Source: Shinisaurus crocodilurus
Lineage: Eukaryota; Chordata; Lepidosauria; Squamata; Shinisauridae
Reading direction: 5' to 3'
NCBI GenBank assembly: GCA_021292165.1
Contig: CM037881.1
Span: 4,774,001 to 4,838,000, forward strand
Length of the DNA: 64,000 bases
Below, piece after piece: positions 1-64,000 of this stretch. Position 1 is the first letter of the stretch, and each line of letters begins with the position of its first letter. Position numbers and translations under genes: made by a program. The notes under the pieces are model-generated. The model was not told the origin of the DNA and did not search any database. It was given only the letters and a program-made list of their open reading frames with translations.

Positions 1-148
1 AATGATTACTATCTTATCACATCACATCAATTCATCCTCATTTATTTTGGTGTCCAGTTGCGTCCTTCTTACATTTAAGAACACAGCTACATCTGTTTGC
101 ATGACTAAAGGAGATTCTTCTTAATTTTGAAGAAAATGGAATACATAC

Positions 149-295
149 CCTGAGAGATGAGAGATCATCTTCTGCTTCAAGAAAGTCTTGAATGGTATTT
201 CCAACAGGGGTCAGTACACGGTCAATGACGTGAACAACACCATTTGTAGCAATCTGGTTGCCATGGATGATTCTGGCACAGTTAACGGTAACAAC
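149..295 (-). CDS. POSTN: POSTN exon 6: end of FAS1 domain 1, linker to FAS1-2
   Basis: A 147-nt, 49-codon exon in phase 0/0, with acceptor AAATATAG and donor GTATGT. It encodes [20 protein letters not shown], the FAS1 H-box region VVHVIDRVL, then the start of FAS1-2 ([14 protein letters not shown]). It is the last exon in the window; 1-148 is intron 6. Confidence 0.95.
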
Positions 296-3200
296 CTATA
301 TTTGAAGAATGGTGCAAGAGAATGTTAAGCACGGAACTTGCTATAAATTTGGTTCTCTGACTTTCCCTACTGGGAACCAAAGGATTACCCAGGAAGATTT
401 ACATGTTTCTTCTGTTTTTATTCTTCTAACTTGTTTATGAGACATGCAATGTCTGCTATAAAGTTCTCGAAACAATCTAGCTAGCACACATTTTTTTAAT
501 TGAACGTGTACTGGATTGTTTAATTTTCAGTTGCATTTCACTTCATATTACTGAATGGTTGATAACAGTAATTTAAAGATAAACATATGTGGCTTGTGTA
601 TCATGGGCAATTGTTAGTAATGTTGAGGATTTTAATAGGTTGGATGCAGATTAAGTTAGATGGAATCAATGGGACTGTATCTGCCTGAAAACTAAGGCAT
701 CAGCCAATGGCCTTCTCCAAATACCGCCTCCATCACAGGTGAGAGTTGTTGCAAGATGGCAGAAGGCCTTTTCAGTCGGGGTGCCCCAATGAGATTTGCC
801 TGGGACCAATTTTGATGTCTCTAAAGCACCAGGGAAAGCTGTATTTATTTACTTAGGCATTGTAAAACATATATGCTGCGTTGACTTTTAATTGCACTTT
901 TATCTGCTGGTTGTTCTATATGTATTTAATTGTTATTTTACCTGTTTTAATGCTTGTAAACCACCTTGAAATCATTCATAATAGGCAGTATATTAATGTT
1001 TTAAATAAATAGTCATTAATAACTTCTCATATTGATTTCAACGGGACCTAAATTCAAGTAGCTGAAGTCCAGAGCCAACCCAATGTTTATAAAAATGAAA
1101 TTCTATCTAGAAAGTTGAAGTTTATAGCTCTTTGCAAAGCCATATTCATAACATAAATGTGGCACATGTTGTCCTCTTCATCCCACTCAGGTCTCAAGTT
1201 CATGGTTCTATAATAAGGAAAAATAAGTGAACACACTTACACCATTGGGATAGTGATTTATATGCAGCTTTTGTCTGTTATACATAGACACCAGAGACAT
1301 GCCGTCCCGAAGGTCCTTTGTCAGCATGCGTTTGTTTACCATGTGGTTATGGAGGGCATTGTACAGTTCGATGTTTACATTCTCGATCAGGCCACTGTGG
1401 ATTTCCTGGGGGGAAAGAGTCAGTCAGCCTTTTCATAGACATTACTCCAGTCAGGAGTTTAACAGATATGCAGCAGAGCGCTCTTCCACAAGTGAAATGA
1501 CCCCTTCTAATGTTTTTGAGTGCTGTTTTCTCTCTTGACAAGCTACAGCGCTTAGTGTGCCCTCAAGCGACTTCAGTTTCCTGGCCCTAATTGCAAGTTC
1601 CATTCCTCTAGCCCAGTGTTCTCCAACCTTGGGTCCCCAGATGTTTTTGGCCTACAACTCCCAGCATGCCCCAGCCAGCGTAGCTGGCTGGGGCATGCTG
1701 GGAGTTGTAGGCCAAAAAAATCTGGGGACCCAAGGTTGGAGAACACTGCTCTATCCCTTACTAAATTTATATATTCTTTTTTCCCCCCTTGCAGCTCACT
1801 TTCTTGGACATCTTGCTTTCTTTCTCATCTACCTTTGCTTTTTCTTCAGTTCCGTGCTCTTCCCTATTCCAGGAAAAGCCTTCTCTGCATGCAACTGGCC
1901 AGTTCCTCCTGCTCCTCAGATGCAACTTCATTGGCAAAGCCTTACTGGCTGGCAAAGCCTCCTCTCTTACATGGTCTGGGGCTTTTTCTCGCCTTACCTG
2001 ACAGCAGACGGACCTGCAGTGGGAGGAGACCCACCGGTTTGGAATACTACTTGTTGCTTGGCCCATTAGGGAGGGGTTGTTCGTTGCCACAAGAGTACAT
2101 TTTCATTACTATGATAAAGTAAATTACCTTACTGGAGACCAGATTTCCCCCGGGTCCGTCCTATTTATTTGTAAATCTGTCAATATCTTCTTTCCCTTAG
2201 GCCAGAGGTGGGGAACCTTTTTTTTCTGTCAAGGGCCAAATTCCCTTGAGGTTGACCTGTTGGGGGGGCACATCCTGGCAGGGGTTGGGTGCATAGCTAA
2301 AATGTAAGCAAGGCATCCCCGTTTCTCTCTTGCTGTCTCTCTCTAGGTGTGCCAACCTCTTTTCTTTCTGCCACTCTCTGTGATCTCTCTCTCTCTCTTG
2401 GGGCAGATCGCTCTTGCCAGAGGTTTGAGCTGATCACTTAAATCAGGCCAAGGGCACCTAGTTATGTCAGGCTCCTCTCACATGTCCTTCATTCTCAACC
2501 CAAAATGGGCATTCAGCATGCATTGGTAAGGAGAAATAAATTCTCACATGGCCCCACCATCCCTCCCAGCTTAGTGTGTGACAGCCATATGTCTGTGTTG
2601 TTAAACTAATTCTTCCACCCCTTTCCTAAGGGCAAGGATAACAGATATGATACACACATCACACGTACAGTTGTGTACATGTTGAGCTGGAGATGTGGTA
2701 GGGCCATGTCAGCATTCATGATCCCCTGTCAAGGCCCCTTTCTAGGGAACGTGTGACCCAGGCCTTACTTAGACGGTCTGCTTTCTCTGAATTTTCTCTG
2801 GTTTTCTCTAAAAGCTTCTAACATGTGTTCAAAACTGAAGACAGTATTTCAACTGAAAGTTAAGCAACTATTAACAAGGCAAGTTTTATTGCCTGAGCCT
2901 TTGACTTGATTCAAGTTTTCAGTTTAGGCAACATCTCCTGAAAGTTACTATAAAGACCCAACTTTCAGTGTTCTGCCCCATCCACCTTATGATATGCTGC
3001 AACACTAAATATTGGTAAATTGGATTTGGTTAGTTTTTCTTAAATTTAACTAACTAGAGTAGTTCTAGTACCATGTTCAGCAGCTGCGTTAATTTTTATC
3101 CATTAACTATTTATGTAACTTGGTTTGGTTTATATGTAGCAAAATAACACTTTAAAAATCCATATTAATATAGTTACACGATCCAAAAGATCCCAGGCTT

Positions 3201-6200
3201 CATTGCTTGGTGCAAAGAATGTGTAGGAGCCGCGTCCTTCGATCTCTTCTCTCAGTTTTGACAAATCAGAGTATTGTTGAGTGCTGGTGGCTCCCACAAT
3301 GCCCAAAGTACCGTAGACATGATCTATGGGAGCAACTGAAAAAGAAACAGCACACTGTATAGTCTGCTTACTTATCCTATCTTTTAAAATTGCTGGCATT
3401 TCATCCAGTTGAAAATTATGAATGGCATTTGTTGAACTACGTACTGCTTGTTTTAAGTGCCCTCCAATTTAGCATTTGATAAACTTTGCAGCAGTATACA
3501 AACTATGGAGCTAAAAAGATGTCCAAAGGGAAGGAATCCTTCACTTCAGCTTGGTTGGGAGACTGTGCATTTTCTCTAAGGAGGCTATGGAAACTGAGGT
3601 GCTATTAGCTGATTCACATTTGACAGACAGGCCTGTGGCTCACGCTGGCTCAGCTTGTCTGAGCGTGGAAAGCTAAGCAGGGTCAGGCCTGGTTATTACT
3701 TGGATGGGAGACCCCTCCTCTAGTTTCCTGCACTGAGCAGGGGGTTGGACTCGATGGCCTTGGACTGTAGGCCCCTTCCAACTCTATGATCTATGGATCT
3801 ATATGAGTGGGTCTACTCAGGGGTACTAAACATGTACTTCTGTACAGTTTCCCATCAGTTCTTCATCTTATACATTACACCACTTACATGAATAGAGTGT
3901 GCTCATGTCCTTTAAAAAAAAGGAAAGGAAAAGAAGAGAAGTAGCTGGTTTTAACATGAGAAGTAGCTAGTTCCTTAAGGTGATGTTCCCTAACATTAAA
4001 ACCCCCCAAATATATTTCCTCTCCTCCCGGCAAGTCCCTTGCTTTGGAACAAAAGCAGAGAACAGGCTGCATGTGTTAACTTGGACATGTAGGTCAATGA
4101 TGACACTACCTGCAGGGCATCCGCGCTCGCCTTCCATCCTCATGTAGCCAGGGCAGCATTCATATAAGACAGTTCTGCAGAAAAGCAACATAAAATATCA
4201 TTTTATTTCCCCAATTATTGTCTTCTTTTTGTTGCTATTTCCATTTGTTATCAACATATACACAAAACAGCTTACAAGAATTATAAATGTACAATAAAAC
4301 AGAATAAAAGAACAATAAAAGCAGACAGTTTTAAAAGCCTATAGTCAAATTAAAAGCAGTTAACTACAATTGGGAGACTGAAGTCAAATACTAAAAGCAA
4401 GCTGAAATAAAAAGGTATTCAGCAATTGCCCAAAGACTAAAAGAGAAGGGGTTCTGGATCTCCACAGATAATGAGATCAATCATGGTGCCACTACGGAAA
4501 AGCCTGTCCCAGGTCCCCTGCCTGTCTATTTGCATGTAAAGATGGGTCCAAGAATGCTGATCTTAACTGGTAGGCAGGATCATGTGGGAGTAGATGGTCC
4601 CAAAGTTAACCTGGCTCCCAGACTTTTAGGGCTCTAAAGGATAGAACCACTACACTAAACTGAGCCTAGAACAAATAGGTAAGCAATGCAGATCTTGTAA
4701 GATTAGGGTGGTATGATCCAACCAGCTGGTGGCCACATTTTGGACCAACTCATGTTTCTGGACCATCTTTAAAGGCAGCCTCAGACAAGATGGAGTTACT
4801 GGTGGTGCTCCTAGTATTTGTGGTGAGTCTTCTACCTAAAATAGTGGCCATCTTTACATCTCCAGATCCTTATTTATTATAGGCTCAAAGCACCTGTGAG
4901 CTTCATTCTTTCTGCTCATATGCAAGGGACCAGCAACCAGGATTAATTACTTGGATTGTGGTGTTCATTCTCCTTCTCCCTTGAGTTGCAGATTGTACAT
5001 TTAATCTAGTAGCAAGAATAAATGCCTAGGGAATTTATGTATAGGTGGGATATAGAATGAATGAATGAATGAATGAAGGGATTGGATGTGATGAAGCCCA
5101 GATAACTGGTTCTTACTCATAAAAGATATATTTTCCATCTATAATTAAGACATTTATGAGTTGATCAGTATAATCTATCACACACAACTAGCACTTGTCT
5201 CTTGGGTTATGTCAATTCTGGTTGTGATGGTTGCATTCAACTTCAAGGGGAGAAGAATTCTCAGGCTACAGTTGTACTCTCCCTGTATGAGGATAAGTTA
5301 TCAGTGTTATAAGCTATATACATGTGACTGAGCGTGAACAACTAGTTTATGTCTCTATTAGTAGAATTAGGGGACATAGTAAAGCTGGTTTGCTCTTTGC
5401 GCACAGAGAAACACATACCTGGAATCAGATTTTAGGGATGGATTAATCTATCTGTTTCACTTTCTATAACATTTGCATTTTTTCAAGTGCAAGTCCGTGC
5501 CATCCCATTTCTGCACAAGTTTGAAAATTCTCTTTTTTAAAGCATGAACAAAAAAGTGTACACATTATATACCGTATGTATTTTCCCTTAAAATATGCAA
5601 TTTTTTGCAAGCACTTTCCCCAAATATATGCTTTTTTGTATGCAATTTTCCTAATGTATGCATTTAAAAAAAAAAAATATCGGGGGGGTAGAACTACATT
5701 GCAAAATTCAGAGGGGCTCAAAAACCAAAGGATAGGTACATTCTGGTTTGTGTATTAGTTTGGAAAGTGCAAATTAGATCAGTTCGTATTAAAATGCAAA
5801 CCAAATGAATTTTGCCGTCCACTGGAATCCATTGCTTGTTATATAGAATAGGTAAAGAAGAGCAACCTGCCTGGCTGAGGAAGGACTAAGAATTCCTAGC
5901 ATGTACAAGCGCATTGAGAAGGATAAGATGGGCACCTTCTGAATCAGGAATGTGAAGAGTCTGGCCAAACTGGCAAGGCAGTAGCCATAGCGAGAGAAAA
6001 ATGCAGTCCCCTAGCCCACCTAAAAGGCAGGCCACTTGGGCGCTGGGTCTTTCCAAAGGGCACGTGGATGCAACAGAAAACCTTTTGGACATAGCTACTG
6101 TGCTATTGGCTTACCTCCCTAAAGCTGATAGAATAACTGGTGGTCTAGAGCAGTGTTGCCCAACCTTGGGTCCCCAGATGTTTTTGGCCTCCAACTCCCA

Positions 6201-9200
6201 GCATGCCCCAGCCAGCGTAGCTGGCTGGGGCATGCTGGAAGTTGTAGGCCAAAAATATTTGGGGACCCAAGGTTGGGCAACACTGCTCTAGAGAAATGAG
6301 TAGACATTTTATTTCCATTTCTATGTCCTAAGAAAATTTGCCTTTTGACAAGAAGGGCTGTGGTCAAGCTCTTACAGTGTTGAATCCAGTTACGGGGGTT
6401 TGGGGGTGGAGAAAGGCAGAATTGTAAGCCGCTCTGCTTTTCACTCCCTTTCTTCATCATATCCAGTAAAAGAAACAAAATCAGGTTAACACAAATTTAA
6501 TACAGATGACGAGCCATAAAAGTTGCCAGTGTGTAATGGCTACAGCAGCTAAAATGTTCTTCGAGTGTATTTTAAGATGATCATGTTCCTTTAAACACAT
6601 AGCATACTTCCTCTGGAAGACTTGAGGGATTCAGGTCTAGCCAGCTTTTGGCTTTGAATATGCAAAGCCCTCACAGTTCAGTGCAAGCAGAAAACCAATG
6701 CATTGCATACATGTGAAGTGCGGGGGCTGTTTTGGGTGAAGGACTGGTTCCAAGAGGTGGCTGGAATCCACAGCCTTTTGCAAGCATCCATGGTCAAATC
6801 TTGGCCCTTAATATATTTCTGCTTGAACCAGTATGCTTCCCATATATGTGCACAAGTATAACCCCCGCCTGACACATCTGAGCCTTTTGAAACACTAGTT
6901 GAAAAAGGTTCTGAAGCAAAGCAGCTTACTAACAGCTCAGCCATCTCACATATCTATCTCCCCCTGTAAAAGGAGAGGTGTTTAGAGGAATTAAAGCTTA
7001 ATCCTTTTGGGTCATAAGCACTCTCATCCTGCTCTCCTGCAAAAGAAGGCACACACTGGAGAAAAGACAGCAGAATACTCTTCTCTCGGTCTTGATCATT
7101 TGCTCCAAACTCCACCCATGTATGGGAGAGGGGCTTGGAAGGGGCCTATAAGGCCATCGAGTCCAACCCCCTGCTCACATATCACTGAGACTCTTGTGGT
7201 TTTATGGATTGTGTATGTGGAGTTGTTGTTTTTTTTCAGGTGACAAATTTGGCAGCCGCATAAGAATCCTATGACTAGCTTCAGGTTTCCTCAGGTGCAA
7301 ACAGTGCTCTGCTGCTGCAAGGAGAGAGACCTGTGTTTCAACTGGGCAAGACAGCAGGTGTCTTTTCCCCAAGGAGGTGAGGCCTAATTTGATGGCTGAA
7401 ATTAAAGGGCTGAGAATAATACTCTGTGCTAAAAAAATAATGATTCAGAATGATATACCCACATTCCATTCTCAAAAAAGTTTGCTTCTGTCATCTCTAC
7501 ACAAATGACATATATTTGAGTATTGCTCTTTGTTTACCTTGCTTTTGTAAGGTATGGAACTACTGAAGACCCCTAAGAAATGCAAGCCTACTCTCAGTCA
7601 TTTATGCTGGCTCAGCTTGTCTGAGCGTGGAAAGCTAAGCAGGGTCAGGCCTGGCTATTACTTGGATGGGAGACCCCTCCTCTAGTTTCCTGCACTGAGC
7701 AGGGGGTTGGACTCGATAGCCTTGTAGGCTCCTTCCAACTCTATGATCTATGAAATCTATGAAATCTATGAAAACGACTAATGTTCTGAGGATTCTGAAT
7801 GTCCAATACAAACCTTAGGGCTCATGTACATAACTATCAGCCTAGATGGGCATTATAAGTAGTTCAAACAAAGGCACCTTCCCCCTGTATATACTGTCTT
7901 CCCCCCAGAGCACCATGATCTATAAAGATGCAGTCCATAATAGCAGTCCTCTGCACAGACAGACAACCCCTTGTCTCCACTGTACAGGCAGAGGCTGTAG
8001 ACCCCCCCCCCCCAGCAAATCCCAGGCACACCTGAATCCAGTTACCAGACAGTTCATAGGCCACGCAACCACAGTGTCCACACTACCTTGTTCATGGTCA
8101 GGAGGTTTTGTAATTGACCTCTAGTACCAGATTCTGAGTTACGCAATGGTGGTAGAGGGTCAGGAGGAATTCACTGGGAATTTGCTAGCTTTGCACTAAA
8201 AAAAACACCCCACATTCTGAGTAATCTGGGTTAAAAGTAAGTTGTTGAAACGTACTTTAAATGTACTAAGATGTGTCTGTATATTACTAATGAATGTACT
8301 AGCAAAAAGAGAGGTAGGCTATCCATCTTCTTCAATACTCTGTAGAAGTAGTGGCCAACCGTTTTGGCAAGGGTGCCACAAGTCAAGTTCAAACTGCGGG
8401 GCCATGTCAGTCTAGTGCAGGCGGTACAACATAGGCAGCCCTTCCGTGTCTTGGTATAGTTTTGCCTCTAGCTTACTGAGCCACCAAGCAGGCATTTAGC
8501 ACAGGCCTTCACTCTATGCCGGAGCCAGGCACACATCCAGATGGTGCCACAAACTCTTGCTGGCTATGCCACTTGGGGAACCTGTGCGTGGCACAGGTTG
8601 GCCACTCAGGCTGAGTAGTCACGAAAGGCACAGGACTTATTTATTTTTATTTATTATTAATATTTATTTATCGCCCATCTGGCCAGCAACCGGCCACCCT
8701 GGGCGATGTACACAGAATAAAATACACAAATGCAATAAAACACATTAAAACAATATAAAAATTTTAAAATCTTAACCCACCCCATATTCCCGCCTGAACA
8801 ACCAGGTTTTTAATGAGCGACGGAAGCTCATCAGAGAGGGGGCATGGCGGAGGTCACTCGGGAGAGAGTTCCACAGTACGGGGGCCGCCACAGAAAAGGC
8901 CCTCTTCCTCGTCCCCACCAGTCTAGCTGCTCTGGCTGAGGGGACAAGGAGAAGGCCATCCGTGGCAGATCTTGTTGAGCGGCCCACTTGGTGTTGCTGG
9001 AGACGCTCCTTGAGATAAACTGGACCAGAGCCGTATAGGGTTTTAAAGGTCAAAACCAACACCTTGAATTCGGCTCGGCAAGCAACTGGTAGCCAGTGCA
9101 AATCCTTCAGCACTGGCGTGATGTGGTCCCGCCGGCGGCTGCCTTTAACCAGGCGAGCCGCCGCGTTCTGTACCAGCTGCAGCTTCCGAACCGTCTTCAA

Positions 9201-11792
9201 GGGTAACCCCACGTAGAGCGCATTACAGTAGTCTAGGCGAGAGGAGACCAAGGCATGAACCACTGATGGGAGCAGGTGATTAGGTGATTAGACTTACGCT
9301 TTCTTTCCGCAGATGGCTCCCTGGTACCAGTTCCTGCATGTGCTGAAGTACTTCTTCTTGGTCCCCATAACTTGCTGGAGGGCACAGACATTTGGGCTGG
9401 GAGCGGGGAGGAAAAAGGGAAATATAAAAAGTCTGTTGTAGTTCTAATGTTTAAAATTTGACAGACGCTTCATAAACAGCACAGCTTTGCAAATGCCAGA
9501 ACCAGGAGTCTATTTCCTACCTAGTCGTTTATTAAAGTTCATGGAACTCCATACAAATAAAAGTCAAGCTACTTGGACAGACAAGGCTTGGAAGATTTCT
9601 CCTGCTGAGAAATGAGCAGGAGACTCCCTTCGGGATTTGAGGGTAACCACATTTGCTAGCTCTAGTCGCAAATGATCACTGACTTGGTCCTTCTTCCCAG
9701 AGCAGAAATTCATTGTAGCCTGCTTGGATTTCTTTCACCTTCCAACTTTTTCCTAAGTTTAGCTCAATTTCTGCCTCACTCACACTTGAATGGCTAAGGC
9801 TGGAGACAGACCATAGTGCAGTGTTCTCCAACATGGGTCCCCAGATGTTTTTGGCCTACAACTCCCAGCATGCCCCAGCCAGCATAGCTGGCTGGGGCAT
9901 GCTGGGAGTTGTAGGTCAAAAACATCTGGGGACCCAAGGTTGAAGAACACTGCCATAGTGTTTTGTTTTGTAATAGCATAAGATCCATTGCTGCCTGCAG
10001 CAGGCGAGTTCATCACACTATGCGTTTTGTAAGCTTTTGTAGTGCTTCAAAAGCCTGCAAACTCTTTTTGACCACATACAATAGTGAAATGAAAGAAACG
10101 AGTGTATATCTGCAACAGGCAACAATGGCTGGGTTCACACATGACAACCCAAATTCAAGATTGACTGTGGGTTATCGTTGAACCATGGGTTGTTGTTGAA
10201 ATGTGGGTTGCTGAGTTGTATGAACGAACCCACAAACAACCCACAGTTCACAACCCAACAACAAGCCATGGGTTCCCTTCATGGGTTGCTCATGGTTAAC
10301 AAACCATGGTTTGTTAGTATGGCTGGGTTCACACAACGGAACAACCTACGATTCAACAACAATCCACCACGATTCAACAATACAGAGGCGTAGCGTGGGG
10401 GGTGCAGGGGGGGCCGGCCGCACCGGGCGCAACATCTGGGGGGGCGCACTCGCAGCTCTCTGCCCCAGCTCTTCCTCCTCCTGCTCCCCCCCCCCAGAGG
10501 CGGCTGCCCTTGAGAAAGGGGCGGATCAGCCGCTGCCCCCCCTCGCTGCTGCCGCCGCCGCCGCCACCGCCGCGCCTGCCGGGTCGTGCGCCTCGGAGAG
10601 CGCGCGGGCGGGGCGGGGCGGGAGGCGAGGAAGGAGGCGCCGGCCGGTGCGTCGCGGCCGGGCAGGCGGAGGGCAGCCGCGCGCGGCGCGTGGGCCATGG
10701 AGCGCTGGAAGGGGCGCGTGGCGCTGGTGACCGGCGCCTCGGTGGGCATCGGGGCGGCCGTGGCCCGCGCCCTGGTGACCCCGCCCACGCCAATTATGGG
10801 TATCCTTCCTGGGGGCAAGAGGGGGCCGTTCACGGGCAAGGCAGCAGCAGTGCTGCCCCTCTGCATCTCCCCACCACCCAGGGCTGCCCCATTACCTCTG
10901 GTGAGAGAGTACATCTCGCTGACTGCCTGAGTGGAGAGCTGGCGGAGGGGAGCCCCACTCAGCCCCCCCACTTCGCCCTGGAGAGCCCCACGTAGAGTGC
11001 TGGGACGGCTCACAGTGGTGTTGGAGATCACCAGTCCATCCACGCCTAGCTGGGAAAAGGGAGCCGTTGCTACAGTGAGCGTCACAGCCTGGGCTCTGCC
11101 TTCCCACTGTGGCCCCCAAAAACCCACAAGGTAGAACCGCCCCACCCAAGCCCAGGTAAAGTCACCGTTCTAGGGCAAGACAGGCACAGCCAAGCCCGCC
11201 AGGAACTGAGGTGGCCGTGGGGGTGGGGGTGTCACTATAGCAAGGGCGAGGATGCTGCTGCACGACATCTTCATCCCTCACCACAGGCAATGCTGGCGAG
11301 GGCTGGGGGTTTCAATCCAACATCTGGGGGCCCTGGCAGGATATGGGATGCTTTCCCACCCCAACCCGCAGCACCTCACACACGACACTGGCGATGTCCT
11401 GCTTGTCTTGGGCTGTGAGGTCCGGTGCAATCTTCACCAGCACAGCCGGCTTGCGCTCGGCCGCCAGGGCATCCCTCTCAGCTAGCACCTGCGCTGCGGC
11501 ATGAAGGTGGTGGGGCTGCGCCCGGAGCGTGGACAAGGATTCAGGTAGGTGGAGAGCGCGGAGAAGAAGAGGGCAGAAGAAAGAAGGGAGCGAGAGGAGA
11601 GAGAGAGAGAGAGAGAAAGGGGAGGGAGGAGGAAAAGGAGAGATAGACGAAAGAGGGAAGGAAGGAGGAGGAAAAAGAGAGAGAGAGAGAGAGAGAGGGG
11701 GAGGAGGAAAAGAGAGAGAGAAAGAAGGGAAGGAAGGAAGGAGAAGGGGAGGAGGAAGAGGAGAGAAAGGAAAAGAAAGAGAAGGGAGAAGG

Positions 11793-11828
<36 letters not shown>

Positions 11829-14800
11829 AAAAGAGAGAGAAAGAAAGGGAAGGAAGGAAGGAGAAGGGGGAGGGAGGAAGAGAGAAAGAAAGGAAAAGAA
11901 AAGAGGAAGGGAGGAAAAGAGAGAGAGAATGAAGGGAAAGAGGAGGAAGATGGGGAATGAGAAAGGGGAAAGAAAGTTGGGGAGACGAGAAAAGGAAGGA
12001 TGGAAGGCAGATAGAAAGAAAGAGAAAGGGAGGGAGGCAGGAAAGGAAGATGAGGAAGGAGAGGAAAAAGAGTGACGGGGAAAAGAGAAGAGAAAGAAGG
12101 AAGGAAGGAAGAAGAAAGAGAAAGAGAGAGAGAAAAAGGAAGGACAAAGCGGAGAACAGCAAAGGATCGCGCTCCCTTGGCCCTGCACCTCCCTCCCCGG
12201 GGTCCCGGTTCTTGCGCCGCGATGAATTCCTGTTTGGCTTCCGCCGTCTGCCCGGGGGGACAGGGAGGCAAGAAGAAGAGTCATTTAAACCCGAAAGGAG
12301 AGGAGAAGGAAATGGGCTAGAAAAGAAGGGAAAGGGGCGTGTGGGGAAATGGGATCGGGGGACGATGAATGAAGAAATGGAGGAGGCAGGAAGTTGAGTT
12401 GAACTTGTTGAAGGGACAGGTGGAAAGGGAGGGGCCCGAGCAGGACAGAGGCAGCGCAGGGTGTGTCTTCTTCTTTTCTCCTCCTCCTCCTCCTCCTCTC
12501 CTCCTCTCCTCCTCCTCCCTCCTCTCCTCCTCTTGGGGAGTCTCCCTTATTGCTTCTCCCTCTTCTAGACCTCTGTGTGACCTCCCCGAATTTAAATTAA
12601 TCTGTATATTATATACAGATGATATCTTGCACTTCTATTAAAGAATTACAATTAGAGGTACAGGATTGAGGAAGTTGGCTCCATCTAGCCCAGTCTTGGA
12701 TCATCTCCAGGGTATGGTTCCATTTTGATGTTTAGTTTTTGTTCTTGATATTTTTTGTCATTTACGATGGTTGTGAGACGACATATAATAGCATGGCCCA
12801 TGCTAGGTTACTACATTTGTAGATTTGTATTCATAGACCTGCTGAAAATGTGGAGAATGTGTAATGCATGTTCGCACTCAATAAAGTGTTTGAAAATAAA
12901 CTTGTATTTAGATGCATTTTACTTTAATTACATCAGTATTTTCATAACAAACAATATATGTGCTTAGGGGGTAAGGGTTTCTTTAACTAATCTAGTGGAA
13001 GAGACTTGAGTGCTAAAATCCACGGGTTAGGGGGCGCAAATTACTTGCCTTGCCCCGGGTGCTGACAACCCACGCTACGCCACTGCAACAATAACCCACA
13101 CTCAACCTTGAGTATGGGTTGTTGTGTTGCGTGAACCCAGCCAATGCCTCCGTGATTCCACCTTCAGCTCTTGTACAAACTATTGTTTGCCTTCAGCCAA
13201 AATGTCAACTGCCTCCAGCAACTCTGCTCTGAGGCAGTTCTTGGCGTCATTCTGCTCACTTGGCGTTGTTCTGTTCACTTGGGGAGTGGGGCCCTCCTGC
13301 TTAGCAGCCTGGGAGAGAAGGGAACTTCTGAGACCTGGTTTTGCTTTCACAAACAGAGGCTCCTCTCCGATTATGCCTCTCTACGATCTTCATTATTAGA
13401 AATGGCAACCATTTTTTTCTTGGCACAAGTGGAATGAGTTTTCACCCTTGTCTGGTGTTATCTTGCTCACAGCTGTATCTTACAGATGGCGTGTGTGTGG
13501 TAATGGGAGAAAAGGAAACATTTCCCCCCCCCCCACTCTGCCTCCCCACAGGAAACTCTCATCTTCTGTATTTCGATATGTTATTTTGATCGCCACTGTT
13601 TGGAATACTACAAGAGCACCGAAGTAAATAACCCCATAACTAAATGAGAAAAAGGGGAGAAACAATGCAACCTTTTGGCTAAAAAATATCAAACCGTTCT
13701 CTTGATTTGAGAAGAAGTCTCTTCAACGGTTAAATCCATTCCACAATATGGGCACAACGATCCAGTGAGAAATTTTCTTGAGCGAGCCTCACTGCAATGT
13801 GCCATACTCTTGTGTGGCTTCCATTCATTACAGTTCAGGAGAACCTGCTGCTGCGCTGAAGTGCTTTGCTTTTCTGTTATTGCAACCATCAACCAATAGT
13901 ATTGTGGAACATTTTAGATGCGAATGCATTTAATTTTAAGCATTATTTACTTTTACAAAATCTTTGATCATTAACATTTCATCATTTCACACACACACAC
14001 ACACACACACACTTCATTTATACTGAATTGGATTATTCAAGCATACCATTTTTACCTGGGCAGAATATCTCACAAGCATTTGATCTGCATTGTTAACCCA
14101 CGTGGTTATTACTACATGGATATAGCTTACTCAGTGTCCATAAATGAGCGTTCAGGGTTTTTAAAAAAAATGATCTAGAAGTTGTTCATTTGAAATGCAA
14201 AACAAACAAACAAACAAACAAAAAGATTTCAAAAGCATATTATATGAAATATGCTTATGAAATCTTTATATTAAATGAAATAAATGAAATTATAGCATGT
14301 TTGAGCACATAACAGATTTATGGGGACAACTAATTTAGTCTGGACTACGCCAGCGGGATAACTGAATGAGCATCTCATTGTGAATCTGAAATTGAGTTTT
14401 TATTTAATTTCTAAAGAAAAAGGTGCCAGGGCTCACATTTGCGTGGAAACACTGTCCCTTAATCTGGCAGCCCCCTCACCCGGTCTGTGATGGATGTGCG
14501 CTCTTTCTTACCCCTTGGTAAGGGAAATGTACTCTGAACCTGCCTGGGGGCACATGTTTCTCTTCATATGTCCTAAGGTTGAACACTAACATTGAAACCA
14601 GATGCCTAAACTGAGATTTGAGGAGCCCTGGCACAAGCTAAGCACTCTTGAAATACCCTCAAGGATGTGAAAAGGAAAACATGTTTTATATTTATTTCCT
14701 GATGTTATTTGGTTTTTAGCAGTCTGCTATTTTATCCAATTATTAAACTTCAACCTTCTTGTACATTCCCCCCCCCCCCTTAAAAGCGTTGTTTTAGGAA

Positions 14801-15076
14801 CACAGCAAATATGTTTGCAAGAGGACGCACAATGCCCTCATCACTGGAACATCACCCTACTTTCGCTACACAATAGCTGTAGTTATGGAAGCAAGTTCCA
14901 TTTCAAGCACCAGTTATGATGAATATTATGGAGATAAAATGTGCTTACCCTTGATCACGTGCCCTGATCCGGCTGTGGCTCAAAATCTTGTCATAGTGAG
15001 CAGTAGTAGCAGATTCTGCAGGATGAAAAGCTGACAGAAAACAAGTGGTGACTGTGGCAACCAAAAGGAGCTCCAT
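149..15076 (-). CDS. POSTN: Periostin, 5' portion of gene (exons 1-6 of a longer gene)
   Basis: Secreted matricellular protein that binds collagen, fibronectin and integrins. Six exons on the minus strand join in phase (128+99+65+158+165+147 = 762 nt, 254 codons) with GT/AG borders. In order the protein has a signal peptide (about residues 1-23), a cysteine-rich EMI domain (about 42-97, with [24 protein letters not shown] and GCPA), FAS1 domain 1 (about 98-230, with [18 protein letters not shown] and FFAPSNEAW) and the start of FAS1 domain 2 ([14 protein letters not shown]). Order, phases and motifs follow known vertebrate periostins; TGFBI is the nearest alternative but lacks the periostin-type N-terminus [17 protein letters not shown]. 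Downstream exons (rest of FAS1-2, FAS1-3/4, C-terminal cassettes) lie past the left edge. All introns are loaded with transposons. No frameshift or stop is seen in the exons. Confidence 0.95.
296..780. other. POSTN intron 5, left part: nothing recognised
   Basis: AT-rich intronic sequence between exon 6 and a retroelement-like tail. I see no coding homology or repeat signature I can name. Confidence 0.4.
780..1012 (+). mobile_element. LINE/SINE 3' tail, degenerate
   Basis: It contains a 'gtaaaccaccttgaaat...taggcagtatattaatgttttaaataaata' type 3' end (about 955-1010), the form seen at the 3' termini of several vertebrate LINE and SINE families. The upstream extent is unclear. Antisense to POSTN. 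Confidence 0.45.
1241..1405 (-). CDS. POSTN: POSTN exon 5: FAS1 domain 1 continued
   Basis: A 165-nt, 55-codon exon in phase 0/0, with acceptor CCCCCCAG and donor GTAAGT. It encodes [28 protein letters not shown] and INHYPNG, which match periostin FAS1-1 closely. No stop or indel. Confidence 0.95.
1614..1748. mobile_element. Palindromic hAT MITE, copy 1
   Basis: A 135-bp near-perfect inverted repeat with ends CAGTGTTCTCC/GGAGAACACTG around a 3-nt centre (GTA). The 8-bp flanks are CTCTAGCC (1606-1613) and CTCTATCC (1749-1756), 7/8 identical. This is a non-autonomous hAT-type insertion in POSTN intron 4. Each arm carries CTACAACTCCCAGCATGC. Confidence 0.9.
2203..2520. mobile_element. Possible hAT/Charlie-like fragment
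   Basis: Begins CAGAGGTGGGGAACCTTTTT and continues with a 'caagggccaaattccc' motif, a form common at hAT-Charlie-type ends. I could not find the matching right terminus or a TSD, so the extent is a guess. Confidence 0.35.
2521..3177. other. POSTN intron 4, right part: nothing recognised
   Basis: AT-rich intronic sequence leading to exon 4. No repeat or coding signature recognised. Confidence 0.4.
3178..3335 (-). CDS. POSTN: POSTN exon 4: start of FAS1 domain 1
   Basis: A 158-nt exon with acceptor TTTCTTTTTCAG. It encodes [28 protein letters not shown] and [16 protein letters not shown]. Two donor positions are possible (after GAT C or after GAT CGT). The phase-0 start of exon 5 requires CGT|GTAACT, giving a final Arg where mammals usually have Ser. 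FAS1-1 begins here. Confidence 0.93.
3644..3801 (+). mobile_element. 5S rRNA-derived SINE with CR1 tail, copy 1
   Basis: The first about 70 bp match the internal part of 5S rRNA (GTCTGAGCGTGGAAAGCTAAG, then CAGGGTCAGGCCTGGTTATT and ACTTGGATGGGAGACC). They include the A box, intermediate element and C box of the type-1 pol III promoter. The second half is a CR1 3' end (agcagggggttggactcgat ... ccttccaactctatgat) with an imperfect tandem ATCTATG-type tail. This is the SINE3 plan, with mobilisation presumably by CR1 machinery. The 5S part is truncated at its 5' end. Confidence 0.8.
4110..4174 (-). CDS. POSTN: POSTN exon 3: second half of EMI domain
   Basis: A 65-nt exon between acceptor TTTTCTGCAG and donor GTAGTG. 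It encodes [21 protein letters not shown], containing the CC pair and final cysteine of the EMI domain. It starts in phase 2 and ends in phase 1, matching its neighbours. It is short and would be easy to miss. Confidence 0.93.
4470..4800 (-). mobile_element. Degenerate L2-like LINE fragment
   Basis: On the minus strand this resembles the C-terminal coding end of an L2-like LINE: 'ttttggaccaactcatgtttctgg' and 'agcaatgcagatcttgtaagattagggtggtatgatcc' correspond to the segment seen more clearly at 8772-9263. No ORF remains. AT-rich sequence at 4230-4400 may be its 3' UTR. Confidence 0.45.
5051..5078. repeat. (GAAT)n microsatellite
   Basis: Tandem tetranucleotide gaatgaatgaatgaatgaa in POSTN intron 2, close to a LINE-like 'ataggtgggatatagaatgaatg' tail. 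Confidence 0.85.
5090..6142. other. POSTN intron 2: nothing recognised
   Basis: AT-rich sequence with ORF noise only. No coding homology seen. Confidence 0.4.
6151..6285. mobile_element. Palindromic hAT MITE, copy 2
   Basis: 135-bp inverted repeat with ends CAGTGTTGCCC/GGGCAACACTG. Flanks are GTCTAGAG (6143-6150) and CTCTAGAG (6286-6293), 7/8 identical. Slightly diverged arms (CCTCCAACTCC in one, GGAAGTTG in the other). Confidence 0.88.
6294..7130. other. POSTN intron 2: nothing recognised
   Basis: No gene or named repeat recognised. Confidence 0.4.
7131..7182 (-). mobile_element. Short CR1 3' fragment
   Basis: Matches the minus-strand CR1 3' end 'ttggaaggggcctataaggccatcgagtccaaccccctgctc'. 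Only about 50 bp remain. Confidence 0.7.
7606..7772 (+). mobile_element. 5S rRNA-derived SINE with CR1 tail, copy 2
   Basis: Nearly identical to the element at 3644-3801: a 5S-like head with A box, intermediate element and C box, then a CR1 3' end and a tail of ATCTATGA repeats (about 7740-7772). The flanks differ from copy 1, so this is an independent insertion of the same family, not a local duplication. Confidence 0.8.
7773..8635. other. POSTN intron 2: nothing recognised
   Basis: Contains a C-homopolymer near 8004 and the segment 'agtggccaaccgttttggcaagggtgccacaagtcaa' (about 8350-8390), which recalls hAT termini but has no TSD I can find. Confidence 0.4.
8640..9285 (-). mobile_element. 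L2-like LINE, 3' end, sense to POSTN, abutting exon 2 donor
   Basis: The minus strand has an open 163-codon C-terminal LINE segment (9263-8772) with [43 protein letters not shown] and [14 protein letters not shown], motifs typical of the region downstream of RT in L2/CR1-group LINEs. The 3' UTR ends in 'ccagatgggcgataaataaatattaat...' (8640-8690). It is 5'-truncated; the truncation point lies near 9285, about 12 nt past the POSTN exon 2 donor. Same strand as POSTN. Confidence 0.85.
9298..9396 (-). CDS. POSTN: POSTN exon 2: first half of EMI domain
   Basis: A 99-nt exon. The acceptor CTCCCAG precedes 9396 and the donor GTAAGT follows 9298. It completes the split glycine codon of exon 1 and encodes [19 protein letters not shown] and [10 protein letters not shown]. 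The cysteines are those expected of an EMI domain. The exon ends in phase 2. The 5' end of an L2 fragment sits only about 12 nt beyond the donor. Confidence 0.95.
9397..9810. other. POSTN intron 1, 3' end
   Basis: Contains the exon 2 acceptor and branch region. Nothing else recognised. Confidence 0.4.
9819..9952. mobile_element. Palindromic hAT MITE, copy 3
   Basis: 134-bp inverted repeat with ends CAGTGTTCTCC/GAAGAACACTG. Perfect 8-bp TSD CCATAGTG at 9811-9818 and 9953-9960. Centre ATA. Confidence 0.93.
10124..10316. mobile_element. MITE-like inverted-repeat element (GGCTGGGTTCACACA family), copy 1
   Basis: Begins TGGCTGGGTTCACACATGAC and is rich in 'aacccac'/'gtgggttg' inverted motifs. 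A second copy starts directly after it at about 10319. Superfamily not determined; no convincing TSD. Confidence 0.55.
10450..10696 (+). promoter_or_regulatory. Captured CpG island / GC-box promoter (DHRS11-derived)
   Basis: Extremely CpG-rich stretch ending at a Kozak-like tgggccATGG. It contains a GC-box run GGGCGGGGCGGGGCGGG at 10606-10622 and a CCG-triplet run near 10550-10570. No TATA box. Its position directly before the DHRS11-like start codon argues that it is the source gene's promoter and 5' UTR. Whether it is active here is unknown. Confidence 0.65.
10697..10777 (+). pseudogene. DHRS11: DHRS11 exon 1 fragment, N-terminal 27 codons (captured)
   Basis: From the ATG at 10697 the frame reads [13 protein letters not shown], then [14 protein letters not shown]. 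This matches the N-terminus of the SDR enzyme DHRS11, including the Rossmann dinucleotide motif TGxxxGxG (TGASVGIG). Homology stops sharply at codon 27, where the DHODH fragment begins. Read on, the frame stays open through antisense DHODH sequence to a stop at 10928-10930, giving a possible 77-residue chimeric peptide. The rest of the exon is found at about 11497-11544. Confidence 0.85.
10777..10808 (-). pseudogene. DHODH: DHODH exon fragment c (captured, truncated)
   Basis: The minus strand reads [10 protein letters not shown], the FMN-phosphate-binding segment of class 2 dihydroorotate dehydrogenase, preceded by a good acceptor (CTTGCCCCCAG). The exon is cut at the junction with DHRS11 at about 10777. 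Confidence 0.82.
10896..11049 (-). pseudogene. DHODH: DHODH exon fragment b (captured, complete exon)
   Basis: 154-nt exon with acceptor CCCTTTTCCCAG and donor GTAATG. It encodes [27 protein letters not shown] and [14 protein letters not shown], diagnostic of DHODH (the NTTxSRP and GGLSG motifs lie around FMN/substrate). Phase joins exon c across an 87-bp intron (10809-10895) and exon a across a 325-bp intron. No internal stop. Confidence 0.88.
11375..11488 (-). pseudogene. DHODH: DHODH exon fragment a (captured, complete exon)
   Basis: 114-nt exon, 38 codons: [36 protein letters not shown]. This matches the DHODH segment with the [14 protein letters not shown]-contact strand. It ends TGT GAG before a weak GTGCTG donor, and the next exon continues in frame. 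Together a, b and c cover about 100 residues of the C-terminal half of the enzyme, so no functional DHODH is encoded. Confidence 0.87.
11497..11544 (+). pseudogene. DHRS11: DHRS11 exon 1, second half (captured)
   Basis: Plus strand CGGCATGAAGGTGGTGGGG... followed by a splice donor CAG|GTAGGT. Allowing one extra G, it reads GMKVVG then CARSVDK, matching the segment that follows ALV in DHRS11 exon 1. The DHODH piece therefore lies inside DHRS11 exon 1. One or two single-base insertions break the frame. Confidence 0.72.
11556..12150 (+). repeat. Polypurine (GGAA/GAGA) tract
   Basis: About 600 bp almost entirely A and G on the plus strand, built of GGAAGG, GAGAGA and AAGAAAG blocks. It is inside the Pack-hAT, directly after the DHRS11 exon 1 donor, so it may be captured intron 1. 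Long homopurine mirror-type tracts can form triplex DNA. The long ORFs here (Ser/Leu/Phe-rich or Arg/Glu-rich) are composition artefacts. Confidence 0.9.
12590..13085. mobile_element. AT-rich 3' end of the Pack-hAT
   Basis: AT-rich sequence in sharp contrast to the GC-rich cargo, ending in 'cttgccttgccccgggtgctgacaacccacgctacgccactg', the inverted counterpart of the left TIR. Includes an AATAAAG at about 12879. Presumably the original transposon body. Confidence 0.7.
13143..14948. other. POSTN intron 1, 5' part
   Basis: No gene or named transposon recognised. Contains (CA)n at 13988-14012, (AAAC)n at 14202-14221, and C runs near 13526 and 14769. Confidence 0.5.
13988..14012. repeat. (CA)n microsatellite
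   Basis: About 12 CA units in POSTN intron 1. Confidence 0.9.
14949..15076 (-). CDS. POSTN: POSTN exon 1: signal peptide and N-terminus
   Basis: The ATG is at 15076-15074 and the exon ends before the donor GTAAGC at 14948. It encodes 42 residues plus two bases. The start [20 protein letters not shown] is a typical signal peptide with a hydrophobic core. It is followed by [17 protein letters not shown], the conserved mature periostin N-terminus. The signal peptide differs strongly from mammalian periostin, as signal peptides commonly do. The start is supported by the TATA box about 85 bp upstream and by the lack of another suitable ATG. Confidence 0.95.
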
Positions 15077-15160
15077 CCTTCTCTCTCTCTCCTCTGTTGC
15101 TCCTGTCCTCCTGACTAGTCTGAAAAGAGAACTGGGGAAAAGGCTGCAGAGAGCTCAAAG

Positions 15161-15168
15161 TTTATATA
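15161..15168 (-). promoter_or_regulatory. POSTN: POSTN TATA box
   Basis: On the minus strand the sequence reads TATATAAA, about 85 nt upstream of the POSTN ATG. A TSS 25-30 nt downstream would fall near 15130-15136, giving a 5' UTR of roughly 55-60 nt. The 5' UTR includes a CT-rich stretch (15077-15102). The TSS is inferred. Confidence 0.75.
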
Positions 15169-15169
15169 C

Positions 15170-15799
15170 ATGCTACAGTGCGGTGGGAGGGGGAAACGGA
15201 TCAGCCTGAGACTTCGAACAACCACCCTCCCACAAACAACAGGAACATCAGTCAGTTTTGAACCAGCCTTGCCAGAATGTGGAACACAACGGCACTCAAC
15301 TTGGGAGCTCCCCCACTTTCTTCACGTCCATAAGAATATATTATGCATATAATGTATCATGTTTCTAAGGGGTTTTTACGACCCTCCCCTTCAGGGAGTA
15401 TTTAAAGCCGTCAGAGTAAGTGTATTGTTAACTACTGCAAGACATTCATGTTTCAACAGAACAGAAACGGAACAATTCTCTATAGCAGTACCCTTAGGAT
15501 TCAATTAGACTTTATGATGCTAACCCCGTCCTTTGCCTGGAAAGGCACTTGGCCTAGTATTCATAAAAGGAGGCAAACCTGTGTCTAGATGCTCTCATGG
15601 GGGGTTCACCGGAGGGAATACTTCTAAACACACACACACACAATCCCCTGCACACAGAAAGCTACATGTCAGTCTATTCCCTCACATGCTTGCTTGTTTT
15701 CTATGAGCAGAAATGTCTTTTGAATGGAGAAGCATTCAACCAAGCATACAAGCCTCCACCTGCAGTCGGAAGTGGTACCATCCAGAAAAAGGCTGACCT
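15170..15799. other. POSTN proximal 5' flank
   Basis: Single-copy-looking DNA between the TATA box and the tandem duplication, holding the proximal promoter. The minus strand has a TGTTTGTGGG motif near 15233-15242 (FOX/RUNX-like), unproven. A short (CA)n lies at 15629-15642. Confidence 0.4.
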
Positions 15800-15815
15800 C
15801 TTCATCTGCTGTTTG

Positions 15816-16598
15816 CAGGGATGTTGAAGAGTCCTTGGTCTCGAGTCATGAGTCGAGTCACAAGTCGTTGGACCCGAGTCTCGAGTCCGAGTCCGAGTCC
15901 TTGGTCCAAAATGGTGACTCACGAGTCACGAGTCCTGAGTCACTCCCAAAACTGACTCCACGAGTCCCTATTAAAATCAATGGGGCTTCCCCCCAACAAA
16001 ATAAGGCTACTTCAGATGTGTGGCTTAAATAAATTCTAGGCACAAGTGTGCCTTTTTATTTCAAAACTCTGCCACTGATTTTGGCAAGAACAGACCAGGC
16101 AGACAAACCCAAAATAACCAGGCAGGCAGAGGAGGCAGGGAACCCCAAAGCAGGCAGGCAGAGGCCTTTGTCTTGGACAATTCAACTGTTGAACTGGTCA
16201 AGAAGAGACCAGGCAGGCAGAGGAGGCTGGGAACCCCAAACAGGCAGGCAGAGGCAGCCAAACCCAAAATGTCTGACCCTAACCCAAACCCCCCACAACA
16301 ACACATCAATCAAAATAAATCTCAACACATCGTTGGGGCTGCGCTCCTGGTAGCTGTCCATAGTGGCCGAGCAGCGGCGCACCTCGCTTCCATGCGCTCT
16401 TCACCGGTGATCGCGCTCCTTCTGGCACAGCCAGAAGACTCGTCAACAGCCCAGGGATGTTGACGAGTCCTTGGTCTCGAGTCCCGAGTCGAGTCTCGAG
16501 TCCCATTAAAAATATTGGGACTCGAGTCCGAGTCGAGTCAGAGGGGGGACTCAGTCCGACTCACGAGTCGAGTCCTCGAGTCCGAGTCCCCATCCTTG
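15816..16598 (+). mobile_element. GAGTC-rich hAT-like element E1
   Basis: 783 bp. Ends are CAGGGATG and CATCCTTG (consensus CATCCCTG), an inverted repeat. Both ends hold dense GAGTC/CGAGTC arrays. The middle has GGCAGGCAGAGG repeats and no transposase. The flanks repeat CTTCATCTGCTGTTTG (15800-15815 and 16599-16614), 16 bp and not 8. It starts the 4.65-kb duplication unit and lies about 680 bp upstream of the POSTN TSS. Confidence 0.85.
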
Positions 16599-16614
16599 CT
16601 TCATCTGCTGTTTG

Positions 16615-16995
16615 TGAGAACGATGCCTTGGTCTCTGCCCCCAGCAAGGCATACCACACTACCTGTTCGTAAGCCGTTTTCAGTACTCCCATGAAGTACT
16701 GATTACACCCTCAGGAAAACTGTAAATTTAAAATTATAATACATTCAGCAGGAATCAAAGTAAAGCTTCTCCAGTACCATTTCAGGCTGCGGGGTGTGTG
16801 TGTGTCAAATTCCCGCATGTAGAAAGTCCGCAAGGAGAGGCTTCAGCCGAGCCTTCTCCCTGACATGTTATTTTTCTGTTTGCGGGGAAAGCCATTGCAG
16901 AAGGGAGCATTCGTTGTGTGACTCCCTCCTCCCGCTTCAGCCTGAAATGGTACAGCCTAGGAAAAAGCTTTTCCACATGATTTTGTTCAACAGAG
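16615..16995. other. Unit A: unassigned sequence
   Basis: No repeat or gene recognised. Short (GT)n at about 16795-16803. Confidence 0.4.
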
Positions 16996-17003
16996 CCCTA
17001 ATG

Positions 17004-17138
17004 CAGTGTTTCTCAACCTTGGGTCCCCAGATGTTTTTGGCCTACAACTCCCAGCATGCCCCAGCCAGCGTAGCTGGCTGGGGCATGCTGGGAGTTGTAG
17101 GCCAAAAACATCTGGGGACCCAAGGTTGAGAAACACTG
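17004..17138. mobile_element. Palindromic hAT MITE, copy 4
   Basis: 135-bp inverted repeat with ends CAGTGTTTCTC/GAGAAACACTG. Perfect TSD CCCTAATG at 16996-17003 and 17139-17146. Confidence 0.93.
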
Positions 17139-17146
17139 CCCTAATG

Positions 17147-17973
17147 CAATTATTCGTGAGTCTATTTCAATCTGGGCAATAGCTGCGGTTGGATCCACAA
17201 TCTGCCTTCCACAAGATGGGTCTTTCCATGAGAGGAAGGGCTCCGCTCGCAGAAGGCCCCCTCACCCGATTTTGGGGGATCCCCTCCCCCACTCTACAGC
17301 TCACCCCATGGTCTCCTGATCCTCTGTGTAGCATTTCAGGGGGCTAGAGGCGCTGCTGTTTGAAGGAGGGGTGGGGGGGGAGCCCACTTGTAGTGTAAAT
17401 CTGGATCCGACCCTAAGAAATGATCTAAGACCTGTAGATCAGGAATGAATCTTCACAATATCCTGGTGGTCCTGCCAAAAAGGAGATTGTGAGATCAATT
17501 GCACCAAGGGCCATTGAGAGAGTGAGCGGCAGAACCAGCATTCAGTTACAGGTGTTTATGGCCTTCATGTCAGGGGAGAGGTTTCCGGTTCACGTGGGTA
17601 TTTCTGTCATTATATGTGTGAGATTACTGAGCCCCCTCAAAATCATGAGACCTATCTGCACATGTTAACTTATGTGTATAGATGCAAATTTAGAAATAAA
17701 TATTATAATTTAAATAGTAGAAGTACAGAACATCTCGCCATAGTAGGGAATTCTGTGACCACCAGGTGACCCGTGTGCCTTGCTCAGTCTGCTGTCCAGG
17801 GCAACAGTTGTTCCTGGTCAACTTCAAGGCCAGCTCTTCCTTCTGATGGTTCTTTATCTCTGTACCTGACTTGAACTTCGAATAGAGGACATCTTCAAAA
17901 AAGAGGACAGTCCTCTGGCAGCCCTTCAAATACAGGGCTGTCCTCTGTAGAAGAGGGCACAGGGCCACCGTAT
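17147..17973. other. Unit A: unassigned sequence
   Basis: No coding homology or named repeat seen. A 96-codon minus ORF at 17690-17980 has no recognisable features. Confidence 0.4.
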
Positions 17974-18438
17974 GAATCATAGAATCATAGAATCATAGAA
18001 AAGTAGAGTTGGAAGGGGCCTACAAGGCCATCGAGTCCAACCCCCTGCTCAATGCAGGAATCCAGGTCAAAGCATCTCTGACAGATGTCTGTCCAGCCGC
18101 ACCTTGAATGCCTCCAGACTGGGAGAGCCCACCACCTCCCTAGGTAGTTGATTCCATTGTCTTATTGCTCTGACAGTCAGGAAATTTTTCCTGATGTTCA
18201 GGTGGAATCTAGGTTCCTGTCACTTGAGCCCATTATTCCGTGTCCTGCAAACTGGGATGATCCTGGCCCTCCTCTGTGTGACATCCCTTCAAATACTGGA
18301 AGAGTGCGATCATATCTCCCCTCAGTCTCCTCTTCTGAAGGCTAAACATGCCCAGCTCTCTCAGTCTCTCCTCATAGGGCCTTGTTTCCAGTCCCTTTAT
18401 CATCCTTGTTGCCCTCCTCTGAACCCTCTCCAGTTTGT
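17974..18438 (-). mobile_element. CR1 LINE 3' end (unit A)
   Basis: Minus-strand CR1 with 3' UTR (ttggaaggggcctacaaggc on the plus strand) and tail of ATTCTATG repeats (17974-17999). The coding end reads [20 protein letters not shown] (degenerate). 5'-truncated. Confidence 0.9.
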
Positions 18439-19348
18439 TAAAGCAAGCAGGTGAAGATGGCAGACATGAGCATTTGGTTCAGATCTTAAGGCAGAGGTGG
18501 AAATGGTGGGAGGCAACAAGGCCCACACCCATGCCACCTCTAGAGTGCCAAGACGCTATGCCATAATGGAGGATACGCAGCACCAACTGGGAGCTCCTGT
18601 TGGTCAACAGTGCCCCCACCCCAGGGCAGAGGCCTCGGCAGGTTCCCAGCTATGTCAACCACTGACACCAGATCTGCACATAAAAGCTGATCCAGCTAAA
18701 GTTGACTGTGACTAAGTCCTATTGAAAAGAATGTTACTTTAGGTTAGTAATGACTACCTTCTTCCATTGTACCCCCCTCCCCCGCCAACCATGGGACTTA
18801 CTTATGACTAACTTCAGCTGAATTGGGCTTAAAGTGAGAAGATGGCAATTTGCTAATTGCCTGAATGGTGTCATGCCTAATTTGGCCCAGTTAGAGATGA
18901 GACAGAAATTAAGAATTAATTGGATAGGTCAGTGAATTCTCTCCTGTAAATGAAAAGCAAATTTAACCTTGTTGCCATTCACACATTTTGTTTTCATGCA
19001 TTCAGACATTTCAGACCGTCCTGAGGAGTTTCTGAACAGTGCAGATCTGTGATAATTTCAGCTTAATTACAATGAAAAAAGGAAAAGCTTGCATTTAAAT
19101 GCACATTTGTCATTAAACTAGATGAGGTATAAAGAAAAAAGAAGTTTAAATGTACAAACAAAACCAAAAATACACATGGAAACTGAGTGCCATGTGCCTT
19201 ATCCCTAAAAAAACAAAACAAAAACTAGCTCTCAACTCATAAATCTGTCAGTTATACTTTCTCCAGCATTCAGATTTTTAAAAAAGCACAAGTTATTTCT
19301 TTCCTGAGTATGAAGCATGTGTGTGTATATAAATCTGCCAATTTGAGG
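18439..19348. other. Unit A: unassigned sequence
   Basis: No gene or named repeat recognised. Confidence 0.4.
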
Positions 19349-19595
19349 TTAACATTTATTTTTTATTTATTTTTATTTATTTATTATATTTATACCCCGC
19401 CTTTTTTCCTTCAAGGAACCCAAGGCGGCTTACATTATCCTCCTCTCCATTTTACCCTCACAACAACCCTGTGAGGTAGGTTAGGCTGAGAGTCAGTGAC
19501 TGGCCCAAAGTCATCCAGTGAGTTTCATGGCCGAGCGGGGACTAGAACCTGGATCTCCTGAGTCCCAGTCCAACATCCTAACCACTACGCCACAT
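19349..19595 (-). mobile_element. tRNA-derived MIR-like SINE (unit A)
   Basis: On the minus strand: tRNA-like head with box A (TGGCGTAGTGG) and box B-like GGTTCTAGTCC, a core (CATGAAACTCACTGGATGAC, CAGTCACTGACTCTCAGCC), and a tail 'ggcggggtataaatataataaataaat'. The same family as at 28561-28807. Confidence 0.82.
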
Positions 19596-19685
19596 CTGAT
19601 GAGGTGGACAGTGTCCACAAAAGCTTATGCCAGAATAAATTTGTTAATCTTTAAGGTGCCACACAAGACCCTTGTCATGTAACCT
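19596..19685 (+). mobile_element. Retroelement tail with hammerhead-ribozyme-like core (unit A)
   Basis: CTGATGA (19596-19602), a 6-bp helix GTGGAC/GTCCAC (19604-19609 / 19613-19618), AAAA in place of GAAA (19619-19622), a GC-TTAT-GC mini stem III (19623-19630) and C. This is the order of a minimal hammerhead with a 2-bp stem III, as described from Penelope-like elements. Continues 'aataaatttgttaatctttaaggtgccacacaagac', a common vertebrate retroelement 3' end. The G-to-A change in the GAAA core should abolish cleavage. Stem I is not evident. Confidence 0.5.
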
Positions 19686-19946
19686 TAGCAATTAAGCAAA
19701 AGGCGGGGGGGGGGGGACAAAATTTGTGGTTGAGATGTGTGGATATCTGCAGGCCAAGACACTATTTCACATAATAAACAGCCTATATTTGTACAGAGGG
19801 CAAATTGCTTTCAATAGGAGCTGGGTTGGGGCCTTTATATGTTTACTGTTTACCTCCCTGTGAACTGTCAATATTGATAACCTCGTGGGACTGTTGAGAG
19901 GGAAAGTGAAAAAGCATAAAGAATTTGTCACACCTCCATATAGTAT

Positions 19947-20224
19947 GGAGTTATGGAACTCTCTCCCCGGTGACCTCCGCGGCCATGCCCCTTCCTTGAT
20001 TAGCTTCTGCCGAGCATTAAAAACGTGGCTTTTCAGGAGGGAATATGGGATAGGTTAGGATTTTTAAAGTTTTGTACTGTTTTTAATTGTGTTTTATTCT
20101 GTGTGTGTGTGTGTGTGTGTGTGTTTCCCCTCGTCTTGTGTTTTATTGGACTGCACATCGCTCAGAGTGGCCGGATGTCTGGCCAGATGGGCGATTCATA
20201 AATATAATAAATAAATAAATATAG
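19947..20224 (+). mobile_element. L2-like LINE 3' end (unit A)
   Basis: Coding end WNSLPGDL...[15 protein letters not shown] (degenerate), 3' UTR with (GT)n, and a tail 'cagatgggcgattcataaatataataaataaata'. Same lineage as 8640-9285 and 58486-59494. Confidence 0.85.
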
Positions 20225-20468
20225 TAGGGAGACTCAAGCAATCCCCTCATGTGTGGAAAGCAAGTGTTAGGGGCTCGGGGGGTTGCCCTGAGTGGTCTCC
20301 TCGCTCCGCCCGATGTCAGCACACGTGTCAGCCGTCCTTCTGCAGCTGAAGGAGGCACAGCCGTGTGGAGGGGCGGAGTCCGGAGTCCGGACACTGGCTT
20401 ACACAAGTAGGGGCTGGGGAATTCTCCAATGCATACTTTGGTATGTACGCAGCCCGCCCGCCCCTTCG

Positions 20469-21252
20469 CAGGGATGTTGAAGAGTCCTTGGTCTCGAGTC
20501 ACGAGTCGAGTCACGAGTCTTTGGACCCGAGTCTCCGAGTCCGAGTCCGAGTCCTTGGTCCAAAATGGTGACTCACGAGTCACGAGTCCTGAGTCACTCC
20601 CAAAACTGACTCCACGAGTCCCTATTAAAATCAATGGGGCTTCCCCCCAACAAAATAAGGCTACTTCAGATGTGTGGCTTAAATAAATTCTAGGCACAAG
20701 TGTGCCTTTTTATTTCAAAACTCTGCCACTGATTTTGGCAAGAACAGACCAGGCAGACAAACCCAAAATAACCAGGCAGGCAGAGGAGGCAGGGAACCCC
20801 AAAGCAGGCAGGCAGAGGCCTTTGTCTTGGACAATTCAACTGTTGAACTGGTCAAGAAGAGACCAGGCAGGCAGAGGAGGCTGGGAACCCCAAACAGGCA
20901 GGCAGAGGCAGCCAAACCCAAAATGTCTGACCCTAACCCAAACCCCCCACAACAACACATCAATCAAAATAAATCTCAACACATCGTTGGGGCTGCGCTC
21001 CTGGTAGCTGTCCATAGTGGCCGAGCAGCGGCGCACCTCGCTTCCATGCGCTCTTCACCGGTGATCGCGCTCCTTCTGGCACAGCCAGAAGACTCGTCAA
21101 CAGCCCAGGGATGTTGACGAGTCCTTGGTCTCGAGTCCCGAGTCGAGTCTCGAGTCCCATTAAAAATATTGGGACTCGAGTCCGAGTCGAGTCAGAGGGG
21201 GGACTCAGTCCGACTCACGAGTCGAGTCCTCGAGTCCGAGTCCCCATCCTTG
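20469..21252 (+). mobile_element. GAGTC-rich hAT-like element E2 (recombinant)
   Basis: 784 bp. Left flank CCCCTTCG (as in E3); right flank CTTCATCTGCTGTTTG (as in E1). Internal variants switch from E3-type (extra C at about 20536) to E1-type (GGGGCTTCC at about 20640). It has no TSD of its own. This is the crossover product joining units A and B. Confidence 0.88.
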
Positions 21253-21657
21253 CTTCATCTGCTGTTTGTGAGAACGATGCCTTGGTCTCTGCCCCCAGCA
21301 AGGCATACCACACTACCTGTTCGTAAGCCGTTTTCAGTACTCCCATGAAGTACTGATTACACCCTCAGGAAAACTGTAAATTTAAAATTATAATACATTC
21401 AGCAGGAATCAAAGTAAAGCTTCTCCAGTACCATTTCAGGCTGCGGGGTGTGTGTGTGTCAAATTCCCGCATGTAGAAAGTCCGCAAGGAGAGGCTTCAG
21501 CCGAGCCTTCTCCCTGACATGTTATTTTTCTGTTTGCGGGGAAAGCCATTGCAGAAGGGAGCATTCGTTGTGTGACTCCCTCCTCCCGCTTCAGCCTGAA
21601 ATGGTACAGCCTAGGAAAAAGCTTTTCCACATGATTTTGTTCAACAGAGCCCTAATG

Positions 21658-21792
21658 CAGTGTTTCTCAACCTTGGGTCCCCAGATGTTTTTGGCCTACA
21701 ACTCCCAGCATGCCCCAGCCAGCGTAGCTGGCTGGGGCATGCTGGGAGTTGTAGGCCAAAAACATCTGGGGACCCAAGGTTGAGAAACACTG
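21658..21792. mobile_element. Palindromic hAT MITE, copy 5 (duplicate of copy 4)
   Basis: Same sequence and TSD (CCCTAATG) as copy 4 at +4654. Not an independent insertion. Confidence 0.93.
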
Positions 21793-22627
21793 CCCTAATG
21801 CAATTATTCGTGAGTCTATTTCAATCTGGGCAATAGCTGCGGTTGGATCCACAATCTGCCTTCCACAAGATGGGTCTTTCCATGAGAGGAAGGGCTCCGC
21901 TCGCAGAAGGCCCCCTCACCCGATTTTGGGGGATCCCCTCCCCCACTCTACAGCTCACCCCATGGTCTCCTGATCCTCTGTGTAGCATTTTCAGGGGGCT
22001 AGAGGCGCTGCTGTTTGAAGGAGGGGTGGGGGGGGAGCCCACTTGTAGTGTAAATCTGGATCCGACCCTAAGAAATGATCTAAGACCTGTAGATCAGGAA
22101 TGAATCTTCACAATATCCTGGTGGTCCTGCCAAAAAGGAGATTGTGAGATCAATTGCACCAAGGGCCATTGAGAGAGTGAGCGGCAGAACCAGCATTCAG
22201 TTACAGGTGTTTATGGCCTTCATGTCAGGGGAGAGGTTTCCGGTTCACGTGGGTATTTCTGTCATTATATGTGTGAGATTACTGAGCCCCCTCAAAATCA
22301 TGAGACCTATCTGCACATGTTAACTTATGTGTATAGATGCAAATTTAGAAATAAATATTATAATTTAAATAGTAGAAGTACAGAACATCTCGCCATAGTA
22401 GGGAATTCTGTGACCACCAGGTGACCCGTGTGCCTTGCTCAGTCTGCTGTCCAGGGCAACAGTTGTTCCTGGTCAACTTCAAGGCCAGCTCTTCCTTCTG
22501 ATGGTTCTTTATCTCTGTACCTGACTTGAACTTCGAATAGAGGACATCTTCAAAAAAGAGGACAGTCCTCTGGCAGCCCTTCAAATACAGGGCTGTCCTC
22601 TGTAGAAGAGGGCACAGGGCCACCGTA

Positions 22628-23093
22628 TGAATCATAGAATCATAGAATCATAGAAAAGTAGAGTTGGAAGGGGCCTACAAGGCCATCGAGTCCAACCCCC
22701 TGCTCAATGCAGGAATCCAGGTCAAAGCATCTCTGACAGATGTCTGTCCAGCCGCACCTTGAATGCCTCCAGACTGGGAGAGCCCACCACCTCCCTAGGT
22801 AGTTGATTCCATTGTCTTATTGCTCTGACAGTCAGGAAATTTTTCCTGATGTTCAGGTGGAATCTAGGTTCCTGTCACTTGAGCCCATTATTCCGTGTCC
22901 TGCAAACTGGGATGATCCTGGCCCTCCTCTGTGTGACATCCCTTCAAATACTGGAAGAGTGCGATCATATCTCCCCTCAGTCTCCTCTTCTGAAGGCTAA
23001 ACATGCCCAGCTCTCTCAGTCTCTCCTCATAGGGCCTTGTTTCCAGTCCCTTTATCATCCTTGTTGCCCTCCTCTGAACCCTCTCCAGTTTGT
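22628..23093 (-). mobile_element. CR1 LINE 3' end (unit B)
   Basis: Duplicate of the CR1 fragment at 17974-18438. Confidence 0.9.
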
Positions 23094-24003
23094 TAAAGCA
23101 AGCAGGTGAAGATGGCAGACATGAGCATTTGGTTCAGATCTTAAGGCAGAGGTGGAAATGGTGGGAGGCAACAAGGCCCACACCCATGCCACCTCTAGAG
23201 TGCCAAGACGCTATGCCATAATGGAGGATACGCAGCACCAACTGGGAGCTCCTGTTGGTCAACAGTGCCCCCACCCCAGGGCAGAGGCCTCGGCAGGTTC
23301 CCAGCTATGTCAACCACTGACACCAGATCTGCACATAAAAGCTGATCCAGCTAAAGTTGACTGTGACTAAGTCCTATTGAAAAGAATGTTACTTTAGGTT
23401 AGTAATGACTACCTTCTTCCATTGTACCCCCCTCCCCCGCCAACCATGGGACTTACTTATGACTAACTTCAGCTGAATTGGGCTTAAAGTGAGAAGATGG
23501 CAATTTGCTAATTGCCTGAATGGTGTCATGCCTAATTTGGCCCAGTTAGAGATGAGACAGAAATTAAGAATTAATTGGATAGGTCAGTGAATTCTCTCCT
23601 GTAAATGAAAAGCAAATTTAACCTTGTTGCCATTCACACATTTTGTTTTCATGCATTCAGACATTTCAGACCGTCCTGAGGAGTTTCTGAACAGTGCAGA
23701 TCTGTGATAATTTCAGCTTAATTACAATGAAAAAAGGAAAAGCTTGCATTTAAATGCACATTTGTCATTAAACTAGATGAGGTATAAAGAAAAAAGAAGT
23801 TTAAATGTACAAACAAAACCAAAAATACACATGGAAACTGAGTGCCATGTGCCTTATCCCTAAAAAAACAAACAAAAACTAGCTCTCAACTCATAAATCT
23901 GTCAGTTATACTTTCTCCAGCATTCAGATTTTTAAAAAAGCACAAGTTATTTCTTTCCTGAGTATGAAGCATGTGTGTGTATATAAATCTGCCAATTTGA
24001 GGT

Positions 24004-24249
24004 TAACATTTATTTTTTATTTATTTTTATTTATTTATTATATTTATACCCCGCCTTTTTTCCTTCAAGGAACCCAAGGCGGCTTACATTATCCTCCTCT
24101 CCATTTTACCCTCACAACAACCCTGTGAGGTAGGTTAGGCTGAGAGTCAGTGACTGGCCCAAAGTCATCCAGTGAGTTTCATGGCCGAGCGGGGACTAGA
24201 ACCTGGATCTCCTGAGTCCCAGTCCAACATCCTAACCACTACGCCACAT
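24004..24249 (-). mobile_element. tRNA-derived MIR-like SINE (unit B)
   Basis: Duplicate of the SINE at 19349-19595. Confidence 0.82.
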
Positions 24250-24338
24250 CTGATGAGGTGGACAGTGTCCACAAAAGCTTATGCCAGAATAAATTTGTTA
24301 ATCTTTAAGGTGCCACACAAGACCCTTGTCATGTAACC
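24250..24338 (+). mobile_element. Retroelement tail with hammerhead-like core (unit B)
   Basis: Duplicate of 19596-19685, with CTGATGA at 24250-24256. Confidence 0.5.
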
Positions 24339-24600
24339 TTAGCAATTAAGCAAAAGGCGGGGGGGGGGGGACAAAATTTGTGGTTGAGATGTGTGGATAT
24401 CTGCAGGCCAAGACACTATTTCACATAATAAACAGCCTATATTTGTACAGAGGGCAAATTGCTTTCAATAGGAGCTGGGTTGGGGCCTTTATATGTTTAC
24501 TGTTTACCTCCCTGTGAACTGTCAATATTGATAACCTCGTGGGACTGTTGAGAGGGAAAGTGAAAAAGCATAAAGAATTTGTCACACCTCCATATAGTAT

Positions 24601-24879
24601 GGAGTTATGGAACTCTCTCCCCGGTGACCTCCGCGGCCATGCCCCTTCCTTGATTAGCTTCTGCCGAGCATTAAAAACGTGGCTTTTCAGGAGGGAATAT
24701 GGGATAGGTTAGGATTTTTAAAGTTTTGTACTGTTTTTAATTGTGTTTTATTCTGTGTGTGTGTGTGTGTGTGTGTGTTTCCCCTCGTCTTGTGTTTTAT
24801 TGGACTGCACATCGCTCAGAGTGGCCGGATGTCTGGCCAGATGGGCGATTCATAAATATAATAAATAAATAAATATAGT
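24601..24879 (+). mobile_element. L2-like LINE 3' end (unit B)
   Basis: Duplicate of 19947-20224, including the (GT)n at about 24757-24778. Confidence 0.85.
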
Positions 24880-25123
24880 AGGGAGACTCAAGCAATCCCC
24901 CTCATGTGTGGAAAGCAAGTGTTAGGGGCTCGGGGGGTTGCCCTGAGTGGTCTCCTCGCTCCGCCCGATGTCAGCACACGTGTCAGCCGTCCTTCTGCAG
25001 CTGAAGGAGGCACAGCCGTGTGGAGGGGCGGAGTCCGGAGTCCGGACACTGGCTTACACAAGTAGGGGCTGGGGAATTCTCCAATGCATACTTTGGTATG
25101 TACGCAGCCCGCCCGCCCCTTCG

Positions 25124-25912
25124 CAGGGATGTTGAAGAGTCCTTGGTCTCGAGTCACGAGTCGAGTCACGAGTCTTTGGACCCGAGTCTCCGAGTCCGAG
25201 TCCGAGTCCTTGGTCCAAAATGGTGACTCACGAGTCACGAGTCCTGAGTCACTCCCAAAACTGACTCCACGAGTCCCTATTAAAATCAATGGGGTTCCCC
25301 CCCAACAAAATAAGGCTACTTCAGATGTGTGGCTTAAATAAATTCTAGGCACAAGTGTGCCTTTTTATCTCAAAACTCTGCCACTGATTTTGACAAGAAC
25401 AGACCAGGCAGACAAACCCAAAATAACCAGGCAGGCAGAGGAGGCAGGGAACCCCAAAGCAGGCAGGCAGAGGCCTTTGTCTTGGACAATTCAAACTGTT
25501 GAACAGGTCAAGAAGAGACCAGGCAGGCAGAGGAGGCTGGGAACCCCAAACAGGCAGGCAGAGGCAGCCAAACCCAAAATGTCTGACCCTAACCCAACCC
25601 CCCCCCCCACAACAACACATCAATCAAAATAAATCTCAACACATCGTTGGGGCTGCGCTCCTGGTAGCTGTCCATAGTGGTCGAGCAGCGGCGCGCCTCG
25701 CTTCCATGCGCTCTTCACCGGTGATCGCGCTCCTTCTGGCACAGCCAGAAGACTCGTCAACAGCCCAGGGATGTTGACGAGTCCTTGGTCTCGAGTCCCG
25801 AGTCGAGTCTCGAGTCCCATTAAAAATATTGGGACTCGAGTCCGAGTCGAGTCAGAGGGGGGACTCAGTCCGACTCACGAGTAGAGTCCTCGAGTCCGAG
25901 TCCCCATCCCTG
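25124..25912 (+). mobile_element. GAGTC-rich hAT-like element E3
   Basis: 789 bp. Ends CAGGGATG/CATCCCTG with a perfect 8-bp TSD CCCCTTCG (25116-25123 and 25913-25920), which proves the element boundaries and hAT-type insertion. It differs from E1/E2 at several sites (GGGGTTCCC, TTTTGACAAG, GTGGTCGAGC). It is the right-hand partner of the inferred crossover. Confidence 0.9.
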
Positions 25913-25920
25913 CCCCTTCG

Positions 25921-27137
25921 TAATACCACCAAACGTGAGGCTAAGCACATCGTCACCAGAGGCAGGGCTAGCCGGTGCGACACCCTGACGCGTGGGCCCC
26001 TCTAATATCAAAGTGTGAAGGCGGGGAGCGGGCCCTGCGAAGCCCTCCAAGAACTTCCTCTGAACTGGGTCAGGCTGAGAATCAGCACTACGGTGCAGGA
26101 TCAAGTGACTGCCAATTTACAAACCTATGCTCATTTGCAATTCAATATTACAGCTTTATTTATTTTAATCTTTGCCTTAGGATCCTTTGGAACAGCATTT
26201 TTTTTAAAACTAACACTCACAGAAATTAATTTAACTAGACTTAATACTTTGCTGAAATAATGTCAGTTCCCTTTCTAAATATACTGCAAGTCATGTCTAC
26301 TAGCTAAAGTTATTTTAGTGGTCATTTTACTTGAAACAATGGTTACCGTATTTACTTATTATGGAAGCTGTTGACCTTTATTGGTTTAGATTGCATAACT
26401 GTTTTATTGTGCCACAACAGTTCTTAAATTGCTTTTAAATTGTTTTTAAACTGTATTTACTATGTGTGGGTCAATTGACTGCAATGAATTATCAATCAAT
26501 ATACTGCAAGTCTAATTTTAAAAGGTAATTTTTGGGGTCAGGGGGGGCATACATTGATATTATTTTGGAAAACTGGAATAGACTTCCATCCAGAGCATAG
26601 CTGTTGATTTTACATTCTCATCCAAGGAAACAGGGAGAGGAGGACAAGTAAAAATTGCGCCCTAATTAGTTCCTTATCATTTAGATATCTCCCCCTCGCT
26701 CCACTCCAAGACATGTCAGGTTGAGAGCTGGGTTGGATGGTCTGCTCCAAATTCACCGCCACATTTTCAGGTGGTGAATACGGGCAGCCATTTTTCGCAG
26801 TTTCTTTGGAGTGGGGGATAGAAAGTTCTCATTGTTTGTGCGGGAGGAGCTTACTTGGAGAGGGGGCTTTTCCCTTTCCCTTTGATTTAATAATAATAAT
26901 TTAATAAAACACTAGTCACTGAGCTGGCGACACAAGGAGTCGTGGTGGTGCTTCTGATGGGAGTTGTGCGTTGTGATAAAAAACCAAAGGGAGATGCCAG
27001 GAGGCAGCTGCCAGTATGGGTGTCATCACCACCGCTTGTAGGGTCTGCTAAATGACCAGGGTGGGTGGGTTGTTGTTGTTTTAATTAACCTTTTAAAATC
27101 AAGAGCCACTCCCGCTGCTCCTAGTAAGCCCCTTCCT
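25921..27137. other. Intergenic: nothing recognised
   Basis: AT-rich, with AAT triplets at about 26890-26905. No gene or named repeat seen. Confidence 0.4.
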
Positions 27138-27145
27138 CTGAAAAC

Positions 27146-27291
27146 CAGGGCTTTTTTTCTGGTGGAACTCACCGGAACTGAGTTCCAGCACCTTTTCTTC
27201 TATTAATTGCATTACAATTTAATCGCCATCTACTCCAGAGGAAATGTAATCCAAGAGTTCCGGTACCCTTTTCTCCAGAAAAAAAGCACTG
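27146..27291. mobile_element. hAT MITE (CAGTGCTTTTTTTCTGG family)
   Basis: 146 bp, with TIRs CAGGGCTTTTTTTCTGG and CAGTGCTTTTTTTCTGG (inverted) and a perfect 8-bp TSD CTGAAAAC at 27138-27145 and 27292-27299. Confidence 0.9.
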
Positions 27292-27299
27292 CTGAAAAC

Positions 27300-28558
27300 T
27301 AATGAGGATTGTTAACCTCTCCCGCAACTGGCCAGTGCGGCTTGGGCTCCCTTTCACTGCCCCCTACCCACCTCAATCTCCATGAAACAGCTGGTTTTTA
27401 AACAAATATATCTTGTTTGGGTCAGTGCTTAGATAAAAAGTCTTGTGTTATCCTCACTAACTTTGACCAATCGCTACTTGCAATTCTCTGGAGTCCTCTA
27501 GTGGGGAAATCTTGTAAACATTTTTGTTCAGCTTCTTTTTTTTAGGGATGGACGGATCTTGTCCATTTTGGTTTCTCCTTTTTCTGGTCTTGAGCTCATT
27601 GCCTCGTTCTATCCTCGTTCCACATCAGTGTGCACCTTTTTTTTAAAAAAAAAAAGTCTGCACAAAATTGTATGTGCATTTCCATTCACATTTGGTCTTA
27701 AAATACATGTTTTGCCTCTAATGCACACTTTTATGGCAAGTTTCTATAACATTTTTGGTGTATTCCCCCCCCTCCACTAATATACCCGTTGTGTGCACAT
27801 TTCCCCAAGAGATGCATTTTTGTATGCATTTTCTGTTCAGAGAATTGCACTGCAAACTTCTGAGAAGTGCAGATACTCCAGTTCCAGTTTGCATATTGAT
27901 TCAGCGCGTGTCAGTTTGTTTCAAAATGCTAAGTAAAGGAAAATCTCCCCATGCCTATAACATATTTGCTTTAAATTCAGTAAGAAACTCACTTATTTTA
28001 ACCTGTACATTTGCTTGAAGTGATGTTTCTTCAACTCCAGTTTTTCAGAGACTCTCATTTCCTTCAGCAGCAATATCAGAGATCTACTACATCCAGCCAA
28101 CCATTTGGGTGTTCCTTTCAGTTCAGTACGTATGTGGATCTGAGCCTTCCTTACATCTGTGGCTGCGCTGACCTCTGCTTGCTGCCCACTCTCTCCCTCG
28201 AGTCGGTTTACCTTCCCCTCTCAGCCTTTGATCTTCTCCGTCCCTTATGCGACTGGACCACTCCCTCTTCCAGACCTTCTTTCCTAGGCCTCCCTGCTTC
28301 CTTTAATCTTAGATTAATCTGCGATTAAAATTCATAGAAAATATTTTTAAATTACCAACAGGCTTTCTTGTTAGAGGGGACATTCCCTTAAAATTAAAGC
28401 AAATGGATCGCTATTTGGCAATATGTATTGCGGGTATAGGACCCCGGTCTAGATTGGGATTGTAGTGGGGGAGGGTTAAAGCCCCCACCTGCCATGCTAG
28501 GGCCCCAAACTGGACTGGAACCTCTGAGTTCACTCTAGAGTTAAAAAAAAAAAGGAAT
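27300..28558. other. Intergenic: nothing recognised
   Basis: T-rich sequence with scattered short ORFs. No homology recognised. Confidence 0.4.
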
Positions 28559-28560
28559 TT

Positions 28561-28807
28561 GTTTATTTATTTATTTATTTATTTATTATATTTATACCCC
28601 GCCTTTTTTCCTGCAAGGAACCCAAGGCGGCTTACATTGTCCTCCTCCTCTCCATGTTATCCTCACAACAACCCTGTGAGGTAGGCTAGGCTGAGAGTCA
28701 GTGACTGGCCCAAAGTCACCCAGTGAGTTTCATGGCCGAGCGGGGACTAGAACCCGGATCTCCTGAGTCCCCAGTCCAACACTCTCACCACTACGCCACA
28801 CTGGCGT
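28561..28807 (-). mobile_element. tRNA-derived MIR-like SINE, third copy
   Basis: Minus strand: CCAGTGTGGCGTAGTGG head with box A, GGGTTCTAGTCC box B, core CATGAAACTCACTGGGTGAC, and tail (ATAAATA)n. Better preserved than the copies in the duplication. Confidence 0.85.
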
Positions 28808-28849
28808 AGAAGAAAAAGAAGCTAGCAGCTAAGGATTGAATCCAGCTTC

Positions 28850-29066
28850 CTCATTGTGCCCAAAGAATGGATAGCGCAGGCAGAATGGGACTTCCGCGCC
28901 GTCTCCTCTTCCCTGCAGCTCCCCGCATGCCCTCCAAATCTGCTCCGGAGGGTTGGGGGGGGGACCCTCCAGAGATTTGGAGGGCGTGCAGGGGGACTGC
29001 AAGGAGGAGGAGACGGCGCGGAAGTCCCATTCTGCCTGCGCCATCCATTCCGCGGGCAAAAAATGA
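28850..29066. repeat. GC-rich long inverted repeat
   Basis: Arms of about 80-90 bp: GCGCAGGCAGAATGGGACTT and TTCCGCGCCGTCTCCTC on one side return inverted (GAGACGGCGCGGAA, AAGTCCCATTCTGCCTGCGC) on the other, around a short GC-rich loop. Both arms extend into CATTGTGCCC/GGGCAAAAAATG. It looks like a fold-back MITE. No clear TSD. Confidence 0.8.
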
Positions 29067-29563
29067 AAGAGAAAGGAATCCCAGGCGCCAACTAAAATAT
29101 GTATTGTCCAACGTGTTTGGGCTATGTCTCTTCGTCAGGGGCAAAACTGTTTTCAAATGATGCTCGGAACGAATAGTTTCCGCTATCTCGTGAGCGCAGA
29201 AAATTAGGAAGCTGGAGCCCAACCTTTGTCTTTCAAGCAATGTGTGCTTTGGCCTTGAGACAGCATAAAGAGAAAATTTCATATCAGGGTATCGAGTCAA
29301 GGGTTTACCCTGAACACTAGCAATATTACATTGGTTGATCCTCTTTCTCAAAATTAACTCACTCTTGAACACTAAGGGGCTGTTTGCAGGACACGACAAC
29401 CTTCCGTGGCTTATTTAACCCATGGCGAGGCTATGGCGTGTGCGGGGTTGTGTGCGGCCGCCATTTTGAATATGCAACCCCTGCTCGGGGCTTGTTGTGA
29501 TGTGAGAACCCGGCGAGTGTGGGGGTTTACACCTTTCCTTGGATATACTGGGTATTTTGTTCA
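29067..29563. other. Intergenic: nothing firmly recognised
   Basis: Around 29395-29480 there are 'aacccatgg' and 'ggcgaggctatggcg' motifs reminiscent of the GGCTGGGTTCACACA MITEs, but no termini could be fixed. Confidence 0.35.
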
Positions 29564-30405
29564 CTTGTTCTTTTTTAATGTTGGAAGCAAGCTTTCAGGT
29601 TGCACTAAACTCTTCTTCGGACTTAGGTTATGAGATCCTTAACTGATGCATTTCAGTCAAAATGGAAAAGGGCTGTGGACAAGAAACTGTGCAATTTGGG
29701 TTTTTCATGGAATGCCATTTTGTCCCTTGGCTACATAAAAGCCAAAGAGGTTATATGCCAGCGCATTAGGGACATTGAGCTACAAGATCAAAGAAGAGCA
29801 GCTACCCCATATCCAGAATTTAGAGATCAGGGGCTGGTTTTTTTACCCGCATCCTATTTATCCTTTCTAACCATTCCAAAATACAGGAAAGCATTCACAT
29901 TGGCTAAGTTTAATGTGTTACCCTCTGCACTTTTGGAGGGTAGATATAACAGCACCCCATACACTGAGCGTTTATGCCTCTGTGAAGCTGGCATGGTAGA
30001 GACTGTGGGTCATGTATTACTGTACTGCTCTTTTTATCGTGAATTTCGGCACATTTTCATTACTCCTATTTTGCAACGATTACCTGGGAGATCTGACCAG
30101 TTTTATATAGATTATCTATTAGCGGGTCAGAATCTTCAGGTAACTTCTGAGGTGGCTAGATTTTGCGCAGCTGCAATCGCTTGTCGACGAGGGATGATGG
30201 TGACTGTTTGAAAATGTTCTAACTTGTTAAAATCTTGATTTTATGAGTGGGACACATGCCAGTTTTAATCAATTATTTTAACTAATTAATATATTTTAAA
30301 ATATATATTATTGTATCCACTGTGTATGTCTTGTTGGCCTTCTGAATATTACTGTTTTATTTTATTTGCTGGTCTTATGACCGTAATAAATAAATTGAAT
30401 TAGGT
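29564..30405 (+). mobile_element. LINE ORF2 C-terminal fragment with CCHC motif, clade unassigned
   Basis: An open stretch of 193 codons (29630-30211) shows RYNSTPYTERLCLCEAGMVE then TVGHVLLYCSFYREFRHIF, a C-x-C...H...C knuckle downstream of RT found in I/R1/L1-type LINEs. The 3' end is 'cttatgaccgtaataaataaattgaatt' (30372-30400). No frameshift within the 193 codons. 5'-truncated. Confidence 0.65.
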
Positions 30406-31170
30406 TATGAGATCAAACATGGAACTTCTAGGAGAGTCAGGCTGATGGGTTACCTAGTTAGTTATCTAGGTTGAATGTTAACACAACATTCTGTTGTCAT
30501 GTATGATGTCACAAGTGGGATAAGCTCCAAGTCTTGGCAGTAACGGTCAGACTGAAGCTTAAAGCTGTCGTTGGATTTTCTGCCTGGACAGGTGATGAAA
30601 AAGTTTATTTTGGAGGCTATATTAGGTTTTGCCATGTGGGAAAAGTTTGGGAATTATTTGCAAAGGAGGTTCACACCATTCTTATCTGTGTATCTTGTAA
30701 AGGAAATTGAAGCCATTTCTACAATTTGTTGTCCTTTGTGCATAACGTCCTCCTTGTGCAGTTATTTTGTAACTGGACAGCTGCACCTGGGTAGAAAATG
30801 AAGCATAAAAAGCAGCCCTTAGAAATGTCAAGCTTACAAAAGGTGGACATGGTCATGATGTTAGGAAGGGCCAAAGCCTTTTGGGGCTGTATTCATCCAT
30901 GCAAGAACTTTGAGTGAATCGTGATACCCCACAGAAGAAAATGGACATGCTCCCAAGCTCTGGTGCAATATGATCTTGATGATACAACACTGACAGTAGC
31001 TGTGTCACTGCATTTTGCACTAGCAGGAGTTGCACCCACCACTGGAATTCAGCCCCTGAGTGCTTCTCCAAAAAGGAATTTGGCCCTTGGGCTGAAAGAG
31101 GTTCTGCACTTCTGACTTAAGGGCTGCTGCTGCTGCTGCTGCTGCTGTGGTGAGCTAATGGTTTCTTTTT
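30406..31170. other. Intergenic: nothing recognised
   Basis: Possible L2-like minus fragment at 30850-31050 (ttcatccatgcaagaactttgag ... cccaagctctggtgcaatatg). Ends with a (GCT)n run. Confidence 0.35.
31122..31148. repeat. (GCT)n microsatellite
   Basis: Nine GCT units next to a CR1 insertion. Confidence 0.9.
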
Positions 31171-31176
31171 CCTAAG

Positions 31177-31735
31177 AATCATAGAAGAGTAGAGTCGGAA
31201 GGGGCCTACAAGGCCATCGAGTCCAACCCCCTGCTCAGTGCAGGAACCCGTCAAGGCATCCCTGACAGATGGCTGTCCAGCTGCACCTTGAATGCCTCCA
31301 GAGTGGGAGAGCCCACCACCTCCCTAGGTAGTTTGGTTGCATTGTCTTATTGCTCTGACAGTCGGGAATTTTTTCCTGATGTTTAGGTGGAATCTGGGTT
31401 CCTGTTACTTGAGCCCATTATTCCGTGTCCTGCAAACTGGGACGGTCGAGAAGAGATCCTGGCCCTCCTCTGTGTGACATCCCTTCAAGTACTGGAAGAG
31501 TGCGATCATATCTCCCCTCAGTCTCCTCTTCTGAAGGCTAAACATGCCCAGTTCTTTCAGTCTCTCCTCATAGGGCCTTGTTTCCAGTCCCTTGATCATC
31601 CTTGTTGCCCTCCTCTGAACCCTCTCCAGTTTGTCTACGTCCTTCTTAAAGCGTGGTGCCCAGAACTGGACGCAGTACTCAAGATGAGGCCTAACCAGTG
31701 CCTCACAGCAGTAACTGCTATTTCCAGGGTGAGCC
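31177..31735 (-). mobile_element. CR1 LINE 3' end
   Basis: Minus strand: [49 protein letters not shown], then the 3' UTR and ATTCTATG-type end at 31177. Extends upstream into VRPHLEYC...W.P-like codons (31640-31735). Confidence 0.9.
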
Positions 31736-31855
31736 CCTCATCTCGCTGTTGCCCCTTCGGGTGACCTGCGTGTGCAGGCAGGGTGTTATGGGCAAAGGCA
31801 GCCCTTTAGGTAACCTAGTTCCAGACCAAGTTAGCTTTTATAGGTATATAACTTT

Positions 31856-32180
31856 TTAATCAGCCCAGAAATGAATCAGTAACCAGTATAAGTGCTGCAA
31901 AAGAGGTGTCACATGTTCAGATTTTCTGAGCCCTGTCAGCATTCTGGCGGCTGCATTTTTTTGCACCAGTTGGAGTTTCCTCAAAGGCAGCCCAAAGTAA
32001 GGCATATTACAATAATCCAGTCTAGAGATAACTAGTGAGCGGGTTACTGTGGTTTGGCCCAACCATTCCAGATAGGGCTGCTGGGGTATCAGCCTTAGGG
32101 GACAGAAGGCATTCCTTGTCACTGCTGCCATCTGGGCTTCACCAGATAGCTCCGAGTTCAAAGTCCCGTACAGGAGTGAA
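31856..32180 (-). mobile_element. L2-like LINE fragment, second lineage
   Basis: Minus strand reads SLVISRLDYCNMPYFGLPLR, KLQLVQKNAAARMLTG, HVTPLLQHLYWL. These are the same post-RT motifs as the 8772-9263 LINE but clearly diverged. Truncated at both ends. Confidence 0.75.
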
Positions 32181-32224
32181 GCCCAAAGAAGGCACAGAAT
32201 GCATGAGCACCCCCTGCATCCCCG

Positions 32225-32390
32225 CAGGACCGGTGCAAGGCAGTTTGGTGCCCTAGGCAAGATCAGATATTTAGCGCCCCCCCTTCCCACTTGAGAGCGC
32301 TGTATTTTTTTTCCAAGGTGTTTCTGGCGCCCCCTTTAGTCCTGCGCCCTAGGCAGCTGCCTAGTTGGCCTAATGGTAGCACCGGCCCTG
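32225..32390. mobile_element. hAT MITE (CAGGGCCGGTGC family), copy 1
   Basis: 166 bp, TIRs CAGGACCGGTGC / CAGGGCCGGTGC. Perfect 8-bp TSD CATCCCCG at 32217-32224 and 32391-32398. Confidence 0.93.
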
Positions 32391-32398
32391 CATCCCCG

Positions 32399-32902
32399 TG
32401 TGCACTGGCCCCGCCCCCTCAGTTTGTAGCAAGGTCTGAAGAGGAGTCCAACTCACGTCTACTTGAACTTGAGTAGAACACTCAACCCATGCGAATGGGG
32501 ACCCTGCTTGGCCCTCTACCTGGGAATCTTTCCCCAACAGACTGCAGTTGTTGATGATGAAGGAAAGGGATTCCACACATGCTTAGGCTGGCTCTATTCT
32601 TAATCATTACCGCACAGATTCCACAGTGTGCTGGTGGTGGCATGCTGCTGCTGCATGTGTCTGCAAGTGGCACACTCCTGTGTTTGTGTATGACCTTCTC
32701 CTGTGTGTGCCGGTGTGTGGTGTGGCCTTGCATGCTGCTGGGCCTATTTGTAAGTGATGCTCGCCAGCCTGTGTTTGCACTAGGCCTCTGCCTCACCCAG
32801 AAGACACTCGTAGCAACAAATAGGAGCCTTCCAGATGCAAAGACATGCACAGCAATATGCAGCGGGGAGCCACATGCAAACATGCACAGCAACACTTAGG
32901 AG
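32399..32902. other. Intergenic: nothing recognised
   Basis: TG/CA-rich stretch (about 32640-32720) without coding homology. Confidence 0.4.
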
Positions 32903-33393
32903 TGTTGTGATATGTATCACTTTAACCAGCTGCAGCACATTGTTTACACATGGAAGGGACAGAATGGCGAGGTAAACAGGTTTGTTATGTCTTACTAGAA
33001 ACCTTGATTCTAGACTGTGAGAACAATATGAGCTAGTCACATGGTTTGTATGTTCTGATGACGTGCTAACTTGTTTTTCTGTCTGAAGCCATCTTAGAGA
33101 GAAGCTGGACTGCTTTCTCTCTTCTTCTTGGTTCTGCTTGCTGGACTTTGTTACTGCAACAATGTAACGCCTTTGCTGAGGTGGAGTGAAGCTCAACTTA
33201 CTCCACTGGATGTAATGCTTGCTATGCATTTATACTCTGCACATGGACTGTAACTAGGAAATGTATACTCTGTAGAACTTAACTTGCTAAGTGAATAAAC
33301 AGGTAGAATTAGACCTGTGGTGTTCCAGAGTGTTTCCTGACTCCATGGATTAATCTGCAACGGGGAAGCTGGGCTGGTTAAACTGGCACAACA
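32903..33393 (+). mobile_element. LTR-like repeat, copy 1
   Basis: Starts TGTTGTG and ends CACAACA, with a polyadenylation signal AATAAA at about 33294. It has a GTGATATGTATCAC near-palindrome at its 5' end. Related to 36249-36765 in the same orientation. No TSD was found and related sequence continues past the CACAACA end (to about 33500), so the solo-LTR call is tentative. No gag, pol or env seen. Confidence 0.5.
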
Positions 33394-33499
33394 CACTGCA
33401 CGCTGCGCGAGGGGGGAGGTGAGATCTGGAAGATCTGTGTGTGGAATTTCAAGCGTCTGCTAGCACACGGACAGGATTATAAATCTCCCAACCCGCACA

Positions 33500-34600
33500 C
33501 ACTCTGCTAACGCTCCAACAAGGAGTACACCAGATGCAAACACACACACGAGCATGCTACACACACAGTCATGAGCCACACATGCAAATATGGCACACAC
33601 AGACACAAGTATGCCACCCACCCACCCACGTTTCTCTCTTTGGAAAACATAATAACTTTCAGTTATTTGGAGATGAAACATCAACATTTCTGCATGTGCT
33701 TAGTTGAGTAGCATTGCAGATGACAAAAGAAGAGAGATTACCCTAAGAAGAAATCAAGCTAAGCCTCTGGCTTTGATGAATCATTGATGGTGACTTTTGA
33801 TAAAGCATATTTCTAAAGGCTGCAGCAGGCTTGTGTTTGTGGCATAAGGTGAGGAAGTAGTGTGCAGATTCAGTTAATCACCTGTATGTGCACTAACCTT
33901 GTACAGGACCAAAACTATTCATAATCCCAAAATAAAAAAAAAAGAATAAGCAAATGTTGCCTCTCAGCCTGACAGTAGGTGATGCTCTTGCAGAAGGCAA
34001 GTCACTTCTTATTGTCAGAAGTTCTTGTAGCGCTCAACCACTGTTCCTTTCTGAGCTCAATTTAAGATCTGCAAGGCAGTCTGAAGCAGTAAACACAGCT
34101 AAGGAACTGATTAATTCTAGCAGTAGTAGAGCAAGAGGGTTCAAACAGGAGAATGGAGATGTTTGCCTTTTGGCTTTCTCAGTTTAAGTGTAGAGCTCAA
34201 AGAATCTCTTTCATCCTTTAGAGATTTTCAGGTGTAGCACTTGTACTTTGAAAGGCTTTAATGAAGCTGCCCACAAAACATATATAATGTGGAATGGCTT
34301 TTTCACTCTCCGTTTGCTTTTATTCTCGCTGTCAAATGGAGGTGAAAGAAGAGGCGCTCTGACAATATCCAGTGTCGTTAACATTTGCTGCTTTCTTAAC
34401 TCTTTAGACCAGTGAAGACATAATGATCTTGGTCTAATGAACTGTGGCTTATTAGACTGAGAACCACCAGCATTGTGCCTGCATGCTTCCTCCTCCCTTC
34501 TCTCATGGACCACAACGCAAAATATCCGGAAAATCCATTTCTTCTTACATCAGAACTGGGAAAGTATGCTTCAATTGTTGGATGAGCTTTATTGAGAAAG
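33500..34600. other. Intergenic: nothing recognised
   Basis: Starts with CA-rich sequence (33536-33620). No gene or named repeat recognised. Confidence 0.4.
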
Positions 34601-34711
34601 GGATAGAAGGAGTGCAACGTTGCTCCTCTTACTCAACCTCTCTGTGACTTTTTTGATACCATCGACCACGGTATCCTCTTAGATTGGCTTTGTGGGATGG
34701 GAGTTGGGGGC

Positions 34712-35152
34712 ACCACTGCAGAAAAGGGCAACTCAAATGATCCAGGGGCTGGAGCAACTCCCCTATGAGGAAAGGTTACAGCATCTGGGATTGTTTAGCT
34801 TAGAAAAAAGGAAAGTAAGGGGAGACATGAGAGAGGTGTACAAAATGATGCATGGTGTGAAGAAAGTGGACAGGGAGACTTTTTTCTCCCTCTCTTGTAA
34901 TACTAGAACCCAGAGTCATCCCATGAAGCTGATTGGTGGGAGATTCAGGACAAATAAAAGGAAGTACTTCTTCACACAGTGCATAGTTCAACTATGGAAT
35001 TCACTTCCACAAGATGTAGTGATGGCCACCAGTTTGGAAGGCTTTAAAAGGGGATTGAAAAATTCATGGAGTAGAAGGTTGTCCACTGTGTGAACAGAGT
35101 GCTGGACTGGATGCACCCTTGGTCTGATCCAGCATGGTTCTTCTTATGTTCT
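34712..35152 (+). mobile_element. L3/CR1-like LINE 3' end nested in L2
   Basis: Open 133-codon segment (34692-35093): KRATQMIQGLEQLPYEERLQ, HLGLFSLEKRKVRGDM, NKRKYFFTQCIVQLWNSLPQ. The 3' end 'gctggactggatgcacccttggtctgatccagcatggttcttcttatgttct' is typical of this family. The coding part shows few lesions. Confidence 0.8.
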
Positions 35153-35522
35153 GTTCACTGTACTTCAGTGCTTCCATTCCTACCTACAGGATAGGTCTCC
35201 GGTGTTGGGAGAGTGCACCTTGGCCCCCTGGCACTTGTGCTATGGGGTGCTGCAGGGTACTATTTTATCCCCAGTGCTATTCAACATCTATATGAAGCCA
35301 CTGGGAGCAGTCATCTGGGGATTTGGAGATGGCGCCCAGCTCTATTTCTCCGTTACATCTGAATCAGGTGTGGCCTTGCAGGCTCTGGACTGGCTCTTGG
35401 ATGCAGAGGTGGGGTGAGTTTGAATCCTGGTAAGATGGAAGCACTGTAGGTGGGTTGGTGGGTCACAGGTCCGGGGAATAGGTCAGTTGCCCGTTTTGGA
35501 TGGGGCTGCACTCCCCCTGAGG

Positions 35523-35657
35523 CAGTGTTTCTCAACCTTGGGTCCCCAGATGTTTTTGGCCTACAACTCCCAGCATGCCCCAGCCAGCATAGCTGGCTGG
35601 GGCATGCTGGGAGTTGTAGGCCAAAAACATCTGGGGACCCAAGGTTGAGAAACACTG
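35523..35657. mobile_element. Palindromic hAT MITE, copy 6
   Basis: 135 bp, ends CAGTGTTTCTC/GAGAAACACTG. Perfect TSD CCCTGAGG at 35515-35522 and 35658-35665. Inserted in an L2 copy. Confidence 0.94.
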
Positions 35658-36248
35658 CCCTGAGGGAACAGGTGCATAGTTTGGGGGTACTCCTGGATTC
35701 GTCTTTGACACTTGAGGCTCAGGTGGCCTCAAGTGCCTTTGACCAGCTTCAGCTGGTATGCCAGCTAGGCTGTTCCTTGGCTGTGATAGCTTAGCCACAG
35801 TGGTGCAGGCATTGGTCACTTCAAGACTGGGTTACTGTAATGGCCCTCTGTGGGGCTACCCTTAGGCCCGGTCCAGAAGCTCCTGCTGGTGCACAATGCA
35901 GCAGTCAGGCTGCATTGTAACTGGGGCCTCCTTCTGACAGCAAGCTACATCCTTGCCGAAAGAACGGCACTGCCTGCCAATAAGCTACCAGGGCAGGTTT
36001 AAGGTGCTGTTGTTAACCTATAAAGCCCTGACAGCGTGGGACCAGGTTATCTTAGGGAGAGCACCTCAGCCCTTATGTCCCTGCCCAATCTCTGTAATCA
36101 TCAGAGGGAGCACTTCTGAGGGAACCAACAGGGTGTGGCAGCAGGAAGAAGAGTCAAGCACATAATATTGTCAGAGATACTGAGATCCCAGGAGCAGTGG
36201 AGCTTCATAAGGACATAAAAGGATTCCCCTTTTAACCTGAGGGGAACT

Positions 36249-36765
36249 TGTTGTGATACGTATCACATTCACAAGCTGGAGCACATTGTTTACACATGCA
36301 AGGTACAGACTGGCGGTAAACAAGTTTGTTGTGTCTTTCTATGAATCCCGTGCTTTCGCAGGGGTTACTAGAGGGTATGGGAAACAGTATGAGCCTGTCA
36401 CATGATTTATGCTTTCTGGTGACGTACTGTCTTGTTTTGCTGTCTGTTGCTATTCTCTTTGTTGTTGAGAGAGGAACAGGACTGTTCACTCTCTTCACTC
36501 ATGTCTTCTGACTAGTGCTTGCTGGACTAAATGCAATCATGTAATGTCTTCGCTGAGGTGGAGTAAACACCTTGCTCCACTGGATTAAATGCTTGCTATG
36601 CATTGTACTCTGCACATGGACTGTAACTAGGAAATGTATGCTCTGTAGAATATACTTGCTAAAGTAAATAAACAGGTAGAATAGACCTGTGGAGTTTACA
36701 GAGTTATTTCCTTGCTACTTGGATTAATCTGCAAAAGGAGGAAGCTGAGCGGGTGTCAGATTACA
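36249..36765 (+). mobile_element. LTR-like repeat, copy 2
   Basis: Aligns with 32903-33393 (shared 'cacattgtttacacatg', 'tgctatgcatt', 'gtactctgcacatggactgtaactaggaaatgt', 'aataaacaggtagaat'). It holds a perfect palindrome GTGATACGTATCAC at 36253-36266 and AATAAA at about 36667. Related sequence continues to about 36880. Confidence 0.5.
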
Positions 36766-36899
36766 GGGAGCTGGCTGAGAACCGAAATGCTGGAATGCTG
36801 CGCAAGGAGAGGGGGAGAAGGATCTGAACTTCTGTGTGTGGATTTATGGGCGTCTGCACAGAGGAATAGGATTTTAAATCTTCCATCTCACACACGAGA

Positions 36900-37260
36900 G
36901 GCACTCTGTTTTTTCCTTAAATACCCACAGAACTAAGGCAAGGGAGCTTTACATACTGACTAAGCCTGGGGGGCTCTTTGCAGGGGAATCATCCTCTTTT
37001 CACAGATAGGTAATTGAAGCAAAGAGGGTGCTTTGCAGGTCAATGTAACTTTTACGGTTGGGAAACTAAGGTGAGAGCAGGGTCGGCATCAATGGTCGGC
37101 ATAGCTGGGCACCTGCTGAGGGCCCAAACTCCAGCCGAGGGCCCACTGACAAAGAGCTGCAGGACCAGCTGCTCCCTGTCACTGTTGCAAACGGCATCTC
37201 ACCCACCTTTCACTCTGACCCAGACAACAGTGTTGGTGTGAAGGAGGAGCAGTAGATCAT
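36900..37260. other. Intergenic: nothing recognised
   Basis: No gene or named repeat recognised. Confidence 0.35.
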
Positions 37261-37261
37261 T

Positions 37262-37480
37262 TATTTATTCGTTATTTATTTCATTTTTATACCAGCCAAT
37301 AGCCAAATTTCATTTTTATACTGCCCAGTTTAAACCTCCCTGGGCGGTTCGCAGCAATTCGCAAAATACAAAGCACAGATACCATGAAAGGCAACATCAG
37401 ATTTCAATATACAACATTTAACACAGTTTAAACAGCTAAAACCTAGATGGGGATGCAGATATAGCCACTCCTCCATGATC
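37262..37480 (-). mobile_element. LINE 3' tail (L2-like)
   Basis: Minus-strand 3' UTR ending 'ctgggcagtataaaaatgaaat' and 'ataaataacgaataaataaat' (37262-37300). Same type as 63543-63625. Confidence 0.55.
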
Positions 37481-37814
37481 TAGGCATGACTTAAGTCTGA
37501 ATCCAGCTCAGGAGCTCAGATCTTTGTATAATCTCATGGGGGAAAGGAATGGGTTCACTTTTTTCTTCTCTTGAATCACAAAGCAAAAAGGATCTGCTGG
37601 AGTGCCATGGAAGTTTTCTACACTTTAGGCTGGAAAGTATATATTGGTCCAGATTAAAGGTTTTGACAAGTAGCCATTCTTGGCAATCTGCTTGCTGTAA
37701 AGAGGCCACCTGTTACCCAGAAAAAAGAAGATCGTGATGGCTTTAGAACGTCTGTCTTCTTCCCTCTTCTCCCTGCTCACCATCCTACCCCCTTTCCTCC
37801 CTCTCACAACAGTG

Positions 37815-38165
37815 ACCTTCCAGCACTCTTCCAGTACTTGAAGGGTTGTCACACTGAGGAGGGCCAGGATCTCTTCTCGATCATCCCAGTTTGCAGGACA
37901 CTGAATAATGGGCTCAAGTGACAGGAACCCAGATTCCACCTGAACATCAGGAAAAATTTCCTGACTGTCAGAGCAATAAGACAATGGAACCAAACTACCT
38001 AGGGAGGTGGTGGGCTCTCCCACTCTGGAGGCATTCAAGGTGCAGCTGGACAGACATCTGTCGGGGATGCTTTGACCTGGATTCCTGCATTGAGCAGGGG
38101 GTTGGACTCGATGGCCTTGTAGGCCCCTTCCAACTCTACTTTTCTATGATTCTATGATTCTATGA
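37815..38165 (+). mobile_element. CR1 LINE 3' end
   Basis: Plus strand: [19 protein letters not shown] degenerate coding end, 3' UTR 'gggggttggactcgatggcc', tail (TTCTATGA)n at 38140-38165. It abuts the CNNM pseudogene. Confidence 0.9.
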
Positions 38166-39356
38166 TCTCTCCATCCTGGTGTTGAAGTCTAGGATGGTGT
38201 CACTGTTGAGCCAGAAGCAGTCATGTAACGGGGTCATGACTCATGACACACTCCACCGCCTTCGTCCTGAGCTCCAGGGGCCCCTGGATGATACCCAGCT
38301 CTTCCTTCAGGAGGTCAATGCAGGGTTCCGTCAGCTTCAACATCTCCATCAGTTCCTCTCGGTTGCACATGGTACCCACTTCTTTACCGAGTGCATAGTC
38401 CAGGATTTTGCTGATGGGGTAAGAGAGTGGGAACGTGAGCAATAAGACAAATCTGGTGATGAGGATGGTGTTGGCTCAACCTACTGCCAAACTGTGACGG
38501 GAAAAGAGGGCCTGTGGGATTATCTCCACAAAGAGGATGATGGCAAGAGTAAAGACCACGATAGCCTCAAGGTTTGCCCTGAAAATCATGTCAATCGGTA
38601 TATGGTGAGGGAGGTGTTGGCGAAGGCATTGCCTAGCAGCAAAGAGAACAGCAGGTAATTGTCCTTCCTGCAGATGGGCTCGATCGTGGTGGCATATTTC
38701 TTCTCCTTGGCTGTGCCACAATTCTGCACACAATACAAAGTTCCATCGGATCCAGAGACATCAGGTCCCAGGTTGAGGCCACTAAACGTGCCAAGAGCCC
38801 CCAGGAGGAGAAACATGAAGATGATCTGGAGCCAGAAAGGCAGGTCCAATGCAGGGTCGGTGCAAGGCAGTTTGGTGCCCTAGGCAAGATCAGATATTTA
38901 GCGTCCCCCCTTCCCACTTGAGCCCTCCCTCCCTCCAGCCCTATGCTCCTGGCGCCCCCTTTAGCCCGGTGCCCTAGGCAGCCGCCTAGTTGGCCTAATG
39001 GTAGCACCGGCCCTGGTCCAATGTCTTCCCCTCAACCACTCGGAGGAACAAGTTGGGGTCCTTGGGCCGGTACTGCAGCTGCCCAGAACCATCCACGAGG
39101 CACATCATGTAGTTCTTGTAGTGGATGCCCTTCCATAGGGTCTGGACTCTGGACAATCACGGACAGCACTACGGAAGTATCCCATACGTCGAGACGGTAC
39201 AGCTGCACCAGCAAGTCACTGGTCCTTTCAGAGCAAGGGTTCCTGCTCGGGCCAGCAGCCGCGACATCCGAGACAGACATCACAACAAAGTAGGCAACCT
39301 GCCAGGTGAATTCATGGATGCCCTGGCTATAAATCCAGATGCCATTGGTCGATGCC
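38166..39356 (-). pseudogene. CNNM-family (cyclin M / ACDP) pseudogene
   Basis: The minus strand encodes, in broken frames, much of the CNNM N-terminal region: an extracellular segment (KGIHYKNYMMCLVDG, FLRVVEGKTLD), the first membrane helix with [15 protein letters not shown] and [74 protein letters not shown] and [12 protein letters not shown]. These are DUF21 transporter-domain motifs; the paralogue (CNNM2/4-like) is uncertain. Frameshifts, stops, lost conserved residues and two hAT insertions show it is dead. No introns are visible, but CNNM genes encode this region in one large exon, so processed versus genomic origin is open. It may continue beyond 40036. Confidence 0.82.
38852..39015. 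mobile_element. hAT MITE (CAGGGCCGGTGC family), copy 2
   Basis: 164 bp, TIRs CAGGGTCGGTGC / CAGGGCCGGTGC. Perfect TSD GTCCAATG at 38844-38851 and 39016-39023. Inserted in the CNNM pseudogene between KTLD and LPFWLQ codons. Confidence 0.94.
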
Positions 39357-40035
39357 CAGGGCCGGATTAAGAGCATTATGGGCCTGGTGCTGAGGATTTT
39401 GGTGGGCCTTTTTATGGAAATAAATAAAATGAAGACGCAATTTTATATTAAAACAAATTAAATATTTTAATTACCATTAAAGTGCCAAAACTCAAAAACT
39501 CCTGCAGCTCATCAGTAAGGGTCTTCCCAATTTCCCCCAAATTTATTTATTAAAAAAGAAAAAGCAGCCACAACAAAAAGCCAGGAAGCTTTGCTTGACC
39601 AAGAATAATTGTGTTGTTCTTGTCGCTTTGTTTCGTTTTTGTTTTTTTGTTAAACTAGCATTTGAACAATTGAGCTGCGAATCAGAAAGATCTTTTGCTC
39701 GAGGCTGGAGAGAGAGGTCCCTTCTAAATCTGAATATTACAGACCCTAGCAAGCCCCCCCCATGTGCTTCAAAGAAATGTAGTAACAGTGATTGAAATGC
39801 AAAAACCTACCGAAATGCTAATTTGAGAACAACAGTTCTTGCTAGGTCTTGCCTCAAGCCTGTAATGCAGATGTGCTTAGAACACCTTTCTAATCTTGAA
39901 AAAATCATTAATTATGCTGAATGATAACGATCAGAGCTAACTCAAATCGTGCCGCGTGTCCCTATATTGTGGGCCTATTGTCTGCTTTGGGCCTGGAGCG
40001 GCCGCTCCAATCGCCCCTATGTTAATCCGGCCCTG
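39357..40035. mobile_element. hAT element (CAGGGCCGGATTAA family), non-autonomous
   Basis: 679 bp, TIRs CAGGGCCGGATTAA at both ends. Perfect 8-bp TSD TCGATGCC at 39349-39356 and 40036-40043. AT-rich interior without transposase. Confidence 0.93.
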
Positions 40036-40043
40036 TCGATGCC

Positions 40044-41625
40044 ATTTCCTGCACGCTCATCAGCTCTCTGCCTAGCAAGCAAGCAGATGGCAGCAAAGGC
40101 GAGGCAGAGGCCTTCCAGAACCTGCAACCAGCTCTGGGTGAGACTGCTTGGCTCCAGATCAATTTAAAATGGCTTTCCAGCCTACTTACCTTTTGGCTTT
40201 CAACTCCTGGTACTTCCTAGAAGGCTTCTAGGAGCCACTAACTTCAGTATACTGAGCTCACCTACTCCACAGAAAAGGAAAGGGGCCTGGATATGAAGGA
40301 AAAGGAAGAAGAATTAACGGCTCCCCACCCTGTGGCTGCTGAACGCACATGCCCCGCTACAGAAGCTACCCCTTTGATTCTCCCCGCGCTGCTGCTACCG
40401 TTTCCTTATCTTCCATCTTGGTAGTAATACACAATGCTCTGACAAGCCATTCTCAGGCTCAGGGGTGGCCCCCTCTAAGCTCCTTTTGGCGGCCTCGCAT
40501 CTGCCCGTTGCTGCACCAGAACAAGGTGGCGGAGCAACTTGCTCGGCTTTCAGTAGGCCCGGGCAAGGCGAGGCCCCCCTCATTTACTCAGCCACCCTCA
40601 CGTGGCCCGAGTGATGCGACTGGGTAGCCATGGAGGACCTCTTTCTCAAGCTTTCCTTCTCTATGGGGCTATAGCAAAAGTTACACCTTCTTTCCCCTCA
40701 TTGCAGTGACAGAGGAGCAGCATTATTTCAAAGGGGAAATGAGCACACCATGTACAATGTTAGAAAGACTGTTTCTGTTTCAGAGAGCAAGCATGTTACC
40801 ATAGCAATACATCTCTGTAGTTTTTTTAAAGTGATGTAATTTAATTACCATTTTCACATTATTCAAAAATCTCAGCAGAGAGACTAAAGATCTGTGTTTC
40901 TATAGCTCTGATATGAACGCAGCCACAGAACAGCAATGTTTGTCATCTGGTTGGTTCATTTGTGGCTCCAAGAGAATCGTTAAGATTCAGATTTTCAGTT
41001 AAATGTGTCCACTTATGAACAGGCATCCCTGCTCTGAAGTTACAAACAAACAAACAAACAAACTTAAAAACAAAAGCTAGCAATTGCTACCAAAATTTAA
41101 GGCAAAATTTTTTCACTTTCTGGGCAAGTTCATCCACTGTTCTCAGTTGTTTGCTATACTTGGATGACTTGCACATGAAAATCTTTCCCCTTTCTTCAAA
41201 CAAATTTCCCTGTTTCTTTCTGTTGCAATGCAGGACCTCAAGTTGCACAAGGAAAACGTTTCTGGCCTAGAGCCAAAATATGGCCTTTGCTTTTTAGACT
41301 GGGTGTTAAGAAACTACTCACAAGCACAAATACGTGTCTGGAAAATGTGTGCGCATGCGTGTATGCATCTATGCATTGGTCAAAACCAGCAACTGAAGGA
41401 CATTCGTGGTGGGTTCCTGGTGATGGAGTTCCCTACCACCGCAACATGCTGTAAAACCTGTTAGATTATTTATGCTATCTGATCTATGTTTTCCTGACAC
41501 TTTTTGCTTGTTTGTTACACAAAAGTTTACAATGGTATGAGATCAATGCAAAAAGTAAGTGGAACCAACCCAAGGTCTTCCCCAAGACAGATGGCACTCA
41601 GCTCTATTTCTCTTTTTGTCTGCCC
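40044..41625. other. Intergenic: nothing firmly recognised
   Basis: 40044-40170 may be the continuation of the CNNM pseudogene flank. (CAAA)n at 41044-41062. No gene seen. Confidence 0.35.
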
Positions 41626-41629
41626 AGGT

Positions 41630-41945
41630 GAGTGGTGTTTAATTTATTTCAGAGCAGATTGTGCTCTCCCTAAATGAGCAGGTTTGTAGTTGTTTGGGGG
41701 TGTTCATTAATCCATCTTTGGCACTAGAGCAGTGTTCTCCAACCTTGGGTCCCCAGATGTTTTTGGCCTACAACTCCCAGCATGCCCAGCCAGCGTAGCT
41801 GGCTGGGGCATGCTGGGAGTTGTAGGCCAAAAACATCTGGGGACCCAAGGTTGGAGAACACTGCGCTAGAGGCACAATCTCTGTAGCTCCGAATGCCTTC
41901 TACGAGCTTAGGTTGGTATGCCAGCCTACCTGGGATAGGCAGGGA
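41630..41945 (+). mobile_element. L2-like LINE fragment split by MITE copy 7
   Basis: Around the MITE the sequence reads as the L2 segment 'tttgggggtgttcattaatccatctttggcactagag' + 'gcacaatctctgtagc...cttaggttggtatgccagcctacc', parallel to 35670-35770. Confidence 0.65.
41730..41863. mobile_element. Palindromic hAT MITE, copy 7
   Basis: 134 bp. Flanks CACTAGAG (41722-41729) and CGCTAGAG (41864-41871), 7/8 identical. One C missing from one arm. Confidence 0.92.
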
Positions 41946-43318
41946 AGGGTTAGCTTTTTAGAATTTGTTTGACGAAGAGTGGGGTACAATATATGCATCC
42001 ATTCCTGTAACAACAGGATTAATTAATACAGCATATTAACATACTTCTGTCCCCCAACGTTCAGTTGGAAGTAGCGATTTCCATTACATGGAATGGATCT
42101 GGTGGTAGTACTTTGTAGAGACTTCTGTGAAAATATATCGCCTGAATCTTTCCAGTGACGAGAGTGCGAGATTGAAGGGGCAACTTGCATCCGGGGTTGG
42201 AACATGTGTCTTGGAAATGGATTTCTTGTGGCAGCTGTGTCGTAAGGCAAGGAACGGAAGCACACACAGTCCTGTTTCTTCTCCACTGGTGGCAACCTGC
42301 TGTCCAAGGTAATTAGCAGCATTGCCATTTGTGTGGCACACAGTCGGCATGTTCAGCCCCATGTTTGTTTCCACAGCATGCCTCAGCGCTTGAGAAAGCA
42401 CCTGCTTTTAGGGAATGGCTGCAGATGGGAACGGAAAATATTCTCTTATTGACAAGTTAAGCATCCGGCACTTAGATGTATTCAGAATTTGGATTGCAGA
42501 GAGCTCGGTTTCCCCTGGAGTTAATTGAGCGGCTCCATTTGACTATGTTAAAAACAGCAGAACAAATGGCTAAAATAAGTCAACATTCCTTTCAGCACTA
42601 CAAATGGCAATCATGCAGCAATACCTCTCCACAGTGCAAATGTTTGGAACTAGATATTAAGGTGTGGGTGCAATTACGTGGCAGTTGACTGCGCTCTGGA
42701 TTTTTCTTCGAGAAGGAAGGACTGAAATCCCTCTATTGACTGCTTCCTCTGACAAAACAACGGTCCAAAACTGAATTTGGAGAACTATCCGTACGTACAT
42801 TTCCCCATTAGTTTTTTAGTTCCATCTTGCTAGTATGATGATGTTATATTCCCATGGGGTATCTGTTTTCTTTTTCTGTTACTGCATAAGCGGCAAATCT
42901 TGCAACTGTAAATGTAGCGCAGTACACAGAATGGTGGGCTTGGACACGGAAGGCCTCAGGTCAGCCATAGTGAGCCCATTATATATTGAGTGGCTGGTCG
43001 GTCTTGGGGAAGCTGCTCTTTCTCAGTCTCAGTTTTGCCATCTATGGAATTGACTAAGCCAAATGCAGCCGCCAGGGTCATGCAAAGCTGTATGGTGGTC
43101 TGCCAGGACTCAATAAATGTCCTGGTTTTGAACATGCCAAGTGACTCTCTCTCTCTCTCTCTCTCTGCAAGTGGCACCAGCTCCCTCATACAGATTACCT
43201 TTGTGTAGCGAAAACTTCATGTGTGAAATATGTAGTCCTGAGATGCATCACCATTCCTCTGCCATCATCCTCTCTGCGATGTTCTCCCACTAGTAAACTG
43301 GTCAGATAGAATGCCATC
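41946..43318. other. Intergenic: nothing recognised
   Basis: (TC)n at 43146-43168. Otherwise no recognisable feature. Confidence 0.4.
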
Positions 43319-43319
43319 T

Positions 43320-43425
43320 TCTTAATTACTTATTTATTCCAAACAGTTTTATACTGCCCTTCATCAAGATTGTTTCCAGAGCAGTTTAGAAGATTTGTTT
43401 GTTTGTTTTTAAACCCAAATATACA
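43320..43425 (-). mobile_element. LINE 3' tail fragment
   Basis: Minus strand 'aaactgctctggaaacaatcttgatgaagggcagtataaaactgtttggaataaataagt', a typical LINE 3' end. Confidence 0.5.
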
Positions 43426-45430
43426 GAACCATTCAAAGATGAGCCAGCCAGCAGATAAAAGATCTAGTCAGGCTGCAACAGCTGATGGAGCACATTCGAC
43501 TGATGTGACCAGTGGGACCCTGCGTGGCTTCCTGTCTTAAGCAGCAAGAGTATGTGATATTCTCTTGCAGGGCGTGGGTGATTCCTTTGGAAATCAATGA
43601 AGCTTCTTCCCCAGGCACCAGCAAAGCACTACTCAGGAGCAGGATAGGCTCCTTTTGCAAGTTTAAAATAAAGCACTGAGTCCTGGCAATGACCTGATTT
43701 CCTGGTTTGCAGGATGCGTGTCCCTTTAAGCTTGTCAGGACCCTATTCATGGAGGAGGGTGGTGAAATGTTGGTCTCGTTTATTAAACATGTGCTATTGC
43801 CTACTTGAAAATAGCTGGAATAAATGTTCTTTCTGATGATCATACATGGCAAATGTAGATCTTGCTTTTTCTGTGTTCTCTAAAATCAAGTTAAACAGAT
43901 TACGGTAAGTATTTTTTTTAAACATCAACCCTTATCCATATTCAATATTTCATTCAAGCCGGAGAATGCAGTCCCTGGTGTTTACTAATGTGCTGCACAC
44001 AGTATGACACCTGGAGAAGTTCAGCACTCCCTGGAAATTGAAACGCACAGAACTGTTGCACCATTAAAAGCTCCATCTGTGTCTGTCACAAACAGAAGGA
44101 CACTTCAGTGCACCGTGAAGGCAGCGTATTCATATTGTATTGACCGAGAGTGCAAGGAATGGAGAGGGAAAGCTTACCAGAAAGAAGAACAGTCTGAGAC
44201 AAAACTTTGACCTCCGGTCGGTGGGCTTTCAGGGCAGAATGGCTGCGCTTTGCTGAGTTCTCGTGCCCCAACTGAGCAATAGCAAAAAGGAACACAAAGG
44301 GCAAGCAAAACAAACACCTCTCTCCCCGCGAACCTGGGAGCTCTCCCCAAAAACTGGCTCCCAGGAGCCAGAAGCAAGAAGTGCCACACGGCTGGAGCTG
44401 TGGCTCCTGAGGCACCAGCCTACGCGGTCCATTCTAGCCCCAGTCCAAGCCAGAGAGGAGCAGGAGGAGGAAGCTAAGCGGCAAAAGCGGCAACCCCCAA
44501 GTGACTCCCTCCCAAAAGGAAAAAACCTATCCCCCCCCTAACCATCTTGAGGGGGGCAGAATTAGGAAGGGCCAAGTGTCTAAAGCCCTGGCAAAAATGG
44601 TAAGCCAGAGGAGAAAAGAGGTGGATTTACACTCAGTGTTCTCTCTCTTAAAAGAGGTTGCCAAAAACACAAAACCTTACAACATGCCATAAGGCAAGAG
44701 ATGGGGTAGCTGAAAAGCTTTCGTAGACAAGGTCACCTCACAGATGGAGGCCACCAAAATGCAGGTATCAGACACAGTGACCGTAGCAGGAATTTTGCTG
44801 CAAATATGCAACACTCCGCCAAGAGTTGTGTCCAGAGTCCCGAGGCTCCTGGAAACAAGACTTTAGATCCAGACTGAGCCAAATAGATGTTGAATCAATC
44901 CTTACAGCTCCTTCCAGAGCCGGCATCCCTGCCCCGTGCCCCCAGCCAGCCAGCCCGTCTTAAGTCCTAGATCACAACTAGGCCAGAGCACTCAGGAATG
45001 GGCTCACCACGAGCACTGCACTGTGAAATTTGAACTGGTGGTTGCTGGAATGCAGTCTGCGGTTTCCCCATGTGTCCCAGCTTCTCCTGACCATGGACAA
45101 CCTTCCCGGAAAGTGCTCTGCCTTTCTTGAGCACTTCAGTGCTCTCCGGACATTTTTTCCCCATTGCCTTGATGGTATTCTGCATGGGGTCTCTTCATCA
45201 ATCTTTGGAGCTCCAATGCAGCTTCACAGAGTCCTGCTCAGTCGTGGCGAAAATCAGCTGTTCAGCTGTTGTTTCCACTTGGTCAGTCAGGACTTGACAT
45301 CTTTAACTGTTCCATATTTTCTCTTTGATGTATACGTAGGTGCATCGATTGCATGGTGGGTTACTTCTCGGTGGGAGATTGACTTTTATTTTTGGCTCAG
45401 CTGTGTTTTTCTGAGTGGCAATCGGATGTA
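43426..45430. other. Intergenic: nothing firmly recognised
   Basis: 44580-44800 reads VAKNTKPYN and FVDKVTSQMEATKMQVSDTV in different frames, which vaguely recalls LINE-1 ORF1 coiled-coil sequence. I cannot confirm it. Confidence 0.3.
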
Positions 45431-45438
45431 CGTCTGAG

Positions 45439-46220
45439 CAGGGATGGGGACTCGGACTCGAGGACTCGACTCGTGAGTCGGACTGAGTCCCCCCCCCCCT
45501 GACTCGACTCGGACTCGAGTCCCAATATTTTTAATGGGACTCGAGACTCGACTCGGGACTCGAGACCAAGGACTCGTCAACATCCCTGGGCTGTTGACGA
45601 GTCTTCTGGCTGTGCCAGAAGGAGCGCGATCACCGGTGAAGAGCGCATGGAAGCGAGGCGCGCCGCTGCTCGGCCACTACGGACAGCTACCAGGAGCGCA
45701 GCCCCAACGATGTGTTGAGATTTATTTTGATTGATGTGTTGTTGTGGGGGGTTTGGGTTAGGGTCAGACATTTTGGGTTTGGCTGCCTCTGCCTGCCTGC
45801 TTTGGGGTTCCCCGCCTCCTCTGCCTGCCTGGTCTCTTCTTAACCAGTTCCACAGTTTGAATTGTCCAAGACAAAGGCTTCTGCCTGCCTGCTTTGGGGT
45901 TCCCTGCCTCCTCTGCCTGCCTGGTTATTTTGGGTTTGTCTGCCTGGTCTGTTCTTGCCAAAATCAGTGGCAGAGTTTGGAAATAAAAAGGCACACTTGT
46001 GCCTAGAATTTATTTAAGCCACACATCTGAAGTAGCCTTATTTTGTTGGGGGGAAACCCCATTGATTTTAATAGGGACTCGTGGAGTCAGTTTTGGGAGT
46101 GACTCAGGACTCGTGACTCGTGAGTCACCATTTTGGACCAAGGACTCGGACTCGAGACTCGGGTCCAAAGACTCGTGACTCGACTCGTGACTCGAGACCA
46201 AGGACTCTTCAACATCCCTG
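45439..46220 (-). mobile_element. GAGTC-rich hAT-like element E4
   Basis: 782 bp in inverted orientation relative to E1-E3. Ends CAGGGATGGGGACTCGG and CATCCCTG. Perfect 8-bp TSD CGTCTGAG at 45431-45438 and 46221-46228. Full-length, with both GAGTC arrays. Confidence 0.93.
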
Positions 46221-46228
46221 CGTCTGAG

Positions 46229-48700
46229 TAGACATGCCTTGGACTGTGCTGTGCTTTTCTGAGTGGCAGGCTGCAGCTTCATTTTGGCTTGAATATTTTA
46301 AGCCAAAGGTGAAATTTCACTGGAATGGTGAAAGGCCAGATGGGTTGCCTTCTTTGTGAATGATAGGGGCAGCCAGAACAGGAGGTGAGGCGGCCACATG
46401 CATGCTGCAGACATCGCTACCTACTTAAAATGAATAAGAAACACTTGTTGGCCACTCCCACATTGCTTTCAGCCCAACCCACCTCTGGAATATGGCCCCC
46501 AAGACCTCTCCAGATTGGCATTTCGCGCTCAGTCTGAAAATTTTTTCAGGGTTTCTCATCCCTGTTGAACAGGCTAAGATGACCTGAAGGGTCACTCAGA
46601 GAAGCACTCCTCTCAGTAGCTTTGCTTTAGTATTGTTGTTGTTCTTGTTAATGAGTTAATTGATTAAAACCATCACTTTCTACAAAGTATGCAAGGTGGA
46701 TAATGTTCGCAAAAGTTACCTGCTTGGCAATGGAAGACATCAGGAAAGCTCAGGAAAAGGCAGAGAGGAGTGGGTGGATCCTTGTGCTTCAGTCATCTCT
46801 GAACTGAAATCTTAAATTGGATTAGGGCTCTTCATAGATATATTCTCCTATTTTCCTATATGTGGAGACATTGAGGAAGATGGCATAAATACTGCATGTC
46901 TGTGCTCACCCTCAGTATTCTGGTGAGTCTACAACAAAAAATAACTATGTAGTATATATACTCCTCTTATCTGCTTGCGATCATTACTATTGAGATACCT
47001 AAATGATTATCATGTTTAAGATTGGGAGATAAGGGAAACCAGAATCCCATATGTGTCATTTTGAAATGAGTTCTAAACCGTCCTTGTTGCCACCACAGCT
47101 GGTTGGCCAGAGCTGAGCGTTCCGGCCTCGCTCTTCTTGGCAAGTGGAAATGTTTTGTCTCTGCTTCTTCGCTTCGTTGGATTTCACTGCTGTGGCCTGT
47201 CAGTGTTTGAGATGTTTAACTTTATTAATCTGAGACCACCTTAAAGTGGTTTTTGCTACCTCCACAGCAAACCGTGAATCATGGTCAAACTAGGAAATTC
47301 CTCCCCCCCCCATGCCTGGCTCACCTAGGAGCAGGGATGCAGTTGCGAGGGGGGGGGGTTTTTCGGAGCGTGCGTCCGCACACTGCTTGATGGCCTGGGG
47401 GCGGGGCTTGCTGGGGCCCCTCCCTTGCGGCCCCTCCCTCAGCCTCTTTGTCTTGCATCCGTGAACGAGGAAGTCGTTCCCAGCAGCCGCACTCTGGGCC
47501 TGCGTGGCCGGTGGTTTGGCAGAGCCTGTTCGGGCTGCACATAGTTGGGGGTGGGTGGGTGGTTCAGCTCCAGTGGCCCCCTAGGCCCTTCCGCAGTTCC
47601 TTTTCCAGTTTTTGGGACTGGCTTGGGTGTGGTCAGCCGATCGAGGCCGGTGCTGACTCGTTGGCCGCTTATCATGGCCCCGAGCTGTTTGCACCGCCAG
47701 GGATCAATGGCACAGTGAAACAGGGGCTTCGAGGATGGTCCTGCAGCTGGATAGTAGTCCCGTGGGGAGGCCCCCCAGAGTTGTGTGGAGCGCCATTTTT
47801 GCAGTGGCGACTGGCCGGTCAGGCCTTTGGCCTGGGTAAGCCACATTGCCCTGGGACACCAGGCGCATCCCTAACTGGTCCAGGTGTACCTGTGGCCACA
47901 GTCGGGCCCACCTGTGGGCCTCCAGTTTAGGGGATCGGTTGCTGGTTGCTTTAAGTACAGTTAAGTTAGAGGCTACCTGCAAAATAAGGTTCCCAATAGA
48001 AATATGAAGGTTATGAAGACTTCAACAAACAGCACATTCGCTTTTTATTCCAACAGTCTTAAATCTTCATGAAAATATTCTCAGGGGAGCTAAGGATAAA
48101 TAAAATCTGATAATGGCCTCTGTGACTTGCAGCATTTTTTATCAGCTTTGCCTGACATGCCAACTGTGTATACCCGGACGGAGATAGCCTAGCCAACATT
48201 GAGCTACAGACTTCGAATAGCTTCAGTCATACATTTATGTTTTGAAAATAACAGGGATTATCCAGGGATGAACTCCCATCCCAGGTATCAAGCCAGTTTA
48301 AGTTTGTGCACCCTACAACAGGGGTGGGCAGACTTCAGGCTTCGGCCTGGGCTTTCAGCCTTCTGGGACATTTGCTTGGGGTCCTGGCTCCCAGAGCTGG
48401 ATAGGCCTTTGGCCCGCTCAGACCTGCTTCTCCTTCCATTAAGGGCTGCAGCCCAGGCTTTGCAGGCAGTGTCCCAGATTCGATCGTTAGAGGCATCGCT
48501 GGGGGAAAAAACTCCTGGTTTCCTGCTTTACTAAGTAGCTTCTTATAGGGTTGGGATTTGGGGGTCATTCTTCAAGCTTTCTCTTGTCCCATTTCACAAC
48601 CCAATAGACCCTGGGGACTAACAGGCCAGACTTGTTTCTCTTAGTCTCCTGGCAGGGTTATTTGTGGCTGACAGGGCCATTTTGAATTTCTGGCCTTGCA
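46229..48700. other. Mixed sequence, probably including the 5' region of the DIRS-like element
   Basis: 46230-47320 shows nothing recognisable. 47330-48700 is GC-rich and may be the leader of the DIRS-like element. A CAGGGGTGGGCAGACTTCAG at 48319 looks like a hAT end but has no partner. Confidence 0.35.
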
Positions 48701-49356
48701 TTGTGTGGGCTTCTTGGCTTGATGCCTCCCAAGAAAGGTCAGGGGGGAAGGGAAGGGGAAAGACCCCAAGCCCCCCCCCTGTTAAACACCTCCATAGAGT
48801 GGTGGTTTCCTCCTCAGAGGAAGAGGAGGGGCCAGATATTTCCTTGATTTTGGAACACTTGGGGGCCATTGAGTAGGGCAGGGGGATCACGGTGCCCTGT
48901 ATGGCTGAACAGGTTGTAAGGGGTCCTTCCCAACCGAGGGAAACCAGGAGGCAAATGCCATGTAAGCTATGGTTCTCTACTGCAGCTCGCCTTGACGCTA
49001 GGGAAGCAGGCCCAAGTGTCGCAGTGGGCCAGCCATTGGCAACATCTATTACAGCAGCTACGGCAAAAATCCTCAGCCTCCGGTGATGGTCCCTCCAACC
49101 AGCCAGCCCCCTTCATGGTCTGAACCGCGTCATCGACCCAGCATCATGTCGATGAGAGAGTGTGTGGGGGTAGGAATCCCTTCTCCTTGGCAGGGTTGGG
49201 GGCCCTTGCGGACTCTTGCCCTGGATGCCGGGGCTGGGATGTCCATTTGCATAGCCACAGGGAGGGGGGACATTGGCGGGCGAGGCGGGTGTTCAGTGCG
49301 CCACCCGTGCTATGGGAATAGCGCTGACACCAGCACCTGCGGAACCCGATTGACCC

Positions 49357-49372
49357 GTGGCCATTTCAGAAG
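49357..49372 (+). repeat. 16-bp target-site duplication (left copy)
   Basis: GTGGCCATTTCAGAAG, repeated exactly at 49857-49872. Flanks the LINE fragment inserted in the DIRS-like element. Confidence 0.8.
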
Positions 49373-49400
49373 GTCCAGTAATCCTACCTCAGCTGGCCAC

Positions 49401-49444
<44 letters not shown>

Positions 49445-49856
49445 GGCGATCACTCGTGACCGAGTAAGATTGTCTTCTGGGATAAAAGGAGGAAATTCTA
49501 AAAAGTTGTGTAGACTCTAGCGATGGGTCCGTAAGTGACTGTGGAGGCCAATTCTAGATCCACACAGCTTCCCACAGTGAGGACACAGGTTACCAGATGG
49601 AGGATGGTCCTGTAAAGGATTCGTTTGACGTGCTTTTCGCTTAGCACGTTTCTCCCTTTCACCTTGCACTCGGGCTTCTTCAAAGTCCATGGAACCTTTG
49701 TGAAAGGCCAACCTCCAGTTAGATCGTTCATGGGCCAGAGCTTCCCAGTTTTCGATGTTTATATTGCATTTTTTTAGATTAGCCTTATGAACATCTTTAA
49801 ACCTCTTATATTGACCACCGATATTCCGCTTTCCATCCCTGACCCCCCTGGCTCCG
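49373..49856 (-). mobile_element. LINE 3' fragment with C2H2-like finger and (GAT)n tail
   Basis: Minus strand: RFKDVHKANLKKCNINIENW, SNWRLAFHKGSMDFEEARVQ, then CPHCGKLCGSRIGLHSHLRT and a stop. This is the C-terminal end of a LINE ORF2 with a C-x2-C...H-x3-H finger. The tail is an (ATG)n/(GAT)n run (49402-49443 as CAT). Clade not assigned; the tail resembles RTE-type tails. Inserted with a 16-bp TSD. Confidence 0.75.
49402..49443. repeat. (CAT)n microsatellite (LINE tail)
   Basis: About 14 CAT units. The poly-His ORF across it is an artefact. Confidence 0.9.
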
Positions 49857-50366
49857 GTGGCCATTTCAGAAGCGGGAGCCGGACACCAGGGGCCGTTGTT
49901 TCTGTCCCGCCTGCTAGTGCTGTCACTTCTCCCTGGGTGGAGGGTGCACGCCCTGAGTCAGCAGTGGCAGTCACTTGTGCTTCAGTGTGGCAGGGTCCAG
50001 CTGGAGCTTTACCTGCACCCCGGAAGGATGCGCCGGCCCATGAACCTGCGGGTAATTATGCTAAAGTGTATGGCAGTGCGGTGCCAGCTGGTGCTGTGTC
50101 CATCATCCCTTTGGGGTTTCATTTGTTGGCAACAGCCCCCCCCCAAAAAAAAAATCTAAGGGGGGAATTGGTAGATGACATATTTTCCTTGTTGTTCTGG
50201 GAACCAGGATTGTGGGATAAAGAAAAAGGGGGTGACAAGGAAGGATAGGATTAAGAACGTTTTTAGGTCATGGGCCAACTGGCTGCTGGGTTTCCTGACT
50301 TACATGGAGGTTATTCTACAGAAAAGGGGGGGGTCTTAATAAAGTATTTAGATTATTTATAGGACA

Positions 50367-50620
50367 TACAGTTGTGCCTTGGATTGAGAGCATAATTCGT
50401 TCCGGAAACGTGCTTGTAATCCAAAACACTCTTATATCAAAACGAAATCCCCCCCAAAAAAATTGTACAGAGATTTTTAATTTAAGCCGTACTACAATAC
50501 TTGTATTGCAAGACGTCGCTTGTATATCAAGTCAAAAATAAATAAATAAATATTTAAAAATTTGCTTGTCTTGCAAAACGCTCTCAAACCAAGTTATTTG
50601 TAATCCAAGGCATTACTGTA
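50367..50620. mobile_element. Mariner-type MITE, copy 1
   Basis: Begins TACAGTTGTGCCTTGGATTG and ends CAAGGCATTACTGTA, imperfect inverted repeats with TA at both ends. Same family as 63631-63893. Inserted in the DIRS-like element. Confidence 0.8.
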
Positions 50621-50841
50621 TTCTGAATATGAAGGGGGGCTGGTCAGTGTATGACGAGGGCTTCTGTATGAGAGCGGCCTTGGACCCCTCCCTGCGACGG
50701 GACAGTAAAGATTAGGACCTCCGGCTATAGTTTATGCCAAGCCAGCCATGGGTGACAGGGCTGACAGTGTGGCCACATCTTGGCCTGGCAACCTGTAGCC
50801 TCCTCGTCTCATGCTAGCAAGGGACAGTCGGTTCAAGGCCG

Positions 50842-50905
50842 GCTGTTGTGCTGGGAATGCAGCTCCAAGGGCCGCTGCTCCTGCAGTCCATGTCAGTTCA
50901 GGCAT
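50842..50905 (+). pseudogene. DIRS Gag zinc-finger remnant
   Basis: LLCWECSSKGRCSCSPCQFR followed by HA: a C-x2-C...C-x-C-x2-C-x3-H type finger at the end of Gag in DIRS elements. Confidence 0.65.
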
Positions 50906-51189
50906 GCGCAGCGCACGCGGTCTGTGGTGGCCAACACTCCTGCACGGCTTGTCCTGAGATCAAGGGCCTCAGAGGTTTCCACAGAGACGGGACCGGTGGT
51001 AGGACATTTGCGGGTGGGCAGCGGCCTCATCCCAAAGGGGCCCAGTCCAGTCAGAGTGGAAGTGCTCAGATGCCTTTTGAGGCATTATCCCAGGAGGAAG
51101 GATGCGGTTTTCCTTGAGGTGGGATTCTCTGTTGGATTCTGAATCCCTTTTCAAGGTCCCCATCTGCCCTTCTTGTCAAGTAATGAGAG

Positions 51190-52080
51190 ATCAGTTTTGG
51201 GCACGGAACAGATAGTGAGGGCAACAATCGACAAGGAGCTCTTGGCTGGCTGGGTGTTGGGCCCTGATTCCACCTCGCCTACCCCTACATTGGGGGTGTC
51301 CCCCTTGGCCACTGTTCCCAAGAAAATGCCAGGAGAATTCAGGTTGATTGACAGCCTGTCTTTTCCCAGGGCGGAATCTGTGAATGACTTCATTCCAGAT
51401 TACCTATGTTCTGTACATTATGCATCATTCAATTTGACAGTTGCTGTGGTGTGGGGATGCGTCTGGGGCACATTAATAGGAAACGCAATATAAAATCCAC
51501 ATTTTGACTCCGGCCAGCCCACCCTGCAGATTTTGATTTCCCGGCGGGGTTCTGCTTTCAGGGCCGATTCTATCTTGACAGAGCCCTTCCCTATTGGCTG
51601 CTCTATTTCATGTGCCACATTTGAGTGATTTAGCACATTCTTGGAATGGGCCTTGAGTGACAGAAACAGGTTACAAAGCACAGTCCATTATGTGGATAAT
51701 TTTCTGTTCGCCGGTCCTGAAGGCTGTGTGATCAATGTGCTTATCTAATGCGTGAGTATCAAGCCCTAGCAGTGGAGTTGGGTATTCCTCTCTCGCCCAT
51801 GAGAAAATGGAAGGGCCCCCCTACCCATCATGGTATTTTGGGGGACACTGAAATTGACTCTGTTCCGCAGCGTAGCAGGCTTCCGACTGACAAATTAAAA
51901 GCCCTGCGAGTCCGCGTCCATCGAACGATGCAGTTATGAAAGGTCTCCCTTTGAACGCTTCAGAGCTGGTGGGCAACCTCAAATTTGCATGTAGAGTGCT
52001 GGCCCCCTGGCAGGGCCTTCTTGAGAAGGCTCTGTAGTGCCATGAAGAGTTGAAAATCACCAATTGCATCAGGGTTTCCC
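51190..52080 (+). pseudogene. DIRS reverse transcriptase remnant
   Basis: WVLGPDSTSPTP, VSPLATVPKKMPGEFRLIDS, AESVNDFIPDYLCSVHYASF, then ELGIPLSPMRKWKGP, SRLPTDKLKALRVR and NLKFACRVLAPWQGLLEKAL. These are the canonical DIRS RT sequence blocks. Frameshifts and stops separate them. Confidence 0.85.
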
Positions 52081-52189
52081 AGGCGACGCGAGACGATTTG
52101 GCAGTCTGGCTCGGTTTCCCCGGCGTGGTTCAGTGGGGTTTCCTTTTGGAGAAGGGAGCTTCTTCTTGAAGCTGAACTTCAGTTTAATT

Positions 52190-52560
52190 CAGATGCATCA
52201 GGTATGCTAGGGTTTAGGGGTGATATTTAGGGACCAGTAGTGTGCTGATCAGTGGTCTGATAGTTGGTCCATTAATGGAATTTGTAGGGACCTTACCTTT
52301 CTTGAGTCCCGCCCCCCGCCCCCCGCACATTTATGTGGCAGACAGTACATTTGTGGGCTGCCCATATGGCTAATTCGGTGGGACGCTTTTGGTGTGACAA
52401 CCAGGCCACCATTCAGGTCACCAGTACCCTGACATCCCATAATCCCAGAGCCATGTGCCTAGTTAGGGCATTTATGTTCCACCATTGCCTCGAATTTAAT
52501 ATTCTTGTTCGGGCCCAGCACATTCCGGGACTGGATAATGGCACTGCTGATGCTTTATCA
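52190..52560 (+). pseudogene. DIRS RNase H remnant
   Basis: VGRFWCDNQATIQVTSTL, ALVRAFMFHHC-like and AQHIPGLDNGTADALSQ at the end: the D...ADALS motif of the RNase H fold, truncated by MITE copy 8 exactly after ADALS. Confidence 0.82.
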
Positions 52561-52695
52561 CAGTGTTCTCCAACCTTGGGTCCCCAGATGTTTTTGGCCT
52601 ACAACTCCCAGCATGCCCCAGCCAGCTACGCTGGCTGGGGCATGCTGGGAGTTGTAGGCCAAAAACATCTGGGGACCCAAGGTTGGAGAACACTG
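52561..52695. mobile_element. Palindromic hAT MITE, copy 8
   Basis: 135 bp. Flanks CTTTATCA (52553-52560) and CTTTATCG (52696-52703), 7/8 identical. The centre is TAC where the other copies have GTA or ATA, so it is inserted in the opposite orientation. Confidence 0.93.
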
Positions 52696-52965
52696 CTTTA
52701 TCGTGTAACCAGATACAGAGGTTCCAGGAACTGGCTCCTCGGGCCCGAGTTCATCCAGAGGCTGTGCTGGAGACTCTGTGGGAAATTGGAGTAGCGCAGA
52801 ACAAGTCACTCGTCAGTCCGTTGCCCCTAGCGACTCCAGACCTTTTACATCAAGGCAGGTAGGACGTTTGGGGACTTCAGGGTAGACAGGCAGTTGCAGC
52901 AAGTTTGGCTCATACCGGTGGAGTGCCTTCTTCAGTTTGGTGTAGCAGCTAAGATGTGGGGCTGG

Positions 52966-53506
52966 CAGGGATGTTGAAGAGTCCTTGGTCTCGAGTCACG
53001 AGTCGAGTCACGAGTCTTTGGACCCGAGTCTCAAGTCCGAGTCCGAGTCCTTGGTCCAAAATGGTGACTCATGAGTCACGAGTCACTCCCAAAGCTGACT
53101 CCACGAGTCCCTATTAAAATCAATGGGGGTTTTGCCCAACAAAATAAGGCTACTTCACACTCAGAGCAGCCGCACAGAGTAATCTCAGGTCCTTCTTCTG
53201 CCTCTCCCAAGTACGCAGCACATCAATCAAAATAAATCTCGACACACTGTTGGGGCTGCACTCCTGGTAGCCGTCCATAGTGGCCGAGCAGCGGCACACC
53301 TCGCTTCCATGCGCTCTTCGCCGGCAATCACACTCCTCTCCACTCCTTCTGGCACAGCCCAGGGATGTTGAAGAGTCCTTGGTCTCGAGTCCCGAGTCGA
53401 GTCTCGAGTCCCATTAAAAATATTGGGACTCGAGTCCGAGTCGAGTCGGAGGGGGGACTCAGTCCGACTCACGAGTCGAGTCCTCGAGTCCGAGTCCCCA
53501 TCCCTG
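52966..53506 (+). mobile_element. GAGTC-rich hAT-like element E5 (internally deleted)
   Basis: 541 bp. Ends CAGGGATG/CATCCCTG with perfect 8-bp TSD GGGGCTGG at 52958-52965 and 53507-53514. The GGCAGGCAGAGG middle is missing and both GAGTC ends are kept. Inserted in the DIRS-like element. Confidence 0.93.
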
Positions 53507-53559
53507 GGGGCTGGTCAGCAAGGACCATAAAGGTAAGCTGTGTGTGGGCTGGTCTTTCG

Positions 53560-54130
53560 GTCCAAAATGAAAGGGGTTTCTGATCATACCTCAGATTTCC
53601 AGAACCATCGGGTGCTGCTGGGCTGTGATAGAATGCAGCGCCAGGCACCTGATCTGAGCCTCACTTTCTCCCCCAGACATCTTATCGGGGTTGAGGAGTC
53701 AATATGGCCCTCAGTATGTCACTGCCCTTTCAAAGCTACGCTGTTCCATGCAGCGGCTCTGACTGACTTCTTCAGAGCATTTAGGATTTCATCGTTTCCA
53801 CCAAGGGAGATGCTTCTGATTTGCAGTTTGAAGGCAACGGGGCGCAAAGTCATCCCAGGAAACCAGAGGTGGGCCAATCAGGTCGGGGGCAGTTGGGTGT
53901 CCTTGTTCCCGCCGGCGCAAGCTGAGGAGTTATGCTCGGCGGGGGCATATTTGTGGGCATTCTTGTCTGTCAGGGGCGAAGGGCCGGGCCCACTCTTCTG
54001 TCACCAGGATGGCCTGCCCCTGGCCAAATATCCATTCTGGGAGTGACAAAGTCGTCTTTGAGGGGTTTGGGTTTAGAGGGGCTGCATTTTTGGGATGCAC
54101 TCTTTCCGAATCAGTGCGGCTGCTTCCTTA
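53560..54130 (+). pseudogene. DIRS tyrosine recombinase remnant
   Basis: SDFQNHRVLLGCDRMQRQAP, PDLSLTFSPRHLIG, CPFKATLFHAAALTDFFRAF, RISSFPPREML, GPGPLFCHQDGLPLAKY, then a shifted frame with HFWDALFPNQCG (HxxR/RIGAA region, degenerate). Matches the catalytic fold of DIRS tyrosine recombinases. Confidence 0.72.
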
Positions 54131-54239
54131 GGTTTCCCACCCCCCAAGAAGGTGCCGGCGGTGGGATGCTGGCATTCAAAGGCTTTTCCACGGTTACGTG
54201 CGACAACTCTCAGGATCAGCGAAAAAAATGAGTGGGTTT

Positions 54240-54830
54240 GACCTTGTTCTCATGCTTGTTTCTGTTCTCTTTAGATCGGTGGAATGGGAAGGAGCCTGTG
54301 TGAGGGCTCATTTGTGGGCACAGCCGGGCCAGTCAGGGGGCCTCTAAGTCAAGCTGCGGATCCCGGCTCGGGCTCAGTCAGTTTGCCACCGTTCAGTGGT
54401 TGGGCAGGCACGGTATGCAGTGAGTCTGCCTCCTCCCCACTCTGTGCCAGCAAGGTTTTTCGTGTGTCTCCCCCTGCAGGTCTTGCTGCTGCACCTGGGG
54501 GCGGGGAAACAACCTGGGTCTATTGAAGGGCGAGGCCCTGATTCTGCAAGTGTTTGGCAGATTTGGAGTTTCTCCAGCAATGTTGGCCACGGGTGGCGAT
54601 ACTGTGGTCTAACTTGATTCCTAGGATCAAGTGGAGGGGTCGTGTGGTGGATCCACAGAAGTTGAAAAGGATCCGCAAAGAAAGTGAGTCGGGAGATTTG
54701 CTTGAGCCTCTTTCAGCATGGGGATGGGATTACTCCACACGAGGATGTCTGTATCCCACATTAGGAGGGAGCTTTATAGGCAGGATGGGATCATTTCTCT
54801 GGCTTAGGTAACATTTTCTCGGTGGTTAAT
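54240..54830 (+). pseudogene. DIRS-associated SGNH-like C-terminal remnant
   Basis: PRVAILWSNLIPRIKWRG, KLKRIRKE and a shifted GCLYPTLGGSFIGRM: the end of the SGNH-hydrolase-like domain often found downstream in vertebrate DIRS elements. Weak, frame-broken. Confidence 0.4.
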
Positions 54831-54834
54831 GTAG

Positions 54835-54965
54835 CCAAGCCCGGTTCTCAACAGTATGTAAAGAGGGAGTTACTTAGAAAGGAGGCGTTTTGGATTTTTG
54901 ACTTGGATACTTTAACCCGGCCCACGCGGATTAAATACAAATTTTGACTTATCATGTTCTTTGTA
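54835..54965 (+). mobile_element. Possible Penelope-like GIY-YIG end
   Basis: QQYVKRELLRKEAFWIFDLD, TLTRPTRIKYKF resembles the 'EaFWIhrLdTL.P.GLN...DF' end of PLE GIY-YIG endonucleases. Short and degenerate. Confidence 0.45.
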
Positions 54966-55136
54966 AAAACATACATTGGAGTTCTTGAGATAGTGACTTG
55001 AATGGTGGGTCCCAAAGAGCCTTAATTACAATTGGATTGTAGATTGCTTTGTCCTGCTGAATCTCTTAACACTGAATGTATGAATGTCAATTAGGAAGTT
55101 TCCCACCACCGCCCTCACAGGTGGCAGCTTCTAAGG

Positions 55137-55271
55137 CAGTGTTCTCCAACCTTGGGTCCCCAGATGTTTTTGGCCTACAACTCCCAGCATGCCCCAGCCA
55201 GCGTAGCTGGGTGGGGCATGCTGGGAGTTGTAGGCCAAAAACATCTGGGGACCCAAGGTTGGAGAACACTG
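55137..55271. mobile_element. Palindromic hAT MITE, copy 9
   Basis: 135 bp, ends CAGTGTTCTCC/GGAGAACACTG. The flanks TTCTAAGG and CCCTAGAG match only partly, so the TSD is decayed or one flank was exchanged. Confidence 0.88.
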
Positions 55272-55274
55272 CCC

Positions 55275-55650
55275 TAGAGGAACCAGCAGAGTTCAAACAG
55301 AGGCTTCAGAAGGACCTGAAGGCCCACGGAATCCACGCTTATCCCCAGGTGGACTTCGATGATGACCCAGATGACAGGCTTTTGAATGACAAGATCCGGG
55401 AGAAGATCCCCTTTGCGGTGGTGGGAGCAGGCAAAGAGCACCAGGGGAATGGGAAGAAAATCCTGGGCAGCAAGACCAAGTAGGGGATCATTGAAGTGGG
55501 AAAAAACAAACCCTGCCCACTGCGAGTTTCCTTTGCTGTGCGATCTCTTAATACGGTCCCACCTCCAGGATCTCAAAGACATCGCCCACAACAACGTGCA
55601 TTATGAGCAGTACCGCATGCAGAGCCTCAACGAGACCATGGCTACCTGGG
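55275..55650 (+). pseudogene. Septin processed pseudogene fragment
   Basis: Plus strand: AEFKQRLQKDLKAHGIHAYP, DDRLLNDKIREKIPFAVVGA, GNGKKILGSKTK, stop (TGG to TAG) GIIEV, then after a frameshift NPAHCEFPLLCDLLIRSH, LQDLKDIAHNNVHYEQYR. This is the septin GTP-binding domain from the G4 side to the septin unique element (SEPT9/12-like group). No introns are visible across a segment that is usually split, so it is probably retrotransposed. It ends directly in an L2 3' tail. Confidence 0.82.
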
Positions 55651-55659
55651 AGCTGTATC

Positions 55660-55706
55660 TGGTTGCCGGCCAGATGGGCGATAAATAAATGTAAATAAAT
55701 AATAAA
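55660..55706 (+). mobile_element. L2 3' tail fused to septin fragment
   Basis: 'ggttgccggccagatgggcgataaataaatgtaaataaataataaaa', the terminal about 45 bp of the local L2 lineage, with no coding L2 sequence before it. Confidence 0.7.
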
Positions 55707-55739
55707 ATCCTGTATCAACTGGACCTACCCATGTAGCCA

Positions 55740-57365
55740 GTCATGCGCTAGACTTGGTTTTCGTTTCCGGAGAGGGAGGAAATGATCTGTAAATCGGGGG
55801 TATATCCACTGCCCCCTTGTCATGGTCAGATCACTATCTGGTAGGGTTGGATTTCTCAGTGCCACAACCCCTCTGCAGGGATGAAGGACCTATTAGGATA
55901 GTCCGCCCCAGGCGTCTTATGGATCCTGATGGATTCCTGAACGCGCTTGGGGAACTGGAGCACGCAAACGGTAGCTCGGTCAAGACCCTGGTGGACGACT
56001 GGAATGCTGCAATCACCAGGGCATTAGACCGAGTTGCCCCGAAGCGCCCTCTTCGCCTAAACGGAGCTCGCGCGGCGCCATGGTTCACTCTGTCGCTGCG
56101 AGCTCTGAAACAAGAGGTGAGAAGGCTAGAGCGCCGATGGCGTAATTCCTGCTCCGAAGACGATCGAACACGGGTTAGAGCTGCATCTTCAGCCTACCGG
56201 GTGGCGGTGAAGGCAGCAAAAAAGAATTTCTATGCTGCCTCCATTGCGTCTGCGGAGTGCTGCCCCAGGAGGCTGTTCCAAGTGGTCCGGAGTCTGGTCG
56301 GTCCAGTCGCTCCGGACCCACTGGAACAGTCAAAAGCCTCCTGTGAGGCTTTAGCAAAGCACTTTGCAGATAAAATCGATCAGATTAGGAGTGGCATTTC
56401 GTGCATCGTGGACACAGTGGGTGAACGGGAGGAGGCCAGTGGCAGTCCGGTTTTGTGGAATCAGTTCCAGCTTCTTCCTTCAGGTGAAGTGGACAAGGTG
56501 CTTTCATCTGTTAAGCAGACCACCTGCTTGCTTGATCCTTGCCCGTCCTGGCTTGTTATGAGCTGTAGGGAGAAACTGGGTGGGGAGATCAAGGCGGTGG
56601 TGAATGCCTCCCTTGAGGAGGGAGTGATGCCATCAGCCCTTAAGGAGGCAGTAATAAGACCGCTTCTAAAGAAGCTCTCCTTAGATCCCCAAGATTATTA
56701 CAACTTTTGCCGAGTCTCAAATTTGCCATTTCTGGGCAAGGTGATCAAGTGGGTGGTGGGTGCTCAGTTGAAGGCACACTTGGATGAAGCCGATTACTTA
56801 GATCCATGCCAGTCGGGCTTTAGGACTGGACATGGGACAGAAACGGCCTTGGTCGCCTTAGCGGATGATATGAAGCCATGATATGCCTTGGATAGGGGCG
56901 AATGCTCTTTTCTAGTCCTCGATCTCTCAGCGGCTTTTGATACCGTTGACCATGGTATCCTCTTGGACCGCCTAGAGGGGTTAAGCATGGGAAGCACTGT
57001 ATTGCACTGTCATCAATATGCGGATGACACACAGCTCTACCTCTCCTTCAAGTCCTCCCCAAGGTTGGCTGTTGAGACCCTGTCCAAGTGCCTGGAGTCA
57101 GTGGGCGGCTGGATGTGAGGGAACATGCTGAAACTGAATCCCGACAAGACCAAGGTACTTCTGGTGGGAGACAAGAGGGGGTTGGGGAATGTTGACCTGG
57201 TGCTGAATGGGGTATTTCTACCCCTGAAGGACCAGGTCTGCGGCTTGGGGGTCATTCTAGACTCCCAGCTGTCCATGGAGGCTCAGGTGTCAGCTGTGAG
57301 CTGGGCGGCGCTGTATCAACTCCATCTGATACGGCAGCTGCACCCCTACCTTCCTAATCCCGATT
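55740..57365 (+). mobile_element. L2-like LINE ORF2: endonuclease end and RT
   Basis: Begins in the end of the AP-endonuclease domain (SWSDHYLVGLDFS). A 354-codon open stretch (55817-56881) covers the linker and early RT (CQSGFRTGHGTETALV). Then FLVLDLSAAFDTVDHGILLD, an internal deletion, QYADDTQLYLS (RT catalytic box), and LGVILDSQLSMEAQVS. It continues after the CR1 insertion at 58486. A few stops only, so relatively young or long-preserved. 5'-truncated. Confidence 0.88.
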
Positions 57366-58481
57366 ATCAATCCTGATATCCTGATTAGCAAGCTACCTAA
57401 AAATGGGCTAGATGGAACAACTATCAGGTGGATCCATAATTGGCTACAGAATCAGACTCAAAGAGTGCTTATCAATGGTTCCTTCTCAAACTGGGGAGAG
57501 GTAATGAGTGGGGTACCACAGGGCTCGGTCTTGGGCCAAGTGCTCTTCAACATTTTTATTAATGACTTGGATCAGGAGGTACAGGGAATGCTTATCAAAT
57601 TTGCAGATGACACAAAGTTGGGTGGAACAGCTAATACTCTGGAAGACAGAAACAAAATTCAAAGTGACCTCGATAGGCTGGAGCGCTGGGCCGAAAACAA
57701 CAGAATGAAATTTAATAGGGATAAATGCCAAGTGCTGCACCTAGGGAGAGGAAACCAAATGCAGAGTTACAGAATGGGGGACACTTGGCTCAACAATACT
57801 ACAAGTGAGAAGGACCTTGGAATTGTGGTGGATCACAAACTGAATATGAGCCAGCAATGCGATGTGGCTGCAAAGAAGGCAAATGCTATTTTGGGCTGCA
57901 TTAATAGAAGTATAACTTCCAAATCGTGGGAAGTGATAATTCCCCTTTACTCGGCACTGGTTAGGCCTCATCTTGAGTACTGCGTCCAGTTCTGGGCACC
58001 ACACTTTCAGAAGGACGTAGACAAACTGGAGAGGGTTCAGAGGAGGGCAACAAGGATGATAAAGGGACTGGAAACAAGGCCCTATGAGGAGAGACTGAAA
58101 GAACTGGGCATGTTTAGCCTTCAGAAGAGGAGACTGAGGGGAGATAGGATCGCATTCTTCCAGTACTTGAAGGGATGTCACACAGAGGAGGGCCAAGATC
58201 TCTTCTCGATCATCCCAGTTTGCAGGACATGGAATAATGGGCTCAAGTTACAGGAACCTAGATTCCACCTAAACATCAGGAAAAATTTCCTGACTGTCAG
58301 AGCAATAAGACAATGGAATCAACTACCTAGGGAGGTGGTGGGCTCTCCCACTCTGGAGGCATTCAAGGTGCGGCTGGACGGCCATCTGTCAGGGATGCTT
58401 TGACCTGGATTCCTGCATTAAGCAGGGGGTTGGACTCGATGGCCTTGTAGGCCCCTTCCAACTCTACTTTTCTATGATTCT
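57366..58481 (+). mobile_element. CR1 LINE, RT to 3' end, nested in L2
   Basis: Open frame of 312 codons (57465-58403): GVPQGSVLGQVLFNIFINDL, IKFADDTKLGG (RT catalytic DD), WAENNRMKFNRDKCQVLHLG, then [20 protein letters not shown] to the stop. 3' UTR 'ggttggactcgatggccttg' and ATTCTA tail. No lesion in 312 codons, so one of the youngest LINEs here. 5'-truncated in the RT domain. Confidence 0.93.
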
Positions 58482-58485
58482 AATA

Positions 58486-59071
58486 ATCTGCTCCCATCAG
58501 TGGTTCACACCTTGGTCTCCTCTCACCTAGACTACTGTAATGCACTCTATGTGGGGTTACCCTGGAAGATGGTTCGGAAGTTACAGCTGGTACAGAATGC
58601 GGCAGCTTGCCTGGTTAAAGGCTGCCGCTGGCATGATCATATAACGCCCGTGCTTAAAAGTTGCACTGGCTACCAGTTGTTTGCCGAGCCGAATTCAAGG
58701 TGTTGGTGTTGACCTTTAAAACCCTGTACGGCTCCGGTCCAGTTTATCTCAAGGAGCGCCTCCAGCAACATCAAGTAGGCTACTCAACAAGATCTGCCAT
58801 GGACGGCCTTCTCCCTGTCCCATCAGCCAGAGAAACCAGGCTGGTGGGGACTAGGAAGAGGGCCTTTTCTGTGGCAGCCCCCAATTTATGGAACTCTCTC
58901 CCCAGTGACTTCCGCCATGCCCCTTCCTTGATTAGCTTCTGCCGTGCATTAAAAACGTGTTTTTTCAGGCAGGAATATGGGGTGGGTTAGGATGTTTAAA
59001 TTTTGTACTGTTTTTAATTGTGTATTACACTCTGTTTTGTTCTTGTATTTTATTGAACTGTACATTGCCCA
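58486..59071 (+). mobile_element. L2-like LINE, continuation after CR1
   Basis: Resumes at the segment CTGCTCCCATCAGTGGTTCA. Codes [32 protein letters not shown], (frameshift) [33 protein letters not shown] and stop, followed by 3' UTR. Matches 8640-9285. Confidence 0.88.
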
Positions 59072-59407
59072 CAAGGCCATGAATGCTTTAACTGGAGGTT
59101 GGCCTTTCACAAAGGTTCTATGGACTAGTTTGAAGAAGCCCGAGTGCAAGGTGAAAGGGAGAAACGTGCTAAGCGAAAAGCACGTCAAACGAATCCTTCA
59201 CAGGACCATCTTACATCTGGTAACCTGTGTCCTCACTGTGGGAAGCTGTGTGGATCTAGAATTGGCCTCCACAGTCACTTACGGACCCATCGCTAGAGTC
59301 TACACAATATTTTTTTTAAAAAAAATTCCTCCTTTTATAATTTTCTTTTTGTAATTTTATCCTGGAAGACAATCTTACTCAGTCACGAGTGATCGCCTAC
59401 TATTACT
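59072..59407 (+). mobile_element. LINE 3' fragment (same family as 49373-49856), nested in L2 3' UTR
   Basis: Shares FTKVLW, ARVQGEREKRAKRKARQTNP and CPHCGKLCGSRIGLHSHLRT (in its frame) with 49373-49856. Flanked by a 10-bp TSD ACATTGCCCA (59062-59071 and 59408-59417). Tail 'tactattact'. Confidence 0.82.
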
Positions 59408-59494
59408 ACATTGCCCAGAGTGACCGGATGACTGGCCAGATGGGTGATTCAATAATATAATAAATAAATACATACATACATACATACATACATG
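59408..59494 (+). mobile_element. L2 3' terminus with (CATA)n
   Basis: L2 tail 'actggccagatgggtgattcaataatataataaataaata' resuming after the nested insertion, followed by (CATA)n. Confidence 0.8.
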
Positions 59495-60069
59495 AATCCA
59501 TAATACTGTATTGGAAAAAACTAAACTCACTGCCAGAACAGCATTTGGCAAAATTATGCCTTCTGGACCTGCAGAATAGAGAAGGTTGGGCAAAATCTTG
59601 CACATGCTTGAGGCTGAACTACTCAATTCCCTCAATAATGACAATGCAGGATGTATCTGATCATACGATCCGGTGATGAAGCCGCCTTGGCCTGAGTCCA
59701 CCCCCTCAAGACACACACACACACACACGTCTCAATGAGTCCCATTTCATCCCTTAACCTACACCCACGTTTATTTCATGTTCGTCTTCCCTCTATCCAA
59801 GTGCTGGCGGTACTGGGAAAGTTCCCCTTCGTGATTCTTGGTTGTGGGGCATGGCGGATAGCAGAGAGCCGCCGATGGGCCTGCGTTGCACAAAAAGATT
59901 AAGCTCCCGGTCATGCCCGGGTTCCTGTTTCAGACTCTCCCAGGCTGGGCTTGTAGCAGCCGTAATGGTCACGTACGGCAGCGGCCTCTCAACATTCCTG
60001 TCTGACATGGACCGGCTCATAGGGGCCACCCTCAGTCATCTGTAAAGATCGGGGGTGGAAGGGAGGCAT
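59495..60069. other. Intergenic: nothing recognised
   Basis: (AC)n at about 59708-59728. No gene or named repeat recognised. Confidence 0.4.
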
Positions 60070-60544
60070 TCATAGAATCACAGAATCACAGAAAAGTAGA
60101 GTTGGAAGGGGCCTACAAGGCCATCGAGTCCAACCCCCTGCTCAATGCAGGAATCCAGGTCAAAGCATCTCTGACAGATGTCTGTCCAGCCGCACCTTGA
60201 ATGCCTCCAGAGTGGGAGAGCCCACCACCTCCCTAGGTAGTTGATTCCATTGTCTTATTGCTCTGACAGTCAGGAAATTTTTCCTGATGTTTAGGTGGAA
60301 TCTAGGTTCCTGTAACTTGAGCCCATTATTCCATGTCCTGCAAACTGGGATGATCGAGAAGAGATCTTGGCCCTCCTCTGTGTGACATCCCTTCAAGTAC
60401 TGGAAGAATGCGATCCTATCTCCCCTCAGTCTCCTCTTCTGAAGGCTAAACATGCCCAGTTCTTTCAGTCTCTCCTCATAGGGCCTTGTTTCCAGTCCCT
60501 TGATCATCCTTGTTGCCCTCCTCTGAACCCTCTCCAGTTTGTCT
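60070..60544 (-). mobile_element. CR1 LINE 3' end
   Basis: Minus strand: [60 protein letters not shown], stop, 3' UTR, (TGATTCTG/A)n end at 60070-60090. Open for 137 codons. The same subfamily as 57366-58481. Confidence 0.92.
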
Positions 60545-60789
60545 TTGAACGCTTCTGTGCCGGACATCACCAAGCCAGGCAGTTAAAGTGACTACCCTCT
60601 GAATGGAGCAGAGCGCCCTCTGTGTACCTCTGGGCCCAGAAAGAAGTGGGGCCTGGGATTTTTAAAGACGACGTCTCCCAGCTGGTCCCTTGGGGATGCA
60701 GAAACAGCAACACGGGGAAGCTCTCCATCTCCTGGAAGCAGTTCAGCAGCTGCCCATCTTCATGTTTCCATCCTGTTACATTTACACTC

Positions 60790-61211
60790 CTGAGAAACGA
60801 CAACAAGCGGGAGGGCCTTTGCTGTGGTAGCCCCATAACTGTGGAAACAGCCTCCCCACTGACGCCCGCCTGGCGCCAACTTTACTATCCTTTCGGCACC
60901 AGGTTAAAACTGCCCTCTATGCTGAAGCATTTAATAGCTTCAAATAGCACATGGGGGGAGAAGTGGTTACGTCATCTTTTTATCCAGTCTATTTTTTACA
61001 TCTGTCTTAGCTATTTAAGAAATTTTAAAAGTGTTTTTAAAATGTTTGTGTAAATTCCTCCCCCCGCCATGTTTTTATTGCTTGTATTTTTTTAATACTG
61101 TATTTTATTGTTAAATTGTATTTTTATTGTATGATTGTATTTTATTGTGTAATTTTATAATTGTTGTAAACTGCCCAGAGAGCTTTGGCTATTGGGCAAT
61201 ATAGAAATGGA

Positions 61212-61212
<1 letters not shown>
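60790..61212 (+). mobile_element. L2-like LINE 3' end, third lineage
   Basis: Coding end 'gggcctttgctgtggtagccccataactgtggaaacagcctcc' (AFAVVAP.LWKQPP), 3' UTR with 'gtaaactgcccagagagctttggctattgggcaatatagaaatg' followed by (AAT)n. Confidence 0.75.
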
Positions 61213-61248
<36 letters not shown>

Positions 61249-61303
61249 GAAGAAGAAGAAGAAGAAGAAGAACAACAACAACAACAACAATAACTACAAC
61301 AAC

Positions 61304-61351
<48 letters not shown>
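61213..61351. repeat. Compound trinucleotide microsatellite (AAT)n(GAA)n(CAA)n(AAT)n
   Basis: About 139 bp of perfect trinucleotide repeats growing from the LINE tail. All homopolymeric ORFs here are artefacts. Confidence 0.93.
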
Positions 61352-61352
<1 letters not shown>

Positions 61353-62195
61353 TGGCACAGGTTGTGCATCCACTAAACAGACTTGAAAGTTTAGTGGCTT
61401 GGGCAAAATCTGAAACAAAGGGCTTAGCTGCAAAAATATATAAGATGTTAAATGCTATGGTTATTGGCAAGGCAGAGGGAACAAAAATGGTGTGGGGAAA
61501 AGACCTGAATTGCACTGTGTTCTAAGGCCCCCATGAAGTCTGTATCACATTGAGTGAAAAACAATGCATTGAAGATGAGGCATAGAGGGTATGTTATGCC
61601 ACTAAAGCAGAGCTATTTTAATTGTAATGTGAACCCTAGTTGTTGGAGGTGTAGAGCCACCAGAGGCACCTACCTGCAGATGTGGTGGGATTGCCCACTG
61701 GTGCATAGGTTTTGGGTTCGCCAGTGAGGTCACACAACAAGATATAACACTATCTGCAAAACTGGGACGGCAATCTCTTCATATGGACTGTAACACAGAG
61801 ATAAGACATAAAGAGCTCCTGGTTGTTTATATGAAGATTAGGAAAGGACTAAAAGGAAATAACCCTCCATGGTGTGAGTATTTTTAGATCAGATCCTTAA
61901 TAAATTAGCATCTTAAAGCAACAACTAAAGAGAATTAACAGATTTAAAAATAATTGTGAAAGATAAGGATCATCTATTATGAAAAATCTATAATTTACCT
62001 CTAAAAAATGACAACGAACTGAACAAGTCAAATATATTATGATTAAATCGGTACAAAATATAGGAAGAACTGTTCCGAAGGAGATTTGGAAAAAACTATG
62101 GAACAGAGCTCATAGACTTTCTTTTCAATGTGGCTATAAGAGAGAACTGTTACAAAACAATGATAAAATGGTATATTACTCTTGTGGTGATGAAT

Positions 62196-62245
<50 letters not shown>

Positions 62246-62600
62246 CACCACCCACTTGTTTGAAATGTCCAGAAAAGAGAGATTTCAATCCTATATGATG
62301 ATAACGTCACTTAGCAAAGAAGTATTGGGGGAAATGGTCATTTCATAACAAAGATACTAGATATAAAATTCCACTTGATCCAGTAATATTATCTTTGCTA
62401 GATTATATGGATGCTTCAGTTTGGTGGTGTGATGAACCGGACCTTTCCTCCACCCCTTCTAGAAATATCTCTGAACAAAGAAGATGCCCAAACTTGCCCA
62501 GGCATGGTGTGGCATCTATAGGCAGCAAAAGGCAGTTATGTGAAAATTTACACATTATATGAGAAGAGATTTAATTTACTCTAAATTATAGTACTGTATT
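61352..62600 (+). mobile_element. L1-like LINE ORF2 C-terminal fragment, degenerate
   Basis: Plus strand pieces: LAAKIYKMLNAMVIGKAEGT, KMVWGKDLNC, PSCWRCRATRGTYLQMWWDC then PLVHRFW (the C-terminal cysteine-rich motif of L1), and PKEIWKKLWNRAHRLSFQCG. Order is disturbed and frames broken, so two fragments may be present. (CAT)n at 62197-62243. Confidence 0.65.
62197..62243. repeat. (CAT)n microsatellite
   Basis: About 15 CAT units. The His-, Asp- or Ile-rich ORFs across it are artefacts. Confidence 0.9.
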
Positions 62601-62639
62601 GTCTGATACAATTTATATAGAGAATTAGTTCACTATAGG

Positions 62640-62850
62640 ATTTTATTTATTTATTTATTTATTATATTTATGAATCGCCCATCTGGCCAGACATCCGGCC
62701 ACTCTGAGCGATTTACAATCCAATAAAATACAAGAGGGACACACACACACACACACACACAGTATAAAACACAATTAAAAACAGAACAAAACTTAAAAAT
62801 CCTAACCCACCCCATATTCCCGCCTGAAAAGCCACGTTTTTAATGCACGG
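62640..62850 (-). mobile_element. L2-like LINE 3' end
   Basis: Minus strand end 'ggccagatgggcgattcataaatataataaataaataaat', (GT)n in the 3' UTR, and coding end [13 protein letters not shown]. Same lineage as 19947-20224. Confidence 0.85.
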
Positions 62851-63540
62851 CGGATATCTTAACTATTATTTATGTAGAGGTCCTTTACATTACAGTATTA
62901 GGAAAATTATAGATTATGACAATTCTTTACTAGAATTTGGCTCATTAGAGGCCTTGGTTCTATGAGACAGAATGAGATCAAATTTGAAAGTGCTTTAGTG
63001 TGTTCTTAAATTGGATTTGTTCTCAAGGTAGTGTTTGTAAATGGATGGTTTTGTAAATTGCTTTTTCTTTGTCTTTAGAAGAATATGTAAACAAAAAATC
63101 TGACCCAGTCTATTCCCTTTGTCTGTACTGATAGCTATAGCTATTAAATAGCTATTAAAAAAACCAGCGCAGTTCTTTTTCGTATCTTGATGTGGAGTTA
63201 GAGCAGCAGAAATTGGGGATTGAACCTGGCTGGCTGGCGAATTTAATCCAGGCCTAAAACGCTTTCTCATCTGACTCCAAATATGTCTCCATTTGCTGGT
63301 TTCCCCCCTCACATGGCAGAGCTGAGGTTGTGGGTCCAATAGTCCTTGTTTAGTTCAGAATGTAGGCCAAAGACCTAAGTAGTCATTTCAGTACATTCTT
63401 TCTATGGGAAATAATTTCTGGGGTTTATCTTTATGTACGTTGGGCTCAGGGCTATATATTGACATACTTCAAGCTCCAAGCACTGTACCTGGTGCCCCTT
63501 CATAAGTAGTAGTGCATACAACCTTCTCCCTTCTCCCAAG
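62851..63540. other. Intergenic: nothing recognised
   Basis: AT-rich sequence, possibly L1-derived. No feature supported. Confidence 0.35.
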
Positions 63541-63542
63541 AG

Positions 63543-63625
63543 CTTTTATTTATTTATTTATTCATTCATTCATTCATTCCATTTTTATACCACCAATAGC
63601 TGAAGCTCTCTGGGCGGTTTACAAC
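63543..63625 (-). mobile_element. LINE 3' tail
   Basis: Minus strand 'gtaaaccgcccagagagcttcagctattggtggtataaaaatgg' with (GAAT)n(AAAT)n tail. Confidence 0.65.
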
Positions 63626-63630
63626 TACAG

Positions 63631-63893
63631 TACAGTAATACCTTGGATTGCAAGTAACTTGGTTTCAGAGCGTTTTGCAAGACAAGCAAATTTTTAAATA
63701 TTTATTTTTTAAAAAATTGACTTGATATACAAGCGGCATCTTGCAATACAAGGACTGTAGTACGGCTTAAATTAAAAATCTCTGTACAAATTTTTTTTGG
63801 GGGGGGGAATTTCATTTTGATATAAGGGTGTTTTGGATTACAAGCATGTTTCCGGAACGAATTATGCTCTCAATCCAAGGCATGGCAGCACAT
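63631..63893. mobile_element. Mariner-type MITE, copy 2
   Basis: TACAGTAATACCTTGGATTG at the left end, the inverted counterpart CAATCCAAGGCATGGC at the right end (last bases diverged). The interior matches 50367-50620 in inverse orientation. Confidence 0.8.
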
Positions 63894-64000
63894 ATAATCA
63901 GTTAATAAGACAGTCCCTGCCCGCAGGCTTACAATCTAAGAAGACACGACACACAAGGAAAAAGGAATGGGGAGGGAAGAAGGGGAAAAAGTGATTAATA

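Follow-up and report, generated by a model that had tools for sequence, protein, structure and literature searches.

Structure and gene content of the insertion

The locus lies in a 64-kb stretch of Shinisaurus crocodilurus DNA, called the window here when taken at its full length. It holds pieces of two host genes, DHRS11 and DHODH, between the TIRs of what is probably a single compound hAT insertion, and its features are collected in Table 1. The earlier note had claimed captured exons of both genes between one pair of TIRs matching at 16 of 17 positions, flanked by a perfect 8-bp TSD. All of this was reproduced: every motif that it quoted is present, the cargoes match PDB entries 1xg5 and 1uum, and the TSD is exact on both sides. 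The antisense placement of DHODH in DHRS11 exon 1, the restart of that exon with its splice donor, and an older foldback repeat at the site go beyond that account.

Table 1. Features of the insertion and its flanks (positions in the window).
Feature	Position	Strand	Remarks
Probable compound Pack-hAT insertion	10383-13085		2,703 bp
Left TIR, CAGAGGCGTAGCGTGGG	10383-10399	+	16/17 match
Right TIR, reverse complement CAGTGGCGTAGCGTGGG	13069-13085	-	16/17 match
TSD, left copy, CAACAATA	10375-10382	.	exact 8 bp
TSD, right copy, CAACAATA	13086-13093	.	exact 8 bp
CpG-rich stretch before the DHRS11 ATG, putatively a captured 5' flank/promoter	10461-10696	+	GC 0.82
DHRS11 exon 1, first part	10697-10777	+	codons 1-27; protein matches
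DHRS11 exon 1, rest	11498-11544	+	15 residues, two +1 frameshifts; frameshift-tolerant scan
DHRS11 exon 1 splice donor, GTAGGTGG, presumed to open captured intron 1	11545-11552	+	
Purine-rich repeat tract, probably in captured DHRS11 intron 1	11553-12160	+	
Captured DHODH genomic fragment, antisense to DHRS11	10777-11490	-	~714 bp; right junction ambiguous over 11489-11497
DHODH exon piece A	11375-11488	-	38 residues; 5' end cut off
DHODH intron	11050-11374	-	325 bp, GT...AG
DHODH exon B	10896-11049	-	ends MYSLTR; complete between two splice sites
DHODH intron	10809-10895	-	87 bp, GT...AG
DHODH exon piece C	10777-10808	-	starts (G); 3' end cut off
AT-rich right end, probably belonging to the transposon itself	12581-13085	+	AATAAA at 12880; without transposase domain
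Host foldback repeat (MITE-like), left part, older than the element	10126-10382	+	pairs with right flank
Host foldback repeat, right part	13086-13146	+	

DHRS11 is represented by its 5' end. The exon starts with the ATG at 10697, halts after codon 27 (10777) and restarts at 11498. The segment 10697-10783 matches PDB 1xg5 (entry name ARPG836), which we take to be human DHRS11, at an E-value of 4.3e-8. Read through the two frameshifts as 44 amino acids, the exon matches the same entry at 1.6e-14 over 43 residues without gaps, and it is 85-90% identical to many vertebrate proteins named DHRS11. When the native residues were scanned against the window with frameshifts tolerated, the rest of the exon, which runs through three frames, scored 59, against a best of 32 elsewhere on both strands and a maximum of 40 in 50 shuffles. 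The two halves are contiguous in 8/8 native DHRS11 proteins aligned, drawn from seven species (a gecko, a lacertid lizard represented twice, a turtle, two birds, a frog and a caecilian), and exon 1 is also uninterrupted in 1xg5. Two residues, Q and then H, Q or R, fall at the split in these proteins, and no more than two codons of exon 1, or 6 bp, go unaccounted for there.

The DHODH fragment sits inverted within DHRS11 exon 1, between its two halves. Joined together, its three exon pieces align gap-free with PDB 1uum, presumably rat DHODH, along 105 residues (E 2.3e-44). The first five of these fall within the ambiguous junction or past it, so 100 are clear DHODH. The pieces carry neither a stop nor a frameshift. 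Since the outer exons are cut in mid-exon, the borders of the fragment are DNA breakpoints and not splice events. Base 10777 is compatible with both genes, a 1-bp microhomology when the native bases are inferred from the proteins.

Two other origins of the cargo were rejected. The earlier note had held that capture would fail if DHRS11 and DHODH were neighbours in this arrangement in the native genome; the exon that DHODH interrupts is contiguous in all eight native proteins of the alignment, and an ordinary gene neighbourhood is rejected on that ground. A retrocopy does not account for the two DHODH introns with their GT...AG borders, nor for a DHRS11 exon that is followed by a donor and non-coding DNA. 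With both introns retained inside a single insertion, the claim of genomic-DNA capture of two host-gene cargoes in one element stands.

Upstream of the DHRS11 ATG, the CpG-rich stretch contains 36 CpG in 236 bp, an observed/expected ratio of 0.91 in a window whose median is 0.33 (127 bins). This composition fits a captured promoter island, in line with the promoter capture proposed in the earlier note, with promoter activity putative.

Further cargo was sought in several ways. Two open frames at ~12161-12400, considered as a possible third captured gene, gave no match against PDB; a Pfam search of all six frames of the element gave nothing beyond the DHRS11 and DHODH cargoes; and no known RNA families were found in 10000-13500.

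Relatives of the DHODH cargo

Among 12 native DHODH proteins compared, that of Varanus komodoensis (Komodo dragon) is closest to the cargo, with 93/100 residues the same. The other 11 species show 11-22 differences per 100, against 7 for Varanus. The cargo and Varanus DHODH group together with 88% ultrafast bootstrap, moderate support from a short alignment. Within the seven differences, the element looks to carry the derived state at 62 (Q) and 80 (A), and Varanus at 61 (F). On this comparison, the capture of DHODH looks to have occurred inside the host's own, varanid-like lizard lineage.

The insertion site

To judge the TIR and TSD combination, the entire window was scanned for identical 8-mers beside inverted 17-mers matching at 12/17 or better, spaced 200-6000 bp apart. 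This returned 19 pairs, with at least 16/17 in two. One is the present element (16/17); the other (17004/21792, 17/17) has one end in one copy of a 4.65-kb tandem duplication and its second end in another.

The insertion lies in an older foldback repeat of the host. About 60 bases of the left flank pair with the right flank in reverse complement at a local score of 67; among 24,316 other comparisons, made between 65-base stretches of the window on both strands, the highest score was 29. When the element and one TSD copy are removed, the resulting empty site of 320 bases folds into a hairpin across the joint at -84.2 kcal/mol, compared with -33.5 +/- 4.3 kcal/mol and a minimum of -42.6 for 30 mononucleotide shuffles. 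The hairpin crosses the joint, so the two flanks adjoined each other before the element inserted; they close to a single 320-base foldback over the insertion point, so both ends of the element belong to one insertion. The flanks show no visible loss of DNA at the insertion.

These observations bear on two alternatives. The earlier note had recognized that its model would fail if the TIRs belonged to two separate elements; the genes would then lie between them natively. The TSD copies are identical, the foldback is continuous over the joint, and DHODH lies within an exon of DHRS11; we found nothing in support of the two-element reading, which is refuted as far as it is testable and has a practically negligible chance of being correct. 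An assembly artefact joining unrelated reads might be suspected in a stretch that is GC-rich and repeat-rich, with two frameshifts inside 50 bp and a near-identical tandem duplication in the same window. A random misjoin would hardly give an exact TSD with a restored foldback at the edges, or a DHRS11 exon that restarts where it halted with no more than 6 bp missing from the account, and we consider an artefact highly improbable.

Classification

hAT elements have short TIRs that start with CAG. The ends of this element do so, and the 8-bp length of the TSD is that of hAT. The target consensus of hAT is nTnnnnAn or nnnTAnnn, a bias that is not strictly defining, and by inspection CAACAATA fits neither form. 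Searching the element in six frames gave no transposase domain, which is the expectation for a non-autonomous copy, so the assignment to hAT is drawn from TIR and TSD only.

As in a Pack-TIR, the host-gene DNA lies between the TIRs of one element and retains its introns. Tan et al. (2021) reported 370 Pack-TIRs in 100 animal genomes, of which 208 are hAT (PMC8277862). Against that count, the statement in the earlier note that multi-gene capture by vertebrate hATs is rarely reported was too strong. That survey's filter admits an insert when it has a single, unique best parent, with a length ratio to that parent of 80-120% (PMC8277862); with two source genes the present element falls outside it, and a nested two-gene cargo would not be listed. 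Compound captures are thus uncounted in the survey, which by its description sought inserts with a single parent gene (PMC8277862).

Origin of the composite

We consider it probable, with good confidence, that this is a compound Pack-hAT, a non-autonomous hAT-type insertion whose interior is largely host DNA. This reading covers both orders of capture and insertion. The 5' end of DHRS11 would have been copied in during repair of a break in the transposon. A second break, or a polymerase switch in the GC-rich exon, would then have been bridged by copying from DHODH, a form of template-switch gap filling. The nesting, in which no more than 6 bp of the exon go unexplained, is what would result from a templated patch at a break inside DHRS11 DNA that was already captured. 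One repair event involving two switches would fit as well. The microhomology at 10777 supports capture, falling within the range of 1-36 bp (median 2) published for animal Pack-TIRs, 67.6% of which have microhomology at one or both breakpoints (PMC8277862). Breaks in animal Pack-TIRs are described as usually lying within the transposon with little lost, the median gap being 4.6% of the transposon (PMC8277862).

As to the order of events, animal Pack-TIRs are thought to come mostly from gap filling in place (PMC8277862), and for that reason filling in place after a plain hAT insertion is slightly favoured in our analysis over capture elsewhere followed by a jump. The parent is within 15 kb in 56.9% of the surveyed cases (PMC8277862). 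Against filling in place, a blastn search of the 64 kb, of which just 10.4 kb lies on the left side, did not find either parent gene outside the element, and the cargo is GC-rich.

That the composite arose elsewhere and that this copy was transposed here, perhaps as one of several like the frog Pack-hAT-N8_XT, is compatible with the compound Pack-hAT, and we put its chance somewhat short of even. The GC-richness of the cargo is a property tied to multicopy Pack-TIRs in the survey, and yet just 4 of the surveyed elements (1.4%) are multicopy (PMC8277862). The TSD is clean and an empty site can be restored. The absence of the parent genes from the rest of the window agrees with Pfam scans (E up to 0.01, six frames) of 1-10382, 13086-20458 and 29800-59801, the span between the last two intervals being largely the tandem duplication. 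In these ~48 of the 61 kb outside the element, the translations showed neither a DHODH nor a short-chain-dehydrogenase domain. On the other side, and bearing also on the putative transduplicating family of the earlier note, the same blastn search found no second copy of the element in the window. Nor was a transposon copy of the cargo evident among the protein matches listed, 120 of 171 in one search and 120 of 811 in another, the latter having scored the 7,999 candidates sharing most words. All listed matches carry PF01180 (dihydroorotate dehydrogenase domain), and some are hypothetical, unnamed or nameless; a name alone would not reveal a transposon copy, and unlisted or unannotated copies would not show.

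Alternatively, a rearranged DHRS11/DHODH pseudogene might have existed first and been taken whole by the transposon ends through end bypass. One capture step would then be enough, and all the junctions seen agree with it. It requires a chimeric locus that is itself unseen, and we regard it as unlikely.

Read as a compound Pack-hAT, this case suggests at base level that a vertebrate hAT can carry two genes, with a break in one of them patched by a piece of the other. Such two-gene patching would set repeated template switching apart from simple one-step capture.

Possible consequences for the host

Since the cargo consists of fragments of both genes only, a whole DHRS11 or DHODH enzyme cannot be made from the element, and the outcome is likely a neutral chimeric pseudogene. 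The CpG-rich 5' stretch and the splice donor do constitute a possible portable first exon. Were the stretch to act as a promoter, transcription from it would cross DHODH in antisense and then reach the DHRS11 donor. A much stronger version is a mobile multicopy cassette of CpG-island promoter, ATG exon and splice donor, whose transcripts would be antisense through the three DHODH exons. We think this a long shot; if true, it would supply new first exons for neighbouring genes along with antisense RNA against a pyrimidine-synthesis gene of the host. Antisense and chimeric transcripts have already been reported for Pack-TIRs (PMC8277862).

Comparison with known systems

No report of this element, or of DHODH and DHRS11 together with a transposon, was found in the literature searched, which is poor in subscription journals. 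Four letter variants of the TIR gave no match there in work about transposons, as judged by title. Exact matches to the element ends were also absent from viral_contigs and genome_contigs, as expected of collections from viruses, bacteria and archaea.

Multi-gene cargo is common in the Pack-MULE and Pack-TYPE elements of plants, and Helitrons are not known to have TIRs or TSDs. The present element, in a vertebrate host, is like the plant elements in being a non-autonomous transposon with coding fragments (PMC8903248), and like bat Helitrons in being an animal transposon with host gene fragments (PMC4778049). Turmoil-1 of C. elegans is also an animal transposon with host gene fragments and has two protein-coding sequences, but unlike here they sit in its inverted repeats (PMC2572040). 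Among vertebrate hATs, the frog element Pack-hAT-N8_XT likewise carries the 5' end of a host gene (the CAPSL 5' UTR); that cargo is 291 bp from a single gene, in three copies with distinct TSDs (PMC8277862), whereas here at least 0.84 kb from two genes is recognisable. The closest likeness is to the animal hAT Pack-TIRs as the survey describes them, with the TIRs of one transposon around host DNA, copying at the DNA level and microhomology at a junction (PMC8277862); the difference from those surveyed is that two genes supplied the cargo here, and that one sits inverted inside the other. The kind is therefore one already known in animals, the Pack-TIRs, and its nested, inverted two-gene cargo is a variant of it.

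Repeats around the Pack element and elsewhere in the window

The host repeat, which was split by the insertion of the Pack element (the hAT-type insertion carrying DHRS11 and DHODH fragments), forms a long foldback in its own right; it measures about 300 bases and has the ends GGCTGGGTTCAC, and a blastn search of the window found no further copies of it. A short palindromic element, beginning with CAGTGTTCTCCAACCTTGGGTCCCCAGATGTTTTTGGCC or close to it, is present in nine copies in the window, one of them about 400 bp to the left of the Pack element. There is also a second hAT-like candidate, with terminal inverted repeats matching at 15/17 (CAGGGCCGGATTAAGAG) and an exact 8-bp target-site duplication, TCGATGCC.

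The window also contains a tandem duplication that repeats about every 4,654 bp. It shows 99.58% identity over 5,450 aligned bp (14 mismatches and 6 gaps), and the array includes a third, partial copy (794 bp, 97.5%). This array is either a very recent duplication or an assembly effect.

Domain pieces outside the Pack element

The two Fasciclin-domain pieces are probably exons of a host gene. The two CNNM-family pieces lie in different frames. The Septin domain piece, which switches frame without an intron, is probably a processed pseudogene, and it is followed by reverse-transcriptase pieces.

Repeats and domain pieces, by window position
Feature	Position	Strand	Remark
Fasciclin-domain piece	325-206	minus	E 1.3e-10
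Fasciclin-domain piece	3288-3178	minus	E 0.0018, below curated cut-off
Host repeat	10126-10382 + 13086-13146		
Tandem duplication	15812-25913		
CNNM-family piece	38565-38326	minus	PF01595
CNNM-family piece	39334-39146	minus	Pfam PF25511, below its cut-off
hAT-like candidate	39357-40035		
Septin domain piece	55277-55640	plus	
Reverse-transcriptase pieces	inside 56714-57758		
Short palindromic element	1608, 6145, 9812, 16998, 21652, 35517, 41724, 52555, 55131
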